Shown piece after piece: positions 1-64,000 of a stretch of DNA of 64,000 bases. The number at the start of each line of letters is the position of its first letter. Position 1 is the stretch's first letter. A program made the position numbers and the translations under genes. The DNA comes from Symbiodinium sp. CCMP2592 (taxonomy: Eukaryota; Sar; Dinophyceae; Suessiales; Symbiodiniaceae), in the NCBI GenBank assembly GCA_905221615.1, contig CAJNDT010004968.1, positions 229,122-293,121 of the forward strand. The letters are read 5' to 3'. Under the pieces are notes generated by a model. The model had not been told where the DNA came from, searched no databases, and saw only the letters and a list, made by a program, of their open reading frames with translations.

Positions 1-2589
1 AGCAAGATCTCGAACGGATGTCGCCAACATGATGATGTCGGTGTGAGGTTCGCTCACCTGAAGCGCGCAGCGTCTTGCTTGCAGTAACTTGGTCTTTGCA
101 ACCATCCGCCTTACGCGAGAACTCTTGCGGCAAGTTTGCACGACGCCAATTTTCTTGAGTAACCTCCAAATAGAAGCGATCATCCTCAGTACTGTGAACT
201 ACAATTACTCCGATAGAGAAATACTTCATTGAGAGTGCAAACGACAACAGTCATGCCCCGGCTTCATGATCAGTGATGTGATGTTACTTTGCCCTCGAGA
301 CTCTTGTTTGTTCAACTTGGCCCGCGAGAGGCATGTCTGAAAGATGAAGCCTTGGTTGTCCATGCTCTGAACATGCACAGCTTCGAATATGCTGTTATTC
401 TTCAACTTTGCCCGTGTCCGCGCTTACTTGCATCGGAAACAACCCACTAGAAACTGCACTCGCTCTCAATCCCCTGTGCTTGAAGCATCCCTCGGTCTCT
501 GCGCCCGTTCTTCTTTTTCATGCTCTCCTTTGAGTGGACTTTGACTTTGCTGTACACCCGGCAACTGTTCCGAACCATGAGCGTGAAGGCAGCCATGTCT
601 GCCAAGTCGACAGTAAGCATTCGACCTCAAACAGCCAAAGAGTTTGGCATGAACAATGAGGCCTCAAAGGCATGACCTCGGCCCCAAACTTTGCAGAGCC
701 GGCTCCGAAGATCGTACCGCTTGGATCAACTCCACCAAAACCTGGAAGACAAGAAACACGAAGGCCACTCCCTCGTCTCTACAGCGATGCAGCATCAATC
801 CCTGGCCTCCAGAAAGCAGGGCACAGTGACCTCGACTCCACAAACTGCCCTCAAGCCGATGCAAAGAGCCGCGGCCCTCAACTCCACGACTCTCCCCGAT
901 GAGCCGCGGACAAAGGGGTTCGTGTTGGCACGCTCCAAGCATAGGGGCAGGAACCTTGGCTTCAATCGCACATGGACGTTCGTTCAACTGTTGTGTTGCT
1001 CTGTGTGAACTGCAGGCCGTCTGCAGCGGTGGTGCTCAAAAATCACAGCCGAATTGGTGATGCCATCTGCAAGAAGATGCTTGCAAAGCTCTTGCTGCTC
1101 AGGTGTGCCAAGGGCATCCCAGGATCTCTGCAGGCTAAGGAAATCCTGCAAGTCGGTCGCCACGGCTTTGCAACACCATTGCTTTGGGCACTGTTTATGC
1201 TTAACCCAGAACTCCATCCTTGCATCAGTCTTTGTGTTCTTTCCTCAGGCGGTGAGGTCGTGCAAACACTTGCGCCGTCAAGCCCGAATTGTGTGAAGTT
1301 TACATGCATGGCGTGTCCTCCTTGTCTTAGCCGAAACAAAACGCTTCAAGCAAACTTCACAGATGAAGAGAAACAAACGATGGCCGAAGATGAGACGGCG
1401 TATCTTTCAGCAAACGTGTTGTCGACCACTACTGATGAGGCCGCGATGAGGAGCAGTTGCACTGAAATCGCACGCACTTCACGGTGAACTAACAGGAGCC
1501 AGGGGCTCGAACGGCGCGCCCTTTGCTAAAGACTGCAGACACATCGCACCGCTTTCCCGCCAACGAACGCTTGGACCATCCGGATGCCTATCTATAAAAC
1601 CCTTCCAAGACATACAGACACACAATCACACACATATACACACACAACACATCCTGATCGTGGGGCCAGCACATGATTCTCCGCTCTCATGATTCTCCGC
1701 TCTTCTTCTTCTTCTCGCCCTTCTTCTGTCAACGTCATCTCGCTGAAAGAGCAATTGTTTTGGCTTGTAAGTGTTGAAGAAAATTCGCCACGCCACGAAG
1801 CCCTGACTGACAGGCTGCATGGCTTTACAGTCTCACAACTCGTACAGTCTAGAATGAGGCTTTAGGATTGGGTGGCGGGGAAGGCTGCAAACAGGACAAA
1901 ACCCGCATCGGGCATGAAAGTCTGAAGTTCCGTAACAATTTGTTGCATGCGTTGTCTTGGATCGCCTGACCCGAAAGCCCGTGTCCTTTTGCGTCTGGAT
2001 CCGGCACAAACCTTGGTGACTCCGGCGCAGTCTCTAGCTCCAGCCTCGTGGCTTGCGGGCTTCTGCTTGCTAAACGCGGTACAAATGCTGCCACAGGCAC
2101 AGGCCAGGCGAATGACTGCAAGGTCGGTGGAATGCTGCGGAGCCCGCGACAAACCCAATCCTCCACAGCGGTGCCCGAATTGACGTTGAGCCATGCAGCG
2201 CCATGCAGCAAGCCCTGCCTCGATGGTAGATGTAAGTCCAGTACAGCCGTGCAGGGTCCTGTCACGGTGCTGGGGTTTGCAAATAGTGCCAAGCCACGAA
2301 TGCAGTCCTCGTTCAAGACATGCTGCATGGTGTTCAAGCCCATGATCGTGGTTTCGGCGTTGCCTTCGGTGTCAAGGGCCCCTGAAGCTTCAAGAGGCCC
2401 AAAACAGCGGACGAGGCCTCCGAAAAGCCCCAAACAGTGAAAGACGCCATGAGGACCAGAAAAGCACGAACACTGTCACATGCTAACGGGCCTGAATTGT
2501 TTGGGAAAGCAATCGTCGCGACTAGTTGCCATCCGTGTCTTCCGCATTTCCCCCACGTGACCACCCAAGAAGGGACCCACGAAGAGCAC

Positions 2590-2790
2590 GTCGACCAGGA
2601 CGACGACGACCAGGAAAGGGGACCACCAGGAGACCATTAAGAGACAACCAGGAAAGCAGGAGACCAAAAAAGTGATGGCACTACCAGTAGGAGACCACGA
2701 AGAGACCAAGAAACCACCAAGGGAGCACCAGGAGAGCACCAAGAACCATCAGGAGACCACCAAGGGACCACCAGGACACAGGCTGCAAGC
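2590..2790. repeat. Degenerate ACCACCAGGAG-type short tandem repeat
   Basis: About 200 bp built from variants of a 10-12 base purine-rich unit (ACCAGGAGACC, ACCACCAAGG, GAGCACCAGG) in direct orientation. The plus strand is almost free of T. It reads open in several frames only because stop codons are rare in such a composition. Confidence 0.6.
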
Positions 2791-2875
2791 AGGAGACCAG
2801 CAGGAAAGCAGCCGGGACGCTCCCACGACTAGTCCTTACCGCAGGTACTGTCGAATTCGGAGTCCCAAAGGCCTG

Positions 2876-2988
2876 CCCCCAAGTACTGGCGAGATTCAGG
2901 AGGATTCGAGAGCAAGGCGGAATGGCTTTCCCCCAGTACTGGAGGGTTGAGAGGCCGCCCAACAGCGCTTACCCCCAAGTACTGACGT
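2876..2988. repeat. Dispersed CCCCCAAGTACTG repeats
   Basis: CCCCC(A)AGTACTG occurs at about 2876, 2930 and 2971, with a weaker copy (GCAGGTACTG) near 2841. Spacing is irregular, about 35-55 bp. The core AGTACT is its own reverse complement. Function unknown. Confidence 0.45.
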
Positions 2989-3927
2989 GCCCGCGAGATC
3001 CATAGTCCATGGGATGCGGATTTGCTCCGCAAATTATAGGATGCGGGGAGCTCTTTCTCAAGGTGCCGCGTGCGGGAACCTCAATCGACACTCTCTTTTC
3101 TTCGGATGCAAGAACCCCATAATGTCACCACGCTGTTTGGGGAAAAACTCTTCCTGCAGAGAAAATCGCTTGACAATCTGTCCACAGAAATCCTGTCGCG
3201 GTAACTCCACAGTTTGGCGCTTGGGCGGAAAACTTAGGTGGCACTTTCGACTGCCACACACGGATACCACGCACAACGCTTCGGCGATCTGGTGCGCGCC
3301 AACGAGCTGAACGGAGTCTTGAAGCAAGCAAAAGCAAGCCAGAGCAATCCTTGCATTGACCATTTCTTGCCCAGCCACGGCAGGTCATGAAACGAGAGCC
3401 TGTGCCACCAGCCAGACCTGACATGAAGCCGAGCAAGATGAGGACCTCGGCTCGCTCCAAACTTGCGGGCCAAAAGCCCTGCCCAGCCCTGCTGAGGTCG
3501 TGAGCCAGTCTAGCCGCTAGCCAAGCTGCGAAGAATTTCAATGTGTCCTCTCCTTGGGTTTGCTCCAAATTCCCAGACTGCCAATCGCAGCTTCTCGTCG
3601 GCCACACCCCGCGGTCACGATGCATCGTACCCAGTGCTGCCGAGGAGCCTCCCTTGGTGTGCATGAAGTCTTTCAATTGGCACAGGTTCCCTGCGACCTG
3701 GGCTGAGCAAGGTGACCATCCTCTAGCTCAGCAATACCTGGCCCGGCCAACATCAAACTTCGTTCGAGATCTGTCTGAAGAACTCCTGCATATTCGCAAT
3801 GCCGGCAGCTTAGTAATTTAGCAACCATGTTCGAATCGAACGCAGCAAAGACATGAAACGACTACAACATGTAAAACTTACCCGGTTACCCATGAGGACC
3901 CACAGTCCTATGAGCAAATTCCAGCTG

Positions 3928-5285
3928 CGTACCTAGCGGCATTTTCGCCTTGCAACATCTGGGCAAAGTTGAATTCCTGCTGCAACTCCAAGGCATCCAT
4001 CCTCAAGCAACTTAGAAGAAATGGCTTCGTCGACAGAGGCAGCAGCACCGACGGCCAAGCTTCACCAATGTCGACATGTTCCGGTCCATGCATTTTGAGG
4101 AAGGCATGGCATCTGAATAGTTTTCCTCGGCCACCGGACGAGGAAGCATCGTGAAGGGTGGCGTCTTGAGCGACGCATGAGGCGGGGAGTTTGGAAGTGC
4201 AACCGGTTACATGCACTTGTTTGCACTCGCATCGGCTCAAATCTCAAAACCGTGGACGAGGTACTAGGATGTATCGGACGGCTGCCTCCGGCCGGCGTCG
4301 AATTGGAGGCAGCTGGCGCGTCAATGACCTTGTTTGGGGAAGCTGGCCTTCCCAATGGATCGGTTTACACCTGCTTGCTGCCTGCTTGATGAGCCGGCCT
4401 AAACTTGCCAATTCCACGAATGGCTAGAAGAAGAATCGCAGCCTGCAACTTCCTTGGATTGACCGAGACAGTCGGCGGAAAAAGGAAACACTGATGGCAT
4501 GCACAGATTTGAGAGCGTCGGCTTGCTGCGGCGCGACCATCAGCAACCATCTGTATCAATCCCAAATACTCAAATACTGTAAAGCAGTTACACGGTGCGA
4601 ACATGCGTCTCCTGGGTCGGACCCGCCCATTCCAGAACGCTCCGCAGCTGCTGCCACTGTGGTCGGGTCAGGCGACCGTTCTCTCGCTGGGGCAGGATGT
4701 AGGCCTTGACGAGACGGTTGGCTCTACGAAGCGTTGATAGACAATCAACTCCACCAGCTGCTGGTGGTCCACTTTACTGGTGAGACTTCAGCAAGGCTCG
4801 CTTGGATTCCCGAGACTACAGCGACGGATCGATTTCTATGTAATATGTAATAGCCATTTGCACAAAACCCTCCCAACTCAAGGGAGCATCAAGAGTGCAA
4901 GTCATGAGGAGCCACTGCTTCCTGCGAAAACTCCACGGGAGCAACATCCCTATTACCAGCCTGTTACCTTGTATGAAAAGTATGCAGCATGAAAGGCGCC
5001 AGATGTGTCAAACAGGTCATGCATGCGACAGAAGATCGCTATTCATCTGGTCTGCTGCGTAGTCATCCCGCACCAGGGATACCAAAGACAGGATCGCAGA
5101 TTCAGCACGCTCTTGCTCCTTCGGCTCAGAGAACCTGTGTGATGGAAGGATGGTGCTAGCCCTTCTTCGTTGCCGTGTACCGCAACTCTGTAATGACACA
5201 GTGGCCTCGCATGAAGGCCACCCTCCACGTCCAGCTCTACAAAAGCATCCCGGAGCTCCTCCAAGGATGGCACGCTCCTCAGCAC
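3928..5285 (-). CDS. Probable downstream exons of the same unknown gene
   Basis: Minus-strand pieces with protein-like reading follow the exons above. About 5155-5285 (VPSLEELRDAFVELDVEGG) needs a one-base shift from the exon before it. About 5040-5145 reads SEPKEQERAESAILSLVSLV; 4840-4970 reads APLSWEGFVQMAITYYIE; 4610-4745 reads LRRANRLVKAYILPQ and LTRPQWQQLRSVLEWAG; 3928-4150 reads HGPEHVDIGEAWPSVLLPL. Junctions were not resolved, so membership of one transcript is inferred from strand and spacing only. The two frame breaks may mean a pseudogene. No family recognised. Confidence 0.35.
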
Positions 5286-6757
5286 TGCAGAGGACCGTCG
5301 AGAGGGTCAACAGGTGTCAACAGCATACGACGCACGTCAATGCTCCAAGCGTCGAAGAGTTCAACACCTTTGCAGTAAAGGTAGAAGGGCTGGCAGTGCG
5401 TCCCGGCTTGCTGGTCAATGGCTGCAGGCTCAAGTAGCGGATGGCTTTCCCTCAGCCATCGGAAGTTCAGTGGCTTAGCTTCCTCTCCATGCTTCAACGC
5501 ACGAACCTTCGCAACAAAACTAGGCAATCGAAAGTAAACTCGCTTCCGAAACGACTGGTCTGGCAAGGTGTTGATCAGGTTGGTACCCTGTGCGTCTGTT
5601 CGCAAAACCAGCTAGAGGACCAGAAATCTCAACCTCGACATCGCAGCAATCGAGAAGCTGTCATCCATGTAGAGGTCCAAATAAAAGGAATTGCATTCGC
5701 TGGCATTTTTGGCACAGTCTTCGGATGCTTGCAGAATATCGTGGGCAAATGCATCGACGTCGGGTGAGGAATAGCGACCGACGAACCTTATAGGGCGCTC
5801 CATCTACAAATTATGAAATGTGAAACTGTCGGGCAGGGTCTGTGATGGCGGGCGGCTCCGTGGCATACTCCACAAACATAGTGGCGCAAGGGGGCGAATG
5901 CGACCTCGGTCTTCAGACTCGGCGCAGTCTGGCCACTTTTCTTCTCACTTCAGTTTACCTATTTTCAACGAGCTGCAGGATGTCGGCAAGCTTGTGGCCT
6001 GACAATTTGAAGACCTGGCAACAACCAGTACACGGCTACCGGCTACCAGGAATCTGATCATCTGCTACTGGTGACGGCATGGCGGTACGGAGAGTCTCGA
6101 AGATTTCCCATCACGCCCCCACCAGTAGCAACGTTGCCTTTATATGCGAACAGCTCCATTCACAGACTGCTTTAAATTTGCAGCATGCTGTTTGTGGTGT
6201 GTTGCCCTTGGCGTGCAGGACGACTTAGACTCAGACGAGTGGTTGCGCAATGCACACAAACATCATTGGTTGGGCACGCGACCTCAGCGAAGGACTCGGC
6301 CACCAGCGTGCAATCGTGCATGACGGCTTCCACGTACATTGACACCTCAAGCCGTGGTAAGGGGTGGGCAATGAGTTCGTGACGACACAGTTGGCTGTAC
6401 AGTGCCGGAAATCCCCTACAAGTATCGAATCTCCACTACCCTGATCTTCAAACTCATGCTGGGCCTCCGCAAAGTATCGGTGTTCATTGACAAAGTTGCA
6501 GACATTGTTCGCCATGTCCAGCTCCGTGCCTGGAAGTGTAGTGACTCTGACTGCCCCCCCTACGTCGAACTGAAGCAATTTCGCCGGGTCCCGGGTCTCC
6601 GGCAGACCGAGAAGGCCCCGTGGCTGGTGATGTACATGCTCTCGGCGAGAGATGCCTCGATGAACACTGACTCTGCCTCGCGCAAAGGCTCGCCGCGGCC
6701 ACAGAATTTCAGGAGTGCAAACACATGTGTCAATGCATTTCCACTACAGTGCGGCAT
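5279..6757 (-). CDS. Intron-rich gene of unknown function, upstream exons
   Basis: Six minus-strand exons join in frame by eye: about 6420-6757, 6262-6345, 5959-6014, 5835-5910, 5621-5803 and 5279-5587. Acceptors are AG before G at four junctions, and one donor is GC. Exon 1 carries FDVGGAVRVTTLPG and LDMANNVCNFVNEHRYF; exon 2 carries YVEAVMHDCTLVAESF; exon 5 begins MERPIRFVGRYSSPDVDAF; exon 6 carries LPDQSFRKRVYFRLPSF and VELFDAWSIDVRRM. Exon 1 has a one-base frame break near 6600, so the locus is either decayed or contains sequencing indels like those in the retrotransposon copies. The 5' end was not found. I do not recognise the family. Confidence 0.5.
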
Positions 6758-7203
6758 TTGGTTATGAACATGTGAACCCAGTCATGCAGTCAATCAAAAC
6801 ACATCTTCTGCACATGCAGTCCGACAACGCGAGACATGCCGAAAACATGGTAGACTCTTGACGGGCGAGTTTTCCCATGGGCAGTTATGGCATCTGCAAT
6901 GCGGACTATGCATGCTGTCAACCAGAAGTCCAACTCGAGATCATCGCACGATGCACTGCAGAGGTTATAGGCCGGGGTACGAGACGAGAACAAACACGGG
7001 CGACACACTCTGTTGATCCGGCCAATCCAAAACGACCATGACTCTCGGTCTTGTCCCAATAGCCGACAGAATATATGCAGTCGGGTGGAAACGACTCGGC
7101 CGGCCCTAGGTGGCAGGATTTATTTACACTTCAACATCGTGAAGACTTTGTTAGGCATTTTTGTTTGTGTAGTCTGTGCTGGAGTTGTTCTGTTGGTCCT
7201 ACT
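6758..7203. other. Spacer, nothing recognised
   Basis: No exon, repeat or RNA gene could be supported between the unknown minus-strand gene and the microsatellite. Confidence 0.4.
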
Positions 7204-7457
7204 GCCTCAGGAGTGCCGCTACCATTCCTGCAACTCCTACTCCTGCTGCTGCTATTGCTACTGCTACTGCTACTGCTACCACCACTGCCACTACCACTAC
7301 CACTACCACTACGACTGCCACATACTGCCACTGCTGCTACTACTACTACTACCACTACTACTGCTACTACTACTACTACTGCCACTGCCACTACCACTAC
7401 TGCTACTACTACTACTACTACTAGTAGTGCTACTTCTACTATTACTAGTACTATAGT
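7204..7457. repeat. CTA/CTG/CCA trinucleotide microsatellite, left insertion flank
   Basis: About 250 bp of trinucleotide repeat (CTACTG, CCACTA, then CTACTA). It ends in ACTAGTACTATAGT, directly against the TG end of the retrotransposon LTR. Long Leu/Val/Thr homopolymer frames on both strands come from the repeat. Confidence 0.9.
7453..7457. repeat. Target-site duplication ATAGT, left
   Basis: ATAGT immediately precedes the TGCGTGGG end of the LTR. The same five bases follow the CA end of the last LTR at 48213-48217. Five bases is the usual duplication length for Copia-type integrases. Confidence 0.65.
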
Positions 7458-7890
7458 TGCGTGGGGGATTGATCTCGACTTGGTTGCTGCTCTCCCCACC
7501 AGAGCTGTAATGAATGTAGGTGTGGCTGGCTAGCACTCTCCACAGACTGGACCCTGTCTCTCCCTCTTACTTCCACACGTGCAATCCTATGCAGGCAGAA
7601 CCGGCGGCCGTTCCTTTTGCACTCACTGCCGGCGGCGGTTCGTCTGTGCAACGGAATAGCTCTGATTGCTCAGGATAGAAGACACATATAGCACTTAGCT
7701 ATGGGCATTGACTTGAGCCAAAACGTTGCGTTGGCGGTCACATAGAAAGGTAAAGATGAGGGATGCGTAGCATGCCCCCTAGAGTCGAGGGACGCGTAGC
7801 GTGCCCCCTTCTCTTGCACTTTACACGGTCTTGCTCACAGCTCTTATAGTGACACCTTAGAACATGACAAGGCATCGCAGTCCGTTCGCA
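7458..7890 (-). repeat. 3' LTR of copy 1 (433 bp)
   Basis: It begins TGCGTGGGGG and ends GTTCGCA on the plus strand, so both ends obey TG...CA and the outer four bases are inverted (TGCG/CGCA). The same sequence recurs at 28519-28952 and 47781-48212. Inside it are two imperfect copies of a 23-base unit, GAGGGAYGCGTAGCRTGCCCCC, at 7758-7780 and 7787-7809, and the spliced-leader-like tail at 7712-7723. Confidence 0.92.
7712..7723 (-). promoter_or_regulatory. Spliced-leader-like tail TTTTGGCTCAAG inside LTR
   Basis: On the element's coding strand the LTR reads TTTTGGCTCAAG. This is identical to the last 12 bases of the 22-base dinoflagellate spliced leader as I know it. The bases just upstream (CGCAACG) match the leader only partly. 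It lies about 168 bases from the LTR's 5' end, where a transcript start would be plausible. I infer that a trans-spliced leader was captured by reverse transcription, or that this marks the mRNA 5' end. Copy 2 LTRs have one T fewer. Confidence 0.55.
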
Positions 7891-7896
7891 CCCCCC
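7891..7896 (-). other. Polypurine tract of copy 1
   Basis: Six G on the coding strand directly abut the TG start of the 3' LTR, as expected for the plus-strand primer of an LTR retrotransposon. The same GGGGGG lies at 28953-28958 in copy 2. About 244 bp of untranslated sequence separates it from the ORF2 stop. Confidence 0.6.
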
Positions 7897-8140
7897 ATGA
7901 GTTGCGTCTCCGACGCTGCTCACCCGGAAGATGGCACGATAGGACAGAAGAAAATTCCGCCGCAACGTTGACATTGAAAATCAGAGCTTTGTATCCCAAT
8001 TAGAAACGTTGTGACACTCATCTACGTCAGTAACGATCCCCTGAAATGACAAACGAATCAGGCGTCACCGAAGAAAGAAGCATTCGCGATGGCATTCCAC
8101 GAGCGAAGCTCAGAGGTCACGAACTGATAGGCGAGGAAGA

Positions 8141-11100
8141 TCAGGCGTTGTCTCGCCACCATCTTCGCGTTGACGTAGGATCGCGGTCCCAGGGCCGGAG
8201 GTTCTCCTCTAGATACTGGTTCCTTGGCTTTCCTTTGTCCTTGCCTTTGTTTCGGCCTTTGGCGGCGATGTAGTCGTGGTAGGAATTGGTGTTCCAGCCA
8301 CCATGTTGCTCGCCTCCGGTTCTTCCACGCCCTTTTGAAGGTCCCTTGGATGAAGAAGCGCTTTCACGTTCCTCCGTAGTGACAGGCGTGTCCAGGATGG
8401 AAGTACCACCTGGAGGAAGATAGTCAGCGGCCGAAATGTGATGTAGGGCCTCCGTACGCTTTGTCGTCGGGTTTTGCTGTCTCTCAGTTTTGGATCTGTT
8501 CAATCTGTCCATGAAATGCGCAGGCATCTGCACACTGTGGTCCACCAGCAAGGCGATGGTCTGGACTGACTGGTCAGAATGAGTCAGCAGAATACCAACG
8601 GGGTCGATGTACAAGAAGTCCACTGTTCCAGTTGGCGTTGGTCGTAGCACTGAGAATTGTTGGTGTCCCGTCACCATTGGGATCACCTCGCATAGGACGT
8701 TCAGGCAACAAAAGTGCATTGCCTTTACATCTTCATCCCTGTCGCTCTTCAAGTAAGTAGTAGGGTTGAAGTTGTCCCTGCCAATTCCCATCATGTTGGC
8801 TCCACGTACAAGTAAAGAAAGCATCTGGTTCGTCCGGAAGCGCTTCAAGGTGTAAGTCCCGTTGGGATCATACTGTTTGAGGTTCTCAGGTTCCTTTGCA
8901 AAGCGAATGATCTCCTCATCAGTCACGTCCCTGCTCACGCCTGTTTCCTTATCCACTGCCGCCAAAGATCCCCACTTTCCAAGCACATCATAGCGTTGGC
9001 CAAGTGCGAAACTTTCCCTCATCTGAAACAACGGCATAGTCGCCCACTTTGCGAATCCTGACCAAGCTTTGTAGATGGATCTGCATACCACGTATGCCAT
9101 GTACGAAAGAGCGGTCATGTTCGCGTCAATGCAATGGGCATTTCGCTTTCCAGAATAGTAAGATGGCTGCATGGCGGTACGTGCAAGTTGTAGCTCAGGA
9201 TCGATGTTCAAAGACTGGCCGGTAATGAAGACGGGACGACGTTCCTGTGCGATTGCTTCTGGAACTGCGTCATCAAAGTCCTCTTCAGGTTCGACGTCCA
9301 TTTCTTCATCAGGTTCCTGTTCTGGATCGTCCTCCGCGACGAGAGATGGTTCTGGGATTTCTTCAGGTTCCGCAACGGTCTCTACCTCCATGGCTTCCTG
9401 CTCCTCTTCGGGCGCCTCAGGCACTGCGGCTGCTGCGGCTTCCATTGTCTGAGCAATGAAGTCACTGGGGATCTCCGTAGGAGTCTCCCGTTGTGGAGAA
9501 CCTTGGTAATATCCGCTCGAAATGAACTGTGACCAGCAAGACGTGCATCGGGAGAAACATGCTGGAACGATGTTGTAGCATGCCGGGCATACCCTCATTC
9601 TCCGTCCATCCTCGTCTCTGCGTAGGTCTTCGGGTCGCCAATTCTTGATGACAAACTTGATTCCTTTGTCCATGTAGTGATGCCGAACCGTGTTCTCCCT
9701 GTGGGACTCCAGGACAGTTGTGAGGTCACGAATGATCTGCTCCTTGCTTGTGTCGTGGGGTCCAGGAGGCATCTCGCAAAGCAATTCCATGATCTTGCTT
9801 GGCGTTCGGTATCTCTCGAACTCGGGAAGCAACGGCGATGCATTGTAGTCCAACACCAGCTCTTTCTCCAACCTTTCATCGTAGATCTTTTCCACCAGAG
9901 CGAAAGAGTGTGTATCTCGAGGATCAGGGACGCAAAACCATACCTCCTTGACGAAATGGAAAGGTATCGTTCGACCAACGATCATGATGCCGCTGTCTGT
10001 GATACGTCCATCCTCTCGTGCAAGATCTTGCGATGGGACATGAAGGACCGCCAATGGCATGTGCTTGGCGTCTCGTCCATGTACTCGCATCTTGGTCGTT
10101 GCGTTCCGGTGATCGAACGGCGCAAACACCCCCCAATAGCTGTGGAGTCTGCCGCCTTGGTTGCCTCGGAATTGGCGCCTATGGTCGAAGTCCCCGTCGG
10201 GGTCCTCCGAACCAGGCATGATGCCTTGCGTGACAATGGAATCCAAGTTGCGGCATGCCGTAGCGTGGAACGCACCTCCAAGACGTTGCAAGAGGGTCAT
10301 AGATGGAGATATTGCGAACCTGTTCTTGTCCAACTGAAGCAAGTTGTTCTGGGGATCTGAATGCGCAGAGTGACCACTCGTAGCCCGAACTGCCCATGGC
10401 TTCACCCAGCCGTTGCATAGGTTCAGGTACCTCTGGCCATGCCGGCAATGGTCGTTGCTCTGGATCTCCGTGATCTGGTCCCGAACTGATACCAACATGT
10501 TCGAACCTGCTGATCCAAGAACTTCCGTGCCGGGGTCCTTCACTCTCACACCCAGGAACTGCAACCGAATCTTGGCCTTGTTGCGTTTCGTGGCTGCAAT
10601 CATGTTCCCCTGGAACAATAGCTGAAGTCTTTCATTGTACACTCTCTTCTTCTGTTGGTCATCGGTCCTTGAGACCCCTTCGGTGATGCGTCTGCTTTCA
10701 TGGGTCCATAGTGGCTCATGCCTCACCAAGTCTTCGATCAGCACCCACCCTCCTTCATCACATTTGATGACACTGTTGAATGCCACCTGGCACCGGTTGT
10801 CAAGCCACTCCGAGCCCGGGCGCCTGGCGATTCTGTGGCGCAAGTCAGACTGGATGCATGATAGCGCCCAATCCGCATTCAACCTGCGCTGACGGGTGAT
10901 GTTGCGAAGGACAACTTCGTTCACGATGTCCCACCGATTGTTGATGAAGCTTGCACCCTTGGTTGGGATCAGGTCGAGAATCCCGCACCGGATTGGCCTT
11001 CCGCCGCCGATGGATTCATAGCCTGGATTGGTGTAGCTATGAGTGTTTTCATCGTAAGCAAAGCTAGGACGGTCTCCTCGTTGAGGTAGGCGTCGGTCGC

Positions 11101-12661
11101 GATGGTCCGAAAGCTGCTCAATGATGTCCACCACTCGCTGGCTATTCTCTGGTCCCGATTCCTGCAGTGGTACGCCACAAGCATCATTTAGGCCCCGACG
11201 ATTCTCCACATCCGTGCAGAGATTGTGTTTGTTCTCATAACGGATCAAGACCACATCACCCCGTACGGCTTCGCCTCCGCGTCGCGGTCGGGCTTTGGCC
11301 TTGGGTCGTCGGTCCGAGGATGCAACACTCACATGATCTGTGGCGTCAACGTCCATTGGTTCAGCCTCTTGTGAAGGTACTCGACGTGGATATCGAAGAA
11401 GACTTTCCTTGATGATCTGGACGCCTCGAAGTACCAGGTCCCGGGTTGCAGCATTCTCTGTGCAATTTGACAGAGTATGCAGGTCACTGCCACAAGCAAC
11501 ACAGAATGTGATGCGATCGCTTCCGACTGACATCTCGCCCTGAGCGAGTACGCCAACATAGTCCTGAAGCTGCGTGACAAATCCTTCACGAATTGCATGC
11601 CTGGGATCAGGGCCTTCTGCACCTTGCTCTTCTTCGGGTTGCGCATCCACATCCACATCTTGTGCAGGTATTGGTGGAGCAACTGAGAACCCTGGATCGT
11701 CCGTGACGTTGTCAGCGGCCTGTGTCTCGTCGGTTCTCGTAATCTCTACAGGGTAGATATCACCATCGACGATCACTGTGAAATCAATCACGAGGTCAGC
11801 GGACATGTTGTTGACGATCTCAGCGACTGCTTCATTCTTCTTGGGCGGTGTCCTTTTGCGCGGGGAGTCAACCGTGATCAGCTCGATGGCTTCGGCCGAC
11901 GCGTAGCGGAAGAATGACCTTTCGATTCCTCTCGCACACGCATTTGCTCCCTCAAGGCCACCCCAATTCGGAAAATGACTTGGGTGTCTCATGGCAATCG
12001 TAAGAAGCCCGAGCGCCAGCTCCAATGTGTCACCCAGGAGCTCTTCCTTGGGCGAGACTGACCCTCGGTAGCATTCTTGGCGCTCTTCTGGAGTCAAAAG
12101 CATCCTCATGAAACCAGCATAAGCGCAGTTCCCGGCGTCGTAGTAGCAGATGTAGCATGTCTTGCCTTCGGAGTCGTATCCTCTGTCCCACGCCAACTGT
12201 TTGGCCTTTCCCCATGCCGCGTACTCGATGGCCTGACTGGCTGTGATTCGGAGACCACCGTAGTGAGAAACCGTCTTGCCGATGTCTTCATAGACCATCT
12301 CTGCACAAACTTTGAGGAACTCCTTGATGTCCACACGAGGATCCACGAATTGAAGCCTCAGGTCATAAAGGTGCTTTGCGCAAGCCAAGGTGTACTTCTG
12401 GGACGCGATCAAGTCATTGAAGGAGCTGATTTGATGCTGCATCTTCAAAGCTGAAGTATGCGCGCACCCAATGCAGTGCCCAGGATACCCGTTTCCGGTC
12501 GGCTTGAAGAAGGCTTGTGCGTAGCACTCAGCCAACTTCATTCCCTCACATCCTTGGCAATAGAACGTTCTCCCTTTGACATAACCAGTGTTCGGGGTCG
12601 CATAGGTGTCGATCCTGAACCAGTAGTGCCTGTTGTCGTAGTAGGCCTCGGGAACGGTCAT
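8141..12661 (-). CDS. Retrotransposon ORF2, C-terminal part with Tpt1/KptA-like domain
   Basis: 1,506 codons. In copy 2 the frame runs straight through from the upstream ORF2 piece (QDFDIAMTVPEAYY), so the ATG here is probably internal and the break near 12672 is a one-base loss. Residues 35-66 hold a C-x2-C ... C-x2-C pair, and 387-400 a further cysteine group. Residues 600-905 carry the Tpt1/KptA motif series. Residues 1025-1042 form CPAC ... CTSC, a zinc-ribbon pattern. An acidic Glu/Pro stretch covers 1075-1140, and the tail (1430-1485) is Gly/Lys/Arg-rich, as in RNA-binding regions. Residues 1150-1400 are unassigned. It sits downstream of pol, where other elements carry env or extra ORFs. 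Function in the element unknown. Confidence 0.85.
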   Translation of the reverse strand: MTVPEAYYDNRHYWFRIDTYATPNTGYVKGRTFYCQGCEGMKLAECYAQAFFKPTGNGYPGHCIGCAHTSALKMQHQISSFNDLIASQKYTLACAKHLYDLRLQFVDPRVDIKEFLKVCAEMVYEDIGKTVSHYGGLRITASQAIEYAAWGKAKQLAWDRGYDSEGKTCYICYYDAGNCAYAGFMRMLLTPEERQECYRGSVSPKEELLGDTLELALGLLTIAMRHPSHFPNWGGLEGANACARGIERSFFRYASAEAIELITVDSPRKRTPPKKNEAVAEIVNNMSADLVIDFTVIVDGDIYPVEITRTDETQAADNVTDDPGFSVAPPIPAQDVDVDAQPEEEQGAEGPDPRHAIREGFVTQLQDYVGVLAQGEMSVGSDRITFCVACGSDLHTLSNCTENAATRDLVLRGVQIIKESLLRYPRRVPSQEAEPMDVDATDHVSVASSDRRPKAKARPRRGGEAVRGDVVLIRYENKHNLCTDVENRRGLNDACGVPLQESGPENSQRVVDIIEQLSDHRDRRLPQRGDRPSFAYDENTHSYTNPGYESIGGGRPIRCGILDLIPTKGASFINNRWDIVNEVVLRNITRQRRLNADWALSCIQSDLRHRIARRPGSEWLDNRCQVAFNSVIKCDEGGWVLIEDLVRHEPLWTHESRRITEGVSRTDDQQKKRVYNERLQLLFQGNMIAATKRNKAKIRLQFLGVRVKDPGTEVLGSAGSNMLVSVRDQITEIQSNDHCRHGQRYLNLCNGWVKPWAVRATSGHSAHSDPQNNLLQLDKNRFAISPSMTLLQRLGGAFHATACRNLDSIVTQGIMPGSEDPDGDFDHRRQFRGNQGGRLHSYWGVFAPFDHRNATTKMRVHGRDAKHMPLAVLHVPSQDLAREDGRITDSGIMIVGRTIPFHFVKEVWFCVPDPRDTHSFALVEKIYDERLEKELVLDYNASPLLPEFERYRTPSKIMELLCEMPPGPHDTSKEQIIRDLTTVLESHRENTVRHHYMDKGIKFVIKNWRPEDLRRDEDGRRMRVCPACYNIVPACFSRCTSCWSQFISSGYYQGSPQRETPTEIPSDFIAQTMEAAAAAVPEAPEEEQEAMEVETVAEPEEIPEPSLVAEDDPEQEPDEEMDVEPEEDFDDAVPEAIAQERRPVFITGQSLNIDPELQLARTAMQPSYYSGKRNAHCIDANMTALSYMAYVVCRSIYKAWSGFAKWATMPLFQMRESFALGQRYDVLGKWGSLAAVDKETGVSRDVTDEEIIRFAKEPENLKQYDPNGTYTLKRFRTNQMLSLLVRGANMMGIGRDNFNPTTYLKSDRDEDVKAMHFCCLNVLCEVIPMVTGHQQFSVLRPTPTGTVDFLYIDPVGILLTHSDQSVQTIALLVDHSVQMPAHFMDRLNRSKTERQQNPTTKRTEALHHISAADYLPPGGTSILDTPVTTEERESASSSKGPSKGRGRTGGEQHGGWNTNSYHDYIAAKGRNKGKDKGKPRNQYLEENLRPWDRDPTSTRRWWRDNA
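9947..10864 (-). other. Tpt1/KptA-like RNA 2'-phosphotransferase domain (in ORF2 copy 1)
   Basis: Residues 600-905 of the 1,506-codon frame carry, in the family's order: LRHR (607-610), GGWVLIEDLV (637-646), KIRLQFLGV (697-705), VRATSGHS (758-765), FHATACRNLDSIVTQGI (798-814), GRLHSYWGVFA (837-847), LAVLHVPSQDL (870-880) and GRTIPFHFVKEVW (896-908). Tpt1/KptA enzymes remove a 2'-phosphate from RNA using NAD+, with catalytic Arg-His and two further Arg. Candidates here are R608, H609, R759 and R838. The gap between GWV and GHS is longer than usual. The motif order is seen directly; activity is inferred. Confidence 0.72.
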
Positions 12662-14997
12662 GGCGATGTCAAATCCTGCCAGGTGACTGTGGACGATTCA
12701 GCGACCGTGTCACCCTGGGCACCCGACCTGATCTGTTGCTGCTGTTCCCCCGTAAACCATGTCTGCGAAATCTTGGTGGACGTCTTGACTTCACTCTTGT
12801 CCTCCCAAATCTCGACAAGCGACGGGTGAGCGACTAAGTCGGTTCTGACTGTCTCGTCCCATGAGCGAACTTTCGATGCCTCAACAAAGCACGTGGATAC
12901 CATCTTCTCGCAAAACAGCTGCTTCTCATAGATAGCTAGGCCCAATTTGAACCTGACCCGATTGTCCGGTGGTGGCACCTTTTCGACTGACAATGTATGT
13001 ACGCCCGACGACGCATGTTTCGCCTGACTGTACATTCTTGACCAAAACGAAGATCCATGAATCACCACACATGCTCGGGCCCGCAACTCCAGTTCAATAT
13101 ACATTCCCAGCGCGTGGAAACCATTGAACATAGAAGCTTTCTGTCGAAGGTAATTGCTGGCTGCTCCTACGAACCGTAAGTCGTGGTTGATGTTGACAAT
13201 TGGAGGGCGCGTGGTACGCTTCCCTGCCGCAATGATGGGGTCAACGTACGTGGCCTTGAGCTGTCGCTGCAAATCAGCACGAATCGCTGCTCCGTCTCCG
13301 ACCTCACTCATCGGAAATGATATGTTCTCGATGAGGATCGCTTGGAGAGACAGATGGTAGTGCAATGTGACGGTTGCAAGCTGCTCTTCAGTCAAGCCAT
13401 CCAATGTCTCATTCACAGATTCCAACGATCCCTTTGTGACTTGGAAGTTGTAGTTGGCACCTGCGGTGATCGACGGGCTCACAATGTAGATCTCACTCCA
13501 TCCATGCATGACGAGATTCTCTCTCACTGTATGCGATGACCCTCTGGTCCTTGCGACCATGTCAAAGTCTTGGACGAGGATTGTGCATTGAGAGCGCATA
13601 GTCGCGGCATCAGGCTTGCCACCCATACCCAAACTATTGCGAAATCCGTTCAGCGTGTTCATGGTGTTGATCCTTGCTTCTGCCGGAATTTCATCGTTGT
13701 CGACAAGATCGCTGTCTGCCTCGATCATCACAGCCGAGGTAAGCATTGGAGGAGAAGGAAGATGCACGCACGACACCAATGCCAATGCATGGTATAGCCG
13801 CGAGTACATCCGTAACCACATCTTCGTGCTCAGCTTCACGTAGACCTTCAGGTTGAGACCCTTGTCGTCACTTTGAGAGACGGATCGAATCCTTGCCAAG
13901 TAGGTCACCAGTCTTCTGACGTAATGCTGAATTGGTGTGGTCCCCACGTCGTGGTTGGCCACGAACTTTGGCGTCTCATCAATGGTAGGTGGGTACTCGT
14001 CTTGATCACGGGTCGTCGCCAGCAAGCTCGAGCGACAGCCCTTTTCATCGATGTTGACGTAATGGTACCAACTTTCCTGAGCGCCAGCGGGGATTGGAGC
14101 TTCCTCCCATGTCGGTTGCGATGGTTCCTCTTCCGGTTGCGAAGTCGGTGGTTGTGGAGGAGGTGCCGCAGAAGATGACGACGCCGATGCCGTTGCCTCG
14201 TCCGTCCTTGCCCTCTTTGGTCCGTGGCTAGGGGTGGCTCGAGGCTCGGTAGCGGATCCTTGTGGTTGTCCCGGCGTTCTTCCATGCTCAGGGTGCACGA
14301 TTCCTTCCGGTTCGAGGTTGCTTGCCGTAGGCATCGCCACCCTCCCCGTTGAGTACACCCAGCTAGGATGCCGTTGAAGATTGGGCGGAAATAGGCCATC
14401 ATCTTGCAGAAGCGGTCTTGGTGCCTCCATCTGTTGGAATTCTGCTTCCCATATGCTCAACGTGGCGCGTTTGGTAGAGCAGTCGACCACATACCCAGAT
14501 TCAACTCCGCATTGATTCCAGGTGTAGCTACGGAACGCATCCGGCAATTGGAAGCCGTTCCTGTCCTGATCTGCACATACAGCATCCACGTGGTGCTTGA
14601 GGAAAGAGTACGTGGTGTAGTCGGAATCAGGGAGCACATCATTGGACCATCTGTAATGCGGGTGTCCAGTGTCTGGATCAACCCATGATACGTAGGAATG
14701 AAGCACGTGGAGACAGACACTGAACGCCTGGAGCGAGTTCATCGCAAAGGCGAGCGGGTGTCCCATGCCTTGAGGCATTGTGCGCATCATCAGGGCCAGC
14801 TGGTGAACGTTGAGTGGCGTGGCGCCATCGTTGTTCGCAGCACATTCTTGGTTGTAGGTCCGTAGTCCATATCCAGTGTGTTTCGCGAACATGTACATCA
14901 GCTTGCACACCCTACATAACGTAGGCTCCGCCAACAGGTCTGATTGGTCAGGTGCTCTACCCGACATTGGCAACTTGTGGTAGTAGTCCTGATTCAC
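12658..14997 (-). CDS. Retrotransposon ORF2, middle part (copy 1)
   Basis: 779 codons in the frame that precedes the KptA-bearing part. It is separated from the N-terminal piece by a one-base loss near 15012 (GATT against GAATT in copy 2). Visible features are a CRVC pair near the start, a Ser/Pro/Gln-rich linker around residues 240-300, and a long globular remainder with no motif I recognise. Copy 2 keeps the upstream join intact, so this is one protein with its neighbours. Confidence 0.75.
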   Translation of the reverse strand: MNQDYYHKLPMSGRAPDQSDLLAEPTLCRVCKLMYMFAKHTGYGLRTYNQECAANNDGATPLNVHQLALMMRTMPQGMGHPLAFAMNSLQAFSVCLHVLHSYVSWVDPDTGHPHYRWSNDVLPDSDYTTYSFLKHHVDAVCADQDRNGFQLPDAFRSYTWNQCGVESGYVVDCSTKRATLSIWEAEFQQMEAPRPLLQDDGLFPPNLQRHPSWVYSTGRVAMPTASNLEPEGIVHPEHGRTPGQPQGSATEPRATPSHGPKRARTDEATASASSSSAAPPPQPPTSQPEEEPSQPTWEEAPIPAGAQESWYHYVNIDEKGCRSSLLATTRDQDEYPPTIDETPKFVANHDVGTTPIQHYVRRLVTYLARIRSVSQSDDKGLNLKVYVKLSTKMWLRMYSRLYHALALVSCVHLPSPPMLTSAVMIEADSDLVDNDEIPAEARINTMNTLNGFRNSLGMGGKPDAATMRSQCTILVQDFDMVARTRGSSHTVRENLVMHGWSEIYIVSPSITAGANYNFQVTKGSLESVNETLDGLTEEQLATVTLHYHLSLQAILIENISFPMSEVGDGAAIRADLQRQLKATYVDPIIAAGKRTTRPPIVNINHDLRFVGAASNYLRQKASMFNGFHALGMYIELELRARACVVIHGSSFWSRMYSQAKHASSGVHTLSVEKVPPPDNRVRFKLGLAIYEKQLFCEKMVSTCFVEASKVRSWDETVRTDLVAHPSLVEIWEDKSEVKTSTKISQTWFTGEQQQQIRSGAQGDTVAESSTVTWQDLTSP

Positions 14998-15641
14998 CGT
15001 ATACCATTGTTGATTCTCGTGTCTGTCACAGTCTGGTAGGGCGTCTCCACGGAGTTGATGAGAACAGCGAGGTTGTAGTAGCCGTCCGCAGTGACGATGT
15101 TCCTTGTTGCAGTGTTCAAGTCGAACCGAACTTGCTTTCGTTCTTGTTCCAGTTCAACCACAGCCAATTTTGCATCATCGCGGATCACTTCCTCATCCAC
15201 CATGAACCTGGTGATGGCATTGTACTTCCCCTCGTGGTCAGCAACAATGTGTTTGAGACCTCCGCCAAACTTAGTGACCATGGCGAGTATCTCCCCATAG
15301 GGTTTGTCCATGTACTCCTCAGGAGCAGCAAGCAAGCAAGCTTTGAGGATTTCTCGGACTCGAATGGAAAGATCTCCTCCTGACGACAGATTTGCACACG
15401 TGAACAGCAAGACCAACGGAGGTGCTTTGAACGCTGCCCATGTGCGAATGAGATCATTGTCGACCACTTTGTCTTTCGTAATCTTCGGCGGGAGCGAGAC
15501 GCTCTGCGACGAATCCCCAGAATACATCTCCAGGAACTTGTGGAACTTCAGAAACGTTCGCATCATCCCACCAGACGGGAAAACTTCTTCGTGGTCCACT
15601 CCTTCGAAGGCCAGCTCGTAGGCATTGTAGCTTTCAGCCAT
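14994..15641 (-). CDS. Retrotransposon ORF2, N-terminal part (copy 1)
   Basis: 215 codons starting MAESYNAYELAFEGV. The ATG lies 112 bases after the gag-pol stop codon at 15754, so ORF2 is a separate reading frame. The spacer holds two short stem-loop candidates on the coding strand: GTCTG-AC-CAGAC and CCTCC-TAC-GGAGG. How ORF2 is expressed is unknown; trans-splicing of a polycistronic RNA is one option in dinoflagellates. No domain recognised. Confidence 0.75.
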   Translation of the reverse strand: MAESYNAYELAFEGVDHEEVFPSGGMMRTFLKFHKFLEMYSGDSSQSVSLPPKITKDKVVDNDLIRTWAAFKAPPLVLLFTCANLSSGGDLSIRVREILKACLLAAPEEYMDKPYGEILAMVTKFGGGLKHIVADHEGKYNAITRFMVDEEVIRDDAKLAVVELEQERKQVRFDLNTATRNIVTADGYYNLAVLINSVETPYQTVTDTRINNGIR

Positions 15642-15753
15642 GGCTCGGGTTTCGGTCCTTCCTCCGTAGGAGGGAAGTCCCTACACCCTACTCGACTTCA
15701 CGGTTCCGGGTTCTCCGTAAGAGGCACCCTTCCCCGATCCGTCTGGTCAGACC

Positions 15754-18700
15754 TTAGTTGTTCCTTAGTTGGGGCTGTCTAATAGCCCCTTCATCAGCGT
15801 CTACACACTGATGTTGCTGCCATGCAATGTCCTCAGATTCATGTGCAACATGACTGACACTGACATGAGCTCGAACAAGGCTGCGAACATTTCTCGCAAT
15901 TGACCGCCATGAAACATCAATGCGCTGCGACAAACTGTTCTTCGAATCATGGTCCAAGCAATCATTCAGTCTCATCACCAAACGGTCCGCTTCAGGCATG
16001 TTAGAGAACATGATCCTGCGTCCACCACCATCGCCATCAGCACCAACATGATCACCAACCTTAACCTTCGTCACCTTGCCACTTGAAACAAGAGCATGCA
16101 ACTCCGGCCAAGACCAACATGAGCATGAAGAAGGCATGTCAAGCGAAAAATAGACGTCGGAAAATTCCGCACACTTCTTCAGCAGGCGTTTGAGAGATTT
16201 CAAGACACTTCTGAAAACCTTGTACTTCCCACCAGAACGTTTTTCACCCCCCACGCAAGCCCCTTCACTACTTCCAGGACCAACACCTGATCGCAAAAGC
16301 GATGCCACGAATAGCACAGGTGTGCGCAGGTCGTTCCGGCACGCATCCTTCATTGTACCGATAAGGCTGTCCTCATCGGCCTTGGAGCTGATCAGCTCCT
16401 TGCAAGTTATGCGAGAGCAACCTTTAGTGGACTTAGGTACGGCGTAGCCGTTACCCAAGCCACAGAGGTCAACAATCATGCGGTCTGGCTTCCGTCCACC
16501 AGCCTTCGACGGCATGGCTACCAATCTCCCATCGCCAGTTGCCTGAAATTTCAAGGCTTTAAGCAATCTTCTGGAGATTTGGCTAGTCAACTCGCATTTA
16601 TCAGATCGATCCTTAGCGTCCGAATCAGTCATGTGCAAATGTTTGGACGAGCACACATCAGACGACTTAGGATGCAACGCGACGTTTGCGGCAATGTACT
16701 CCCATTCATCCTTGCAGTAGCCGAGCTCAACGGCGGTTCCAGGAGATACAGGATCCCGAAAGGTATAACGCTGCCCGTGAGTGCATCCTTGGATCTTGAT
16801 GCTCTTCCACATGGCATCTTCCTGAAGTCCCTTGTACTGCTTGGTTTCCTGGACTGGTACTCGAGGAGGCACTTCGATGATGATTTGGAACCCCCATGAT
16901 GCCGCTCTGCGCGCAATTCTTTGGACGACCTCCCCCCATGGGTAGTCTGTCCGCAATTTGGCCCTTTCAGGGTTGTCAGCGATTTTCCGACTCAGCCACG
17001 AATTCTTGCCCAACACCCCTGCACCAATGAAGATTACGGAGTTAGGGTTGTCTTTCCTTGCTTGCACCACATCAAAGATGTAGGCGCACATGGCGTCGTC
17101 AACTTCTCGCCCCATACTCAGAACATTTACTTGCAGCCCAGGGTCGTAGTGAGAATCGGGAGCATGCTGGGCGATGCAATCCTTGCCTGGAGCATACTCA
17201 TTCCACCAGTTCTCCTCATCGACTCCTATCAATGTCCATACCGTCACTGCCTTTGGAGCATCTTTGATAGTGATACGGTACTTCCACCGGCTGTAAGGAT
17301 TCTTGTAAGCATGGACCAACCTTCCATCGTGGTCGAGGAATTGGATCACCAGGCCCTCCTTGGGTTTGTTTTCGGCGAAATTGACCACGTGAGGCACAAT
17401 TGCTCCATCATATCCTTGATATTCCCTTTTCTGTTCCGCCGCATCATGCCATACATCTTCGTACACCGATGACCATTGGTCATAACCAAATTGAGAGGCT
17501 TGACTTTTGGATTGGCCGTTGAAACAAAATCCCTGGTGTAATGTAAAGCCCTGGTACCCCCCATGGATGGCACGCGCCAGTGTGACAACCACCGCTCGCC
17601 ATTGGGCGGGCAGGGCGCGCACATAAGACTGGCCGAGAGGCGGCTCAGGAATAGGCAGAAACGGCGGCGCAAGGACGTCCGCAATGGCAGCGGGGCGCAA
17701 ATGCCCCCGCACGGGATGGTACTGGAACACAGCACGTTCCACGTAGCGGTCGAACTTGCCCGGTGTGTCAAGGATAGCAGCACGATCCTCCATTTGGTGC
17801 CACTGCCCTTCACGAAGAATCCAAGTCGACCGAAGGTAACGACCAGGCGGCAACGCAGAAGGCGGCCCCCGCAACATGCGCGGGAACTTGACAACCAGGA
17901 TGGGGTCCACACTGTCATGTTCTTGCAAGCCTTCCTTACTCGACAATCCAGCGCGATACAACACCTGAGGGAGGATCGGCGTCTGCGTGTAAGGAAAACA
18001 AGGCACCTCGCTCTTGAACGAGTAGTGCTGCTGACCCTTCTCATCCGTGCTTTGGGTATGAGTAGGCCGCATCAGATCCATAATCTCTTGGGAGCCGATG
18101 AGATCCGGCGGAAAGATGTTGATGAGCTGACACGCATGTGTCCAGGACACGGAATCCTTGAACGATTTGGTGTGTATGTCCGCGGACATCTTGGCAGTGA
18201 CCTCGTAGGCAAGAGAAACGTAACCTTCCTGAAAGATAGAATGCATCCATCCAATACAGATACCGTGGGTACGTTCCAAGTGACGCATAGTCGGATTCTT
18301 GCCCGTGCGAATCACCCCGATCATGGTCTGGTTGTCGTCGTAGAAGACGAAGTTGGGGTCTTGCCCCCCAAGCTGCTGCCACAACGTGATAGCAGGCAAT
18401 CCAAGACGTGACATGGCAAAGTCGGCCGCGACAATCTCGGCCTCAGGTGTGGAATGACTCAAGCATCCCTGCCTTTTGCTAAGTCCCGCCAAGGGAAATC
18501 TTGTGTGAGAACCTTGAATGTGCAAATGAGCACCGGAGGTAGATTTCAAACTTTCTCCACAACCTGCATAGTCCGCATCTGCAAACAGCCCGATGGACGA
18601 GTCCTCCAAGGAGTTCCCGACCCATCCAATCATCATGTGATGTTTGGACTGGTGCACATAGGCCATGAGATGATGAAGAAGAGCATCCTCCTTCTTGGTC

Positions 18701-20508
18701 CATTTCGTGATCTTGCGTGCGAGATTGTTGATACTGCGCAGAAGATCAAAGCGGCAAATGCGCGCGGCATAAAGCAATTTCATGAGAATGCTGGCTGCCT
18801 GCGGAGCAAGTGCGCCGCGATTGGCCTCGTTGATTTCCTCTTCCTCGGGCGCCTTGGGAATAGGTGGAGGCGGAACGAGCCGACCATCCTTATCAACAGG
18901 CATGGTGTGTCCACACCACGTGCATCGATGGCTTTTACCTGACTGTGCCGGAGCGCGAGCTGGGTGATTCTTAGTCTCCTCAGCCGGACTCGGCGATGGT
19001 ACCGTCTTGAATTTTGTCGGATCGAACCCAGTCACGTCGCAGTACTTCTTGACTGTCATGTCCAGGTACGTCTCCATGTCGTAGGTAACGGTCTGCACCT
19101 TCGTTTTGTCATGCAACGTTGCCTCGCCCTTGGAGATGCGACAACCCAGATACAAGCCCAGCGGCGTTTCTTCTTCCAATCGAAGTTCTTGGCGCAGCAT
19201 GTCCCAACCCTTGGGTAGATTCTCTTTGGGTCCTGCCATCTTGAGATCATCCACGTAGATGACAAGTAAGAGCTTCATTTGCGGGTGAAAGTACAATGAT
19301 GGCCATTCATCACCAATCGGCTTGAATCCTACTTTCTGTACCGCGGTGTGGCAATGTTGTTCCCACATGGTTCCTGCGTCAGGATGTCCATATAGAGCTT
19401 TGATCAGGCGACATACCGGCCTACGGAATTTGTGCCGTTTCGCAGATGGATGCCAGGCTTCATCAGGCAGTTCAACCCAACACGGAGTGCCCGACAATCT
19501 AGCCTGAATGTATGCTTGGATAGCATCCGCCATCTGGACATCGTTGCCAGGAAGACATCCGTAATAATCTGCCCATCGTGAGGCGTCAAACGTAGCCGGG
19601 GAATTCCCCAAATCCTGAAACAATGCGGCTTCCATATTCTGGTCTTTGACCTGATCACCGAGTAGTACACCTCGCCCCTTGAACTTCCTGGCAGGATCGT
19701 CCTCTTTGAGCTGATAGTTCTTCTCGTATATCAGTCCATGTACTCGCGCCATGTGTACTTTCTCACCTTTCTTCTTTGCCTCAGCGACGACGTCGTCATA
19801 CTCACGCGTAGTTGAGAAGTCAAACACTTCTTGGTCCCACAATCCCTTCCATTCTTTCATGAAAGCTTCCATGGCCTTGGGATTGTTGATCATTTCTTTG
19901 CGTGTGACGGGTCGAGTGACCATGGCATTGAAGCACGATCCTCCTGCATGATTCTTTTCCCGATGTACGTTTCTGTGAGAAGTCGTACACGGCATAGAAG
20001 GAATCCAGTTATCATCCATGACCATATGCGCCGGAACAGCCGGCACGACATCTGCCAAGAATTGTTCCTGTGTATATTGATCCACATAGGACTGTGCCCA
20101 TGACCAACCATCGTCGTCGTCAACGGTCACGTTGAGTTGCAGATCAATTTCTTCACACGGGACAATCTTGGGAAAGATCATGTTGTCCAAAGTCTTGGTG
20201 ACTATCTTCTTTCCTATCACAGCCTTCTTCCGGTCTTTCTTGGCAACTCGAGCTTTGTCTCGCTTTTCTTTCTTGTATGCTGCCTTCTTCTCCGCTTCGC
20301 TCATCTTCTTCCATGCTTCCGGAGAATAAGAATGGATAGGTCGCCGTGTAGGAAGAGTTCGTCGACCATCACTTCGGATCTTGTACGGAACTCCCCTTTT
20401 GTCGATCTTGCAAGCTTCACCGTCATCGGTAAGATATACAATGCCGTCTCCTTTCTTCCCCGTACTCCAATGTTCAATCTCCTCGGGAGCCAACTTCTTT
20501 TCTTTCAA
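15754..20508 (-). CDS. Pol: reverse transcriptase, RNase H and long C-terminal tail (copy 1)
   Basis: 1,584 codons. The Copia-type RT core spans about residues 209-460, with CRLIKALYGHPDAG (366-379) and the catalytic VIYVDD (416-421). A small cysteine motif, CTWCGH (529-534), sits between RT and RNase H. RNase H spans about 628-784: GLFADADYAGC, STPEAE, YDDNQT and the closing DIHTKSFKD. Residues 785-1584 are a tail of about 800 residues beyond the normal end of a Copia Pol, with IFIGAGVLGKNSW (1159-1171) and IVDLCGLGNGYAVP (1345-1358); I cannot assign it. The 5' side is joined to integrase in copy 2, so the start here is an artefact of a one-base loss near 20596. Confidence 0.92.
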   Translation of the reverse strand: MKEKKLAPEEIEHWSTGKKGDGIVYLTDDGEACKIDKRGVPYKIRSDGRRTLPTRRPIHSYSPEAWKKMSEAEKKAAYKKEKRDKARVAKKDRKKAVIGKKIVTKTLDNMIFPKIVPCEEIDLQLNVTVDDDDGWSWAQSYVDQYTQEQFLADVVPAVPAHMVMDDNWIPSMPCTTSHRNVHREKNHAGGSCFNAMVTRPVTRKEMINNPKAMEAFMKEWKGLWDQEVFDFSTTREYDDVVAEAKKKGEKVHMARVHGLIYEKNYQLKEDDPARKFKGRGVLLGDQVKDQNMEAALFQDLGNSPATFDASRWADYYGCLPGNDVQMADAIQAYIQARLSGTPCWVELPDEAWHPSAKRHKFRRPVCRLIKALYGHPDAGTMWEQHCHTAVQKVGFKPIGDEWPSLYFHPQMKLLLVIYVDDLKMAGPKENLPKGWDMLRQELRLEEETPLGLYLGCRISKGEATLHDKTKVQTVTYDMETYLDMTVKKYCDVTGFDPTKFKTVPSPSPAEETKNHPARAPAQSGKSHRCTWCGHTMPVDKDGRLVPPPPIPKAPEEEEINEANRGALAPQAASILMKLLYAARICRFDLLRSINNLARKITKWTKKEDALLHHLMAYVHQSKHHMMIGWVGNSLEDSSIGLFADADYAGCGESLKSTSGAHLHIQGSHTRFPLAGLSKRQGCLSHSTPEAEIVAADFAMSRLGLPAITLWQQLGGQDPNFVFYDDNQTMIGVIRTGKNPTMRHLERTHGICIGWMHSIFQEGYVSLAYEVTAKMSADIHTKSFKDSVSWTHACQLINIFPPDLIGSQEIMDLMRPTHTQSTDEKGQQHYSFKSEVPCFPYTQTPILPQVLYRAGLSSKEGLQEHDSVDPILVVKFPRMLRGPPSALPPGRYLRSTWILREGQWHQMEDRAAILDTPGKFDRYVERAVFQYHPVRGHLRPAAIADVLAPPFLPIPEPPLGQSYVRALPAQWRAVVVTLARAIHGGYQGFTLHQGFCFNGQSKSQASQFGYDQWSSVYEDVWHDAAEQKREYQGYDGAIVPHVVNFAENKPKEGLVIQFLDHDGRLVHAYKNPYSRWKYRITIKDAPKAVTVWTLIGVDEENWWNEYAPGKDCIAQHAPDSHYDPGLQVNVLSMGREVDDAMCAYIFDVVQARKDNPNSVIFIGAGVLGKNSWLSRKIADNPERAKLRTDYPWGEVVQRIARRAASWGFQIIIEVPPRVPVQETKQYKGLQEDAMWKSIKIQGCTHGQRYTFRDPVSPGTAVELGYCKDEWEYIAANVALHPKSSDVCSSKHLHMTDSDAKDRSDKCELTSQISRRLLKALKFQATGDGRLVAMPSKAGGRKPDRMIVDLCGLGNGYAVPKSTKGCSRITCKELISSKADEDSLIGTMKDACRNDLRTPVLFVASLLRSGVGPGSSEGACVGGEKRSGGKYKVFRSVLKSLKRLLKKCAEFSDVYFSLDMPSSCSCWSWPELHALVSSGKVTKVKVGDHVGADGDGGGRRIMFSNMPEADRLVMRLNDCLDHDSKNSLSQRIDVSWRSIARNVRSLVRAHVSVSHVAHESEDIAWQQHQCVDADEGAIRQPQLRNN

Positions 20509-21932
20509 GATCTTGATAATCTCTCCAGGTTCTTCGATGTCTCCTTCGGGGATGAGTCTACCGGTTGGACCGACTTCGCGGGGCGATCGTCGATCTTCCC
20601 AGTGACCTTTGGTTCAGAAGGAGGCGGTGCTGCACGTAGACCCAGCTCTTCGTCTAGTTCTTCGAGTCTTTTGTCTCCTATGGCATCAATAGCTTCATGC
20701 TCTGCTGACTTGAAGACTTCGCCGAGCGGCTCCGTCTCAATGTCAGATGGATTTATGTCCTGTAAGTCAGGATCTTCTCCGGGATCCGGTGGAGGAAGAA
20801 GTCCACTTGGATCATCGTCATCCCCGTCGTCACCATCTCCTTCAGGCGGACCGTCACCACCGTCATCGACGTCTTTTATCTCCTTGCCAGCGAGGTCAAC
20901 GTTGTCCCTGAGTCCCTCAATGGTTGAATTCATCCTTTCGTACTCGGCTTTCAGGGGAAACGTTATCTCCTCTGGGAAGTAGATAACTTCTGTCTCGTAC
21001 GGTCTCATCAACTTCCTGGGAACAGATGCGTCCATCGACAAGTTCGCGTTGGCAAATTCCTTCATATCCCAAACGCGATACTTCTTGGACCACCCTTGAC
21101 CAGCAGTGATGATGTATCCGGCAAAAATGCCTGGAATCCCCTTTGGATCGAATTTGTTGCCATATGTCTTCGGCCTTGTGTCCGTCGGCTTGAAGAAGAC
21201 TTTGGCACCAAAGGGTATGGCTTTTCCCTCGAAGTCCTTTCCAGTCATTCGCTTCCATGCTGAATCACCATCGCCTTCCACGTCTTCAACGTTGAGGTTC
21301 TGCATCACGCAATTAAGCGCAAAGGACCAGTATTGAGCGGGCAATCCGGCGTGTAGCATGGATGCTGCGACTGTGTTGATCACTTCTTGATTTGACCGTT
21401 CAGCGAGTGAATTGTTACTGGGTTTCCCTGGAAGGGAATGATCAATCACGATCTTCAACTGTGCCATAGCTGAATCGAACTCTGGTGCTTCATCACTGTA
21501 CGCCATATGAATCTTGCGTCTTCCCATGAGGCGTCTGATGGCCATGACGACTTCGTCAGTGCTCCTTGAAGCCGTGGGAATCGCTGCAATCATTTTGGTG
21601 GCGATGTCCCTGATGACTAGAACCTCGCGTGCCCCGTCATCGAGTCCAATGCCTGCTTCGGCGGCCTTGCGCATGTCAAGGAAATCGAACGTCACAAGAT
21701 CTCCCCAGTGTTTGATCACACGTTGAAATGCACCTCGTTGTGTTCGCAAGTGCTTCATCTTCGCGCGTATGCACGATTCGCAATATGGATTGCGGTAGCG
21801 ATGAGTACACAGATGTGCCAATGTCTTCGCTTCGGCTTTCAGTGTTCCGACTCTGGCCTTGCGGCTCGGCGCACCGTCGCCTTCCACATCAATGATCACC
21901 TCATCGTCACCGTCCAATGGAATTTCACCCAC
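20505..21932 (-). CDS. Pol: integrase part (copy 1)
   Basis: 475 codons carrying the zinc-binding HLCTHRYRNPYCESC (H-x3-H ... C-x2-C) and the integrase core: GDLVTFDFLDM, AYSDEAPEFDS and NNSLAERSNQEV, which supply the D, D and E of the catalytic triad. After the core comes a region resembling the Copia integrase C-terminus (KAIPFGAKVFFKP), then an acidic Asp/Pro/Glu linker toward RT. One-base losses near 21937 and 20596 detach this piece at both ends; in copy 2 these joins are intact. Confidence 0.9.
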   Translation of the reverse strand: MGEIPLDGDDEVIIDVEGDGAPSRKARVGTLKAEAKTLAHLCTHRYRNPYCESCIRAKMKHLRTQRGAFQRVIKHWGDLVTFDFLDMRKAAEAGIGLDDGAREVLVIRDIATKMIAAIPTASRSTDEVVMAIRRLMGRRKIHMAYSDEAPEFDSAMAQLKIVIDHSLPGKPSNNSLAERSNQEVINTVAASMLHAGLPAQYWSFALNCVMQNLNVEDVEGDGDSAWKRMTGKDFEGKAIPFGAKVFFKPTDTRPKTYGNKFDPKGIPGIFAGYIITAGQGWSKKYRVWDMKEFANANLSMDASVPRKLMRPYETEVIYFPEEITFPLKAEYERMNSTIEGLRDNVDLAGKEIKDVDDGGDGPPEGDGDDGDDDDPSGLLPPPDPGEDPDLQDINPSDIETEPLGEVFKSAEHEAIDAIGDKRLEELDEELGLRAAPPPSEPKVTGKIDDRPAKSVQPVDSSPKETSKNLERLSRS

Positions 21933-24878
21933 TCCTTTCCTTCGTCGTCGTCCGGAGGTCGTCCGGCCTCGGACTCTGGTACTTCTTCTATAGGAGGTTC
22001 TTGGGGTTCAGGATCAGGAGGTCGTTCATGATCGTCACCTTCTTCTTCTGCTTCAATCTCGCTCGGTGCAGCTTCAGCGGCAGCTGCGACACTGACGTCA
22101 ACATTGCCCGCTGTTAGCGCACCCTTGAAGATTTCGGTGATCGCTTTGGCCTCCGGATCATCATGAACCAATGACTTGGAACTCCCGGCACGAACGTACG
22201 GGATGTCACCGTTCACGAACAGAGATATTCTCTTGCCCTGCGGGTTGATCATGAATGGTTCCCTTCCGGGAGGCCACACAAACCCGTAGTTGAAGTTCAT
22301 ACATCTCTTGCCTATGGAAAGCACCGACGGCGTGTCGTCCAACACATAAGCGTTGATCGGTTCCTCGAACGACTCAGTCTGGAAGTTCGACACGAGATCG
22401 GTATCGGTGATTCCATTGGCTGTCTGAAATGATATGGGCTCTGGAGTCACGAGTGTCTCGAGACTGTGCTTCTCGATCTTCTTCTGAGATATGAGGTCAT
22501 GACCACACCCAGTGTCCATGAGAAACTTGATCTTCTTCTTAAGGATGACTGGTTGAACCATACATTTGAACAAGCCTTGATTGATGATCCGTTTGCTGTG
22601 TGCAGCATCGAGTTCGCGCTCAACGATGGAATCCTCACCGTCGTAGAACGAAACTTCTTCCACTCGAGACGTTCCTGGGATTCGTACGAATGAAACTCGA
22701 TCTCCGCATTGATCATCATCGTCGTCAACCATGTCTCTCATGATCTGTGCCCTCAATCTCGCTTTGTGCTTGGCGAATTCCAAGCTCACGGCGCGATCCT
22801 CATCATTGATAAACGCTTCCATGTCGACGTACTTCACCTTCCGCTCTTTGTCTTTCTTCGATCTTCTAGGACACGAAGAAATGAACTTCACGTCATTGGC
22901 GAATGTCACATTCCGCTTTATCACTTTTCGGGTCGACGTAGTCGTTCCCGAGGATTCGTCATCTGTTGAACAATCCGAATCAGCGTCGCTGTCAACGGAT
23001 GGACAATCTGACTCCTCCTCATCTTGTTTTGAAGATCGCTTCCATATAGCCGGAGCTGATGGATTCCACCTTCGACACAATCTGATGGCGGGTGCAGCAG
23101 GGAGTGCCTTGGCCTTGGCATTCGGCTTCGCTGGAGCTGCCTTTGCTTCGGATTTGGCTTTAGCTTTTGCCTTTGGTTCCGGAGCTGGGGTAGCTGCTGC
23201 CTCATGCTTGAAAGGACAATTCTCTCTTGAGCACGAGCCTGTGTTCTTGAACGAGTAGCATATCCTGTTTCCTCCTCCTCCAGATGGACTTGGAGTTCTC
23301 GTCCTCGGCGTGAAGGGTCGCTCTGGAGTCTTCTTCGAGTGACTGAATGGACACTTATCGCCATTTCGACACCCTGCATCTGTGAAATGGAACTTGCAGC
23401 GGATTTGCTTCTTGCTTTTGTCACCTCTGTTGTCCGCTGACTCACTCCTCGTCTTCTTTTTGGGCTTCGGCTTGGTCTTCGCATGACTCTTCGCTTTGCT
23501 TTGAGGTAGTACAGGTGTTGCTTTGTCCGGTTTGGTCGGCGAAGCCTTGACCTTTGCGGATGGAGCCGCGTTAGGCGTAGGTTTCTCGGGTACCTTGGCC
23601 GGTGCAGCAAGCAAATCCTTGCCCTCAAGCATCTGGCGCAAGCCAATTTGAGTCTGAGTGAGATTTGACTGTTCTAGTTTCCGCATGATGGTACGATCAA
23701 TGATCTTCATCAGGTTGTCGTACGATCGATCTTCATGATTGTAGGGCAGGTGTTCATAGTGCATGACCAAGTCCATTTTCATTGCGGGCGAGTCCTTGAT
23801 CTTGCTGTACAAGCAATCACGGAGAGCTGTTTTGGATGGAATGTCCTCTGGTCTCATCCGTCCCAGAACTTCCAACCACGTCTGCTTGAACGTATGGAGC
23901 TTGTTGTCGCCTTGGTACTGGAGCTTCACCAAGTACTCAAGAGTGATGATCATGTCAAGACGATCATGTGTTCGAAAACTTTCGTACATCATCGCGATGA
24001 CTTGTCGCCCTTTGATGATCTTCACGTCAGGCCTGCTGATGTAATCATTGGCCTTCCGGTTCACCTCAAGGTACAGGTCAGCTGATTTGTCACCACCGGC
24101 ACGTAGCATTGCGACCATGGCGATCCCCAATTTGACGTCTATGCTCTGGAACTTCTTGTGTCCTGAATCATTCAATGCTTCGACATCAGGGAATGGGTTG
24201 AACGCTGGTGCCAGCCATAACATCCAGTCCTCATGATGTGGGTCGGCTGATGCCCCTAAGACATTTGCCGTGCACACAGATCGCCAGTTGTTGAGATGAG
24301 TGAGAGTAGGCCATGGAGGAACAGTAACTTTGTCGGCTTCCCTCCTGGAAACTCTCACCTCTGTGACTTCAGGATCCGCATCTCCATCAGGATCACGCGC
24401 ATGCGAACCAGGATCCGATTCGGGTTTGCCCCCTCCACCTTTCTTCTTGTCATCATCGTCGTCAGGCGGATCTGGAGGATCATACCCCGTGCCGGTACCT
24501 TCATCATGCTCATCCTCTCCGTTCTCGTCGCCAGCTTCATCACCGTCATCGTCTCCATTGTTTTCTTGAATCGTTTCAGCGAATAATCTCCACTCATCAC
24601 GATCAGCTCTGAGACGTTGTTCGGCTTTCTGAGCCTTGAGTACTTCACTTCGCAGATCAGCAATTTTCTCCTCGTACTGTTCCGCGATCTCTTTCTCGAT
24701 CTGACGCCTCCTTGCCTCATGGATGGAATCGTCATAGGCGACAGGGGGACCAATGAGGTCGTTGCCCTTAGTAGATGCGGTGACACCGTCGATGCCAACA
24801 GGTCTTGAGGAGCTGACCGATGCTGTGGACTTCGATCCCAACATCCCGCGATCTCCCAAGAGTTCGCGTAGCTGTCGA
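21896..24878 (-). CDS. Gag and aspartic protease (copy 1, cut by gap)
   Basis: The open frame from the gap edge down to the frame break. By alignment to copy 2 it covers residues from about 592 of gag-pol onward. Seen are a predicted coiled coil (IEKEIAEQYEEKIADLRSEV), an acidic Asp-rich linker, a Gag core region, two CCCH zinc fingers (about 23204-23398) and the protease motif FLMDTGCGHDLIS (about 22481-22528). Gag shells normally package element RNA; the fingers would be the nucleic-acid-binding part. The apparent N-terminus reading through N and beyond 24979 is not part of the protein. Confidence 0.88.
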
Positions 24879-24978
24879 NNNNNNNNNNNNNNNNNNNNNN
24901 NNNNNNNNNNNNNNNNNNNNNNNNNNNNNNNNNNNNNNNNNNNNNNNNNNNNNNNNNNNNNNNNNNNNNNNNNNNNNN
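24879..24978. other. Assembly gap (100 N)
   Basis: Exactly 100 N, the common placeholder for a gap of unknown size. It cuts copy 1 inside gag at the point matching 45944 of copy 2. The sequence beyond it is unrelated simple repeat, so the true distance and even adjacency are unknown. Confidence 0.98.
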
Positions 24979-25265
24979 TGTACGCATACATATACACACA
25001 CATAGATATGTGTGCATATATATATATACATATGACAAGGTGTGTATGCATGTACAAACATTCCCAAACATACATACATACCTACGTGCATACCTACATA
25101 CATACATACATACATAGGCACATACACACACAGTCCATCCATCCATCCATCCAGACAGACAGATAGACAGACACAGACAGGGAGATGGTTAGAAAGGCAG
25201 ACAGGCAGATACGGAGATAGGTAGATAGGTAGACAAGCAAAAAACATAGACAGACAGATCTATGG
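24979..25265. repeat. Tetranucleotide simple repeats (ACAT, CATC, CAGA families)
   Basis: Runs of TACATACA, CCATCCAT and CAGACAGA-type units with some decay. Open frames across it have Tyr/Cys/His repeat composition and are not genes. Confidence 0.85.
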
Positions 25266-26160
25266 ATCCATAAATAAATGGATGGGCAGGTAGAGTTCTG
25301 GTTTCTGAAGCATTTTGGCGCTAGAGCTTGGGGTCGCAATGGCTCAAGCAGTCGCAGGATGCCTCGGCTGCACGAAGTACTCCTCCAACTTCTTCTGTTT
25401 CGTGCCTGGGCAGTGCTCATAGACAGTATAACAAATTATGAAATACGATTTGGCCCAGAAAGTAAATGGAATGCTGGATCTCAAGAAGTACCGAAGCTTT
25501 CCCAACACCAATTCCGTCGTCCTACATGCGAATCTGAGACCAGGGCGCTTTGCTGCATCCTGCTTGCCGAAGACTCCGAAACCTGAGATTGCCGGCATCC
25601 CATGCATCCCGCCTTTGTCTGGCCCTGTGATGCACCAAGGAAACTGGTAATAGCAGCCTTCGTACAACAGGGTTGGGTTTACATCAATGGAAAGAATAAA
25701 CACACAAAACACCAGCTCGAAAAAGGAACCAGTAACAACAGCCACGGCAATCGCGCAATTAGTGAGAGCAAGAGTTGCAACAGTGGCATTCATTGTACGA
25801 ATGTAAAACCAAAGCTGGAAGACGGCATTATATTGGGAATGCTCGCACTACCGCAAACACCCAGGCCTGCACAGGCACATGCATCACAGGTCTGTCTGCA
25901 GATGATGTGTTCTACCGTGATTTATGAGTGCGAGACTGGGTGCTATTACACTCTCATCTCGATGCCTATATGCGCAGCTGTATACGCATTTGTACGTACA
26001 TGTGTGCATACACATGCATGGGGGATGCTGTCTCTGTGGTGGTGCTGGCGTGCTCGTGTGCATATGTTTCATGAAGAAAGCATACTCGCATCCATGTGTG
26101 TGTGTGTGTGTGTAACTATGACCATGAACATAACCTACTATCCGCCGACCCCGGTCGGCG
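25266..26160. other. Unique-looking spacer, no supported gene
   Basis: A minus-strand open frame of 149 codons (25344-25793) exists but shows no motif and no exon partners. A (TG)n run lies at about 26096-26114. Otherwise nothing was recognised. Confidence 0.4.
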
Positions 26161-27740
26161 CCAGGAGGGGCTCCTTGCCCACCCCCGGTTTCTCGGTTTC
26201 TAACTTTTGCTATGGTTCTATATCTACATTTTTTTACTCTATCTTTCTATTCTATTTCTATTCTATTGCTGCTCCAGCACGACCACCCGGCACGCCGGAC
26301 ACGCCGGACACGCCCGCGACGCCGCCCCCCCAAGGTTTGGCTCTGCACCCCCCCCGCCAGACACGCCGCACAAGCCCGCGACGCTGCCCCCTCGTTGCCC
26401 CCCCCTCCCAAGGTTTGGCTCTGCAACCCAGCGGGTTGAGACTCTTGCTATGTCTCTATCTATAATTCATTTCTATTCTATTCTATTGCTGCCCCAGCAC
26501 GACCACCCGGCACGCCGGTGCTACCACCAGGCCTGCCCACCCCCGGCTTCTCCCGTCGTTGCCGCTTCCCCCCCAAGGTTTGGCTCTGCACCCCCTCCCC
26601 CCCCGGGTTGAAACTCTTGCTATGTTTCTATCAAAATTCTTTCTATTTTTCGATTCTATTCTATTCTATTGCTGCCCCAGCACGACCACCCGGCACGCCG
26701 GACACGCCGGACACGTCTGCGACGCCGCCCTTTCGGTGCTACCACCTGCCAGGCCTGCCCACCCCCCGGGACACGCCGGACACTCCCCCCCCGCAAGGTT
26801 TGACTCTGCACCCCCCCTTCCCCTGCAGCATCCCCTTTTCCGGGTTGAGACTCTTGCTATGTCTCTATCTATAGATTTTTCTATTCTATCTTTCTATTCT
26901 ATTGCTGCGCCGGAAACGCCGGACACGCCCGCGACGCCGCCCTTTCGGTGCTACCACCTAGCTTCTAACAGCGGGTCCCCGGGACACGCGGACACGCCGG
27001 ACACGCCCGCGACGCCGCCCGCTCGTTGCCGCCCCTCCCCCCCCCGCTCAAGGTTTGGCTCTGCACCCGCCCCCCCCCGGGTTGAGACTCTTGCTATGTT
27101 TCTATTTATAAACCTTATTTTGTCGATTCTGTTCTCTTCTCTTGCTGCCCCAGCACGACCACCCGGACACGCCGGACACGCCCGCGACGCGGCCCCCTCG
27201 TTGCCGCCCCCCCCAAGGTTTGGCTCTGCACCCCCCCCCGGGTTGAAACTCTTGCTATGTTTCTATCTATATTTTTTTCTGTTCTATTCTATTCTATTGC
27301 TGCCCCAGCACGACTACCCGGCACGCCGGACACGTCGAACACGCCGGACACGCCCACAACGCCACCCTTTCGGTGCTACCACCTGGCAGGCCTGCCCACC
27401 GCTTTGCACCCCCGCCCCCCCGGGTTGAGACTCTTGCTATGTTTCTATATTTTTCTATTCTATTGCTGCCCCAGCACGACCACCCGGCACACCGGACACG
27501 CCGAACACGCCGGACACGCCCGCGACGCCGCCGTTTCGGTGTCCCCCCCCAAGGTTTGGCTCTGCACCCCCCCTTCTCCCGCCGCCGGGTTGAGATTCGA
27601 TCGTGCTAGGCTTCTATATCTCTATTCTATGTTTCTATAGTCTATTCTATTGCTGCCCCAGCACGACCACCCGGCACGACGCCGGACACGCCGGACACGC
27701 CGGACGCCGCCCCCTCGTTGCCGCCCCCCCCCCGTGTGCG
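26161..27740. repeat. Minisatellite, about 8 units of 160-235 bp
   Basis: Each unit joins four blocks: CCCAAGGTTTGGCTCTGCACC; GGGTTGAGACTCTTGCTATG followed by TTTCTATCTATA; TTCTATTCTATTGCTGCCCC; and AGCACGACCACCCGGCACGC followed by CGGACACGCC repeats. The TTGCTATG mark recurs near 26208, 26446, 26616, 26853, 27090, 27250 and 27433. A degenerate unit follows near 27595. The plus strand is strongly pyrimidine-rich. Proline-rich frames across it are by-products. Confidence 0.88.
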
Positions 27741-27859
27741 GCTTAAATGGGGTATTATCGCCAGCTGAAACTGTGGGTTTTCACGCCTATAGTATTTAAT
27801 ATAGACAGGCAGATGGCGATTATATCCTGGGTCTGTTCGGTGGATGGTCCCGGGCCCGA

Positions 27860-28516
27860 ATTAAATACTTTAAATAATTTAAATAATTTAAATAATTTAA
27901 ATCCTGGGGAGGGGGTCTGGGGGGGGTTCCGGGGCCCCGGGACCCTCCCCCAGGATTTAAATTATTTAAATTATTTAAATTATTTAAATTATTTAAATTT
28001 ATTAATTGGGGCCGGGAATTAAATAATTTAAATAATTTAAATAATTTAAATCCTGGGGAGGGGGTCTGGGGGGGGTTCCGGGGCCCCGGGACCCTCCCCC
28101 AGGATTTAAATTATTTAAATTATTGAAATTATTTAATTGGGGCCGGGAATTAAATAATTTAAATAATTTAAATCCGGGGGCCTCCCCCATATTTAAATTA
28201 TTTAACTTATTTAATTGGGCCCGGGATTTAAATAATTTAAATAATTTAAATCCTGGGGAGGGGGTCTGGGGGGGGTTCCGGGGCCCCGGGACCCTCCCCC
28301 AGGATTTAAATTATTTAAATTATTTAAATTATTTAATTGGGGCCGGGAATTAAATAATTTAAATAATTTAAATCCGGGGGCCTCCCCCATATTTAAATTA
28401 TTTAAATTATTTACTTGGGCCCGGGATTAAATTTTTAAAATAATTTAAATAATTTAAATAATTTAAATACCTTATAAATTATCCTGGGGATTTAAATTAT
28501 TTAAATTATTTAAATT
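27860..28516. repeat. AT-rich palindrome array with G-rich hairpin cores
   Basis: Arms made of the 9-base unit TTTAAATAA and its complement flank a GC core of about 52 bp (27903-27954, 28052-28103, 28252-28303). Each core reads CCTGGGGAGGGGG then TCTGGGGGGGGTTCCGGGG then CCCCGGGACCCTCCCCCAGG. Core ends and arms are mutually complementary, so each could fold as a large hairpin or cruciform, and the G runs fit a G-quadruplex pattern. Shorter CCGGGGGCCTCCCCC cores lie near 28173 and 28374. The array runs straight into the LTR of copy 2. Confidence 0.85.
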
Positions 28517-28518
28517 TT

Positions 28519-28952
28519 AGCGTGGGCCGGATTGATCTCGACTTGGTTGCTGCTCTCCCCACCAGAGCTGTAATGAATGTAGGTGTGGCTGGCTAGCACT
28601 CTCCACAGACTGGACCCTGTCTCTCCCTCTTACTTCCACACGTGCAATCCTATGCAGGCAGAACCGGCGGCCGTTCCTTTTGCACTCACTGCCGGCGGCG
28701 GTTCGTCTGTGCAACGGGATAGCTCTGATTGCTCAGGATAGAAGACACATATAGCACTTAGCTATGGGCATTGACTTGAGCCAAACGTTGCGTTGGCGGT
28801 CACATAGAAAGGTAAAGATGAGGGATGCGTAGCATGCCCCCTAGAGTCGAGGGACGCGTAGCGTGCCCCCTTCTCTTGCACTTTACACGGTCTTGCTCAC
28901 AGCTCTTATAGTGACACCTTAGAACATGACAAGGCATCGCAGTCCGTTCGCA
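28519..28952 (-). repeat. 3' LTR of copy 2
   Basis: Matches the other two LTRs except at its outer end, which reads AGCGTGGGCCGG instead of TGCGTGGGGG. The terminal TG is lost and two C are added. No ATAGT lies outside it. The spliced-leader-like TTTGGCTCAAG is at 28775-28785. Confidence 0.9.
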
Positions 28953-28958
28953 CCCCCC
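28953..28958 (-). other. Polypurine tract of copy 2
   Basis: GGGGGG on the coding strand directly against the 3' LTR, identical to copy 1. Confidence 0.6.
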
Positions 28959-29202
28959 ATGAGTTGCGTCTCCGACGCTGCTCACCCGGAAGATGGCACG
29001 ATAGGACAGAAGAAAATTCCGCCGCAACGTTGACATTGAAAATCAGAGCTTTGTATCCCAATTAGAAACGTTGTGACACTCATCTACGTCAGTAACGATC
29101 CCCTGAAATGACAAACGAATCAGGCGTCACCGAAGAAAGAAGCATTCGCGATGGCATTCCACGGGCGAAGCTCAGAGGTCACGAACTGATAGGCGAGGAA
29201 GA

Positions 29203-29910
29203 TCAGGCGTTGTCTCGCCACCATCTTCGCGTTGACGTAGGATCGCGGTCCCAGGGCCGGAGGTTCTCCTCTGGATACTGGTTCCTTGGCTTTCCTTTGT
29301 CCTTGCCTTTGTTTCGGCCTTTGGCGGCGATGTAGTCGTGGTAGGAATTGGTGTTCCAGCCACCATGTTGCTCGCCTCCGGTTCTTCCACGCCCTTTTGA
29401 AGGTCCCTTGGATGAAGAAGCGCTTTCACGTTCCTCCGTAGTGACAGGCGTGTCCAGGATGGAAGTACCACCTGGAGGAAGATAGTCAGCGGCCGAAATG
29501 TGGTGTAGGGCTTCCGTACGCTTTGTCGTCGGGTTTTGCTGTCTCTCAGTTTTGGATCTGTTCAATCTGTCCATGAAATGCGCAGGCATTTGCACACTGT
29601 GGTCCACCAGCAAGGCGATGGTCTGGACTGACTGGTCAGAATGAGTCAGCAGAATACCGACGGGGTCGATGTACAAGAAGTCCACTGTTCCAGTTGGCGT
29701 TGGTCGTAGCACTGAGAATTGTTGGTGTCCCGTCACCATTGGGATCACCTCGCATAGGACGTTCAGGCAACAAAAGTGCATTGCCTTTACATCTTCATCC
29801 CTGTCGCTCTTCAAGTAAGTAGTAGGGTTGAAGTTGTCCCTGCCAATTCCCATCATGTTGGCTCCCCGTACAAGTAAAGAAAGCATCTGGTTCGTCCGGA
29901 AGCGCTTCAA
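29203..29910 (-). CDS. Retrotransposon ORF2, C-terminal end (copy 2)
   Basis: 235 codons equal to the last part of the copy 1 ORF2 frame, detached by loss of one A near 29962 (GCAAGCG against GCAAAGCG). It contains the unassigned region VDFLYIDPVGILL and the Gly/Lys/Arg-rich tail (KGPSKGRGRTGG). Stop is at the position equivalent to copy 1. Confidence 0.8.
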   Translation of the reverse strand: MKRFRTNQMLSLLVRGANMMGIGRDNFNPTTYLKSDRDEDVKAMHFCCLNVLCEVIPMVTGHQQFSVLRPTPTGTVDFLYIDPVGILLTHSDQSVQTIALLVDHSVQMPAHFMDRLNRSKTERQQNPTTKRTEALHHISAADYLPPGGTSILDTPVTTEERESASSSKGPSKGRGRTGGEQHGGWNTNSYHDYIAAKGRNKGKDKGKPRNQYPEENLRPWDRDPTSTRRWWRDNA

Positions 29911-32900
29911 GGTGTAAGTCCCGTTGGGATCATACTGTTTGAGGTTCTCAGGTTCCTTTGCAAGCGAATGATCTCCTCATCAGTCACATCCCTGCTCACA
30001 CCCGTTTCCCTATCCACTGCCGCCAAAGATCCCCACTTTCCAAGCACATCATAGCGTTGGCCAAGTGCGAAACTTTCCCTCATCTGAAACAACGGCATAG
30101 TCGCCCACTTTGCGAATCCTGACCAAGCTTTGTAGATGGATCGGCATACCACGTATGCCATGTACGACAGAGCGGTCATGTTCGCGTCAATGCAATGGGC
30201 ATTTCGCTTTCCAGAATAGTAAGATGGCTGCATGGCGGTACGTGCAAGTTGTAGCTCAGGATCGATGTTCAAAGACTGGCCGGTAATGAAGACGGGACGA
30301 CGTTCCTGTGCGATTGCTTCTGGAACTGCGTCATCAAAGTCCTCTTCAGGCTCGACGTCCATTTCTTCATCAGGTTCCTGTTCTGGATCGTCCTCCGCGA
30401 CGACAGATGGTTCTGGGATTTCTTCAGGTTCCGCAACGGTCTCTACCTCCATGGCTTCCTGCTCCTCTTCGGGCGCCTCAGGCACTGCGGCTGCTGCGGC
30501 TTCCATTGTCTGAGCAATGAAGTCACTGGGGATCTCCGTAGGAGTCTCCCGTTGTGGAGAACCTTGGTAATATCCGCTCGAAATGAACTGTGACCAGCAA
30601 GACGTGCATCGGGAGAAACATGCTGGAACGATGTTGTAGCATGCCGGGCATACCCTCATTCTCCGTCCATCCTCGTCTCTGCGTAGGTCTTCGGGTCGCC
30701 AATTCTTGATGACAAACTTGATTCCTTTGTCCATGTAGTGATGCCGAACCGTGTTCTCCCTGTGGGACTCCAGGACAGTTGTGAGGTCACGAATGATCTG
30801 CTCCTTGCTTGTGTCGTGGGGTCCAGGAGGCATCTCGCAAAGCAATTCCATGATCTTGCTTGGCGTTCGGTATCTCTCGAACTCGGGAAGCAACGGTGAT
30901 GCATTGTAGTCCAACACCAGCTCTTTCTCCAACCTTTCATCGTAGATCTTTTCCACCAGAGCGAAAGAGTGTGTATCTCGAGGATCAGGGACGCAAAACC
31001 ATACCTCCTTGACGAAATGGAAAGGTATCGTTCGACCAACGATCATGATGCCGCTGTCTGTGATACGTCCATCCTCTCGTGCAAGATCTTGCGATGGGAC
31101 ATGAAGGACCGCCAATGGCATGTGCTTGGCGTCTCGTCCGTGTACTCGCATCTTGGTCGTTGCGTTCCGGTGATCGAACGGCGCAAACACCCCCCAATAG
31201 CTGTGGAGTCTGCCGCCTTGGTTGCCTCGGAATTGGCGCCTATGGTCGAAGTCCCCGTCGGGGTCCTCCGAACCAGGCATGATGCCTTGCGTGACAATGG
31301 AATCCAAGTTGCGGCATGCCGTAGCGTGGAACGCACCTCCAAGACGTTGCAAGAGGGTCATAGATGGAGATATTGCGAACCTGTTCTTGTCCAACTGAAG
31401 CAAGTTGTTCTGGGGATCTGAATGCGCAGAGTGACCACTCGTAGCCCGAACTGCCCATGGCTTCACCCAGCCGTTGCATAGGTTCAGGTACCTCTGGCCA
31501 TGCCGGCAATGGTCGTTGCTCTGGATCTCCGCGATCTGGTCCCGAACTGATACCAACATGTTCGAACCTGCTGATCCAAGAACTTCCGTGCCGGGGTCCT
31601 TCACTCTCACACCCAGGAACTGCAACCGAATCTTGGCCTTGTTGCGTTTCGTGGCTGCAATCATGTTCCCCTGGAACAATAGCTGAAGTCTTTCATTGTA
31701 CACTCTCTTCTTCTGTTGGTCATCGGTCCTTGAGACCCCTTCGGTGATGCGTCTGCTTTCATGGGTCCATAGTGGCTCATGCCTCACCAAGTCTTCGATC
31801 AGCACCCACCCTCCTTCATCACATTTGATGACACTGTTGAATGCCACCTGGCACCGGTTGTCAAGCCACTCCGAGCCTGGGCGCCTGGCGATTCTGTGGC
31901 GCAAGTCAGACTGGATGCATGATAGCGCCCAATCCGCATTCAACCTGCGCTGACGGGTGATGTTGCGAAGGACAACTTCGTTCACGATGTCCCACCGATT
32001 GTTGATGAAGCTTGCACCCTTGGTTGGGATCAGGTCGAGAATCCCGCACCGGATTGGCCTTCCGCCGCCGATGGATTCATAGCCTGGATTGGTGTAGCTA
32101 TGAGTGTTCTCGTCGTACACATAGCTAGGACGGTCTCCTCGTTGAGGTAGGCGTCGGTCGCGATGGTCCGAAAGCTGCTCAATGATGTCCACCACTCGCT
32201 GGCTATTCTCTGGTCCCGATTCCTGCAGTGGTACGCCACAAGCATCATTTAGGCCCCGACGATTCTCCACATCCGTGCAGAGATTGTGTTTGTTCTCATA
32301 ACGGATCAAGACCACATCACCCCGTACGGCTTCGCCTCCGCGTCGCGGTCGGGCTTTGGCCTTGGGTCGTCGGTCCGAGGATGCAACACTCACATGATCT
32401 GTGGTGTCAACGTCCATTGGTTCAGCCTCTTGTGAAGGTACTCGACGTGGATATCGAAGAAGACTTTCCTTGATGATCTGGACGCTTCGAAGTACCAGGT
32501 CCCGGGTTGCAGCATTCTCTGTGCAATTTGACAGAGTGTGTAGGTCACTGCCACAAGCAACACAGAATGTGATGCGATCGCTTCCGACTGACATCTCGCC
32601 CTGAGCGAGTACGCCAACATAGTCCTGAAGCTGCGTGACAACTCCTTCACGAATTGCATGCCTGGGATCAGGGCCTTCTGCACCTTGCTCTTCTTCGGGT
32701 TGCGCATCCACATCCACATCTTGTGCAGGTATTGGTGGAGCAACTGAGAACCCTGGATCGTCCGTGACGTTGTCAGCGGCCTGTGTCTCGTCGGTTCTCG
32801 TAATCTCTACAGGGTAGATATCACCATCGACGATCACTGTGAAATCAATCACGAGGTCAGCGGACATGTTGTTGACGATCTCAGCGACTGCTTCATTCTT

Positions 32901-34136
32901 CTTGGGCGGTGTCCTTTTGCGCGGGGAGTCAACCGTGATCAGCTCGATGGCTTCGGCTGACGCGTAGCGGAAGAATGACCTTTCGATTCCTCTCGCGCAC
33001 GCATTTGCTCCCTCAAGGCCACCCCAATTCATGAAATGACTTGGGTGTCTCATGGCAATCGTAAGAAGCCCGAGCGCCAGCTCCAATGTGTCACCCAGGA
33101 GCTCTTCCTTGGGCAAGACTGACCCTCGGTAGCATTCTTGGCGCTCTTCTGGAGTCAAAAGCATCCTCATGAAACCAGCATAAGCGCAGTTCCCGGCGTC
33201 GTAGTAGCAGATGTAGCATGTCTTGCCTTCGGAGTCGTACCCTCTGTCCCACGCCAACTGTTTGGCCTTTCCCCATGCCGCGTACTCGATGGCCTGACTG
33301 GCTGTGATTCGGAGACCACCGTAGTGAGAAACCGTCTTGCCGATGTCTTCATAGACCATCTCTGCACAAACTTTGAGGAACTCCTTGATGTCCACACGAG
33401 GATCCACGAATTGAAGCCTCAGGTCATAAAGGTGCTTTGCGCAAGCCAAGGTGTACTTCTGGGACGCGATCAAGTCATTGAAGGAGCTGATTTGATGCTG
33501 CATCTTCAAAGCTGAAGTATGCGCGCACCCAATGCAGTGCCCAGGATACCCGTTTCCGGTCGGCTTGAAGAAGGCTTGTGCGTAGCACTCAGCCAACTTC
33601 ATTCCTTCACATCCAGAGCAATAGAACGTTCTCCCTTTGACATAACCAGTGTTCGGGGTCGCATAGGTGTCGATCCTGAACCAGTAGTGCCTGTTGTCGT
33701 AGTAGGCCTCGGGAACGGTCATGGCGATGTCAAAATCCTGCCAGGTGACTGTGGACGACTCAGCGACCGTGTCACCCTGGGCACCCGACCTGATCTGTTG
33801 CTGCTGTTCCCCCGTAAACCATGTCTGCGAAATCTTGGTGGACGTCTTGACTTCACTCTTGTCCTCCCAAATCTCGACAAGCGACGGGTGAGCGACTAAG
33901 TCGGTTCTGACTGTCTCGTCCCATGAGCGAACTTTCGATGCCTCAACAAAGCACGTGGATACCATCTTCTCGCAAAACAGCTGCTTCTCATAGATAGCTA
34001 GGCCCAATTTGAACCTGACCCGATTGTCTGGTGGTGGTACCTTTTCGACTGACAAAGTGTATGCACGCCAGACGACGCATGTTTCGCCTGACTGTACATT
34101 CTTGACCAAAACGAAGATCCATGAATCACCACACAT
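29907..34136 (-). CDS. Retrotransposon ORF2, central part with Tpt1/KptA-like domain (copy 2)
   Basis: 1,409 codons. Here the reading passes unbroken through QDFDIAMTVPEAYY, showing that the ATG used in copy 1 is internal. It carries the same zinc-ribbon-like cysteine groups and the Tpt1/KptA motif series at about 31008-31925; all motif residues named for copy 1 are unchanged. The 5' break near 34055 is a 2-base difference from copy 1, and the first residues (to about KTLSVEK) before it are out of frame with the parent. Confidence 0.85.
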   Translation of the reverse strand: MCGDSWIFVLVKNVQSGETCVVWRAYTLSVEKVPPPDNRVRFKLGLAIYEKQLFCEKMVSTCFVEASKVRSWDETVRTDLVAHPSLVEIWEDKSEVKTSTKISQTWFTGEQQQQIRSGAQGDTVAESSTVTWQDFDIAMTVPEAYYDNRHYWFRIDTYATPNTGYVKGRTFYCSGCEGMKLAECYAQAFFKPTGNGYPGHCIGCAHTSALKMQHQISSFNDLIASQKYTLACAKHLYDLRLQFVDPRVDIKEFLKVCAEMVYEDIGKTVSHYGGLRITASQAIEYAAWGKAKQLAWDRGYDSEGKTCYICYYDAGNCAYAGFMRMLLTPEERQECYRGSVLPKEELLGDTLELALGLLTIAMRHPSHFMNWGGLEGANACARGIERSFFRYASAEAIELITVDSPRKRTPPKKNEAVAEIVNNMSADLVIDFTVIVDGDIYPVEITRTDETQAADNVTDDPGFSVAPPIPAQDVDVDAQPEEEQGAEGPDPRHAIREGVVTQLQDYVGVLAQGEMSVGSDRITFCVACGSDLHTLSNCTENAATRDLVLRSVQIIKESLLRYPRRVPSQEAEPMDVDTTDHVSVASSDRRPKAKARPRRGGEAVRGDVVLIRYENKHNLCTDVENRRGLNDACGVPLQESGPENSQRVVDIIEQLSDHRDRRLPQRGDRPSYVYDENTHSYTNPGYESIGGGRPIRCGILDLIPTKGASFINNRWDIVNEVVLRNITRQRRLNADWALSCIQSDLRHRIARRPGSEWLDNRCQVAFNSVIKCDEGGWVLIEDLVRHEPLWTHESRRITEGVSRTDDQQKKRVYNERLQLLFQGNMIAATKRNKAKIRLQFLGVRVKDPGTEVLGSAGSNMLVSVRDQIAEIQSNDHCRHGQRYLNLCNGWVKPWAVRATSGHSAHSDPQNNLLQLDKNRFAISPSMTLLQRLGGAFHATACRNLDSIVTQGIMPGSEDPDGDFDHRRQFRGNQGGRLHSYWGVFAPFDHRNATTKMRVHGRDAKHMPLAVLHVPSQDLAREDGRITDSGIMIVGRTIPFHFVKEVWFCVPDPRDTHSFALVEKIYDERLEKELVLDYNASPLLPEFERYRTPSKIMELLCEMPPGPHDTSKEQIIRDLTTVLESHRENTVRHHYMDKGIKFVIKNWRPEDLRRDEDGRRMRVCPACYNIVPACFSRCTSCWSQFISSGYYQGSPQRETPTEIPSDFIAQTMEAAAAAVPEAPEEEQEAMEVETVAEPEEIPEPSVVAEDDPEQEPDEEMDVEPEEDFDDAVPEAIAQERRPVFITGQSLNIDPELQLARTAMQPSYYSGKRNAHCIDANMTALSYMAYVVCRSIYKAWSGFAKWATMPLFQMRESFALGQRYDVLGKWGSLAAVDRETGVSRDVTDEEIIRLQRNLRTSNSMIPTGLTP
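31008..31925 (-). other. Tpt1/KptA-like domain (in ORF2 copy 2)
   Basis: Identical motif set to copy 1: LRHR, GGWVLIEDLV, VRATSGHS, FHATACRNLDSIV, GRLHSYWGVFA, GRTIPFHFV. Conservation in both copies says little by itself because the copies are nearly identical. Confidence 0.72.
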
Positions 34137-36706
34137 GCTCGGGCCCGCAACTCCAGTTCAATATACATTCCCAGCGCGTGGAAACCGTTGAACATAGAAG
34201 CTTTCTGTCGAAGGTAATTGCTGGCTGCTCCTACGAACCGTAAGTCGTGGTTGATGTTGACAATTGGAGGGCGCGTGGTACGCTTCCCTGCCGCAATGAT
34301 GGGGTCAACGTACGTGGCCTTGAGCTGTCGCTGCAAATCAGCACGAATCGCTGCTCCGTCTCCGACCTCACTCATCGGAAATGATATGTTCTCGATGAGG
34401 ATCGCTTGGAGAGACAGATGGTAGTGCAACGTGACGGTTGCAAGCTGCTCTTCAGTCAAGCCATCCAATGTCTCATTCACAGATTCCAACGATCCCTTTG
34501 TGACTTGGAAGTTGTAGTTGGCACCTGCGGTGATCGACGGGCTCACAATGTAGATCTCACTCCATCCATGCATGACGAGATTCTCTCTCACTGTATGCGA
34601 TGACCCTCTGGTCCTTGCGACCATGTCAAAGTCTTGGACGAGGATCGTGCATTGAGAGCGCATAGTCGCGGCATCAGGCTTGCCACCCATACCCAAACTA
34701 TTGCGAAATCCGTTCAGCGTGTTCATGGTATTGATCCTTGCTTCTGCCGGAATTTCATCGTTGTCGACAAGATCGCTGTCTGCCTCGATCATCACTGCCG
34801 AGGTAAGCATTGGAGGAGAAGGAAGATGCACGCACGACACCAATGCCAATGCATGGTACAGCCGCGAATACATCCGTAACCACATCTTCGTGCTCAGCTT
34901 CACGTAGACCTTCAGGTTGAGACCCTTGTCGTCACTTTGAGAGACGGAACGAATCCTTGCCAAGTAGGTCACCAGTCTTCTGACGTAATGCTGAATCGGT
35001 GTGGTCCCCACGTCGTGGTTGGCCACGAACTTTGGCGTCTCATCAATGGTAGGTGGGTACTCGTCTTGATCACGGGTCGTCGCCAGCAAGCTCGAGCGAC
35101 AGCCCTTTTCATCGATGTTGACGTAATGGTACCAACTTTCCTGAGCGCCAGCGGGGATTGGAGCTTCCTCCCATGTCGGTTGCGATGGTTCCTCTTCCGG
35201 TTGCGAAGTCGGTGGTTGTGGAGGAGGTGCCGCAGAAGATGATGACGCCGATGCCGTTGCCTCGTCCGTCCTTGCCCTCTTTGGTCCGTGGCTAGGGGTG
35301 GCTCGAGGCTCGGTAGCGGATCCTTGTGGTTGTCCCGGCGTTCTTCCATGCTCAGGGTGCACGATTCCTTCCGGTTCGAGGTTGCTTGCCGTAGGCATCG
35401 CCACCCTCCCCGTTGAGTACACCCAGCTAGGATGCCGTTGAAGATTGGGCGGAAATAGGCCATCATCTTGCAGAAGCGGTCTTGGTGCCTCCATCTGTTG
35501 GAATTCTGCTTCCCATATGCTCAACGTGGCGCGTTTGGTAGAGCAGTCGACCACATACCCAGATTCAACTCCGCATTGATTCCAGGTGTAGCTACGGAAC
35601 GCATCCGGCAATTGGAAGCCGTTCCTGTCTTGATCTGCACATACAGCATCCACGTGGTGCTTGAGGAAAGAGTACGTGGTGTAGTCGGAATCAGGGAGCA
35701 CATCATTGGACCATCTGTAATGCGGGTGTCCAGTGTCTGGATCAACCCATGATACGTAGGAATGAAGCACGTGGAGACAGACACTGAACGCCTGGAGCGA
35801 GTTCATCGCAAAGGCGAGCGGGTGTCCCATGCCTTGAGGCATTGTGCGCATCATCATGGCCAGCTGGTGAACGTTGAGTGGCGTGGCGCCATCGTTGTTC
35901 GCAGCACATTCCTGGTTGTAGGTCCGTAGTCCATATCCAGTGTGTTTCGCGAACATGTACATCAGCTTGCACACCCTACATAACGTAGGCTCCGCCAACA
36001 GGTCTGATTGGTCAGGTGCTCTACCCGACATTGGCAACTTGTGGTAGTAGTCCTGATTCACCGTATACCATTGTTGAATTCTCGTGTCTGTCACAGTCTG
36101 GTAGGGCGTCTCCACGGAGTTGATGAGAACAGCGAGGTTGTAGTAGCCGTCCGCAGTGACGATGTTCCTTGTTGCAGTGTTCAAGTCGAACCGAACTTGC
36201 TTTCGTTCTTGTTCCAGTTCAACCACAGCCAATTTTGCATCATCGCGGATCACTTCCTCATCCACCATGAACCTGGTGATGGCATTGTACTTCCCCTCGT
36301 GGTCAGCAACAATGTGTTTGAGACCTCCACCAAACTTAGTGACCATGGCGAGTATCTCCCCATAGGGTTTGTCCATGTACTCCTCAGGAGCAGCAAGCAA
36401 GCAAGCTTTGAGGATTTCTCGGACTCGAATGGAAAGATCTCCTCCTGACGACAGATTTGCACACGTGAACAGCAAGACCAACGGAGGTGCTTTGAAAGCT
36501 GCCCATGTGCGAATGAGATCATTGTCGACCACTTTGTCTTTCGTAATCTTCGGCGGGAGCGAGACGCTCTGCGACGAATCCCCAGAATACATCTCCAGGA
36601 ACTTGTGGAACTTCAGAAACGTTCGCATCATCCCACCAGACGGGAAAACTTCTTCGTGGTCCACTCCATCGAAGGCCAGCTCGTAGGCATTGTAGCTTTC
36701 AGCCAT
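33998..36706 (-). CDS. Retrotransposon ORF2, N-terminal part (copy 2)
   Basis: 902 codons starting MAESYNAYELAFDGV, uninterrupted where copy 1 is broken near 15012. It ends early because of the 2-base difference near 34055. Contents: an unassigned N-terminal globular region, a CRVC pair, a Pro/Gln/Ser-rich linker, then another globular part (SVNETLDGLTEEQLATVTLH). No family recognised. The start is the first ATG after the gag-pol stop, 112 bases away. Confidence 0.85.
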   Translation of the reverse strand: MAESYNAYELAFDGVDHEEVFPSGGMMRTFLKFHKFLEMYSGDSSQSVSLPPKITKDKVVDNDLIRTWAAFKAPPLVLLFTCANLSSGGDLSIRVREILKACLLAAPEEYMDKPYGEILAMVTKFGGGLKHIVADHEGKYNAITRFMVDEEVIRDDAKLAVVELEQERKQVRFDLNTATRNIVTADGYYNLAVLINSVETPYQTVTDTRIQQWYTVNQDYYHKLPMSGRAPDQSDLLAEPTLCRVCKLMYMFAKHTGYGLRTYNQECAANNDGATPLNVHQLAMMMRTMPQGMGHPLAFAMNSLQAFSVCLHVLHSYVSWVDPDTGHPHYRWSNDVLPDSDYTTYSFLKHHVDAVCADQDRNGFQLPDAFRSYTWNQCGVESGYVVDCSTKRATLSIWEAEFQQMEAPRPLLQDDGLFPPNLQRHPSWVYSTGRVAMPTASNLEPEGIVHPEHGRTPGQPQGSATEPRATPSHGPKRARTDEATASASSSSAAPPPQPPTSQPEEEPSQPTWEEAPIPAGAQESWYHYVNIDEKGCRSSLLATTRDQDEYPPTIDETPKFVANHDVGTTPIQHYVRRLVTYLARIRSVSQSDDKGLNLKVYVKLSTKMWLRMYSRLYHALALVSCVHLPSPPMLTSAVMIEADSDLVDNDEIPAEARINTMNTLNGFRNSLGMGGKPDAATMRSQCTILVQDFDMVARTRGSSHTVRENLVMHGWSEIYIVSPSITAGANYNFQVTKGSLESVNETLDGLTEEQLATVTLHYHLSLQAILIENISFPMSEVGDGAAIRADLQRQLKATYVDPIIAAGKRTTRPPIVNINHDLRFVGAASNYLRQKASMFNGFHALGMYIELELRARACVVIHGSSFWSRMYSQAKHASSGVHTLCQSKRYHHQTIGSGSNWA

Positions 36707-36818
36707 GGCTCGGGTTTCGGTCCTTCCTCCGTAGGAGGGAAGTCCCTACACCCTACTCGACTTCACGGTTCCGGGTTCTCCGTAAGAGGCACCCTTCCCC
36801 GATCCGTCTGGTCAGACC

Positions 36819-39800
36819 TTAGTTGTTCCTTAGTTGGGGCTGTCTAATAGCCCCTTCATCAGCGTCTACACACTGATGTTGCTGCCATGCAATGTCCTCA
36901 GATTCATGTGCAACATGACTGACACTGACATGAGCTCGAACAAGGCTGCGAACATTCCTCGCAATTGACCGCCATGAAACATCAATGCGCTGCGACAAAC
37001 TGTTCTTCGAATCATGGTCCAAGCAATCATTCAGTCTCATCACCAAACGGTCCGCTTCAGGCATGTTAGAGAACATGATCCTGCGTCCACCACCATCGCC
37101 ATCAGCACCAACATGATCACCAACCTTAACCTTCGTCACCTTGCCACTTGAAACAAGAGCATGCAACTCTGGCCAAGACCAACATGAGCATGAAGAAGGC
37201 ATGTCAAGCGAAAAATAGACGTCGGAAAATTCCGCACACTTCTTCAGCAGGCGTTTGAGAGATTTCAAGACACTTCTGAAAACCTTGTACTTCCCACCAG
37301 AACGTTTTTCACCCCCCACGCAAGCCCCTTCACTACTTCCAGGACCAGCACCTGATCGCAAAAGCGATGCCACGAATAGCACAGGTGTGCGCAGGTCGTT
37401 CCGGCACGCATCCTTCATTGTACCGATAAGGCTGTCCTCATCGGCCTTGGAGCTGATCAGCTCCTTGCAAGTTATGCGAGAGCAACCTTTAGTGGACTTA
37501 GGTACGGCGTAGCCGTTACCCAAGCCACAGAGGTCAACAATCATGCGGTCTGGCTTCCGTCCACCAGCCTTCGACGGCATGGCTACCAATCTCCCATCGC
37601 CAGTTGCCTGAAATTTCAAGGCTTTAAGCAATCTTCTGGAGATTTGGCTAGTCAACTCGCATTTATCAGATCGATCCTTAGCGTCCGAATCAGTCATGTG
37701 CAAATGTTTGGACGAGCACACATCAGACGACTTAGGATGCAACGCGACGTTTGCGGCAATGTACTCCCATTCATCCTTGCAGTAGCCGAGCTCAACGGCG
37801 GTTCCAGGAGACACAGGATCCCGAAAGGTATAACGCTGCCCGTGAGTGCATCCTTGGATCTTGATGCTCTTCCACATGGCATCTTCCTGAAGTCCCTTAT
37901 ACTGCTTGGTTTCCTGGACTGGTACTCGAGGAGGCACTTCGATGATGATTTGGAACCCCCATGATGCCGCTCTGCGCGCAATTCTTTGGACGACCTCCCC
38001 CCATGGGTAGTCTGTCCGCAATTTGGCCCTTTCAGGGTTGTCAGCGATTTTCCGACTCAGCCACGAATTCTTGCCCAACACCCCTGCACCAATGAAGATT
38101 ACGGAGTTAGGGTTGTCTTTCCTTGCTTGCACCACATCAAAGATGTAGGCGCACATGGCGTCGTCAACTTCTCGCCCCATACTCAGAACATTTACTTGCA
38201 GCCCAGGGTCGTAGTGAGAATCGGGAGCATGCTGGGCGATGCAATCCTTGCCTGGAGCATACTCATTCCACCAGTTCTCCTCATCGACTCCTATCAATGT
38301 CCATACCGTCACTGCCTTTGGAGCATCTTTGATAGTGATACGGTACTTCCACCGGCTGTAAGGATTCTTGTAAGCATGGACCAACCTTCCATCGTGGTCG
38401 AGGAATTGGATCACCAGACCCTCCTTGGGTTTGTTTTCGGCGAAATTGACCACGTGAGGCACAATTGCTCCATCATATCCTTGATATTCCCTTTTCTGTT
38501 CCGCCGCATCATGCCATACATCTTCGTACACCGACGACCATTGGTCATAACCAAATTGAGAGGCTTGACTTTTGGATTGGCCGTTGAAACAAAATCCCTG
38601 GTGCAATGTAAAGCCCTGGTACCCCCCATGGATGGCACGCGCCAGTGTGACAACCACCGCTCGCCATTTGGCGGGCAGGGCGCGCACATAAGACTGGCCT
38701 AGAGGCGGTTCAGGAATAGGCAAAAACGGCGGCGCAAGGACGTCCGCAATGGCAGCGGGGCGCAAATGCCCCCGCACGGGATGGTACTGAAACACAGCAC
38801 GTTCCACGTAGCGGTCGAACTTGCCCGGTGTGTCAAGGATAGCAGCACGATCCTCCATCTGGTGCCACTGCCCTTCACGAAGAATCCAAGTCGACCGAAG
38901 GTAACGACCAGGCGGCAACGCAGAAGGCGGCCCCCGCAACATGCGCGGGAACTTGACAACCAGGATGGGGTCCACACTGTCATGTTCTTGCAAGCCTTCC
39001 TTACTCGACAATCCAGCGCGATACAACACCTGAGGGAGGATCGGCGTCTGCGTGTAAGGAAAACAAGGCACCTCGCTCTTGAACGAGTAGTGCTGCTGGC
39101 CCTTCTCATCCGTGCTTTGGGTATGAGTAGGCCGCATCAGATCCATAATCTCTTGGGAGCCGATGAGATCCGGCGGAAAGATGTTGATGAGCTGACACGC
39201 ATGTGTCCAGGACACGGAATCCTTGAACGACTTGGTGTGTATGTCCGCGGACATCTTGGCAGTGACCTCGTAGGCAAGAGAAACGTAACCTTCCTGAAAG
39301 ATAGAATGCATCCATCCAATGCAGATACCGTGGGTACGTTCCAAGTGACGCATAGTCGGATTCTTGCCCGTGCGAATCACCCCGATCATGGTCTGGTTGT
39401 CGTCGTAGAAGACGAAGTTGGGGTCTTGCCCCCCAAGCTGCTGCCACAACGTGATAGCAGGCAATCCAAGACGTGACATGGCAAAGTCGGCCGCGACAAT
39501 CTCGGCCTCAGGTGTGGAATGACTCAAGCATCCCTGCCTTTTGCTAAGTCCCGCCAAGGGAAATCTTGTATGAGAACCTTGAATGTGCAAATGAGCACCG
39601 GAGGTAGATTTCAAACTTTCTCCACAACCTGCATAGTCCGCATCTGCAAACAGCCCGATGGACGAGTCCTCCAAGGAGTTCCCGACCCATCCAATCATCA
39701 TGTGATGTTTGGACTGGTGCACATAGGCCATGAGATGATGAAGAAGAGCATCCTCCTTCTTGGTCCATTTCGTGATCTTGCGTGCGAGATTGTTGATACT

Positions 39801-42323
39801 GCGCAGAAGATCAAAGCGGCAAATGCGCGCGGCATAAAGCAATTTCATGAGAATGCTGGCTGCCTGCGGAGCAAGTGCGCCGCGATTGGCCTCGTTGATT
39901 TCCTCTTCCTCGGGCGCCTTGGGAATAGGTGGAGGCGGAACGAGCCGACCATCCTTATCAACAGGCATGGTGTGTCCACACCACGTGCATCGATGGCTTT
40001 TACCTGACTGTGCCGGAGCGCGAGCTGGGTGATTCTTAGTCTCCTCAGCCGGACTCGGCGATGGTACCGTCTTGAATTTTGTCGGATCGAACCCAGTCAC
40101 GTCGCAGTACTTCTTGACTGTCATGTCCAGGTACGTCTCCATGTCGTAGGTAACGGTCTGCACCTTCGTTTTGTCATGCAACGTTGCCTCGCCCTTGGAG
40201 ATGCGACAACCCAGATACAAGCCCAGCGGCGTTTCTTCTTCCAATCGAAGTTCTTGGCGCAGCATGTCCCAACCCTTGGGTAGATTCTCTTTGGGTCCTG
40301 CCATCTTGAGATCATCCACGTAGATGACAAGTAAGAGCTTCATTTGCGGGTGGAAATACAATGATGGCCATTCATCACCAATCGGCTTGAATCCTACTTT
40401 CTGTACCGCGGTGTGGCAATGTTGTTCCCACATGGTTCCTGCGTCAGGATGTCCATATAGAGCTTTGATCAGGCGACATACCGGCCTACGGAATTTGTGC
40501 CGTTTCGCAGATGGATGCCAGGCTTCATCAGGCAGTTCAACCCAACACGGAGTGCCCGACAATCTAGCCTGAATGTATGCTTGGATAGCATCCGCCATCT
40601 GGACATCGTTGCCAGGAAGACATCCGTAATAATCTGCCCATCGTGAGGCGTCAAACGTAGCCGGGGAATTCCCCAAATCCTGAAACAATGCGGCTTCCAT
40701 ATTCTGGTCTTTGACCTGATCACCGAGTAGTACACCTCGCCCCTTGAACTTCCTGGCAGGATCGTCCTCTTTGAGCTGATAGTTCTTCTCGTAGATCAGT
40801 CCGTGTACTCGCGCCATATGTACTTTCTCACCTTTCTTCTTTGCCTCAGCGACGACGTCGTCATATTCACGCGTAGTTGAGAAGTCAAACACTTCTTGGT
40901 CCCACAATCCCTTCCATTCTTTCATGAAAGCTTCCATGGCCTTGGGATTGTTGATCATCTCTTTGCGTGTGACGGGTCGAGTGACCATGGCATTGAAGCA
41001 CGATCCTCCTGCATGATTCTTTTCCCGATGTACGTTTCTGTGAGAAGTCGTACACGGCATAGAAGGAATCCAGTTATCATCCATGACCATATGCGCCGGA
41101 ACAGCCGGCACGACATCTGCCAAGAATTGTTCCTGTGTATATTGATCCACATAGGACTGTGCCCATGACCAACCATCGTCGTCGTCAACGGTCACGTTGA
41201 GTTGCAGATCAATTTCTTCACACGGGACAATCTTGGGAAAGATCATGTTGTCCAAAGTCTTGGTGACTATCTTCTTTCCTATCACAGCCTTCTTCCGGTC
41301 TTTCTTGGCAACTCGAGCTTTGTCTCGCTTTTCTTTCTTGTATGCTGCCTTCTTCTCCGCTTCGCTCATCTTCTTCCATGCTTCCGGAGAATAAGAATGG
41401 ATAGGTCGCCGTGTAGGAAGAGTTCGTCGACCATCACTTCGGATCTTGTACGGAACTCCCCTTTTGTCGATCTTGCAAGCTTCACCGTCATCGGTAAGAT
41501 ATACAATGCCGTCTCCTTTCTTCCCCGTACTCCAATGTTCAATCTCCTCGGGAGCCAACTTCTTTTCTTTCAAGATCTTGATAATCTCTCCAGGTTCTTC
41601 GATGTCTCCTTCGGGGATGAGTCTACCGGTTGGACCGACTTCGCGGGGCGATCGTCGATCTTTCCCAGTGACCTTTGGTTCAGAAGGAGGCGGTGCTGCA
41701 CGTAGACCCAGCTCTTCGTCTAGTTCTTCGAGTCTTTTGTCTCCTATGGCATCAATAGCTTCATGCTCTGCTGACTTGAAGACTTCGCCGAGCGGCTCCG
41801 TCTCAATGTCAGATGGATCTATGTCCTGTAAGTCAGGATCTTCTCCGGGATCCGGTGGAGGAAGAAGTCCACTTGGATCATCGTCATCCCCGTCGTCACC
41901 ATCTCCTCCAGGCGGACCGTCACCACCGTCATCGACGTCTTTTATCTCCTTGCCAGCGAGGTCAACGTTGTCCCTGAGTCCCTCAATGGTTGAATTCATC
42001 CTTTCGTACTCGGCTTTCAGGGGAAACGTTATCTCCTCTGGGAAGTAGATAACTTCTGTCTCGTACGGTCTCATCAACTTCCTGGGAACAGATGCGTCCA
42101 TCGACAAGTTCGCGTTGGCAAATTCCTTCATATCCCAAACGCGATACTTCTTGGACCATCCTTGACCAGCAGTGATGATGTATCCGGCAAAATGCCTGGA
42201 ATCCCCTTTGGATCGAATTTGTTGCCATATGTCTTCGGCCTTGTGTCCGTCGGCTTGAAGAAGACTTTGGCACCAAAGGGTATGGCTTTTCCCTCGAAGT
42301 CCTTTCCAGTCATTCGCTTCCAT
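36819..42323 (-). CDS. Pol: integrase end, RT, RNase H, long tail (copy 2)
   Basis: 1,834 codons; this copy keeps integrase C-terminus, acidic linker and RT in one frame. RT covers about 40194-40949 with VIYVDD near 40322. RNase H covers about 39222-39692. The unassigned tail of about 800 residues covers about 36822-39221, ending IRQPQLRNN. The first 45 or so residues are out of frame with the parent because of the missing A near 42189, so the true upstream is the gag-integrase frame. RT copies element RNA into DNA in the particle; RNase H removes the template. Confidence 0.92.
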   Translation of the reverse strand: MEANDWKGLRGKSHTLWCQSLLQADGHKAEDIWQQIRSKGDSRHFAGYIITAGQGWSKKYRVWDMKEFANANLSMDASVPRKLMRPYETEVIYFPEEITFPLKAEYERMNSTIEGLRDNVDLAGKEIKDVDDGGDGPPGGDGDDGDDDDPSGLLPPPDPGEDPDLQDIDPSDIETEPLGEVFKSAEHEAIDAIGDKRLEELDEELGLRAAPPPSEPKVTGKDRRSPREVGPTGRLIPEGDIEEPGEIIKILKEKKLAPEEIEHWSTGKKGDGIVYLTDDGEACKIDKRGVPYKIRSDGRRTLPTRRPIHSYSPEAWKKMSEAEKKAAYKKEKRDKARVAKKDRKKAVIGKKIVTKTLDNMIFPKIVPCEEIDLQLNVTVDDDDGWSWAQSYVDQYTQEQFLADVVPAVPAHMVMDDNWIPSMPCTTSHRNVHREKNHAGGSCFNAMVTRPVTRKEMINNPKAMEAFMKEWKGLWDQEVFDFSTTREYDDVVAEAKKKGEKVHMARVHGLIYEKNYQLKEDDPARKFKGRGVLLGDQVKDQNMEAALFQDLGNSPATFDASRWADYYGCLPGNDVQMADAIQAYIQARLSGTPCWVELPDEAWHPSAKRHKFRRPVCRLIKALYGHPDAGTMWEQHCHTAVQKVGFKPIGDEWPSLYFHPQMKLLLVIYVDDLKMAGPKENLPKGWDMLRQELRLEEETPLGLYLGCRISKGEATLHDKTKVQTVTYDMETYLDMTVKKYCDVTGFDPTKFKTVPSPSPAEETKNHPARAPAQSGKSHRCTWCGHTMPVDKDGRLVPPPPIPKAPEEEEINEANRGALAPQAASILMKLLYAARICRFDLLRSINNLARKITKWTKKEDALLHHLMAYVHQSKHHMMIGWVGNSLEDSSIGLFADADYAGCGESLKSTSGAHLHIQGSHTRFPLAGLSKRQGCLSHSTPEAEIVAADFAMSRLGLPAITLWQQLGGQDPNFVFYDDNQTMIGVIRTGKNPTMRHLERTHGICIGWMHSIFQEGYVSLAYEVTAKMSADIHTKSFKDSVSWTHACQLINIFPPDLIGSQEIMDLMRPTHTQSTDEKGQQHYSFKSEVPCFPYTQTPILPQVLYRAGLSSKEGLQEHDSVDPILVVKFPRMLRGPPSALPPGRYLRSTWILREGQWHQMEDRAAILDTPGKFDRYVERAVFQYHPVRGHLRPAAIADVLAPPFLPIPEPPLGQSYVRALPAKWRAVVVTLARAIHGGYQGFTLHQGFCFNGQSKSQASQFGYDQWSSVYEDVWHDAAEQKREYQGYDGAIVPHVVNFAENKPKEGLVIQFLDHDGRLVHAYKNPYSRWKYRITIKDAPKAVTVWTLIGVDEENWWNEYAPGKDCIAQHAPDSHYDPGLQVNVLSMGREVDDAMCAYIFDVVQARKDNPNSVIFIGAGVLGKNSWLSRKIADNPERAKLRTDYPWGEVVQRIARRAASWGFQIIIEVPPRVPVQETKQYKGLQEDAMWKSIKIQGCTHGQRYTFRDPVSPGTAVELGYCKDEWEYIAANVALHPKSSDVCSSKHLHMTDSDAKDRSDKCELTSQISRRLLKALKFQATGDGRLVAMPSKAGGRKPDRMIVDLCGLGNGYAVPKSTKGCSRITCKELISSKADEDSLIGTMKDACRNDLRTPVLFVASLLRSGAGPGSSEGACVGGEKRSGGKYKVFRSVLKSLKRLLKKCAEFSDVYFSLDMPSSCSCWSWPELHALVSSGKVTKVKVGDHVGADGDGGGRRIMFSNMPEADRLVMRLNDCLDHDSKNSLSQRIDVSWRSIARNVRSLVRAHVSVSHVAHESEDIAWQQHQCVDADEGAIRQPQLRNN

Positions 42324-45300
42324 GCTGAATCACCATCGCCTTCCACGTCCTCAACGTTGAGGTTCTGCATCACGCAATTAAGCGCAAAGGACCAGTATTG
42401 AGCGGGCAATCCGGCGTGTAGCATGGATGCTGCGACTGTGTTGATCACTTCTTGATTTGATCGTTCAGCGAGTGAATTGTTACTGGGTTTCCCTGGAAGG
42501 GAATGATCAATCACGATCTTCAACTGTGCCATAGCTGAATCGAACTCTGGTGCTTCATCACTGTACGCCATATGAATCTTGCGTCTTCCCATGAGGCGTC
42601 TGATGGCCATGACGACTTCGTCAGTGCTCCTTGAAGCCGTGGGAATCGCTGCAATCATTTTGGTGGCGATGTCCCTGATGACTAGAACTTCACGTGCCCC
42701 GTCATCGAGTCCAATGCCTGCTTCGGCGGCCTTGCGCATGTCAAGGAAATCGAACGTCACAAGATCTCCCCAGTGTTTGATCACACGTTGAAATGCACCT
42801 CGTTGTGTTCGCAAGTGCTTCATCTTCGCGCGTATGCACGATTCGCAATATGGATTGCGGTAGCGATGAGTACACAGATGTGCCAATGTCTTCGCTTCGG
42901 CTTTCAGTGTTCCGACTCTGGCCTTGCGGCTCGGCGCACCGTCGCCTTCCACATCAATGATCACCTCATCGTCACCATCCAATGGAATTTCACCCACTCC
43001 TTTTCCTTCGTCGTCGTCCGGAGGGCGTCCGGCCTCGGACTCTGGTACTTCTTCTATAGGAGGTTCTTGGGGTTCAGGATCAGGAGGTCGTTCATGATCA
43101 TCACCTTCTTCTTCTGCTTCGATCTCGCCCGGTGCAGCTTCAGCGGCAGCTGCGACGCTGACGTCAACATTGCCCGCTGTCAACGCACCCTTGAAGATTT
43201 CGGTGATCGCTTTGGCCTCCGGATCATCATGAACCAATGACTTGGAACTCCCGGCACGAACGTACGGGATGTCACCGTTCACGAACAGAGATATTCTCTT
43301 GCCCTGCGGGTTGATCATGAATGGTTCCCTTCCGGGAGGCCACACAAACCCGTAGTTGAAGTTCATACATCTCTTGCCTATGGAAAGCACCGACGGCGTG
43401 TCGTCCAACACATAAGCGTTGATCGGTTCCTCGAACGACTCAGTCTGGAAGTTCGACACGAGATCGGTATCGGTGATTCCATTGGCTGTCTGAAATGATA
43501 TGGGCTCTGGAGTCACGAGTGTCTCGAGACTGTGCTTCTCGATCTTCTTCTGAGATATGAGGTCATGACCACACCCAGTGTCCATGAGAAACTTGATCTT
43601 CTTCTTAAGGATGACTGGTTGAACCATGCATTTGAATAAGCCTTGATTGATGATCCGTTTGCTGTGTGCAGCATCGAGTTCGCGCTCAACGATGGAATCC
43701 TCACCGTCGTAGAACGAAACTTCTTCCACTCGAGACGTTCCTGGGATTCGTACGAATGAAACTCGATCTCCGCATTGATCATCATCGTCGTCAACCATGT
43801 CTCTCATGATCTGTGCCCTCAATCTCGCTTTGTGCTTGGCGAATTCCAAGCTCACGGCGCGATCCTCATCATTGATAAACGCTTCCATGTCGACGTACTT
43901 CACCTTCCGCTCTTTGTCTTTCTTCGATCGTCTAGGACACGAAGAAATGAACTTCACGTCATTGGCGAATGTCACATTGCGCTTTGTCACTTTTCGGGTC
44001 GACGTAGTCGTTCCCGAGGATTCGTCATCTGTTGAACAATCCGAATCAGCGTCGCTGTCAACGGATGGACAATCTGACTCCTCCTCATCTTGTTTTGAAG
44101 ATCGCTTCCATATAGCCGGAGCTGATGGATTCCACCTTCGACACAATCTGATGGCGGGTGCAGCAGGGAGTGCCTTGGCCTTGGCATTCGGCTTCGCTGG
44201 AGCTGCCTTTGCTTCGGATTTGGCTTTAGCTTTTGCCTTTGGTTCCGGAGCTGGGGTAGCTGCTGCCTCATGCTTGAAAGGACAATTCTCTCTTGAGCAC
44301 GAGCCTGTGTTCTTGAACGAGTAGCAAATCCTGTTTCCTCCTCCTCCAGATGGACTTGGAGTTCTCGTCCTCGGCGTGAAGGGTCGCTCTGGAGTCTTCT
44401 TCGAGTGACTGAATGGACACTTATCGCCATTTCGACACCCTGCATCTGTGAAATGGAACTTGCAGCGGATTTGCTTCTTGCTTTTGTCACCTCTGTTGTC
44501 CGCTGACTCACTCCTCGTCTTCTTCTTGGGCTTCGGCTTGGTCTTCGCATGACTCTTCGCTTTGCTTTGAGGTAGTACAGGTGTTGCTTTGTCCGGTTTG
44601 GTCGGCGAAGCCTTGACCTTTGCGGATGGAGCTGCGTTAGGCGTAGGTTTCTCGGGTACCTTGGCCGGTGCAGCAAGCAAATCCTTGCCCTCAAGCATCT
44701 GGCGCAAGCCAATTTGAGTCTGAGTGAGATTTGACTGTTCTCGTTTCCGCATGATGGTACGATCAATGATCTTCATCAGGTTGTCGTACGATCGATCTTC
44801 ATGATTGTAGGGCAGGTGTTCATAGTGCATGCCCAAGTCCATTTTCATTGCGGGCGAGTCCTTGATCTTGCTGTACAAGCAATCACGGAGAGCTGTTTTG
44901 GATGGAATGTCCTCTGGTCTCATCCGTCCCAGAACTTCCAACCACGTCTGCTTGAACGTATGGAGCTTGTTGTCGCCTTGGTACTGGAGCTTCACCAAAT
45001 ACTCAAGAGTGATGATCATGTCAAGACGATCATGTGTTCGAAAACTTTCGTACATCATCGCGATGACTTGTCGCCCTTTGATGATCTTCACGTCAGGCCT
45101 GCTGATGTAATCATTGGCCTTCCGGTTCACCTCAAGGTACAGGTCAGCTGATTTGTCGCCACCGGCACGTAGCATTGCGACCATGGCAATCCCCAACTTG
45201 ACGTCTATGCTCTTGAACTTCTTGTGTCCTGAATCATTCAATGCTTCGACATCAGGGAATGGGTTGAACGCTGGTGCCAGCCATAACATCCAGTCCTCAT

Positions 45301-47716
45301 GATGTGGGTCGGCTGATGCCCCTAAGACATTTGCCGTGCACACAGATCGCCAGTTGTTGAGATGAGTGAGAGTAGGCCATGGAGGAACAGTAACTTTGTC
45401 GGCTTCCCTCCTGGAAATTCTCACCTCTGTGACTTCAGGATCCGCATCTCCATCAGGATCACGCGCATGCGAACCAGGATCCGATTCGGGTTTGCCCCCT
45501 CCACCTTTCTTCTTGTCATCATCGTCGTCAGGCGGATCTGGAGGATCATACCCCGTGCCGGTACCTTCATCATGCTCATCCTCTCCGTTCTCGTCGCCAG
45601 CTTCATCACCGTCATCGTCTCCATTGTTTTCCTGAATCGTTTCAGCGAATAATCTCCACTCATCACGATCAGCTCTGAGACGTTGTTCGGCTTTCTGAGC
45701 CTTGAGTACTTCACTTCGCAGATCAGCAATCTTCTCCTCGTACTGTTCCGCGATCTCTTTCTCGATCTGACGCCTCCTTGCCTCATGGATGGAATCGTCA
45801 TAGGCGACAGGGGGACCAATGAGGTCGTTGCCCTTAGTAGATGCGGTGACACCGTCGATGCCAACAGGTCTTGAGGAGCTGGCCGATGCTGTGGACTTCG
45901 ATCCCAACATCCCGCGATCCCCCAAGAGTTCGCGTAGCTGTCGATCACGCACGGCTGCCGCATCACTTTTCCCATGAAATCCGCTTGGTATGCCAAACAA
46001 AGTGGCTGCACTAGGCGTGGAACGCGCAAGTGCTGGGCTGCTAATACCTGGCACGTGGTGCTCGGGCATTGCATCCGCCACGATTGGCATCGAACTGCGG
46101 CCAGTGAAGAAGTTTCCACCGGTGAATGGAATTCCGTCCATCACAAGGTTCTTGTCCTTGTCCGATTCCGAGAATGCGAACTTCTCTTTGGCGACTGGAC
46201 TAACTTGACTTGGGGACCGTATTTCAGGGGATCGTACCTCATCTCCTACGGAAAATGCAGGCATTACTTCCTTTCCTACGTGCTCCCAGCCAGACTCAGT
46301 AGTCCTCGAAGACATGGGCATGCTCGAAGGTCGCGTCGCTCCTCCTTGATTGGAGTTTCGCGCTGCCTCCAATTCGCTGCGTGTCCTCGCTTGAAGATCT
46401 TCTTGTGCTTTGAGCGTTTTCCTGAGTTCACTCAGCTCGTCGTGCAAGGTAGGCAATGATCGCCTTGCATGATCTTCATTCTGATGAAGTCGTTCCTCTG
46501 CTTCTTGCATCCTCTTCACAGCCATTTTGCGGTACTCTTCCTCTTCACCAAGACGTTCGCGAAGCCGAAATCGTTCTTGTTCAATGGCTGCGCTGTTTCC
46601 AGCTAGCCCTTGGATCTCGTTCACAGCCCGCAACTCCTGGTTCTTGACCAAGTGGAATCGTTCCTGCATTGCTTGTAAGGCTTGTTCCGAACTTGCTGTG
46701 TTTGACCGGAGGACCAAGTTCTCTCTGGCGTGTTCATGAAGTTCATGAGTCAGACGCTCATACTCACGTGCCATAAGCTCACCATCACCTTGCGCTCTTG
46801 CCTCCAACTGCACAAAGTTGGTGGCTGCCTCCGTGCGAAACACGTGTAGCTGTTGAGCTAAATCCTCGGCAACGGCATGTGCTTGACGTTGTTGAGCAGA
46901 GTTCTGCTCATCCATGCGAAACAAAGCTGTTTCATAGTCTCGCTTCATCTCCTGATTGACATTGTTGATGTGCCTCATGGCTAAGCATGCATGATCACGT
47001 TGTCGTTCCAATTCCTCAATGCGAATTCCAGATCCTTCATCTTCTTGTTGCATCTCTTTGATCTTGTCCATCAGGGTCTGCACGATTCCTTCGTATTCTT
47101 GCACCTGACTGCGATAGTACATCTGCTGTGCAAGGTTCGATGCTTCGAACTGTTGCGAAATCGTCAGCTCCTGGTAGACATTCGGACCGTCAGCTATTGC
47201 AGGCGTGGCCACGGATGACGCATCACCACGTACAGGAATCGTATCCAGAGTCATGTCCAGATCGTCAGTATCGCGTGGTTGATTGGTAACCATCCGATTC
47301 CAAGTCATGGACTTGTCACGCCCACGAGTAGCCGAAGTCCTCGATCGTGCTGAAGAGCTTCTCGAAGATGATGGTCTTGACTTCTTTTCCAAGGTCTTGA
47401 CTCCTTTGTCCTTGGCCCTGGACGTAGTCCGAGGTGCCTGAAAACCAGACGCTTCGGCCCGTCGTTCTGAAGCCTTGCCCGTCCTCGAACCTGTGGATGT
47501 CGGACGTGAAGGCGTAGATGCTCTTGGTAGACTCTTTGCTTTCCCCTTGGGAACTGCCTTTGCGATGGCAAGCGCAGAAGATTGACCTTTGTCATCTTCC
47601 GTGGAGCTATCAACGGATTGCACCACTGTGTCATCAGCTGTTGACTCACCAACGGCTGGCGCTGCCACATCGGCACCGAAAGTCATTGTCGTATCTTGAC
47701 TTGATCCTGAGTTCAT
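42128..47716 (-). CDS. Gag-protease-integrase (copy 2)
   Basis: 1,862 codons from an ATG 64 bases inside the 5' LTR. Ser/Arg-rich N-terminus (60-135); long predicted coiled coil (185-455); second coiled coil (640-690); acidic linker (698-735); Gag core (about 775-1000). CCCH fingers at 1085-1104 (C-x8-C-x5-C-x3-H) and 1131-1149 (C-x8-C-x4-C-x3-H). Protease LMDTGCGHD (1377-1385). Integrase zinc motif H1613, H1617, C1624, C1627; core near D1656, D1720, E1751. The last 22 residues are out of frame after the lost A near 42189. CCCH fingers in place of the usual Copia CCHC knuckle, and a Gag this long, are unusual. Confidence 0.92.
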   Translation of the reverse strand: MNSGSSQDTTMTFGADVAAPAVGESTADDTVVQSVDSSTEDDKGQSSALAIAKAVPKGKAKSLPRASTPSRPTSTGSRTGKASERRAEASGFQAPRTTSRAKDKGVKTLEKKSRPSSSRSSSARSRTSATRGRDKSMTWNRMVTNQPRDTDDLDMTLDTIPVRGDASSVATPAIADGPNVYQELTISQQFEASNLAQQMYYRSQVQEYEGIVQTLMDKIKEMQQEDEGSGIRIEELERQRDHACLAMRHINNVNQEMKRDYETALFRMDEQNSAQQRQAHAVAEDLAQQLHVFRTEAATNFVQLEARAQGDGELMAREYERLTHELHEHARENLVLRSNTASSEQALQAMQERFHLVKNQELRAVNEIQGLAGNSAAIEQERFRLRERLGEEEEYRKMAVKRMQEAEERLHQNEDHARRSLPTLHDELSELRKTLKAQEDLQARTRSELEAARNSNQGGATRPSSMPMSSRTTESGWEHVGKEVMPAFSVGDEVRSPEIRSPSQVSPVAKEKFAFSESDKDKNLVMDGIPFTGGNFFTGRSSMPIVADAMPEHHVPGISSPALARSTPSAATLFGIPSGFHGKSDAAAVRDRQLRELLGDRGMLGSKSTASASSSRPVGIDGVTASTKGNDLIGPPVAYDDSIHEARRRQIEKEIAEQYEEKIADLRSEVLKAQKAEQRLRADRDEWRLFAETIQENNGDDDGDEAGDENGEDEHDEGTGTGYDPPDPPDDDDDKKKGGGGKPESDPGSHARDPDGDADPEVTEVRISRREADKVTVPPWPTLTHLNNWRSVCTANVLGASADPHHEDWMLWLAPAFNPFPDVEALNDSGHKKFKSIDVKLGIAMVAMLRAGGDKSADLYLEVNRKANDYISRPDVKIIKGRQVIAMMYESFRTHDRLDMIITLEYLVKLQYQGDNKLHTFKQTWLEVLGRMRPEDIPSKTALRDCLYSKIKDSPAMKMDLGMHYEHLPYNHEDRSYDNLMKIIDRTIMRKREQSNLTQTQIGLRQMLEGKDLLAAPAKVPEKPTPNAAPSAKVKASPTKPDKATPVLPQSKAKSHAKTKPKPKKKTRSESADNRGDKSKKQIRCKFHFTDAGCRNGDKCPFSHSKKTPERPFTPRTRTPSPSGGGGNRICYSFKNTGSCSRENCPFKHEAAATPAPEPKAKAKAKSEAKAAPAKPNAKAKALPAAPAIRLCRRWNPSAPAIWKRSSKQDEEESDCPSVDSDADSDCSTDDESSGTTTSTRKVTKRNVTFANDVKFISSCPRRSKKDKERKVKYVDMEAFINDEDRAVSLEFAKHKARLRAQIMRDMVDDDDDQCGDRVSFVRIPGTSRVEEVSFYDGEDSIVERELDAAHSKRIINQGLFKCMVQPVILKKKIKFLMDTGCGHDLISQKKIEKHSLETLVTPEPISFQTANGITDTDLVSNFQTESFEEPINAYVLDDTPSVLSIGKRCMNFNYGFVWPPGREPFMINPQGKRISLFVNGDIPYVRAGSSKSLVHDDPEAKAITEIFKGALTAGNVDVSVAAAAEAAPGEIEAEEEGDDHERPPDPEPQEPPIEEVPESEAGRPPDDDEGKGVGEIPLDGDDEVIIDVEGDGAPSRKARVGTLKAEAKTLAHLCTHRYRNPYCESCIRAKMKHLRTQRGAFQRVIKHWGDLVTFDFLDMRKAAEAGIGLDDGAREVLVIRDIATKMIAAIPTASRSTDEVVMAIRRLMGRRKIHMAYSDEAPEFDSAMAQLKIVIDHSLPGKPSNNSLAERSNQEVINTVAASMLHAGLPAQYWSFALNCVMQNLNVEDVEGDGDSAWKRMTGKDFEGKAIPFGAKVFFKPTDTRPKTYGNKFDPKGIPGILPDTSSLLVKDGPRSIAFGI

Positions 47717-47765
47717 TGTGGTCGTAGTAGATCAAGTAGTCGTTGCTGTAGAAAGGCAGAGCCGC

Positions 47766-47780
47766 GTACGGCTGATAACC
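47766..47780 (-). other. Candidate primer-binding site
   Basis: Directly inside the 5' LTR the coding strand reads GGTTATCAGCCGTAC. It resembles the initiator-Met tRNA primer site (TGGTATCAGAGC) used by many Copia elements, but with one extra T and an altered 3' half. Position is right; the identity of the tRNA is a guess. Confidence 0.35.
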
Positions 47781-48212
47781 TGCGTGGGGGATTGATCTCG
47801 ACTTGGTTGCTGCTCTCCCCACCAGAGCTGTAATGAATGTAGGTGTGGCTGGCTAGCACTCTCCACAGACTGGACCCTGTCTCTCCCTCTTACTTCCACA
47901 CGTGCAATCCTATGCAGGCAGAACCGGCGGCCGTTCCTTTTGCACTCACTGCCGGCGGCGGTTCGTCTGTGCAACGGAATAGCTCTGATTGCTCAGGATA
48001 GAAGACACATATAGCACTTAGCTATGGGCATTGACTTGAGCCAAACGTTGCGTTGGCGGTCACATAGAAAGGTAAAGATGAGGGATGCGTAGCATGCCCC
48101 CTAGAGTCGAGGGACGCGTAGCGTGCCCCCTTCTCTTGCACTTTACACGGTCTTGCTCACAGCTCTTATAGTGACACCTTAGAACATGACAAGGCATCGC
48201 AGTCCGTTCGCA
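47781..48212 (-). repeat. 5' LTR of copy 2 (432 bp)
   Basis: TGCGTGGGGG ... GTTCGCA, with the tandem 23-base unit and the spliced-leader-like TTTGGCTCAAG at 48035-48045. As the 5' LTR of a minus-strand element it should hold the promoter; no TATA box was identified with confidence. Confidence 0.92.
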
Positions 48213-48217
48213 ATAGT
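48213..48217. repeat. Target-site duplication ATAGT, right
   Basis: First five bases after the 5' LTR of copy 2. Identical to the five bases before the 3' LTR of copy 1 at 7453-7457, not to the left flank of copy 2. Confidence 0.65.
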
Positions 48218-48303
48218 ACTTGTACTACTAGTAGTAGTACTACTACTTCTACTGCTACTACTACTACTACTACTACTAATACTGCTACGACTACTACTAC
48301 TAG

Positions 48304-48381
<78 letters not shown>

Positions 48382-48476
48382 CACTACTACTATTACTACT
48401 GCTACTACTACTCCTACTCCTACTCCTACTCCTACTCCAACTCCTACTCCTACTCCTACTACTACTACTCCTACTC

Positions 48477-48509
<33 letters not shown>

Positions 48510-48510
48510 A
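48218..48510. repeat. CTA/CTC trinucleotide microsatellite, right insertion flank
   Basis: Nearly 300 bp of TACTAC-type repeat with TCCTAC variants. Its start (ACTTGTACTACTAGTAGTAG) resembles the kind of sequence that ends the left microsatellite at 7430-7457. Confidence 0.92.
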
Positions 48511-49958
48511 TGGACATATGAAACATGAAGATAATCATAAAACCCATAGCTCTTTTATCCTCATATCTCGATCCTGGCTCAATACTCCAATCCACTATTT
48601 TCAATGCCCAGGCCCTTCCTGCCTTCCTTTCTTCCTACCTCTCCTCTTTTTCTAGGAAGGGTGTGCCCTCCAGCCCAAATGTAAACAATCTCCAAAGACA
48701 AGCCCTGCCTTCAAAATTCTTGCATTCAGTTGAACTGATTTGAAAGAGCGGCCGTTTCCCAATATCAGCAGAGGCATAGCCTGCTTCGCCGAGCACCCAA
48801 TCTAAAGGAGTTGCCCACGACAGTAGACTTCTCCGCATCCGCAGGCATCACAGTGGAACACAGGCTTGCATCACGAACGGTCTCGCAGCCCACGCCCTGA
48901 GACCGTGAGCGAGCATCTTACTTCACCCCCGATGGTGTGCATGCAGCTGTGGCTTTCGCGCCGAACGTCGTTTCAGCAAGGACTTTGCCTTAATCGATGA
49001 GCGGCTCGCCTCGGCCTGCGAGGTCGTCAAGACGAGCGTGCTCGACATCTTCGATAGCAGGCCTAATTACTTCTCTTCACTGTATCTCGAAAGTTTCGCT
49101 CCGAGGACAAGCATTGGACGGGGGGGACGGGCATTTTTTGACACTCACACAGGCGAGGTCTGCAGACAACACAGGCGAAGAGACGGACAGGACGTTCACC
49201 GTCATTTACTGTGCGGTGGGATTCTGAGCTTGCCCTCTTGGTGTTTCACATGCAGGTACACAGATAGGCGTCCCGCTGTGGACGGGAAAGACAAAGAGAA
49301 GGATCGCGCAGACACAAACACACACACACACACACCTCCACCCGCACTCTCACAACGCATGCATGATTGGGCTTGCGGCGAGCCGAGCCGAGCACACGCC
49401 GTATTTATGGAACGAGTTTATATGCGGGCGGCTCACTATCCGACCTCTGCGTATCCACTTGTGGGAGAAGTGCCTTCCGGTGCCACTTATGCGAGATGCT
49501 CGACGTTTGTATGTGTATGTATGTATATATATACCTGTGAAGCCCAACCTCTGGAAATAAACAGCCGCAGCCGGAATCCTCAGGAAAAGCGCACGTGCCC
49601 TGAGATTTCGTGCGTTTGGGTTTCGTCAGGTTGATGGCTAAATTCATCGGATTGAGATCGCAGGGGATGTGTTGGGCATACCATTGTAAATGGTGAAGTT
49701 GAAATACCTTCAACCTCAATATCAATGGTCTTCCGGAAGCCCAAACAGCCTCGAATCAACCCGCAAGCTTGCGAAACCGCTTAAAGCCTTGCGAAGCTAT
49801 CTGCGGCCCTCGTTTTGCGGCCATTGCGAGAGCTGGCTTCACGGCGGTTCGAGGAGCGAACCTGGGAAGTAAGGGTTCTTGTCAGGATTTCGTTGTGATA
49901 GAATAGCCCTTCGATAAAAGAAAAGGCTGATATTGTTTTCGAGTTGCTCTTGTTCCAG
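48511..49958. other. Spacer with one orphan candidate exon (plus strand 48977-49110)
   Basis: After a plausible AG acceptor at 48975-48976 the plus strand reads KDFALIDERLASACEVVKTS, then DIFDSRPNYFSSLYL, and a GC donor could follow. No partner exon was found. A (CA)n run lies at about 49315-49335. Nothing else was recognised. Confidence 0.3.
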
Positions 49959-51875
49959 CTAGTCGAGCCAGGAAAGCTCGAGCATTAGCAGAGCATCCTT
50001 GTCAAGAACGTGTTGAGCCCAACACAGATACCGCTGAAGTACCTTCAAAGCGATTGCCCTGGGATCCACTCTTCGAGATATGCGGGCAGTGTGCCCAACA
50101 AAGTCTTCAGACATAAAGGTTGCTTCGGCGACGGGATTGACAGCTATCCCGCCTGTTGTCCATTCATCGTAGACCCGTAAGAAAATATGGTTGAGATAGT
50201 GGATCTTCGGTCTGTTCTTGAACAAGCACAACTTCTGCTCGTAGCACATGCTTGAAAGATTGGAATATCCGCACAAGAAAGCGTGGCCATTCCTTCTTTT
50301 TTTCGACTTCCCCAAGCCAAAGTGAAAGAACACTAAACTTCATGAATCAGTTATTCGATCGAATTGGTACTTGAGGACAGGCCAACCATGAGAAATCACA
50401 AAATCCTGCCAATACCAAGCGACTGGATGACTTCGATGCAATCGTCTGATGACATCCAGTAGTCGGCTCGGAAGCATTGGCGAATCGCTCGCCCCATAGC
50501 AAGAGCCGCCTCCAAGATTTCATTCAAGATTGGATCGCTTCGCACTTTGCCCACGAACTCTTCCTGCTGCAAAAAAAAAACCAAGAACTGCATCACCACG
50601 GCAGTGTCACTGTTTTTCGACCATTTCCCTTCAGGAAACTCACGAGTGGAGCTGTAGCCTAACAGGTCTTTCGACAAAAAACCGCAGTGCAAGCGTTTCT
50701 TCTGTGATGTCATGAATGTAGCAAGGAGCCGATTCAAGGCTGCGAGGTCTCGGTCGAAGCCACCTAGATTGAACAACATCCGCATGCTGTAGGTGATTGC
50801 AGAAGCCGTAAAATCTTGTCCGACGCCCGCATGAAACACATGGAACAGATCAGCTCGATACCAGGCTGACGGGGTGTCGTCAGGATCCAGTTGCATATAC
50901 GACAGCAGGGGGCCGCCGTTGCCCTGCCAAGGCACTCGATTGTTTTGTCTTCGTGTCTGTAGCCAAAGTGGATCGAAGAACCCGATGTGTTCGAACGGGT
51001 AATTCTCGGTTTCGTTTTCGGTTCCTGCCATGCATAGCCAGCAGCAGCCAGTTTGCGAAGCCTTAGTCCTAGACGAAGCCCGCTTGCGAACATTGTGGAA
51101 ACTTCGGTTCATGTGACCGATTTTCTTGACAAATGGAGAATCTCCAGTGAATCCAATAATCGCAATATACCACGTAGTCCCCATGGCCTGAAATCCGTCG
51201 CTGAAAAGGCTTTGCAACTTCTGACCCCACAAATCCAAAAGCGCATCGAGAGCACCTGGATGGCGCTTGTAGACAAGGCTGCTGAGAACTGCGAACAAAA
51301 ACCTTGTTGTGCCAGAGTTCCCTCGAAGATTGATGCCCAGAGTCAAGTCATCAGCCTTTCGCTTGCCACTCAAATCTACAGGGTTCGACCTGGATCCTGC
51401 TCCAAGGGCAGGGAACATTGATAAGATTTCGATCGGATCCTTTTTGTAACCGCGACCACCATCTCCATGAAGGTAGTACGGAATGAGGTTACCCAGAGGA
51501 ATGTATTGTGAAAATATCCCGTGATTGGGATGCACTTCTCGAAATTTCTCCCAGAAAGATAACATACATGCTTCAGCCGACTGGACCGGCACCCCAAGCA
51601 CTTTGTGAAAAAATCCATTCCCGCTCAAAGTTTCAAGAAAAGGTCGTGGGTCCAAATACGGGTACTGTTCCAGGGTCGCAACCTTCTTAAAAGAGATAGG
51701 CGCCGGCAGTGCCAACATGTGCTCCCTGAAAATCTTGAAGAGTGGAGCGTCCGCGCTGGATTCTTTCACTCTCGCGATGCTTGCTAACACGGGGCAGGAG
51801 TCCGTCTTCGCCGCGGTCCTGGCATCCAGGACGATGTCTTTCGCCGGGACCTCGGCCGACAGAAGATTGCAAAAG
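49959..51875 (-). CDS. Two-exon gene, dinoflagellate multicopy family of unknown function
   Basis: Exon about 50406-51875 joins exon 49959-50292 across a 113-bp intron with a GA donor (CAG|GATTTT) and AG|G acceptor (AAG|GAATGG), giving SLGIGRNGHAFLCGYSNLSS in frame. The 5' side begins after an AG at about 51876 with LLSAEVPAKDIVLDARTAAK. Landmarks: WYIAIIGFTGDSPFVKKIG, CCWLCMAGT (C-x2-C), YRADLFHVFHAGVGQDFTA, then NRPKIHYLNHIFLRV and FMSEDFVGHTARISRRVDP near the C-terminus. I remember this landmark series (xCxLCxAG, DLFHxxHxGxGxDxxA, RPKxHxxxH) from many dinoflagellate predictions without assigned function; a mobile origin is possible. The 5' start was not found. Confidence 0.65.
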
Positions 51876-52062
51876 CTAAAGTTTGCATAGAATGCAACGA
51901 CCGATCATCATGCTTGCAGAACTTCGTAAGCTTCCCAGACCTGACTAACCCATGCAAGCAAGATCGTTTTTGCACAACGCACGAAGCCCGAATTGTGCAG
52001 ACTTGTCAGTGTGCTTTCACACCCAGCACCCCCGCCCCTATATCTTACACAGCCAATCTCAA

Positions 52063-52620
52063 CTAACCCAAAATGGGTTCTTTCTGCGAAGCATTGGTAG
52101 CTGCACAATACGCATAGTATGGAGGCGGGAAACGAGGCACTTGGTTTCTATCATGCATACTTTCACCGCCCAGTTGTCGATTTCGGCATCGGTAACCATT
52201 GTCGTAAAACTCTGCAATGACAGCAGCCTCCAACATTTCCAACATACCCAGAAGATCGGAGCGATAGGTCTGGTGGATGATGACGAAGCTTTTGAAGTTC
52301 TGCTGACGGTAACTCTCCCTCCGTTTCGTTGGGTTGGCAGTGAGCCCTATCTTGAAGACGCACAATTGCTGACCCCCGTTCTCCTTTTGAATAGCCCTGA
52401 CGGTATCCAGGCAGTGCCAAAGGATTTTACCAGCAGTTGAATCTTCTGTGATAACCCGCACATCCAGGTCTGGCTTGCCCTGCTGCTGCTTCTGAGCCGG
52501 ACATTGACATGGGCACGGAGCCCTGGTCACTGAAGGAACTGGGCTGGGTTCCGAGGAAGTGGAGGGATTTTCATCCTCTGATTCGCTCCATGGGAAAACA
52601 TGGTAGCGTGCCGAACTCAT
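52063..52620 (-). CDS. GIY-YIG-like (T5orf172-type) domain protein
   Basis: 185 codons from ATG at 52620. The N-terminal 45 residues are Ser/Pro-rich with CPCQCPAQ. The domain follows at about 85-165: LCVFKIGLTANPTKRRESY carries the K-I-G-x-T and Arg of the family, MLEAAVIAEFY the probable catalytic Glu, and CRNRQLGGES the late Asn-Gly-Gly-Glu. The tail PPPYYAYCAATNAS occurs, as I recall, in similar dinoflagellate proteins. GIY-YIG domains are metal-dependent nucleases, but many derivatives have other roles. It lies 187 bp upstream of the two-exon gene on the same strand; whether they share a transcript is not shown. The real 3' end may be a splice site before the stop. Confidence 0.6.
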   Translation of the reverse strand: MSSARYHVFPWSESEDENPSTSSEPSPVPSVTRAPCPCQCPAQKQQQGKPDLDVRVITEDSTAGKILWHCLDTVRAIQKENGGQQLCVFKIGLTANPTKRRESYRQQNFKSFVIIHQTYRSDLLGMLEMLEAAVIAEFYDNGYRCRNRQLGGESMHDRNQVPRFPPPYYAYCAATNASQKEPILG

Positions 52621-52882
52621 TCTACGCTGAAGCTCTTGGAAAGTATGCCGATTGCGTCATTTGAAGCGTGTGCATCCGTGCCCAATAAACTACAACCTCT
52701 GAATACATAAATCATAAACCTGCAAATTGAGATCCACGGCGGCACAAGACTGCATGTACGCAAGCATCAAGCAAGGAAGACAGATTCACGCAAGACCCTG
52801 TGCATCATGTAGCATGGACTCACGACAGCTTGCTGAACTCTATATTCGTTTGATCTACTTGGCTATAGAATTCCATACTCAC

Positions 52883-52969
52883 GTCCGATCTGTGGGGCCC
52901 AGACCCCTTTGCCGTACTTTCTCACGAAGACATAGACATTCTCCCCGATGTAGCGGTCATCTTCTGAAC
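52883..52969 (-). CDS. Orphan candidate exon
   Basis: Bounded by AG|GT (acceptor, 52970-52971) and C|GTGAGT (donor, 52881-52882), both strong. It reads SEDDRYIGENVYVFVRKYGK then GVWAPQIG, 29 codons. It could be an upstream exon of the GIY-YIG-like gene; phases could not be joined. Confidence 0.4.
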
Positions 52970-53862
52970 CTGCGTGGTTTCATGTTTTTCAGCTAGCTTT
53001 TGCGTAAAAGGTTGGTGGATGATCGGCCCTATAGTAGGATCGAGGACTTTGGGTTTAAGGTACTTTAGGGGTTTTCGAGTGTTGAGGATATAGGGTTCGA
53101 TCGGGGTTCAGGGTCTTGGCGCCCACAGCTACAGGTTCTTTAAGTCTGGCAGGGTTTATAGGCTTCTGGTCGGCAGTTCTTTGGGGCTTGGGCTTTCGGA
53201 CTGCGGGTCTATATGTTCTCGCGCACTACGGAGGTCTTAGGCTTGCGGTTTTGGAATCCAGGCCATGCGAACTATTTCAACTCAGGATTACCGGCGAGAG
53301 CGGAGAATTACGCAAAAGCTGCAGTCTTTCTCACCCCAGCAAGATTTCGCGAACGGTCATCAGACACAATAGCCTGCACTCGAGCACAGTCCCTGAGCTG
53401 CGCGGTTCCCATAGCAGCAGACGTTTCAACGATCGACCGACATGTTGACTCTTCGCGACTGGACTATTGGGGCTCGGGACTAGATTGGGGTGTAGTATAT
53501 ACTGTCGAACGATGGATGTTTGCCTGCCGCTACCCTGAATTAGGCATGATTAGCCTCCTAGGGTGAGACAAGAAACCTGCCTGTGCCATCAACTCGCTAT
53601 ACAGCTGGAGTACAGCCTAGACACTACGTAAATCACGAGCACAGAGTGACCTCACAAGTTTGTAATCAACTAGCAATGAGCTCCTGTGGTTCCATCTTTA
53701 GCACAGCCTGTGACAAGGCAGCGAACAGGAGTTCGGTAGCGAACTCCATCCATCTAGATGCACACAACGCATTTTCAAACGCAGAAGCTACCTGGTAGCA
53801 TACACCGCGTGTTTCTATGAAGGAAGAAAGCAAACCCCCAGCTTCAGCCCGCGCAGCCAAGA
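52970..53862. other. Intergenic stretch, no gene seen
   Basis: Separates the last exon of the 17-exon gene from the orphan exon. The plus strand is rich in GGGTTT/TTTAGGG-like words between about 53040 and 53230, reminiscent of degenerate telomere-type repeats. No coding signal. Confidence 0.4.
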
Positions 53863-56371
53863 TCACTGGGTGTCCTCGGGATTTTTCTTCGCGGCCTTGG
53901 CCTTGCGCAGCTTGCTCAGCTGCTGCCTCAGTCAAGCTATAAAGCGCGAGGCTAGGTGTCGATAGAATCAAAGCCCGGCAAGACCGACCTACTTAATAGA
54001 TGCAGTCCCGGTTGCTTGTGCGAAGCCTCCAAAGTGCTGGCTTTGCTCATCCTAAGCAGCATTCAAGTGCGGTGTTGCAAGCGCGATACATGCATGCCCG
54101 CATACTAATTCTAGGACAAGGTTCAGCTTTGTAGCCTTCTTGAAGAGCTCGTGACAGTCACTGGTCATCCTCAGATACTGATAGGTGCAGCACATACATG
54201 CTCCAGCATCGGGAAATTCAGAGTTTCACGCGAATCTTGAGCGGCTGAGTAGCTTCTCCGAAAAGCCATTGATCCGACCTTCAGCCTTGATATCAGCCAT
54301 GTCCTCGTAAACCGTCTCAAACTCCCTGCTCATATCGTCGAGCTTGCGGATGGTCCTGAGGTCAACATGCGAAGCTTCAGGCTACACGGATATCGCAGAG
54401 GCATCACCGTGCTTGAAGCTTTGTGCAGGATGATAAGGGTTTACAGGTTTTAGGGCTTCCGGTGCTTTCTGTATTTCTTGCAGACAACAGTCGCATCACA
54501 GCTCTTGTCACCCGCAGCTGCCGCTCTCATCTTGTCGAGAAAGCTTGCAAGGCTGTTCTTTGCTTTCAACGTAGCATTGAGATGCTCAGTCAGCACAGCA
54601 GCAACCTTAACTTTAAGTTGCAGGGAGAGAACTATAAGCACAGTGCAGCATGGCAGGACGGAGGCTTCTCCAAACGACTCGTGTGCGATCCCAAGAGGCA
54701 GGCTTCTGCTTGTCGCCTTCCTTGCTCGGTTCCCCACGATGAACCAAAGGATCATCAGCACCGAAGTCGAACCCGTCGAGCTGAACCCGTGGTTTGAAGT
54801 TCAACTCGTCTCCCCCGGTGCCCTCATACTTCTTCTCGTGGGTCAAGCTCTCCATGTCTTCCTTGGACAAGGTTCCTTCTGTCCTGATATTGACCCAGTA
54901 CTCCAGGACATCCTCATCGTACTCACACTGCCTCAACCGGCGCAACTACATGCTAGATTCTGGAAGACCTAGGCTGCGGGGTTTCAGGATCCTTGCTAAC
55001 TTCGCAGGGGTTCTATTGGGTAGCTTCCTTGGGTACGTAGTGTATGCACAATACGGGGCCCCAGGTTCAAAGCAGTGCGACTCAGGCATACAATATGTGA
55101 GACCAGGCAAGACACCTTAAATCTTACAAGTTTGCGTAATCTTCAAGATCGGGTTCCAGAAGCCAGAGAAAACCGAGTGCTCTAAGACTCTAGAGTGCTG
55201 ATGTGAGTGTAAATGCAAACAATGCATGTAGTCGGAAGATTATGAACAAAAACACATGGTAACTACTTTGATCCATACACGCATATAAGGTTCAACACAG
55301 GAATATCGGAGGCATGGCTGTAAACTCCTTGAAGGCACAAGCAGCTAAGATTATATAGTGCGAACAACTCGGTTTGCACCAGGCATAAAACCCCACCAAC
55401 CATGCAAAGAAGCTCCTAAACCTATCTCGAATCCAGGTTCTGTAAAGTTGAAGAGGAATTGGGGCTAAAACGCCTTAGGGTTTTTACGCTGTAAAGCCTT
55501 ACAACATCTAAGGCAGGTTCTCGAAAATAGCGAACAACTTGCTGCCAGGCTGCCGAACCAAGCCCTTGCTCTCCGCCCATTTCACGATCTTCTCGATCCG
55601 AGTCCTGAGCTGAATTCGGGTGGGACTACACATGGGTTGAGACCCTGTCGTACATTTCATATATGGGGAGCTGCAGGAATAGATTGCGTTCAGGGACCGA
55701 CACTGTGGAGATAGTTAAATTCATGCAAGGTTCGCGCTGTAGCCCAGCTCCGTTCTCATATCATCTCGAGAGTAGAAACCTCCCTTGACGGTGAGCTTCT
55801 TCTTTCGAGTTGTCACACACAAGACTGTCACGGACTCCAGGAACACAGCCTTCAAGTAAGAATCGCGCACCGAGACATACAGTTGTGCTTCCCAAAATTG
55901 ATTCTACAGCATCGTATGTATTTGCATGGAAGTCGGAAAGCAGCCTAGGCAGGACACCCTTTCATGCCTGATCCTAGGGAGTTTATTGGTTCTATAGCTA
56001 GGAGATCAATACCTTATTAGGACTTTGAAAGAACTCTCCCGGCCCACCTTGACACCTCCACTCTTGGCCCACATTTGGTACAGGGTTGTACGACCTTTTG
56101 CGGCATCGTTAAACATCTCGAAGATATTCTCCGGAACCTCAAGATGTCCGCTGCACGGCTTCGGTGTGCAAATTCTCCTGACCTTGCTTTTCTCGTTCTT
56201 GTCCAAAGTGGCACTTGTCAACACCCTGGGCTCCTCGTTCTCATCGTCTGAGGTCGCAGGCGACCGGGTCCTCTTCGTGCCGCGTGGCACTGTGCCTTTC
56301 TCGGCACCGGGTGCAGGCGTAGAAGTCGCGGATTTGGGCGGGCTGGAGGGCTTTGGCAATGTCTCGGGTTC
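53863..56371 (-). CDS. Exons 10-17 of the 17-exon gene (GHLEVPENIFEMF half)
   Basis: Exon 10 (56048-56371) has a basic/acidic linker with GTKRTRSPATSDDENEEP, a possible nuclear localisation signal, then GHLEVPENIFEMFNDAAKG and LYQMWAKSGGVK. Exon 11 has FWEAQLYVSVRDSYLKAVF and GGFYSRDDMRTELGYS; exon 12 IEKIVKWAESKGLVR; exon 13 YDEDVLEYWVNIRTEGTLSK; exon 14 VAAVLTEHLNATLKAKNSLA; exon 15 LDDMSREFETVYEDMADIKA; exon 16 TSDCHELFKKATK; exon 17 QQLSKLRKAKAAKKNPEDTQ then stop. The 3' third is helical and probably coiled coil. The succession LEVP - GGFY - YDEDVLEYW is one I recall from dinoflagellate proteins; function unknown. Confidence 0.65.
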
Positions 56372-59300
56372 CTGGGCACTACGGTTTTTTAGTTCAGCTA
56401 GAGGGTTTCTATATAGGCAGGTTGGTGTCATACGGATCGATCCAGGGCTGAGGGTTTATTAGGGTTTAGACGATCGACCTGTTGGGTTTTTTAATACTAC
56501 CGATAGATATCGATTGCATGAGACTTAATGAATTGGCAAGGAACGGTAGTCCTTTTCAAGTTGGCCACCGGGGGAGCCGAAGCGGGCTGTCCCGCCTTGC
56601 TTGCATCCAGAGCAGCCTGCTGCTTCAGGATGACGGTTTTCATGAGCTCCATCTGCTGCTTCATTGCCTAGGAATGAGCTTGCCAGATCGAACTTCTTTT
56701 ATAGGTCAGAGGCCCAGTAGCTTCTCGACTCAGGTGATCACAAGTTACGTGGATTCACGCAATCACTGCTCATAAATCTGGCTCAATATGGTTCTCGAGG
56801 ATTAATATGCAGACACAACGGGAACTACGCACCGAAGGAAAACATAGCTCATGTGCCTATAGCACAAATCAAGCAGCTGTAAGGGCTATCCAAGTTTTAG
56901 TCCGTTATAGAGCAAAGCATCTTATATCTGCATGGGGCTGGGGCTTTCTGTGGTCACTGCTTCATGGTTTGGGGGCTCGGAGAGAATATTGTGCTTCAGA
57001 CTGCGGGACTTGGTCGCTAAAGTATGTTTCGGGGTCCTATAGTAGATTTGGTTCCTAGGCACGGGAAGATCTTGCATGATGCAAGCTATATAGAAAATAC
57101 GCGAGATCATATATGGGATGGGACCGAGATACCTGAAGTTCAGGGTCAGGCGAACGCGCAGGCGTGGAAGGCGAAGTCACAGGGGTCGGTGTGGCTGGCG
57201 ACGGCAGATGGTGCTCATCATATTCCGATTTCACCTGAGTTGGGATTGCTTTCGGCTTTAGGGCTAGAGGGTTCTGACCAGTACATGTCATGTGGGCAGC
57301 ATATATGACCGACGGCGTAGTACCAAGGCACGGGAACAAGAGCAGCACAAGGGGCTGGCTCACGCTTGACAGGCGAAGCTCGGGACAGGTCCAGGGCTTT
57401 CTGAAGCTCCTGTTGGGTGCTGCATTAGCATGAGCGGTCTAAATTGTAGTCTAGAATCTAGACTACAATTTACGCGTATGATGTATATATTGTGTGCCGA
57501 CCCCAACAAAGAGCACCCCTATAGAGACACATGCGCAAATGCACGCAAAGACACAATCAATTAACTTCTATGGAGTGTGTGTCTCGCACATGCACACCAC
57601 GCACGTATAACGGATCTTTGGGTTGCGTGGAAATCTAGCCACACACCTGATACTGCCTAGATGCCTGCAGAGTGTGCTGCCCCTATCATGATAGTATAAT
57701 TCACGATCTGTCCTGAGCCACCTGCTCCAACCCTGTCACGTCACCGGCCGATGCTTGGCGCATCAGCAGCGATAGGCCAGACACCAGGGTCTCTGCCGAA
57801 TGCACATCTCTTGACAAAGCCATGAAATCACAAAAGGACCGGGGAGGGATCCTACGCTATCCGAAGCGTACACGGAAGCCTTCGGGCTAAATCGGGGCTG
57901 CACCTGATAAACCGACACAGCATAGCGTAAAATCACGCTAAAAAAAAAGCAGTTGTTGGCGCGCAACTTTTCGGTTGTTGCTCGCATGTTTGTGGGGGTT
58001 GCGCGCATGTTTTCAGGTGTTTCGATTTTCCCAAAATTGCGCAAAATGCCACTTCGCAATTCAGTAGTGCACCTGCTAGCCACACAAGCCCCTGAATCAC
58101 GCAAGAACGGAGAAGAAACGCACGAAATTGCGCAAACCACAAAAACCTGCAAGCCCAACGCTGGAAACAAGAACCGGAACACTGCCATATTCGATCACTC
58201 TCAGAAATCACAAAAGGAGCCTAGCTCAAAGCTTGCAACCCCAAGCTGCGAAACCCCACAAACCCGCAACCCGCACAAACCCCAACCGTCACAACCCCAA
58301 ACCACGCAAGATCCCAAACCACGCAAGCCCACAAACCCGAAACCCCGCAGCCCCAAATCCTGCAATCGCGCAAGCCAGCCCTTACACCCAGCTGCATGGA
58401 ACAGCAAAGCCCGCAAACCCAAAATCGCGCACCCCAAACCCTGCAAGCCCAAACCTGTGCCATGCACAGCATAGACATCAACCCTGCAACATCCTGCAAC
58501 CCCTAAAATATGCTATTGCACTCAACACACACACAAGACTGACAACCCTAAATCCTGTAGCCCCTCGATTGCTCGAACCCATGCAACCCAAGTCGAAGGA
58601 GCCCTGCGCCACAACAGCCAGCAGCCCCACAAATCCAGCAACCGGCACCAAAACCCAAGCAACCATCAATACCGGCATAGGACAGCACCTGCAAAGCCTA
58701 GCCCCTGATCCAACATTCCGGCTTTAGGCTTTGGGCTGGCGTCAGATTTGCGCAGCTAGTCTGGCCACCCCAACCTAGCTCAAGTCCGATCTTGCCTAGC
58801 CAATCCCATCCAGCTCACCACCGCATGGTTACGCAACGCGAAAACACAAGCAGCAACTCAATGGAAACTCGATCAGCATCCACCCTGGCTAGTTTTGCGA
58901 AGCCTCGCACTACCGCTGCCTACTCATGGTCTTTATCTTACACAAGAGAAAAGCGGTAAGCTTGTTGGTGTACGGCCACCAAATGGTCAGGTGACTCCGA
59001 TCGAACGAGATCCTGTAATTCCATGCTATGCATGCATGCATGTTCACGGAACACAGGCATGTATGCATGCATGCACATATTACGCGGAGCTGAAATGAGA
59101 ACGTCCTTTGAAGAATTACAGGAAACCCCAAGTCCAATCCAATTATGCAGCTATGTGGGTCATAGCAACCTAGACCCTATAAGGCCGGAGAGGATCTCAT
59201 ATTATACATAGTGGCACGCAATTGTAGGATTCGCGAAACAGGTTATCAGGAGTCCTGCGATATACACATACTGCGGTGTCGGGAAGCCTAGCAATCTTCT

Positions 59301-61448
59301 ATAGAAGCCCAAATCTCGAGGTAGCTGAATACTTAAGAAACTGCGCAAGTCACGTGGCGGGATGGATGGGTTGTTCCTTGCAAAGTTCAGGAGGGATATC
59401 TAGACTTCAATTAAGTGATAAAATAGATAGTCCATCATAGAGCACGTCTTTGCCATATGGGCAGAATATGATCATGATCGTTTGAATATGCTACAGCTAG
59501 AGAATTAGCAGGATTACAATTACCGCCAACCACGTGCCTCGATTCTACCTGAACTATACTGATTCTATCGATCCTTGTATAACCAATGTACCCCACGCAT
59601 ATTCAGGCTTGCTTGAGTCAATCTACCCGAGCCTGCCCCATTATTATTGGGAATTGAACCCGGCACTAGCCTCCAAACCCTGACACATCCCAACGACCAG
59701 GCCTTGTAACCCGCGTAAACCTGGAAACGGTGTTTACGTGCACTCTGTAGCCTCCAGAAACCCCGCAGTGCCTACACATAAACCCCGCGTAGGCTTCTAC
59801 TTCGCTGGAGTTGGAGGAAGACTGGAGACTGGGGCAAAGATCCCGAGATCTTTCTGCGAGGCGCTGCCTGCTGCATCCTCTGGGTCTGAGCTACAGCATG
59901 CAGACTTGGCGAAGTCAAGCGGTCACGCTGGCCACTTACACCTATAGTACGCATGACTCTCGATCGTACAAATATTGCAACTTTTCCGCACAACCGTGGC
60001 TGCGCAACGAGTTGACTAGAGTTAATTGGAACAGCGCAGCAAAGTGAATTACGCATTATCGGGTACTTTGAAATGTGTCGAAGGGAAGCAAGCCTGCCAC
60101 CTGCTGGGAATTCTCAACCCCTTCGCCCCATAGACGTACTTCAAAAGACTTGGAAGTCCTGCATCCGACCAGTCATCTTCTCCCATCTCTAAGGAACACA
60201 GAAGTGCAATCACTTTCTCTTCCGAGCAGGAAGTCGTTGCAGCTGTGTGGCTGGATTGGTTGAAGGCCGGGAGCAGCTGTGACATATGGTGCCCGAACTC
60301 CTTGGTGTAGGTCCTGGGCAAGCGTATTTTGCAAGGGAGGGTTTACGCTAGCCTTGGCAGGCTTGCCTATCGTGCAGCTCACTGAAAATTAAGAGCCGGT
60401 CTGAGTTGCTTTGAGGCCTGCAGCCCCTGTGAAGCATTGTTTGCCTTGCTTGTCGATGCTGCGCTTCACGATCGGCGGAGTCGGCTTGCTTTTGCGCTTT
60501 GCCTGCTGCTCTTCTTTGAACGCACGAAGGAGGGGCCCCCTCTGAAACCTGGAAATAAATCGGCGATTGGACCACAGGATCGTTCTTTTTGGAGTGGCAC
60601 TACAGTAGTGCATCATCCAGAATCTGACGACAAAGACCTGCGATCACTGGTTGCTCTAGCTGTACCAATTGATCTTACTAAAGCAGCGCTGCGTGATATT
60701 GGTCAAAAGTCGGAACCTCCTGCACATCACAAAGCCACTGAAATCGTGGATGACGGGCAGCAAGGGAAGACCCTGGTTGCTCCAGAACCCAAGCCGCCCC
60801 CAGGGATGCGCAGAGCAAGGAAATCAGCACCGTCCTTGCAGGCCGGCTAAGCATGATGGCGGGTCTAGGGAACTTTCGGAGGATATTGTTATATTACATT
60901 CACCTATAGGCCCATTCTTTTAGCAAGATTACAGACTCAGTCTTTGCTGGTGCACACATGAAGCTTGCGGGATTCTTGTATTTCGTGAGCTAGACTAACT
61001 ACTGGACGGTCCTGCTCACCATGCCATTACCCTTGACAACACTGTCGCATGACTCGTTGCCGAGGGGGTTGAGATAAGATCTCATCGTCACACCGCGTGC
61101 AATCGAAACCCAAGAACTACATTGCATGCCTTGCCATAGAGTAAAACCGTCGTCGGCTCCCTTCAGGACGGACATGAGGTGAAGCCTGGGCTTAGCTCAT
61201 TTGGGAAAAACCAGGTAGCTGTCGTATGTAGGTTAACAGAAAAGCATACACTGCCTCACAATCCACTGGGCCCCGATCGCAAACCCAGCCGGCGTAGTCA
61301 CGTCCATAGATCGAGCATATTTCACGTCCATTGAAGCAACGGGACAAGCATGCATAGTCCGGACAGCATTGCTCATCACAGCTTCACCCGCATAGTGCTC
61401 TACGAATGGAAAGACCTGCGACATGACTGAGACCCCACAGGACTGTTG
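53863..61448 (-). CDS. Gene of about 17 exons, composite dinoflagellate protein of unknown function
   Basis: Exons traced by frame and splice phase: 61267-61448, 61003-61185, 60717-60834, 60402-60623, 60101-60313, 59801-59890, 57338-57419, 57133-57234, 56545-56667, 56048-56371, 55736-55903, 55554-55609, about 54716-54931, 54493-54605, 54230-54355, 54125-54169, 53863-53926. Together about 800 codons, stop at 53863-53865. Donors are GT mostly, with GC (exons 11, 12) and GA (exons 4, 14, 16); most acceptors are AG|G. The 5' end is not located, and the exon 3 to 4 and 13 to 14 junctions are unresolved. I recall both halves of the protein from dinoflagellate predictions but no function. One gene is inferred from continuous phase. 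Confidence 0.65.
56545..59890 (-). CDS. Exons 6-9 of the 17-exon gene (linker region)
   Basis: Four short exons of low-complexity character join the two conserved halves: SDPEDAAGSASQKDLG then SSLPPTPA; TQQELQKALDLSRASPVKRE; VKSEYDEHHLPSPATPTPVT; MKQQMELMKTVILKQQAALD (predicted helix). Phases agree at each join (2, 0 and 0). They encode a Pro/Ser-rich flexible linker followed by a short coiled coil. The intron between exons 6 and 7 is about 2.4 kb and holds a perfect palindrome and a C-rich repeat. Confidence 0.55.
57440..57472. repeat. Perfect 16-bp inverted repeat in an intron
   Basis: TAAATTGTAGTCTAGA, one unpaired A, then TCTAGACTACAATTTA: 16 matched pairs. It lies about 20 bases upstream of the 3' splice site (57420-57421) of the intron between exons 6 and 7, so in the RNA it would form a stable hairpin beside the branch and acceptor region. 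Confidence 0.85.
57473..59800. other. Long intron with C-rich degenerate repeat
   Basis: Lies between exons 7 and 6 of the 17-exon gene. From about 58200 to 58700 the plus strand is C/A-rich with AACCCC, CAAACCC and GCAACCC words; the transcribed strand is G/T-rich, like decayed telomere-type sequence. A TGCATGCA-rich stretch with inverted symmetry lies at about 59026-59078. No coding exon recognised. Confidence 0.45.
60101..61448 (-). CDS. Exons 1-5 of the 17-exon gene (CSSWV / EQPGSSL half)
   Basis: Exon 1 reads VEHYAGEAVMSNAV and MDVTTPAGFAIGAQ; exon 2 GMQCSSWVSIARGVT and YLNPLGNESCDSVV, ending MVSRTVQ; exon 3 TVLISLLCASLGAAWVLEQP then GSSLAARHPRFQWLCDV; exon 4 FWMMHYCSATPKRTILWSNR, later DKQGKQCFTGAAGLKATQ; exon 5 TYTKEFGHHMSQLLPAF and LPSLLKYVYGAKGLRIPS. 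Joins 1-2, 2-3 and 4-5 restore a codon exactly (for example CA|G across exons 2-3). Exon 3 contains a hydrophobic stretch that could be a buried strand-helix rather than a membrane segment. The overall pattern of small motif blocks resembles an enzyme domain, but I cannot name it. Confidence 0.65.
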
Positions 61449-62480
61449 CTGCAATTCCAAATTCAGCACTGACCCTCCAACAATCAGGCCTGCTCCCCAT
61501 TGAATCGTTCATTGAACAGGAGGCAAAGGAGGGCCAGGATGAAAGCCTGCAGAGACAATGATTTTGCGAAGCATCCAAAATCCAGTATTATCGTTGTATA
61601 TCAGCCTTCGACGACTTTCCGTTCTGCATCCTAACACAAACCATTGAGCACATATTTAGGATTGGATCTTAATTCTTAATTCTTTCCGTATCATCCGGCC
61701 TTTGGGGCTTGCATCTTGAGCAGGCCGTGGACCATGCGCTCGGGCTTCATGTGGCCAGCTCGCGGCTTAAAGCTGCGACCAAAACTAACCGCTGATCGAT
61801 GATATCATCTGAGGCAAGCATATCTTGCTATCGGTATGGGTGCATGCAACTCACATAATCTTGCACTCCTGCGGCACAGCACTGCAGACAGTCGAAGTGC
61901 ATGCAGCTGCATGGTGCACTGGCATAGGGGGCGGTAACCTGAATCCGATGTATTCGAAGAGCAATCTGGTTCTCCAAGGCGACGACGATGCATGACCTGC
62001 GCAAGGGCCGGTATAGGTTCAGGACGGCAAGGGGGCTTCATTACCATGTTTAATCCAGCACGTGCTCTCGAGTCAGCCAGAAGCATCAGCAGGACCATTG
62101 TAACATGTGTTACAATAAACAGAATCTCAAGATTTTTGTCCACCGCGAAAGAGATCAGGACAGCTCGCAAAGAACCAAAGTCCTAAATGGATGAGCACGA
62201 ACAGATGATTGCAGCAGACCTGCTATCATGATCCAGGCAGCATCATATAGACCGTAAATTGAATCAACACAAACGACATACAGCGTAAGCCAATCTCAGA
62301 GTGTTTGCTGCAGACTTATCGATCAGTTCAAGCCGGCAGCTGCAAGGCTTCAAAAGGGGCCACAAAGGCCCAAGCAACCAAAATCAGCCTTTGCGGCGAG
62401 AGGTTCCATTTGGACCCCGTAATGCTATCCCCTCGCAGCTCAAAGCATGAAGTTGCTTCGATCACATAAGCCACTCGATT
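61449..62480. other. Region between two minus-strand genes; possible 5' exons not resolved
   Basis: The upstream exons of the 17-exon gene should lie here or it starts near 61470. A minus-strand frame (61805-62170) has a hydrophobic run, ILFIVTHVTMVLLMLLA, that could be a membrane segment or signal, but no splice join supports it. Confidence 0.3.
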
Positions 62481-64000
62481 CTAGGAATCAGTAGCCATTC
62501 CCTTCTTCTTGAGAAACGCCTCGACTTGCTTGCGAGACTTCCTTTTGGGGCCCTCAAAGCACTCCTTGCCGGCATCAGTCCATTTCTTACCTTAGCTAGA
62601 ACGGAAGAATCAATCAACGACGGCAATGTGTTGATGCGTATGCACGCAACTGTTCAAATATCCGCTTAGGAACTGATGTTGTCATCCCGAAGGAACTCCC
62701 AGGCCGCATTTGTAGCAATCTCGGGCCACTCTTCCGGGGTCTCGATCGTTTGGCCTCGCTCCTTCATCTTCTGCAACACATAGGTCCAGAAGACATCCTT
62801 CGGGGATACGACTATATGGATTCTCTATACTATTCGCACAGATATCGTATGCATCACAAACCCGCAAACTAAAAGTCCTCCAGTTTGGAGTGACCGGTCA
62901 CGAAGATGCGGATCTTTGCAGTGTAGGCGTCCCGGATCGCGTCGAATCTGGCCATATTGATGGGCCTGGTTGTGGGCCGAGGACGCCTGGCAAAGGTCTT
63001 CCTGCCCTCCTCGTCCCCATCCTCCTCCGGCTCAGCCTCAGAAGGCTCCTCCATCTCATCTTCATCGGCCTTTTCGGAGGCCGGTGCAGGCTCCGCATTC
63101 TCCGCAGCCTTGGCTTTGTTGCGAACACGCCGGAGGACTGATTTCTCAGCCTTGCGCTTCCCCGTCGCGCCAATCCAGGTGTTTTCGTCTCCACCCAAAG
63201 CATCCCAATCCTCATCATCCTCGTAGCGCTGCGTGGCATCCTCCATGCCCTGCTCCTCCTCGTACTCAATCTCGTGCGCACTCCCATCGCCACGCTTGCC
63301 GGCCTTTTTCTTTCCAGCTCGCGTCTTCGAGGCTTTGGAGGGCGAGACTTTCTTCCGCCCACGAAGCAGGAGCTTCCTGGACTTGGATCGACCGATCTTG
63401 CCTCCACTGCGCCTGAGCTTCGGAAGCTCTGCCGGAGGAGCTTCGCCCAAATCCTCGTCATCCTCAGGAGGAGCTTCCAGCTCCTCTGGCTCCGGATCCA
63501 GCTCCTCTCGCTCTGACTCAGATGGACCGACGCTGGCACAAGCAAGGACCTTGCTGGTCTTGGCTTTCGCCTTTCCCTTTGCTTTTGCCTTTGCTTTGCC
63601 TTTGGCTTTCGCCTTAGCCTTGCTCTTCGGCTTTACACCGGCAGAGCTCTCTGCCGCATCCTCGTAAGCCTCCTCCTCCTCCTCCTCAGTCGGCTTGCTC
63701 TTCTTCTCGGCAACGAGGCCCATCTGCATCTGCCGAGTGATGACTTTTGCAGCCTTGGCTGCACAAAGCGATGAAAATCATAAAACCACGCAGCACACTT
63801 GATTTCGCGCATGCGGGCCAAATGCATGACCAATCTTACCTCACACTTACCTCAGGCTAGCAGCAGGCTTCGCATCGGCAGGAAGGCTTTCACCAGCCCG
63901 GCTCGCCTCAACGGCTCTGAGCCGACGAGCCTCCTGATCACGAAGCTGCTGTCGCAACTTCTCCTGGCTTCGCAACGTCCTCTGGGCACGTTCCTGCTCG
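62481..64000 (-). CDS. 3' part of an acidic/Lys-rich nuclear-type protein gene, runs off the window
   Basis: Exons 63851-64000 (open at the edge), 62895-63758, 62674-62811 and 62481-62590, stop at 62481-62483. Exon 1 reads RTLRSQEKLRQQLRDQEARR (helical). Exon 2 is acidic and Lys/Ala-rich (KSKAKAKAKGKAKAKAKGK, several Glu runs), then RPINMARFDAIRDAYTAKI. Exon 3 reads VVSPKDVFWTYVLQKMKERG then PEEWPEIATNAAWEFLRDDN. Exon 4 reads KKWTDAGKECFEGPKRKSRK and ends MATDS. Joins 2-3 (G|TC) and 3-4 (A|GT) restore codons exactly. Join 1-2 (GAG|GTAAGT ... TGTGCAG|CC) has strong splice signals but is one base out of frame, suggesting an indel or another boundary. The lysine/alanine repeat suggests nucleic-acid or chromatin binding; this is inference. 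Confidence 0.65.

Follow-up and report, generated by a model that had tools for sequence, protein, structure and literature searches.

A Copia retrotransposon family of Symbiodinium carries a Tpt1/KptA-like domain, with parallel domains in LINE elements

Introduction

The RNA 2'-phosphotransferases Tpt1, KptA and TRPT1 (PF01885) are built from two lobes and share an Arg-His-Arg-Arg tetrad and an HxT motif. Papers given by PMC identifier are cited here from excerpts of their text. In Tpt1, the RNA 2'-phosphate attacks NAD+ to form an ADP-ribosylated intermediate, and the working residues are the Arg-His-Arg-Arg tetrad together with an HGT motif (PMC6333775). An archaeal KptA erases a 2'-phosphate on tRNA (PMC9095486). 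Human TRPT1 attaches ADP-ribose to RNA, and mRNA with an ADPr cap is XRN1-resistant yet untranslated (PMC9458441). Selfish elements have captured this enzyme elsewhere: viral KptA occurs in jumbo phages, sawfly baculoviruses, Bodo saltans virus, a picorna-like virus and a nidovirus polyprotein, twice within the polyprotein of an RNA virus (PMC9503650).

The nearest precedent for the element described here is the presence of DNA methyltransferases in LINE and DIRS elements of Symbiodinium. SymbioLINE-Dnmt and SymbioDIRS-Dnmt3 are likewise retrotransposons of Symbiodinium in which an accessory enzyme that modifies nucleic acids is under purifying selection (PMC5890265). Whereas their enzyme is a DNA methyltransferase in LINE and DIRS elements, the present one is a predicted NAD-dependent RNA enzyme in Copia and LINE elements; Symbiodinium Copia elements are stated there to be devoid of DNMTs (PMC5890265).

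Among the matches listed by our literature search, whose coverage left out most subscription journals, there was no report of Tpt1/KptA in retrotransposons. The string 'retrotranspos' has no occurrence in the excerpted text on viral KptA (PMC9503650), 'ADP-ribos', 'phosphotransferase' and 'KptA' are absent from that of a paper on accessory retrotransposon domains (PMC6338049), and 'phosphotransferase', 'Tpt1' and 'KptA' from that of a dinoflagellate genomics review (PMC11453091).

Here we analyse a stretch of 64,000 nucleotides from Symbiodinium sp. CCMP2592, referred to as the window. Chen et al. are said to have described, in 2018, heat-activated Ty1/Copia elements in Symbiodinium microadriaticum, which on that account would likewise be recently expanded Copia elements of the same genus.

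Results

The window holds a large (~19.7 kb) Ty1/Copia LTR retrotransposon with a second long ORF behind pol, in the position of env (Table 1). The RVT_2 match in pol has an E-value of 2.4e-8 and 34.3 bits, over the cut-off of 31.6. The two element copies spanning 7453-48217 are probably one insertion that was assembled twice, because the outer LTRs are one gap apart, ATAGT stands on both sides, the flanks hold the same kind of CTA-rich repeat, an N gap intervenes and the LTR edge at 28520 is imprecise. As a target-site duplication, the ATAGT 5-mer is weaker evidence than usual, since the flanks are repeat-rich. The N gap (24879-24978) lies between two near-identical copies in a scaffold that is faulty here; over 401 codons, the two copies of the domain region differ by 1 amino acid and 4 nucleotides. 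The gag-like ORF (21896-24877, minus strand) contains two CCCH zinc-finger stretches. By eye, the C-terminal tail of pol (~15754-16500, minus strand) resembles the start of the protein P0011, in which a PCTGGSSW stretch is reminiscent of a methyltransferase; Pfam finds nothing in P0011 at E<=0.05.

Table 1. Features of the Copia element and its second ORF in the window
Feature	Position	Strand	Evidence
Target-site duplication ATAGT, left	7453..7457	.	
3' LTR, 433 bp	7458..7890	-	0 mismatches, 1 gap vs 47781-48212; TG...CA ends
ORF2 largest piece, 1506 aa, Tpt1 domain inside	8141..12661	-	ORF list; one-piece homologue P0002
Tpt1/KptA-like domain of ORF2, comprising a winged-helix RNA lobe and an ADP-ribosyltransferase NAD lobe	9875..10888	-	Bounds from fold match
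Fourth tetrad Arg	10085..10087	-	Alignment A2
HAT, the HxT NAD-binding motif	10259..10267 (His 10265-10267, Thr 10259-10261)	-	Alignment A2
Third tetrad residue, Arg of RATSGHS	10385..10387	-	Alignment A2
LRH, Arg-His of catalytic tetrad	10835..10840 (Arg 10838-10840, His 10835-10837)	-	Alignment to known Tpt1 domains
ORF2 middle piece, 779 aa, shifted in frame relative to the other two pieces of this copy	12658..14997	-	P0002
SGNH/GDSL-hydrolase-like fold within ORF2	12886..13629	-	Fold prediction
ORF2 N-terminal piece, 215 aa	14994..15641	-	ATG at 15641, 112 nt past pol stop codon
pol: reverse transcriptase (RVT_2) and RNase H region	15754..20508	-	Pfam RVT_2; RNase H by eye
Putative integrase region, upstream of RT (would be Ty1/Copia order)	20505..21932	-	rve_3 E 0.0052, SH3_retrovirus 0.0015, both under cut-off
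gag-like part, CCCH zinc fingers and aspartyl protease	21896..24877	-	zf-CCCH 1.1e-5, over cut-off; gag-asp_proteas 1.4e-4, under
LTR at second copy's inner end, imprecise edge	28520..28952	-	LTR match
Second copy of ORF2 piece with same domain (~30936-31949)	29907..34136	-	ORF match
5' LTR, 432 bp	47781..48212	-	Match to 3' LTR; TG...CA ends
Target-site duplication ATAGT, right	48213..48217	.	

Frameshifts split ORF2 into three ORFs at the window locus; its homologue P0002 is a single protein of 2490 residues. Cysteine clusters in ORF2 look zinc-binding by eye. The stretch with a predicted SGNH/GDSL-like fold shows no clear GDS serine motif by eye and may be inactive. Esterase domains occur in ORF1 of some LINEs. 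In the first piece of ORF2, a nuclease-like PBECR1 match (E 0.067) falls far under its cut-off, and among the ORFs of the element Pfam detects neither an RNA ligase nor a kinase or 2H domain.

The sequence-only reading had proposed a Tpt1/KptA-like domain at 9947-10864, a call that falls within the bounds given by the fold match (model residues 33-370). The motifs it named are present on the minus strand (LRH, GWV, RATSGHS, HAT and GRLH), and all four candidate catalytic residues are found when the domain is aligned to known Tpt1 domains: R49, H50, R200 and R300 of the 401-residue stretch (cf. Cth Arg18, His19, Arg68 and Arg121 in the excerpted text of PMC6333775). The Tpt1 HGT motif corresponds to HAT, with H240 and T242. 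The KptA profile match proposed in advance as a test was likewise obtained, with PTS_2-RNA (PF01885) scoring 28.9 bits (E 1.4e-6) on 306 residues and 27.7 bits (E 3.2e-6) on 401 residues against a cut-off of 26. On the whole 1506-residue ORF the score of 23.5 bits (E 6.3e-5) is under that cut-off. The domain also differs from Tpt1, KptA and TRPT1: it sits inside a retrotransposon ORF of ~2,500 residues and has an insertion of ~55 residues that by eye separates RATSGHS from the GWV region, a long branch and a diverged C-terminal edge. At the position of the basic residue Cth Arg139/Rsl Arg137 it is diverged and gapped.

A protein search returned 11 homologues of the domain-bearing ORF, 31-76% identical. 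Nine sequences including the window form alignment A2, with P0012 and P0007, which are without the C-terminal part, excluded and P0010 not aligned. PTS_2-RNA is matched at E<=0.01 by eight of the nine individually, the window counted. Searched against the PDB, the A2 profile has one match below 0.01, the archaeal Tpt1 8tfz (0.0056), followed by a DarT1 at 0.078. The domain model, whose input alignment was without any known Tpt1, is predicted to contain both Tpt1 lobes, a winged-helix RNA lobe and an ADP-ribosyltransferase NAD lobe, rather than a generic ADP-ribosyltransferase, in agreement with the core fold that the earlier reading had anticipated. The match comes from a re-examination by VIA-align of Foldseek's own list and covers the families on that list. 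NCBIfam equivalogs for RNA 2'-phosphotransferase leave the window domain unmatched; for eukaryotes such models are not decisive, because the LINE-borne domains described below (groups A, B and D) and a host-like exon also score far below the cut-offs.

That the motif series is a chance resemblance would fit an empty PDB search with the domain as a single sequence (nothing at E<=1) and the sub-threshold score of the whole ORF. We reject this reading, which we consider scarcely conceivable, on the grounds of the predicted two-lobed fold, the profile matches across A2 and a home-made Tpt1 profile (7 seeds), on which the real domain reaches 18.3 bits and the best of 2000 shuffles 9.7. The motif series is a genuine Tpt1/KptA domain.

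The domain is widespread in the genome, where the counts are lower bounds since only the best candidates were scored. With the window domain as query, all 103 scored places (the best 103 of 1218 candidates) are 99-100% identical and free of stops in the domain, and 39 of them have an open frame of >=2490 residues. A more distant query gave 103 stop-free places out of 104 scored (the best 104 of 1188 candidates). Together, the two queries identify at least 205 places on 194 contigs. Copia pol lies upstream on the same strand in 3/3 diverged copies, with main pieces 60-95% identical, in line with the expectation that related elements would share the domain; in one of the three, L042 at a contig end, pol is matched only behind the RT domain. 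In the gene model P0007 of Symbiodinium sp. KB8, a Copia RNase H runs into ORF2 by eye; Pfam names no domain there.

Selection was estimated from both window copies and six diverged ones, whose identity to the window domain is 49-83%. These eight sequences form 28 pairs that share sequences and are hence not independent; a stop codon in L039 was skipped. The window pair aside, dN/dS is 0.06-0.15 in all 15 pairs with dS <1.6 and 0.16-0.26 in three pairs at dS 1.7-2.8; nine pairs are saturated. The window pair gives 0.10, resting on 4 nucleotide differences. The Copia-borne Tpt1 domain is under purifying selection.

A host TPT1 gene or retrogene caught in or beside a Copia copy, or an assembly join, would make the domain foreign to the element. 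The faulty scaffold, with its gap between two near-identical copies, is what such an accident could look like. We find this explanation very improbable and reject it in view of the 205 places, the ~2500-residue ORF, the upstream pol, P0007 and a lack of near kinship to the host-like exon. Given the copy number, the dN/dS values, the kept tetrad, the upstream pol and P0007, the Tpt1 domain has long belonged to the Copia element and is maintained there by selection.

A further alternative is that the domain no longer catalyses a reaction and instead binds RNA or plays a structural part in ORF2. The weak profile match, the large insertion, the diverged C-terminal edge and one copy with a changed tetrad speak for it. 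Against it stands the conservation of the working residues. All nine A2 sequences, down to 31% identity, have DEGGWV, RA, G, both residues of HxT and the third and fourth Arg unchanged, and the Arg-His of LRH is kept in all eight that reach that far (the ninth, P0005, begins behind LRH). Among the eight genome sequences, both window copies counted, the LRH Arg-His, the HxT His (Thr left uncounted there) and the fourth Arg are kept in 8/8 and the RATSGHS Arg in 7/8, with His in L036, which leaves the full tetrad in seven. RNA binding alone should not demand such conservation, and a dead module appears quite improbable.

In parallel, three groups of LINEs in this genome have Tpt1 domains, which are more canonical than the Copia-borne one. 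A Pfam search of the genome gave at least 152 Tpt1 matches (the best 150 of 1550 candidates scored). Grouped by match coordinates, the matches listed comprise 15 rows that are LINE-A-like, two LINE-D-like and one host-like, the rest being LINE-B-like; at the places fetched, the domain is present in 10 LINE-A, 10 LINE-B and one LINE-D. LINE-A joins Tpt1 (E 1.7e-44) and an EEP endonuclease in one ORF, and the LINE-A gene model P0017 unites Tpt1, EEP and RT, all over cut-off. EEP or RT pieces are found at 7/10 fetched LINE-A loci, with that for RT lying on the opposite strand at L018; the remaining three stretches seem to stop short of the expected EEP/RT place. Aligned by eye, the LINE-A domain also seems to be without an Arg at the Cth Arg139/Rsl Arg137 position. 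In LINE-D (1/1 fetched), EEP and RT come after a Tpt1 ORF (1.5e-39), and each of the three exceeds its cut-off.

LINE-B has a 665-residue ORF with a PARP-like stretch (2.3e-4, under cut-off, with no individual stretch reaching it) and Tpt1 (1.3e-39); a neighbouring ORF matches EEP (0.0049, under cut-off) and RT (4.7e-22, over cut-off), and RT pieces occur at 4/10 fetched loci. In the most diverged LINE-A and LINE-B pairs dN/dS is 0.09-0.13, where every pair includes the one diverged copy of its family. None of the three element polymerases lies within the 10 kb fetched around the host-like TPT1 exon (L002). Three features of LINE-B may be recorded here. The ORF at L012:6322-8283 (minus strand), with its PARP-like stretch and canonical Tpt1, possibly combines two ADP-ribosyltransferase folds in one protein. 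The RT ORF at L009:3-4694 (minus strand) ends in C2H2-like fingers (under cut-off) and a ubiquitin carboxyl-terminal hydrolase (3.3e-8, over cut-off). Head-to-tail tandem units of ~10.1 kb occupy C890:313718-338999, with self-matches of 96.6% over 15.2 kb and 99.4% over 5.0 kb.

A tree of 21 rows and 200 of 438 columns, built from part of the available copies and homologues, separates the Copia-borne (100/100), LINE-B (100/99) and LINE-A (94/98) domains and places the Copia-borne domain on a long branch, not near the host-like TPT1 exon. One LINE ancestor with Tpt1 is possible; because the forks joining LINE-A, LINE-B, LINE-D and bacterial rows have 27-44% bootstrap, the tree does not settle the relation of the LINE groups or separate captures. 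Among viral contigs scanned with A2, 28 stretches matched and none was a relative.

The suggestion that some 'tRNA 2'-phosphotransferase' annotations in dinoflagellates are element-borne finds support in one case. P0014, annotated 'TRPT1' in Symbiodinium CCMP2456, shares 48% identity with the LINE-B ORF across 557 columns, which cover part of the PARP-like stretch, and P0013 ('Trpt1, partial', KB8) falls with LINE-B in the tree. Judged from these alignments, at least one such TRPT1 annotation is thus an element ORF or a relative of one. Supported in its central claim, the sequence-only reading had missed the strand, the likely double assembly and the LINEs with more canonical Tpt1 domains.

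Discussion

We describe a Copia family whose ORF2 carries a Tpt1/KptA domain with the established working residues intact, and we favour, with somewhat better than even confidence, a role in the NAD-dependent processing of phosphates on element RNA. The presence of Tpt1 in LTR and LINE elements alike points either to a shared substrate, namely element RNA, or to a host RNA-based defence that both encounter. We favour the former because the RNA-reading residues are kept and element RNA is the simplest substrate common to the two classes of carrier.

The ORF2 protein would bind element RNA through its winged-helix lobe and cysteine clusters, and the domain would use NAD+ on RNA phosphates within the element RNP. 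Two modes of action can be envisaged. The domain may remove 2'-phosphates left after cutting and religation of element RNA or tRNA, which would give the reverse transcriptase a clean template or primer. Alternatively, it may ADP-ribosylate 5'- or 2'-terminal phosphates and so shield the ends of element RNA from exonucleases.

The domain could instead target host molecules, acting as an ADP-ribosyltransferase or phosphotransferase on host tRNA, defence RNA signals or protein and favouring the element against the host or competitors. KptA in phages and a few RNA viruses is discussed amid RNA repair and conflict in the excerpted text of PMC9503650. The LINE-B ORF that pairs Tpt1 with a sub-threshold PARP-like stretch is compatible with such a role, and the ubiquitin-hydrolase domain of the LINE-B RT ORF could be host-directed. 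The Copia-borne domain keeps the RNA lobe and the phosphate-reading tetrad, which a protein-directed ADP-ribosyltransferase should not need, and we regard host-directed action as rather unlikely.

Beyond the processing of element RNA that we favour, a broader scenario may be sketched tentatively, although we judge it unlikely. Several retrotransposon lineages of two classes would separately have taken up or kept Tpt1 against a dinoflagellate host that marks or breaks retroelement RNA and leaves 2'- or 5'-phosphates. Tpt1 would be the counter-enzyme in an NAD-dependent arms race at the RNA level, directed at a hitherto undescribed defence that cuts and ligates RNA or phosphorylates it at the 2' position.

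From the sequences at hand, several mobile elements seem to carry an NAD-using RNA enzyme as a standard component. If this is true, an NAD-dependent RNA-phosphate enzyme joins the coding equipment of retrotransposons, LTR and LINE alike, at hundreds of places in one genome. Counts of dinoflagellate 'TRPT1' genes may include mobile-element genes. The excerpted text of PMC6333775 speaks of a 'longstanding conundrum' with regard to the role of Tpt1 outside fungal tRNA splicing, for example in bacteria; elements that keep Tpt1 under selection would offer a natural system in which to hunt for its substrate.
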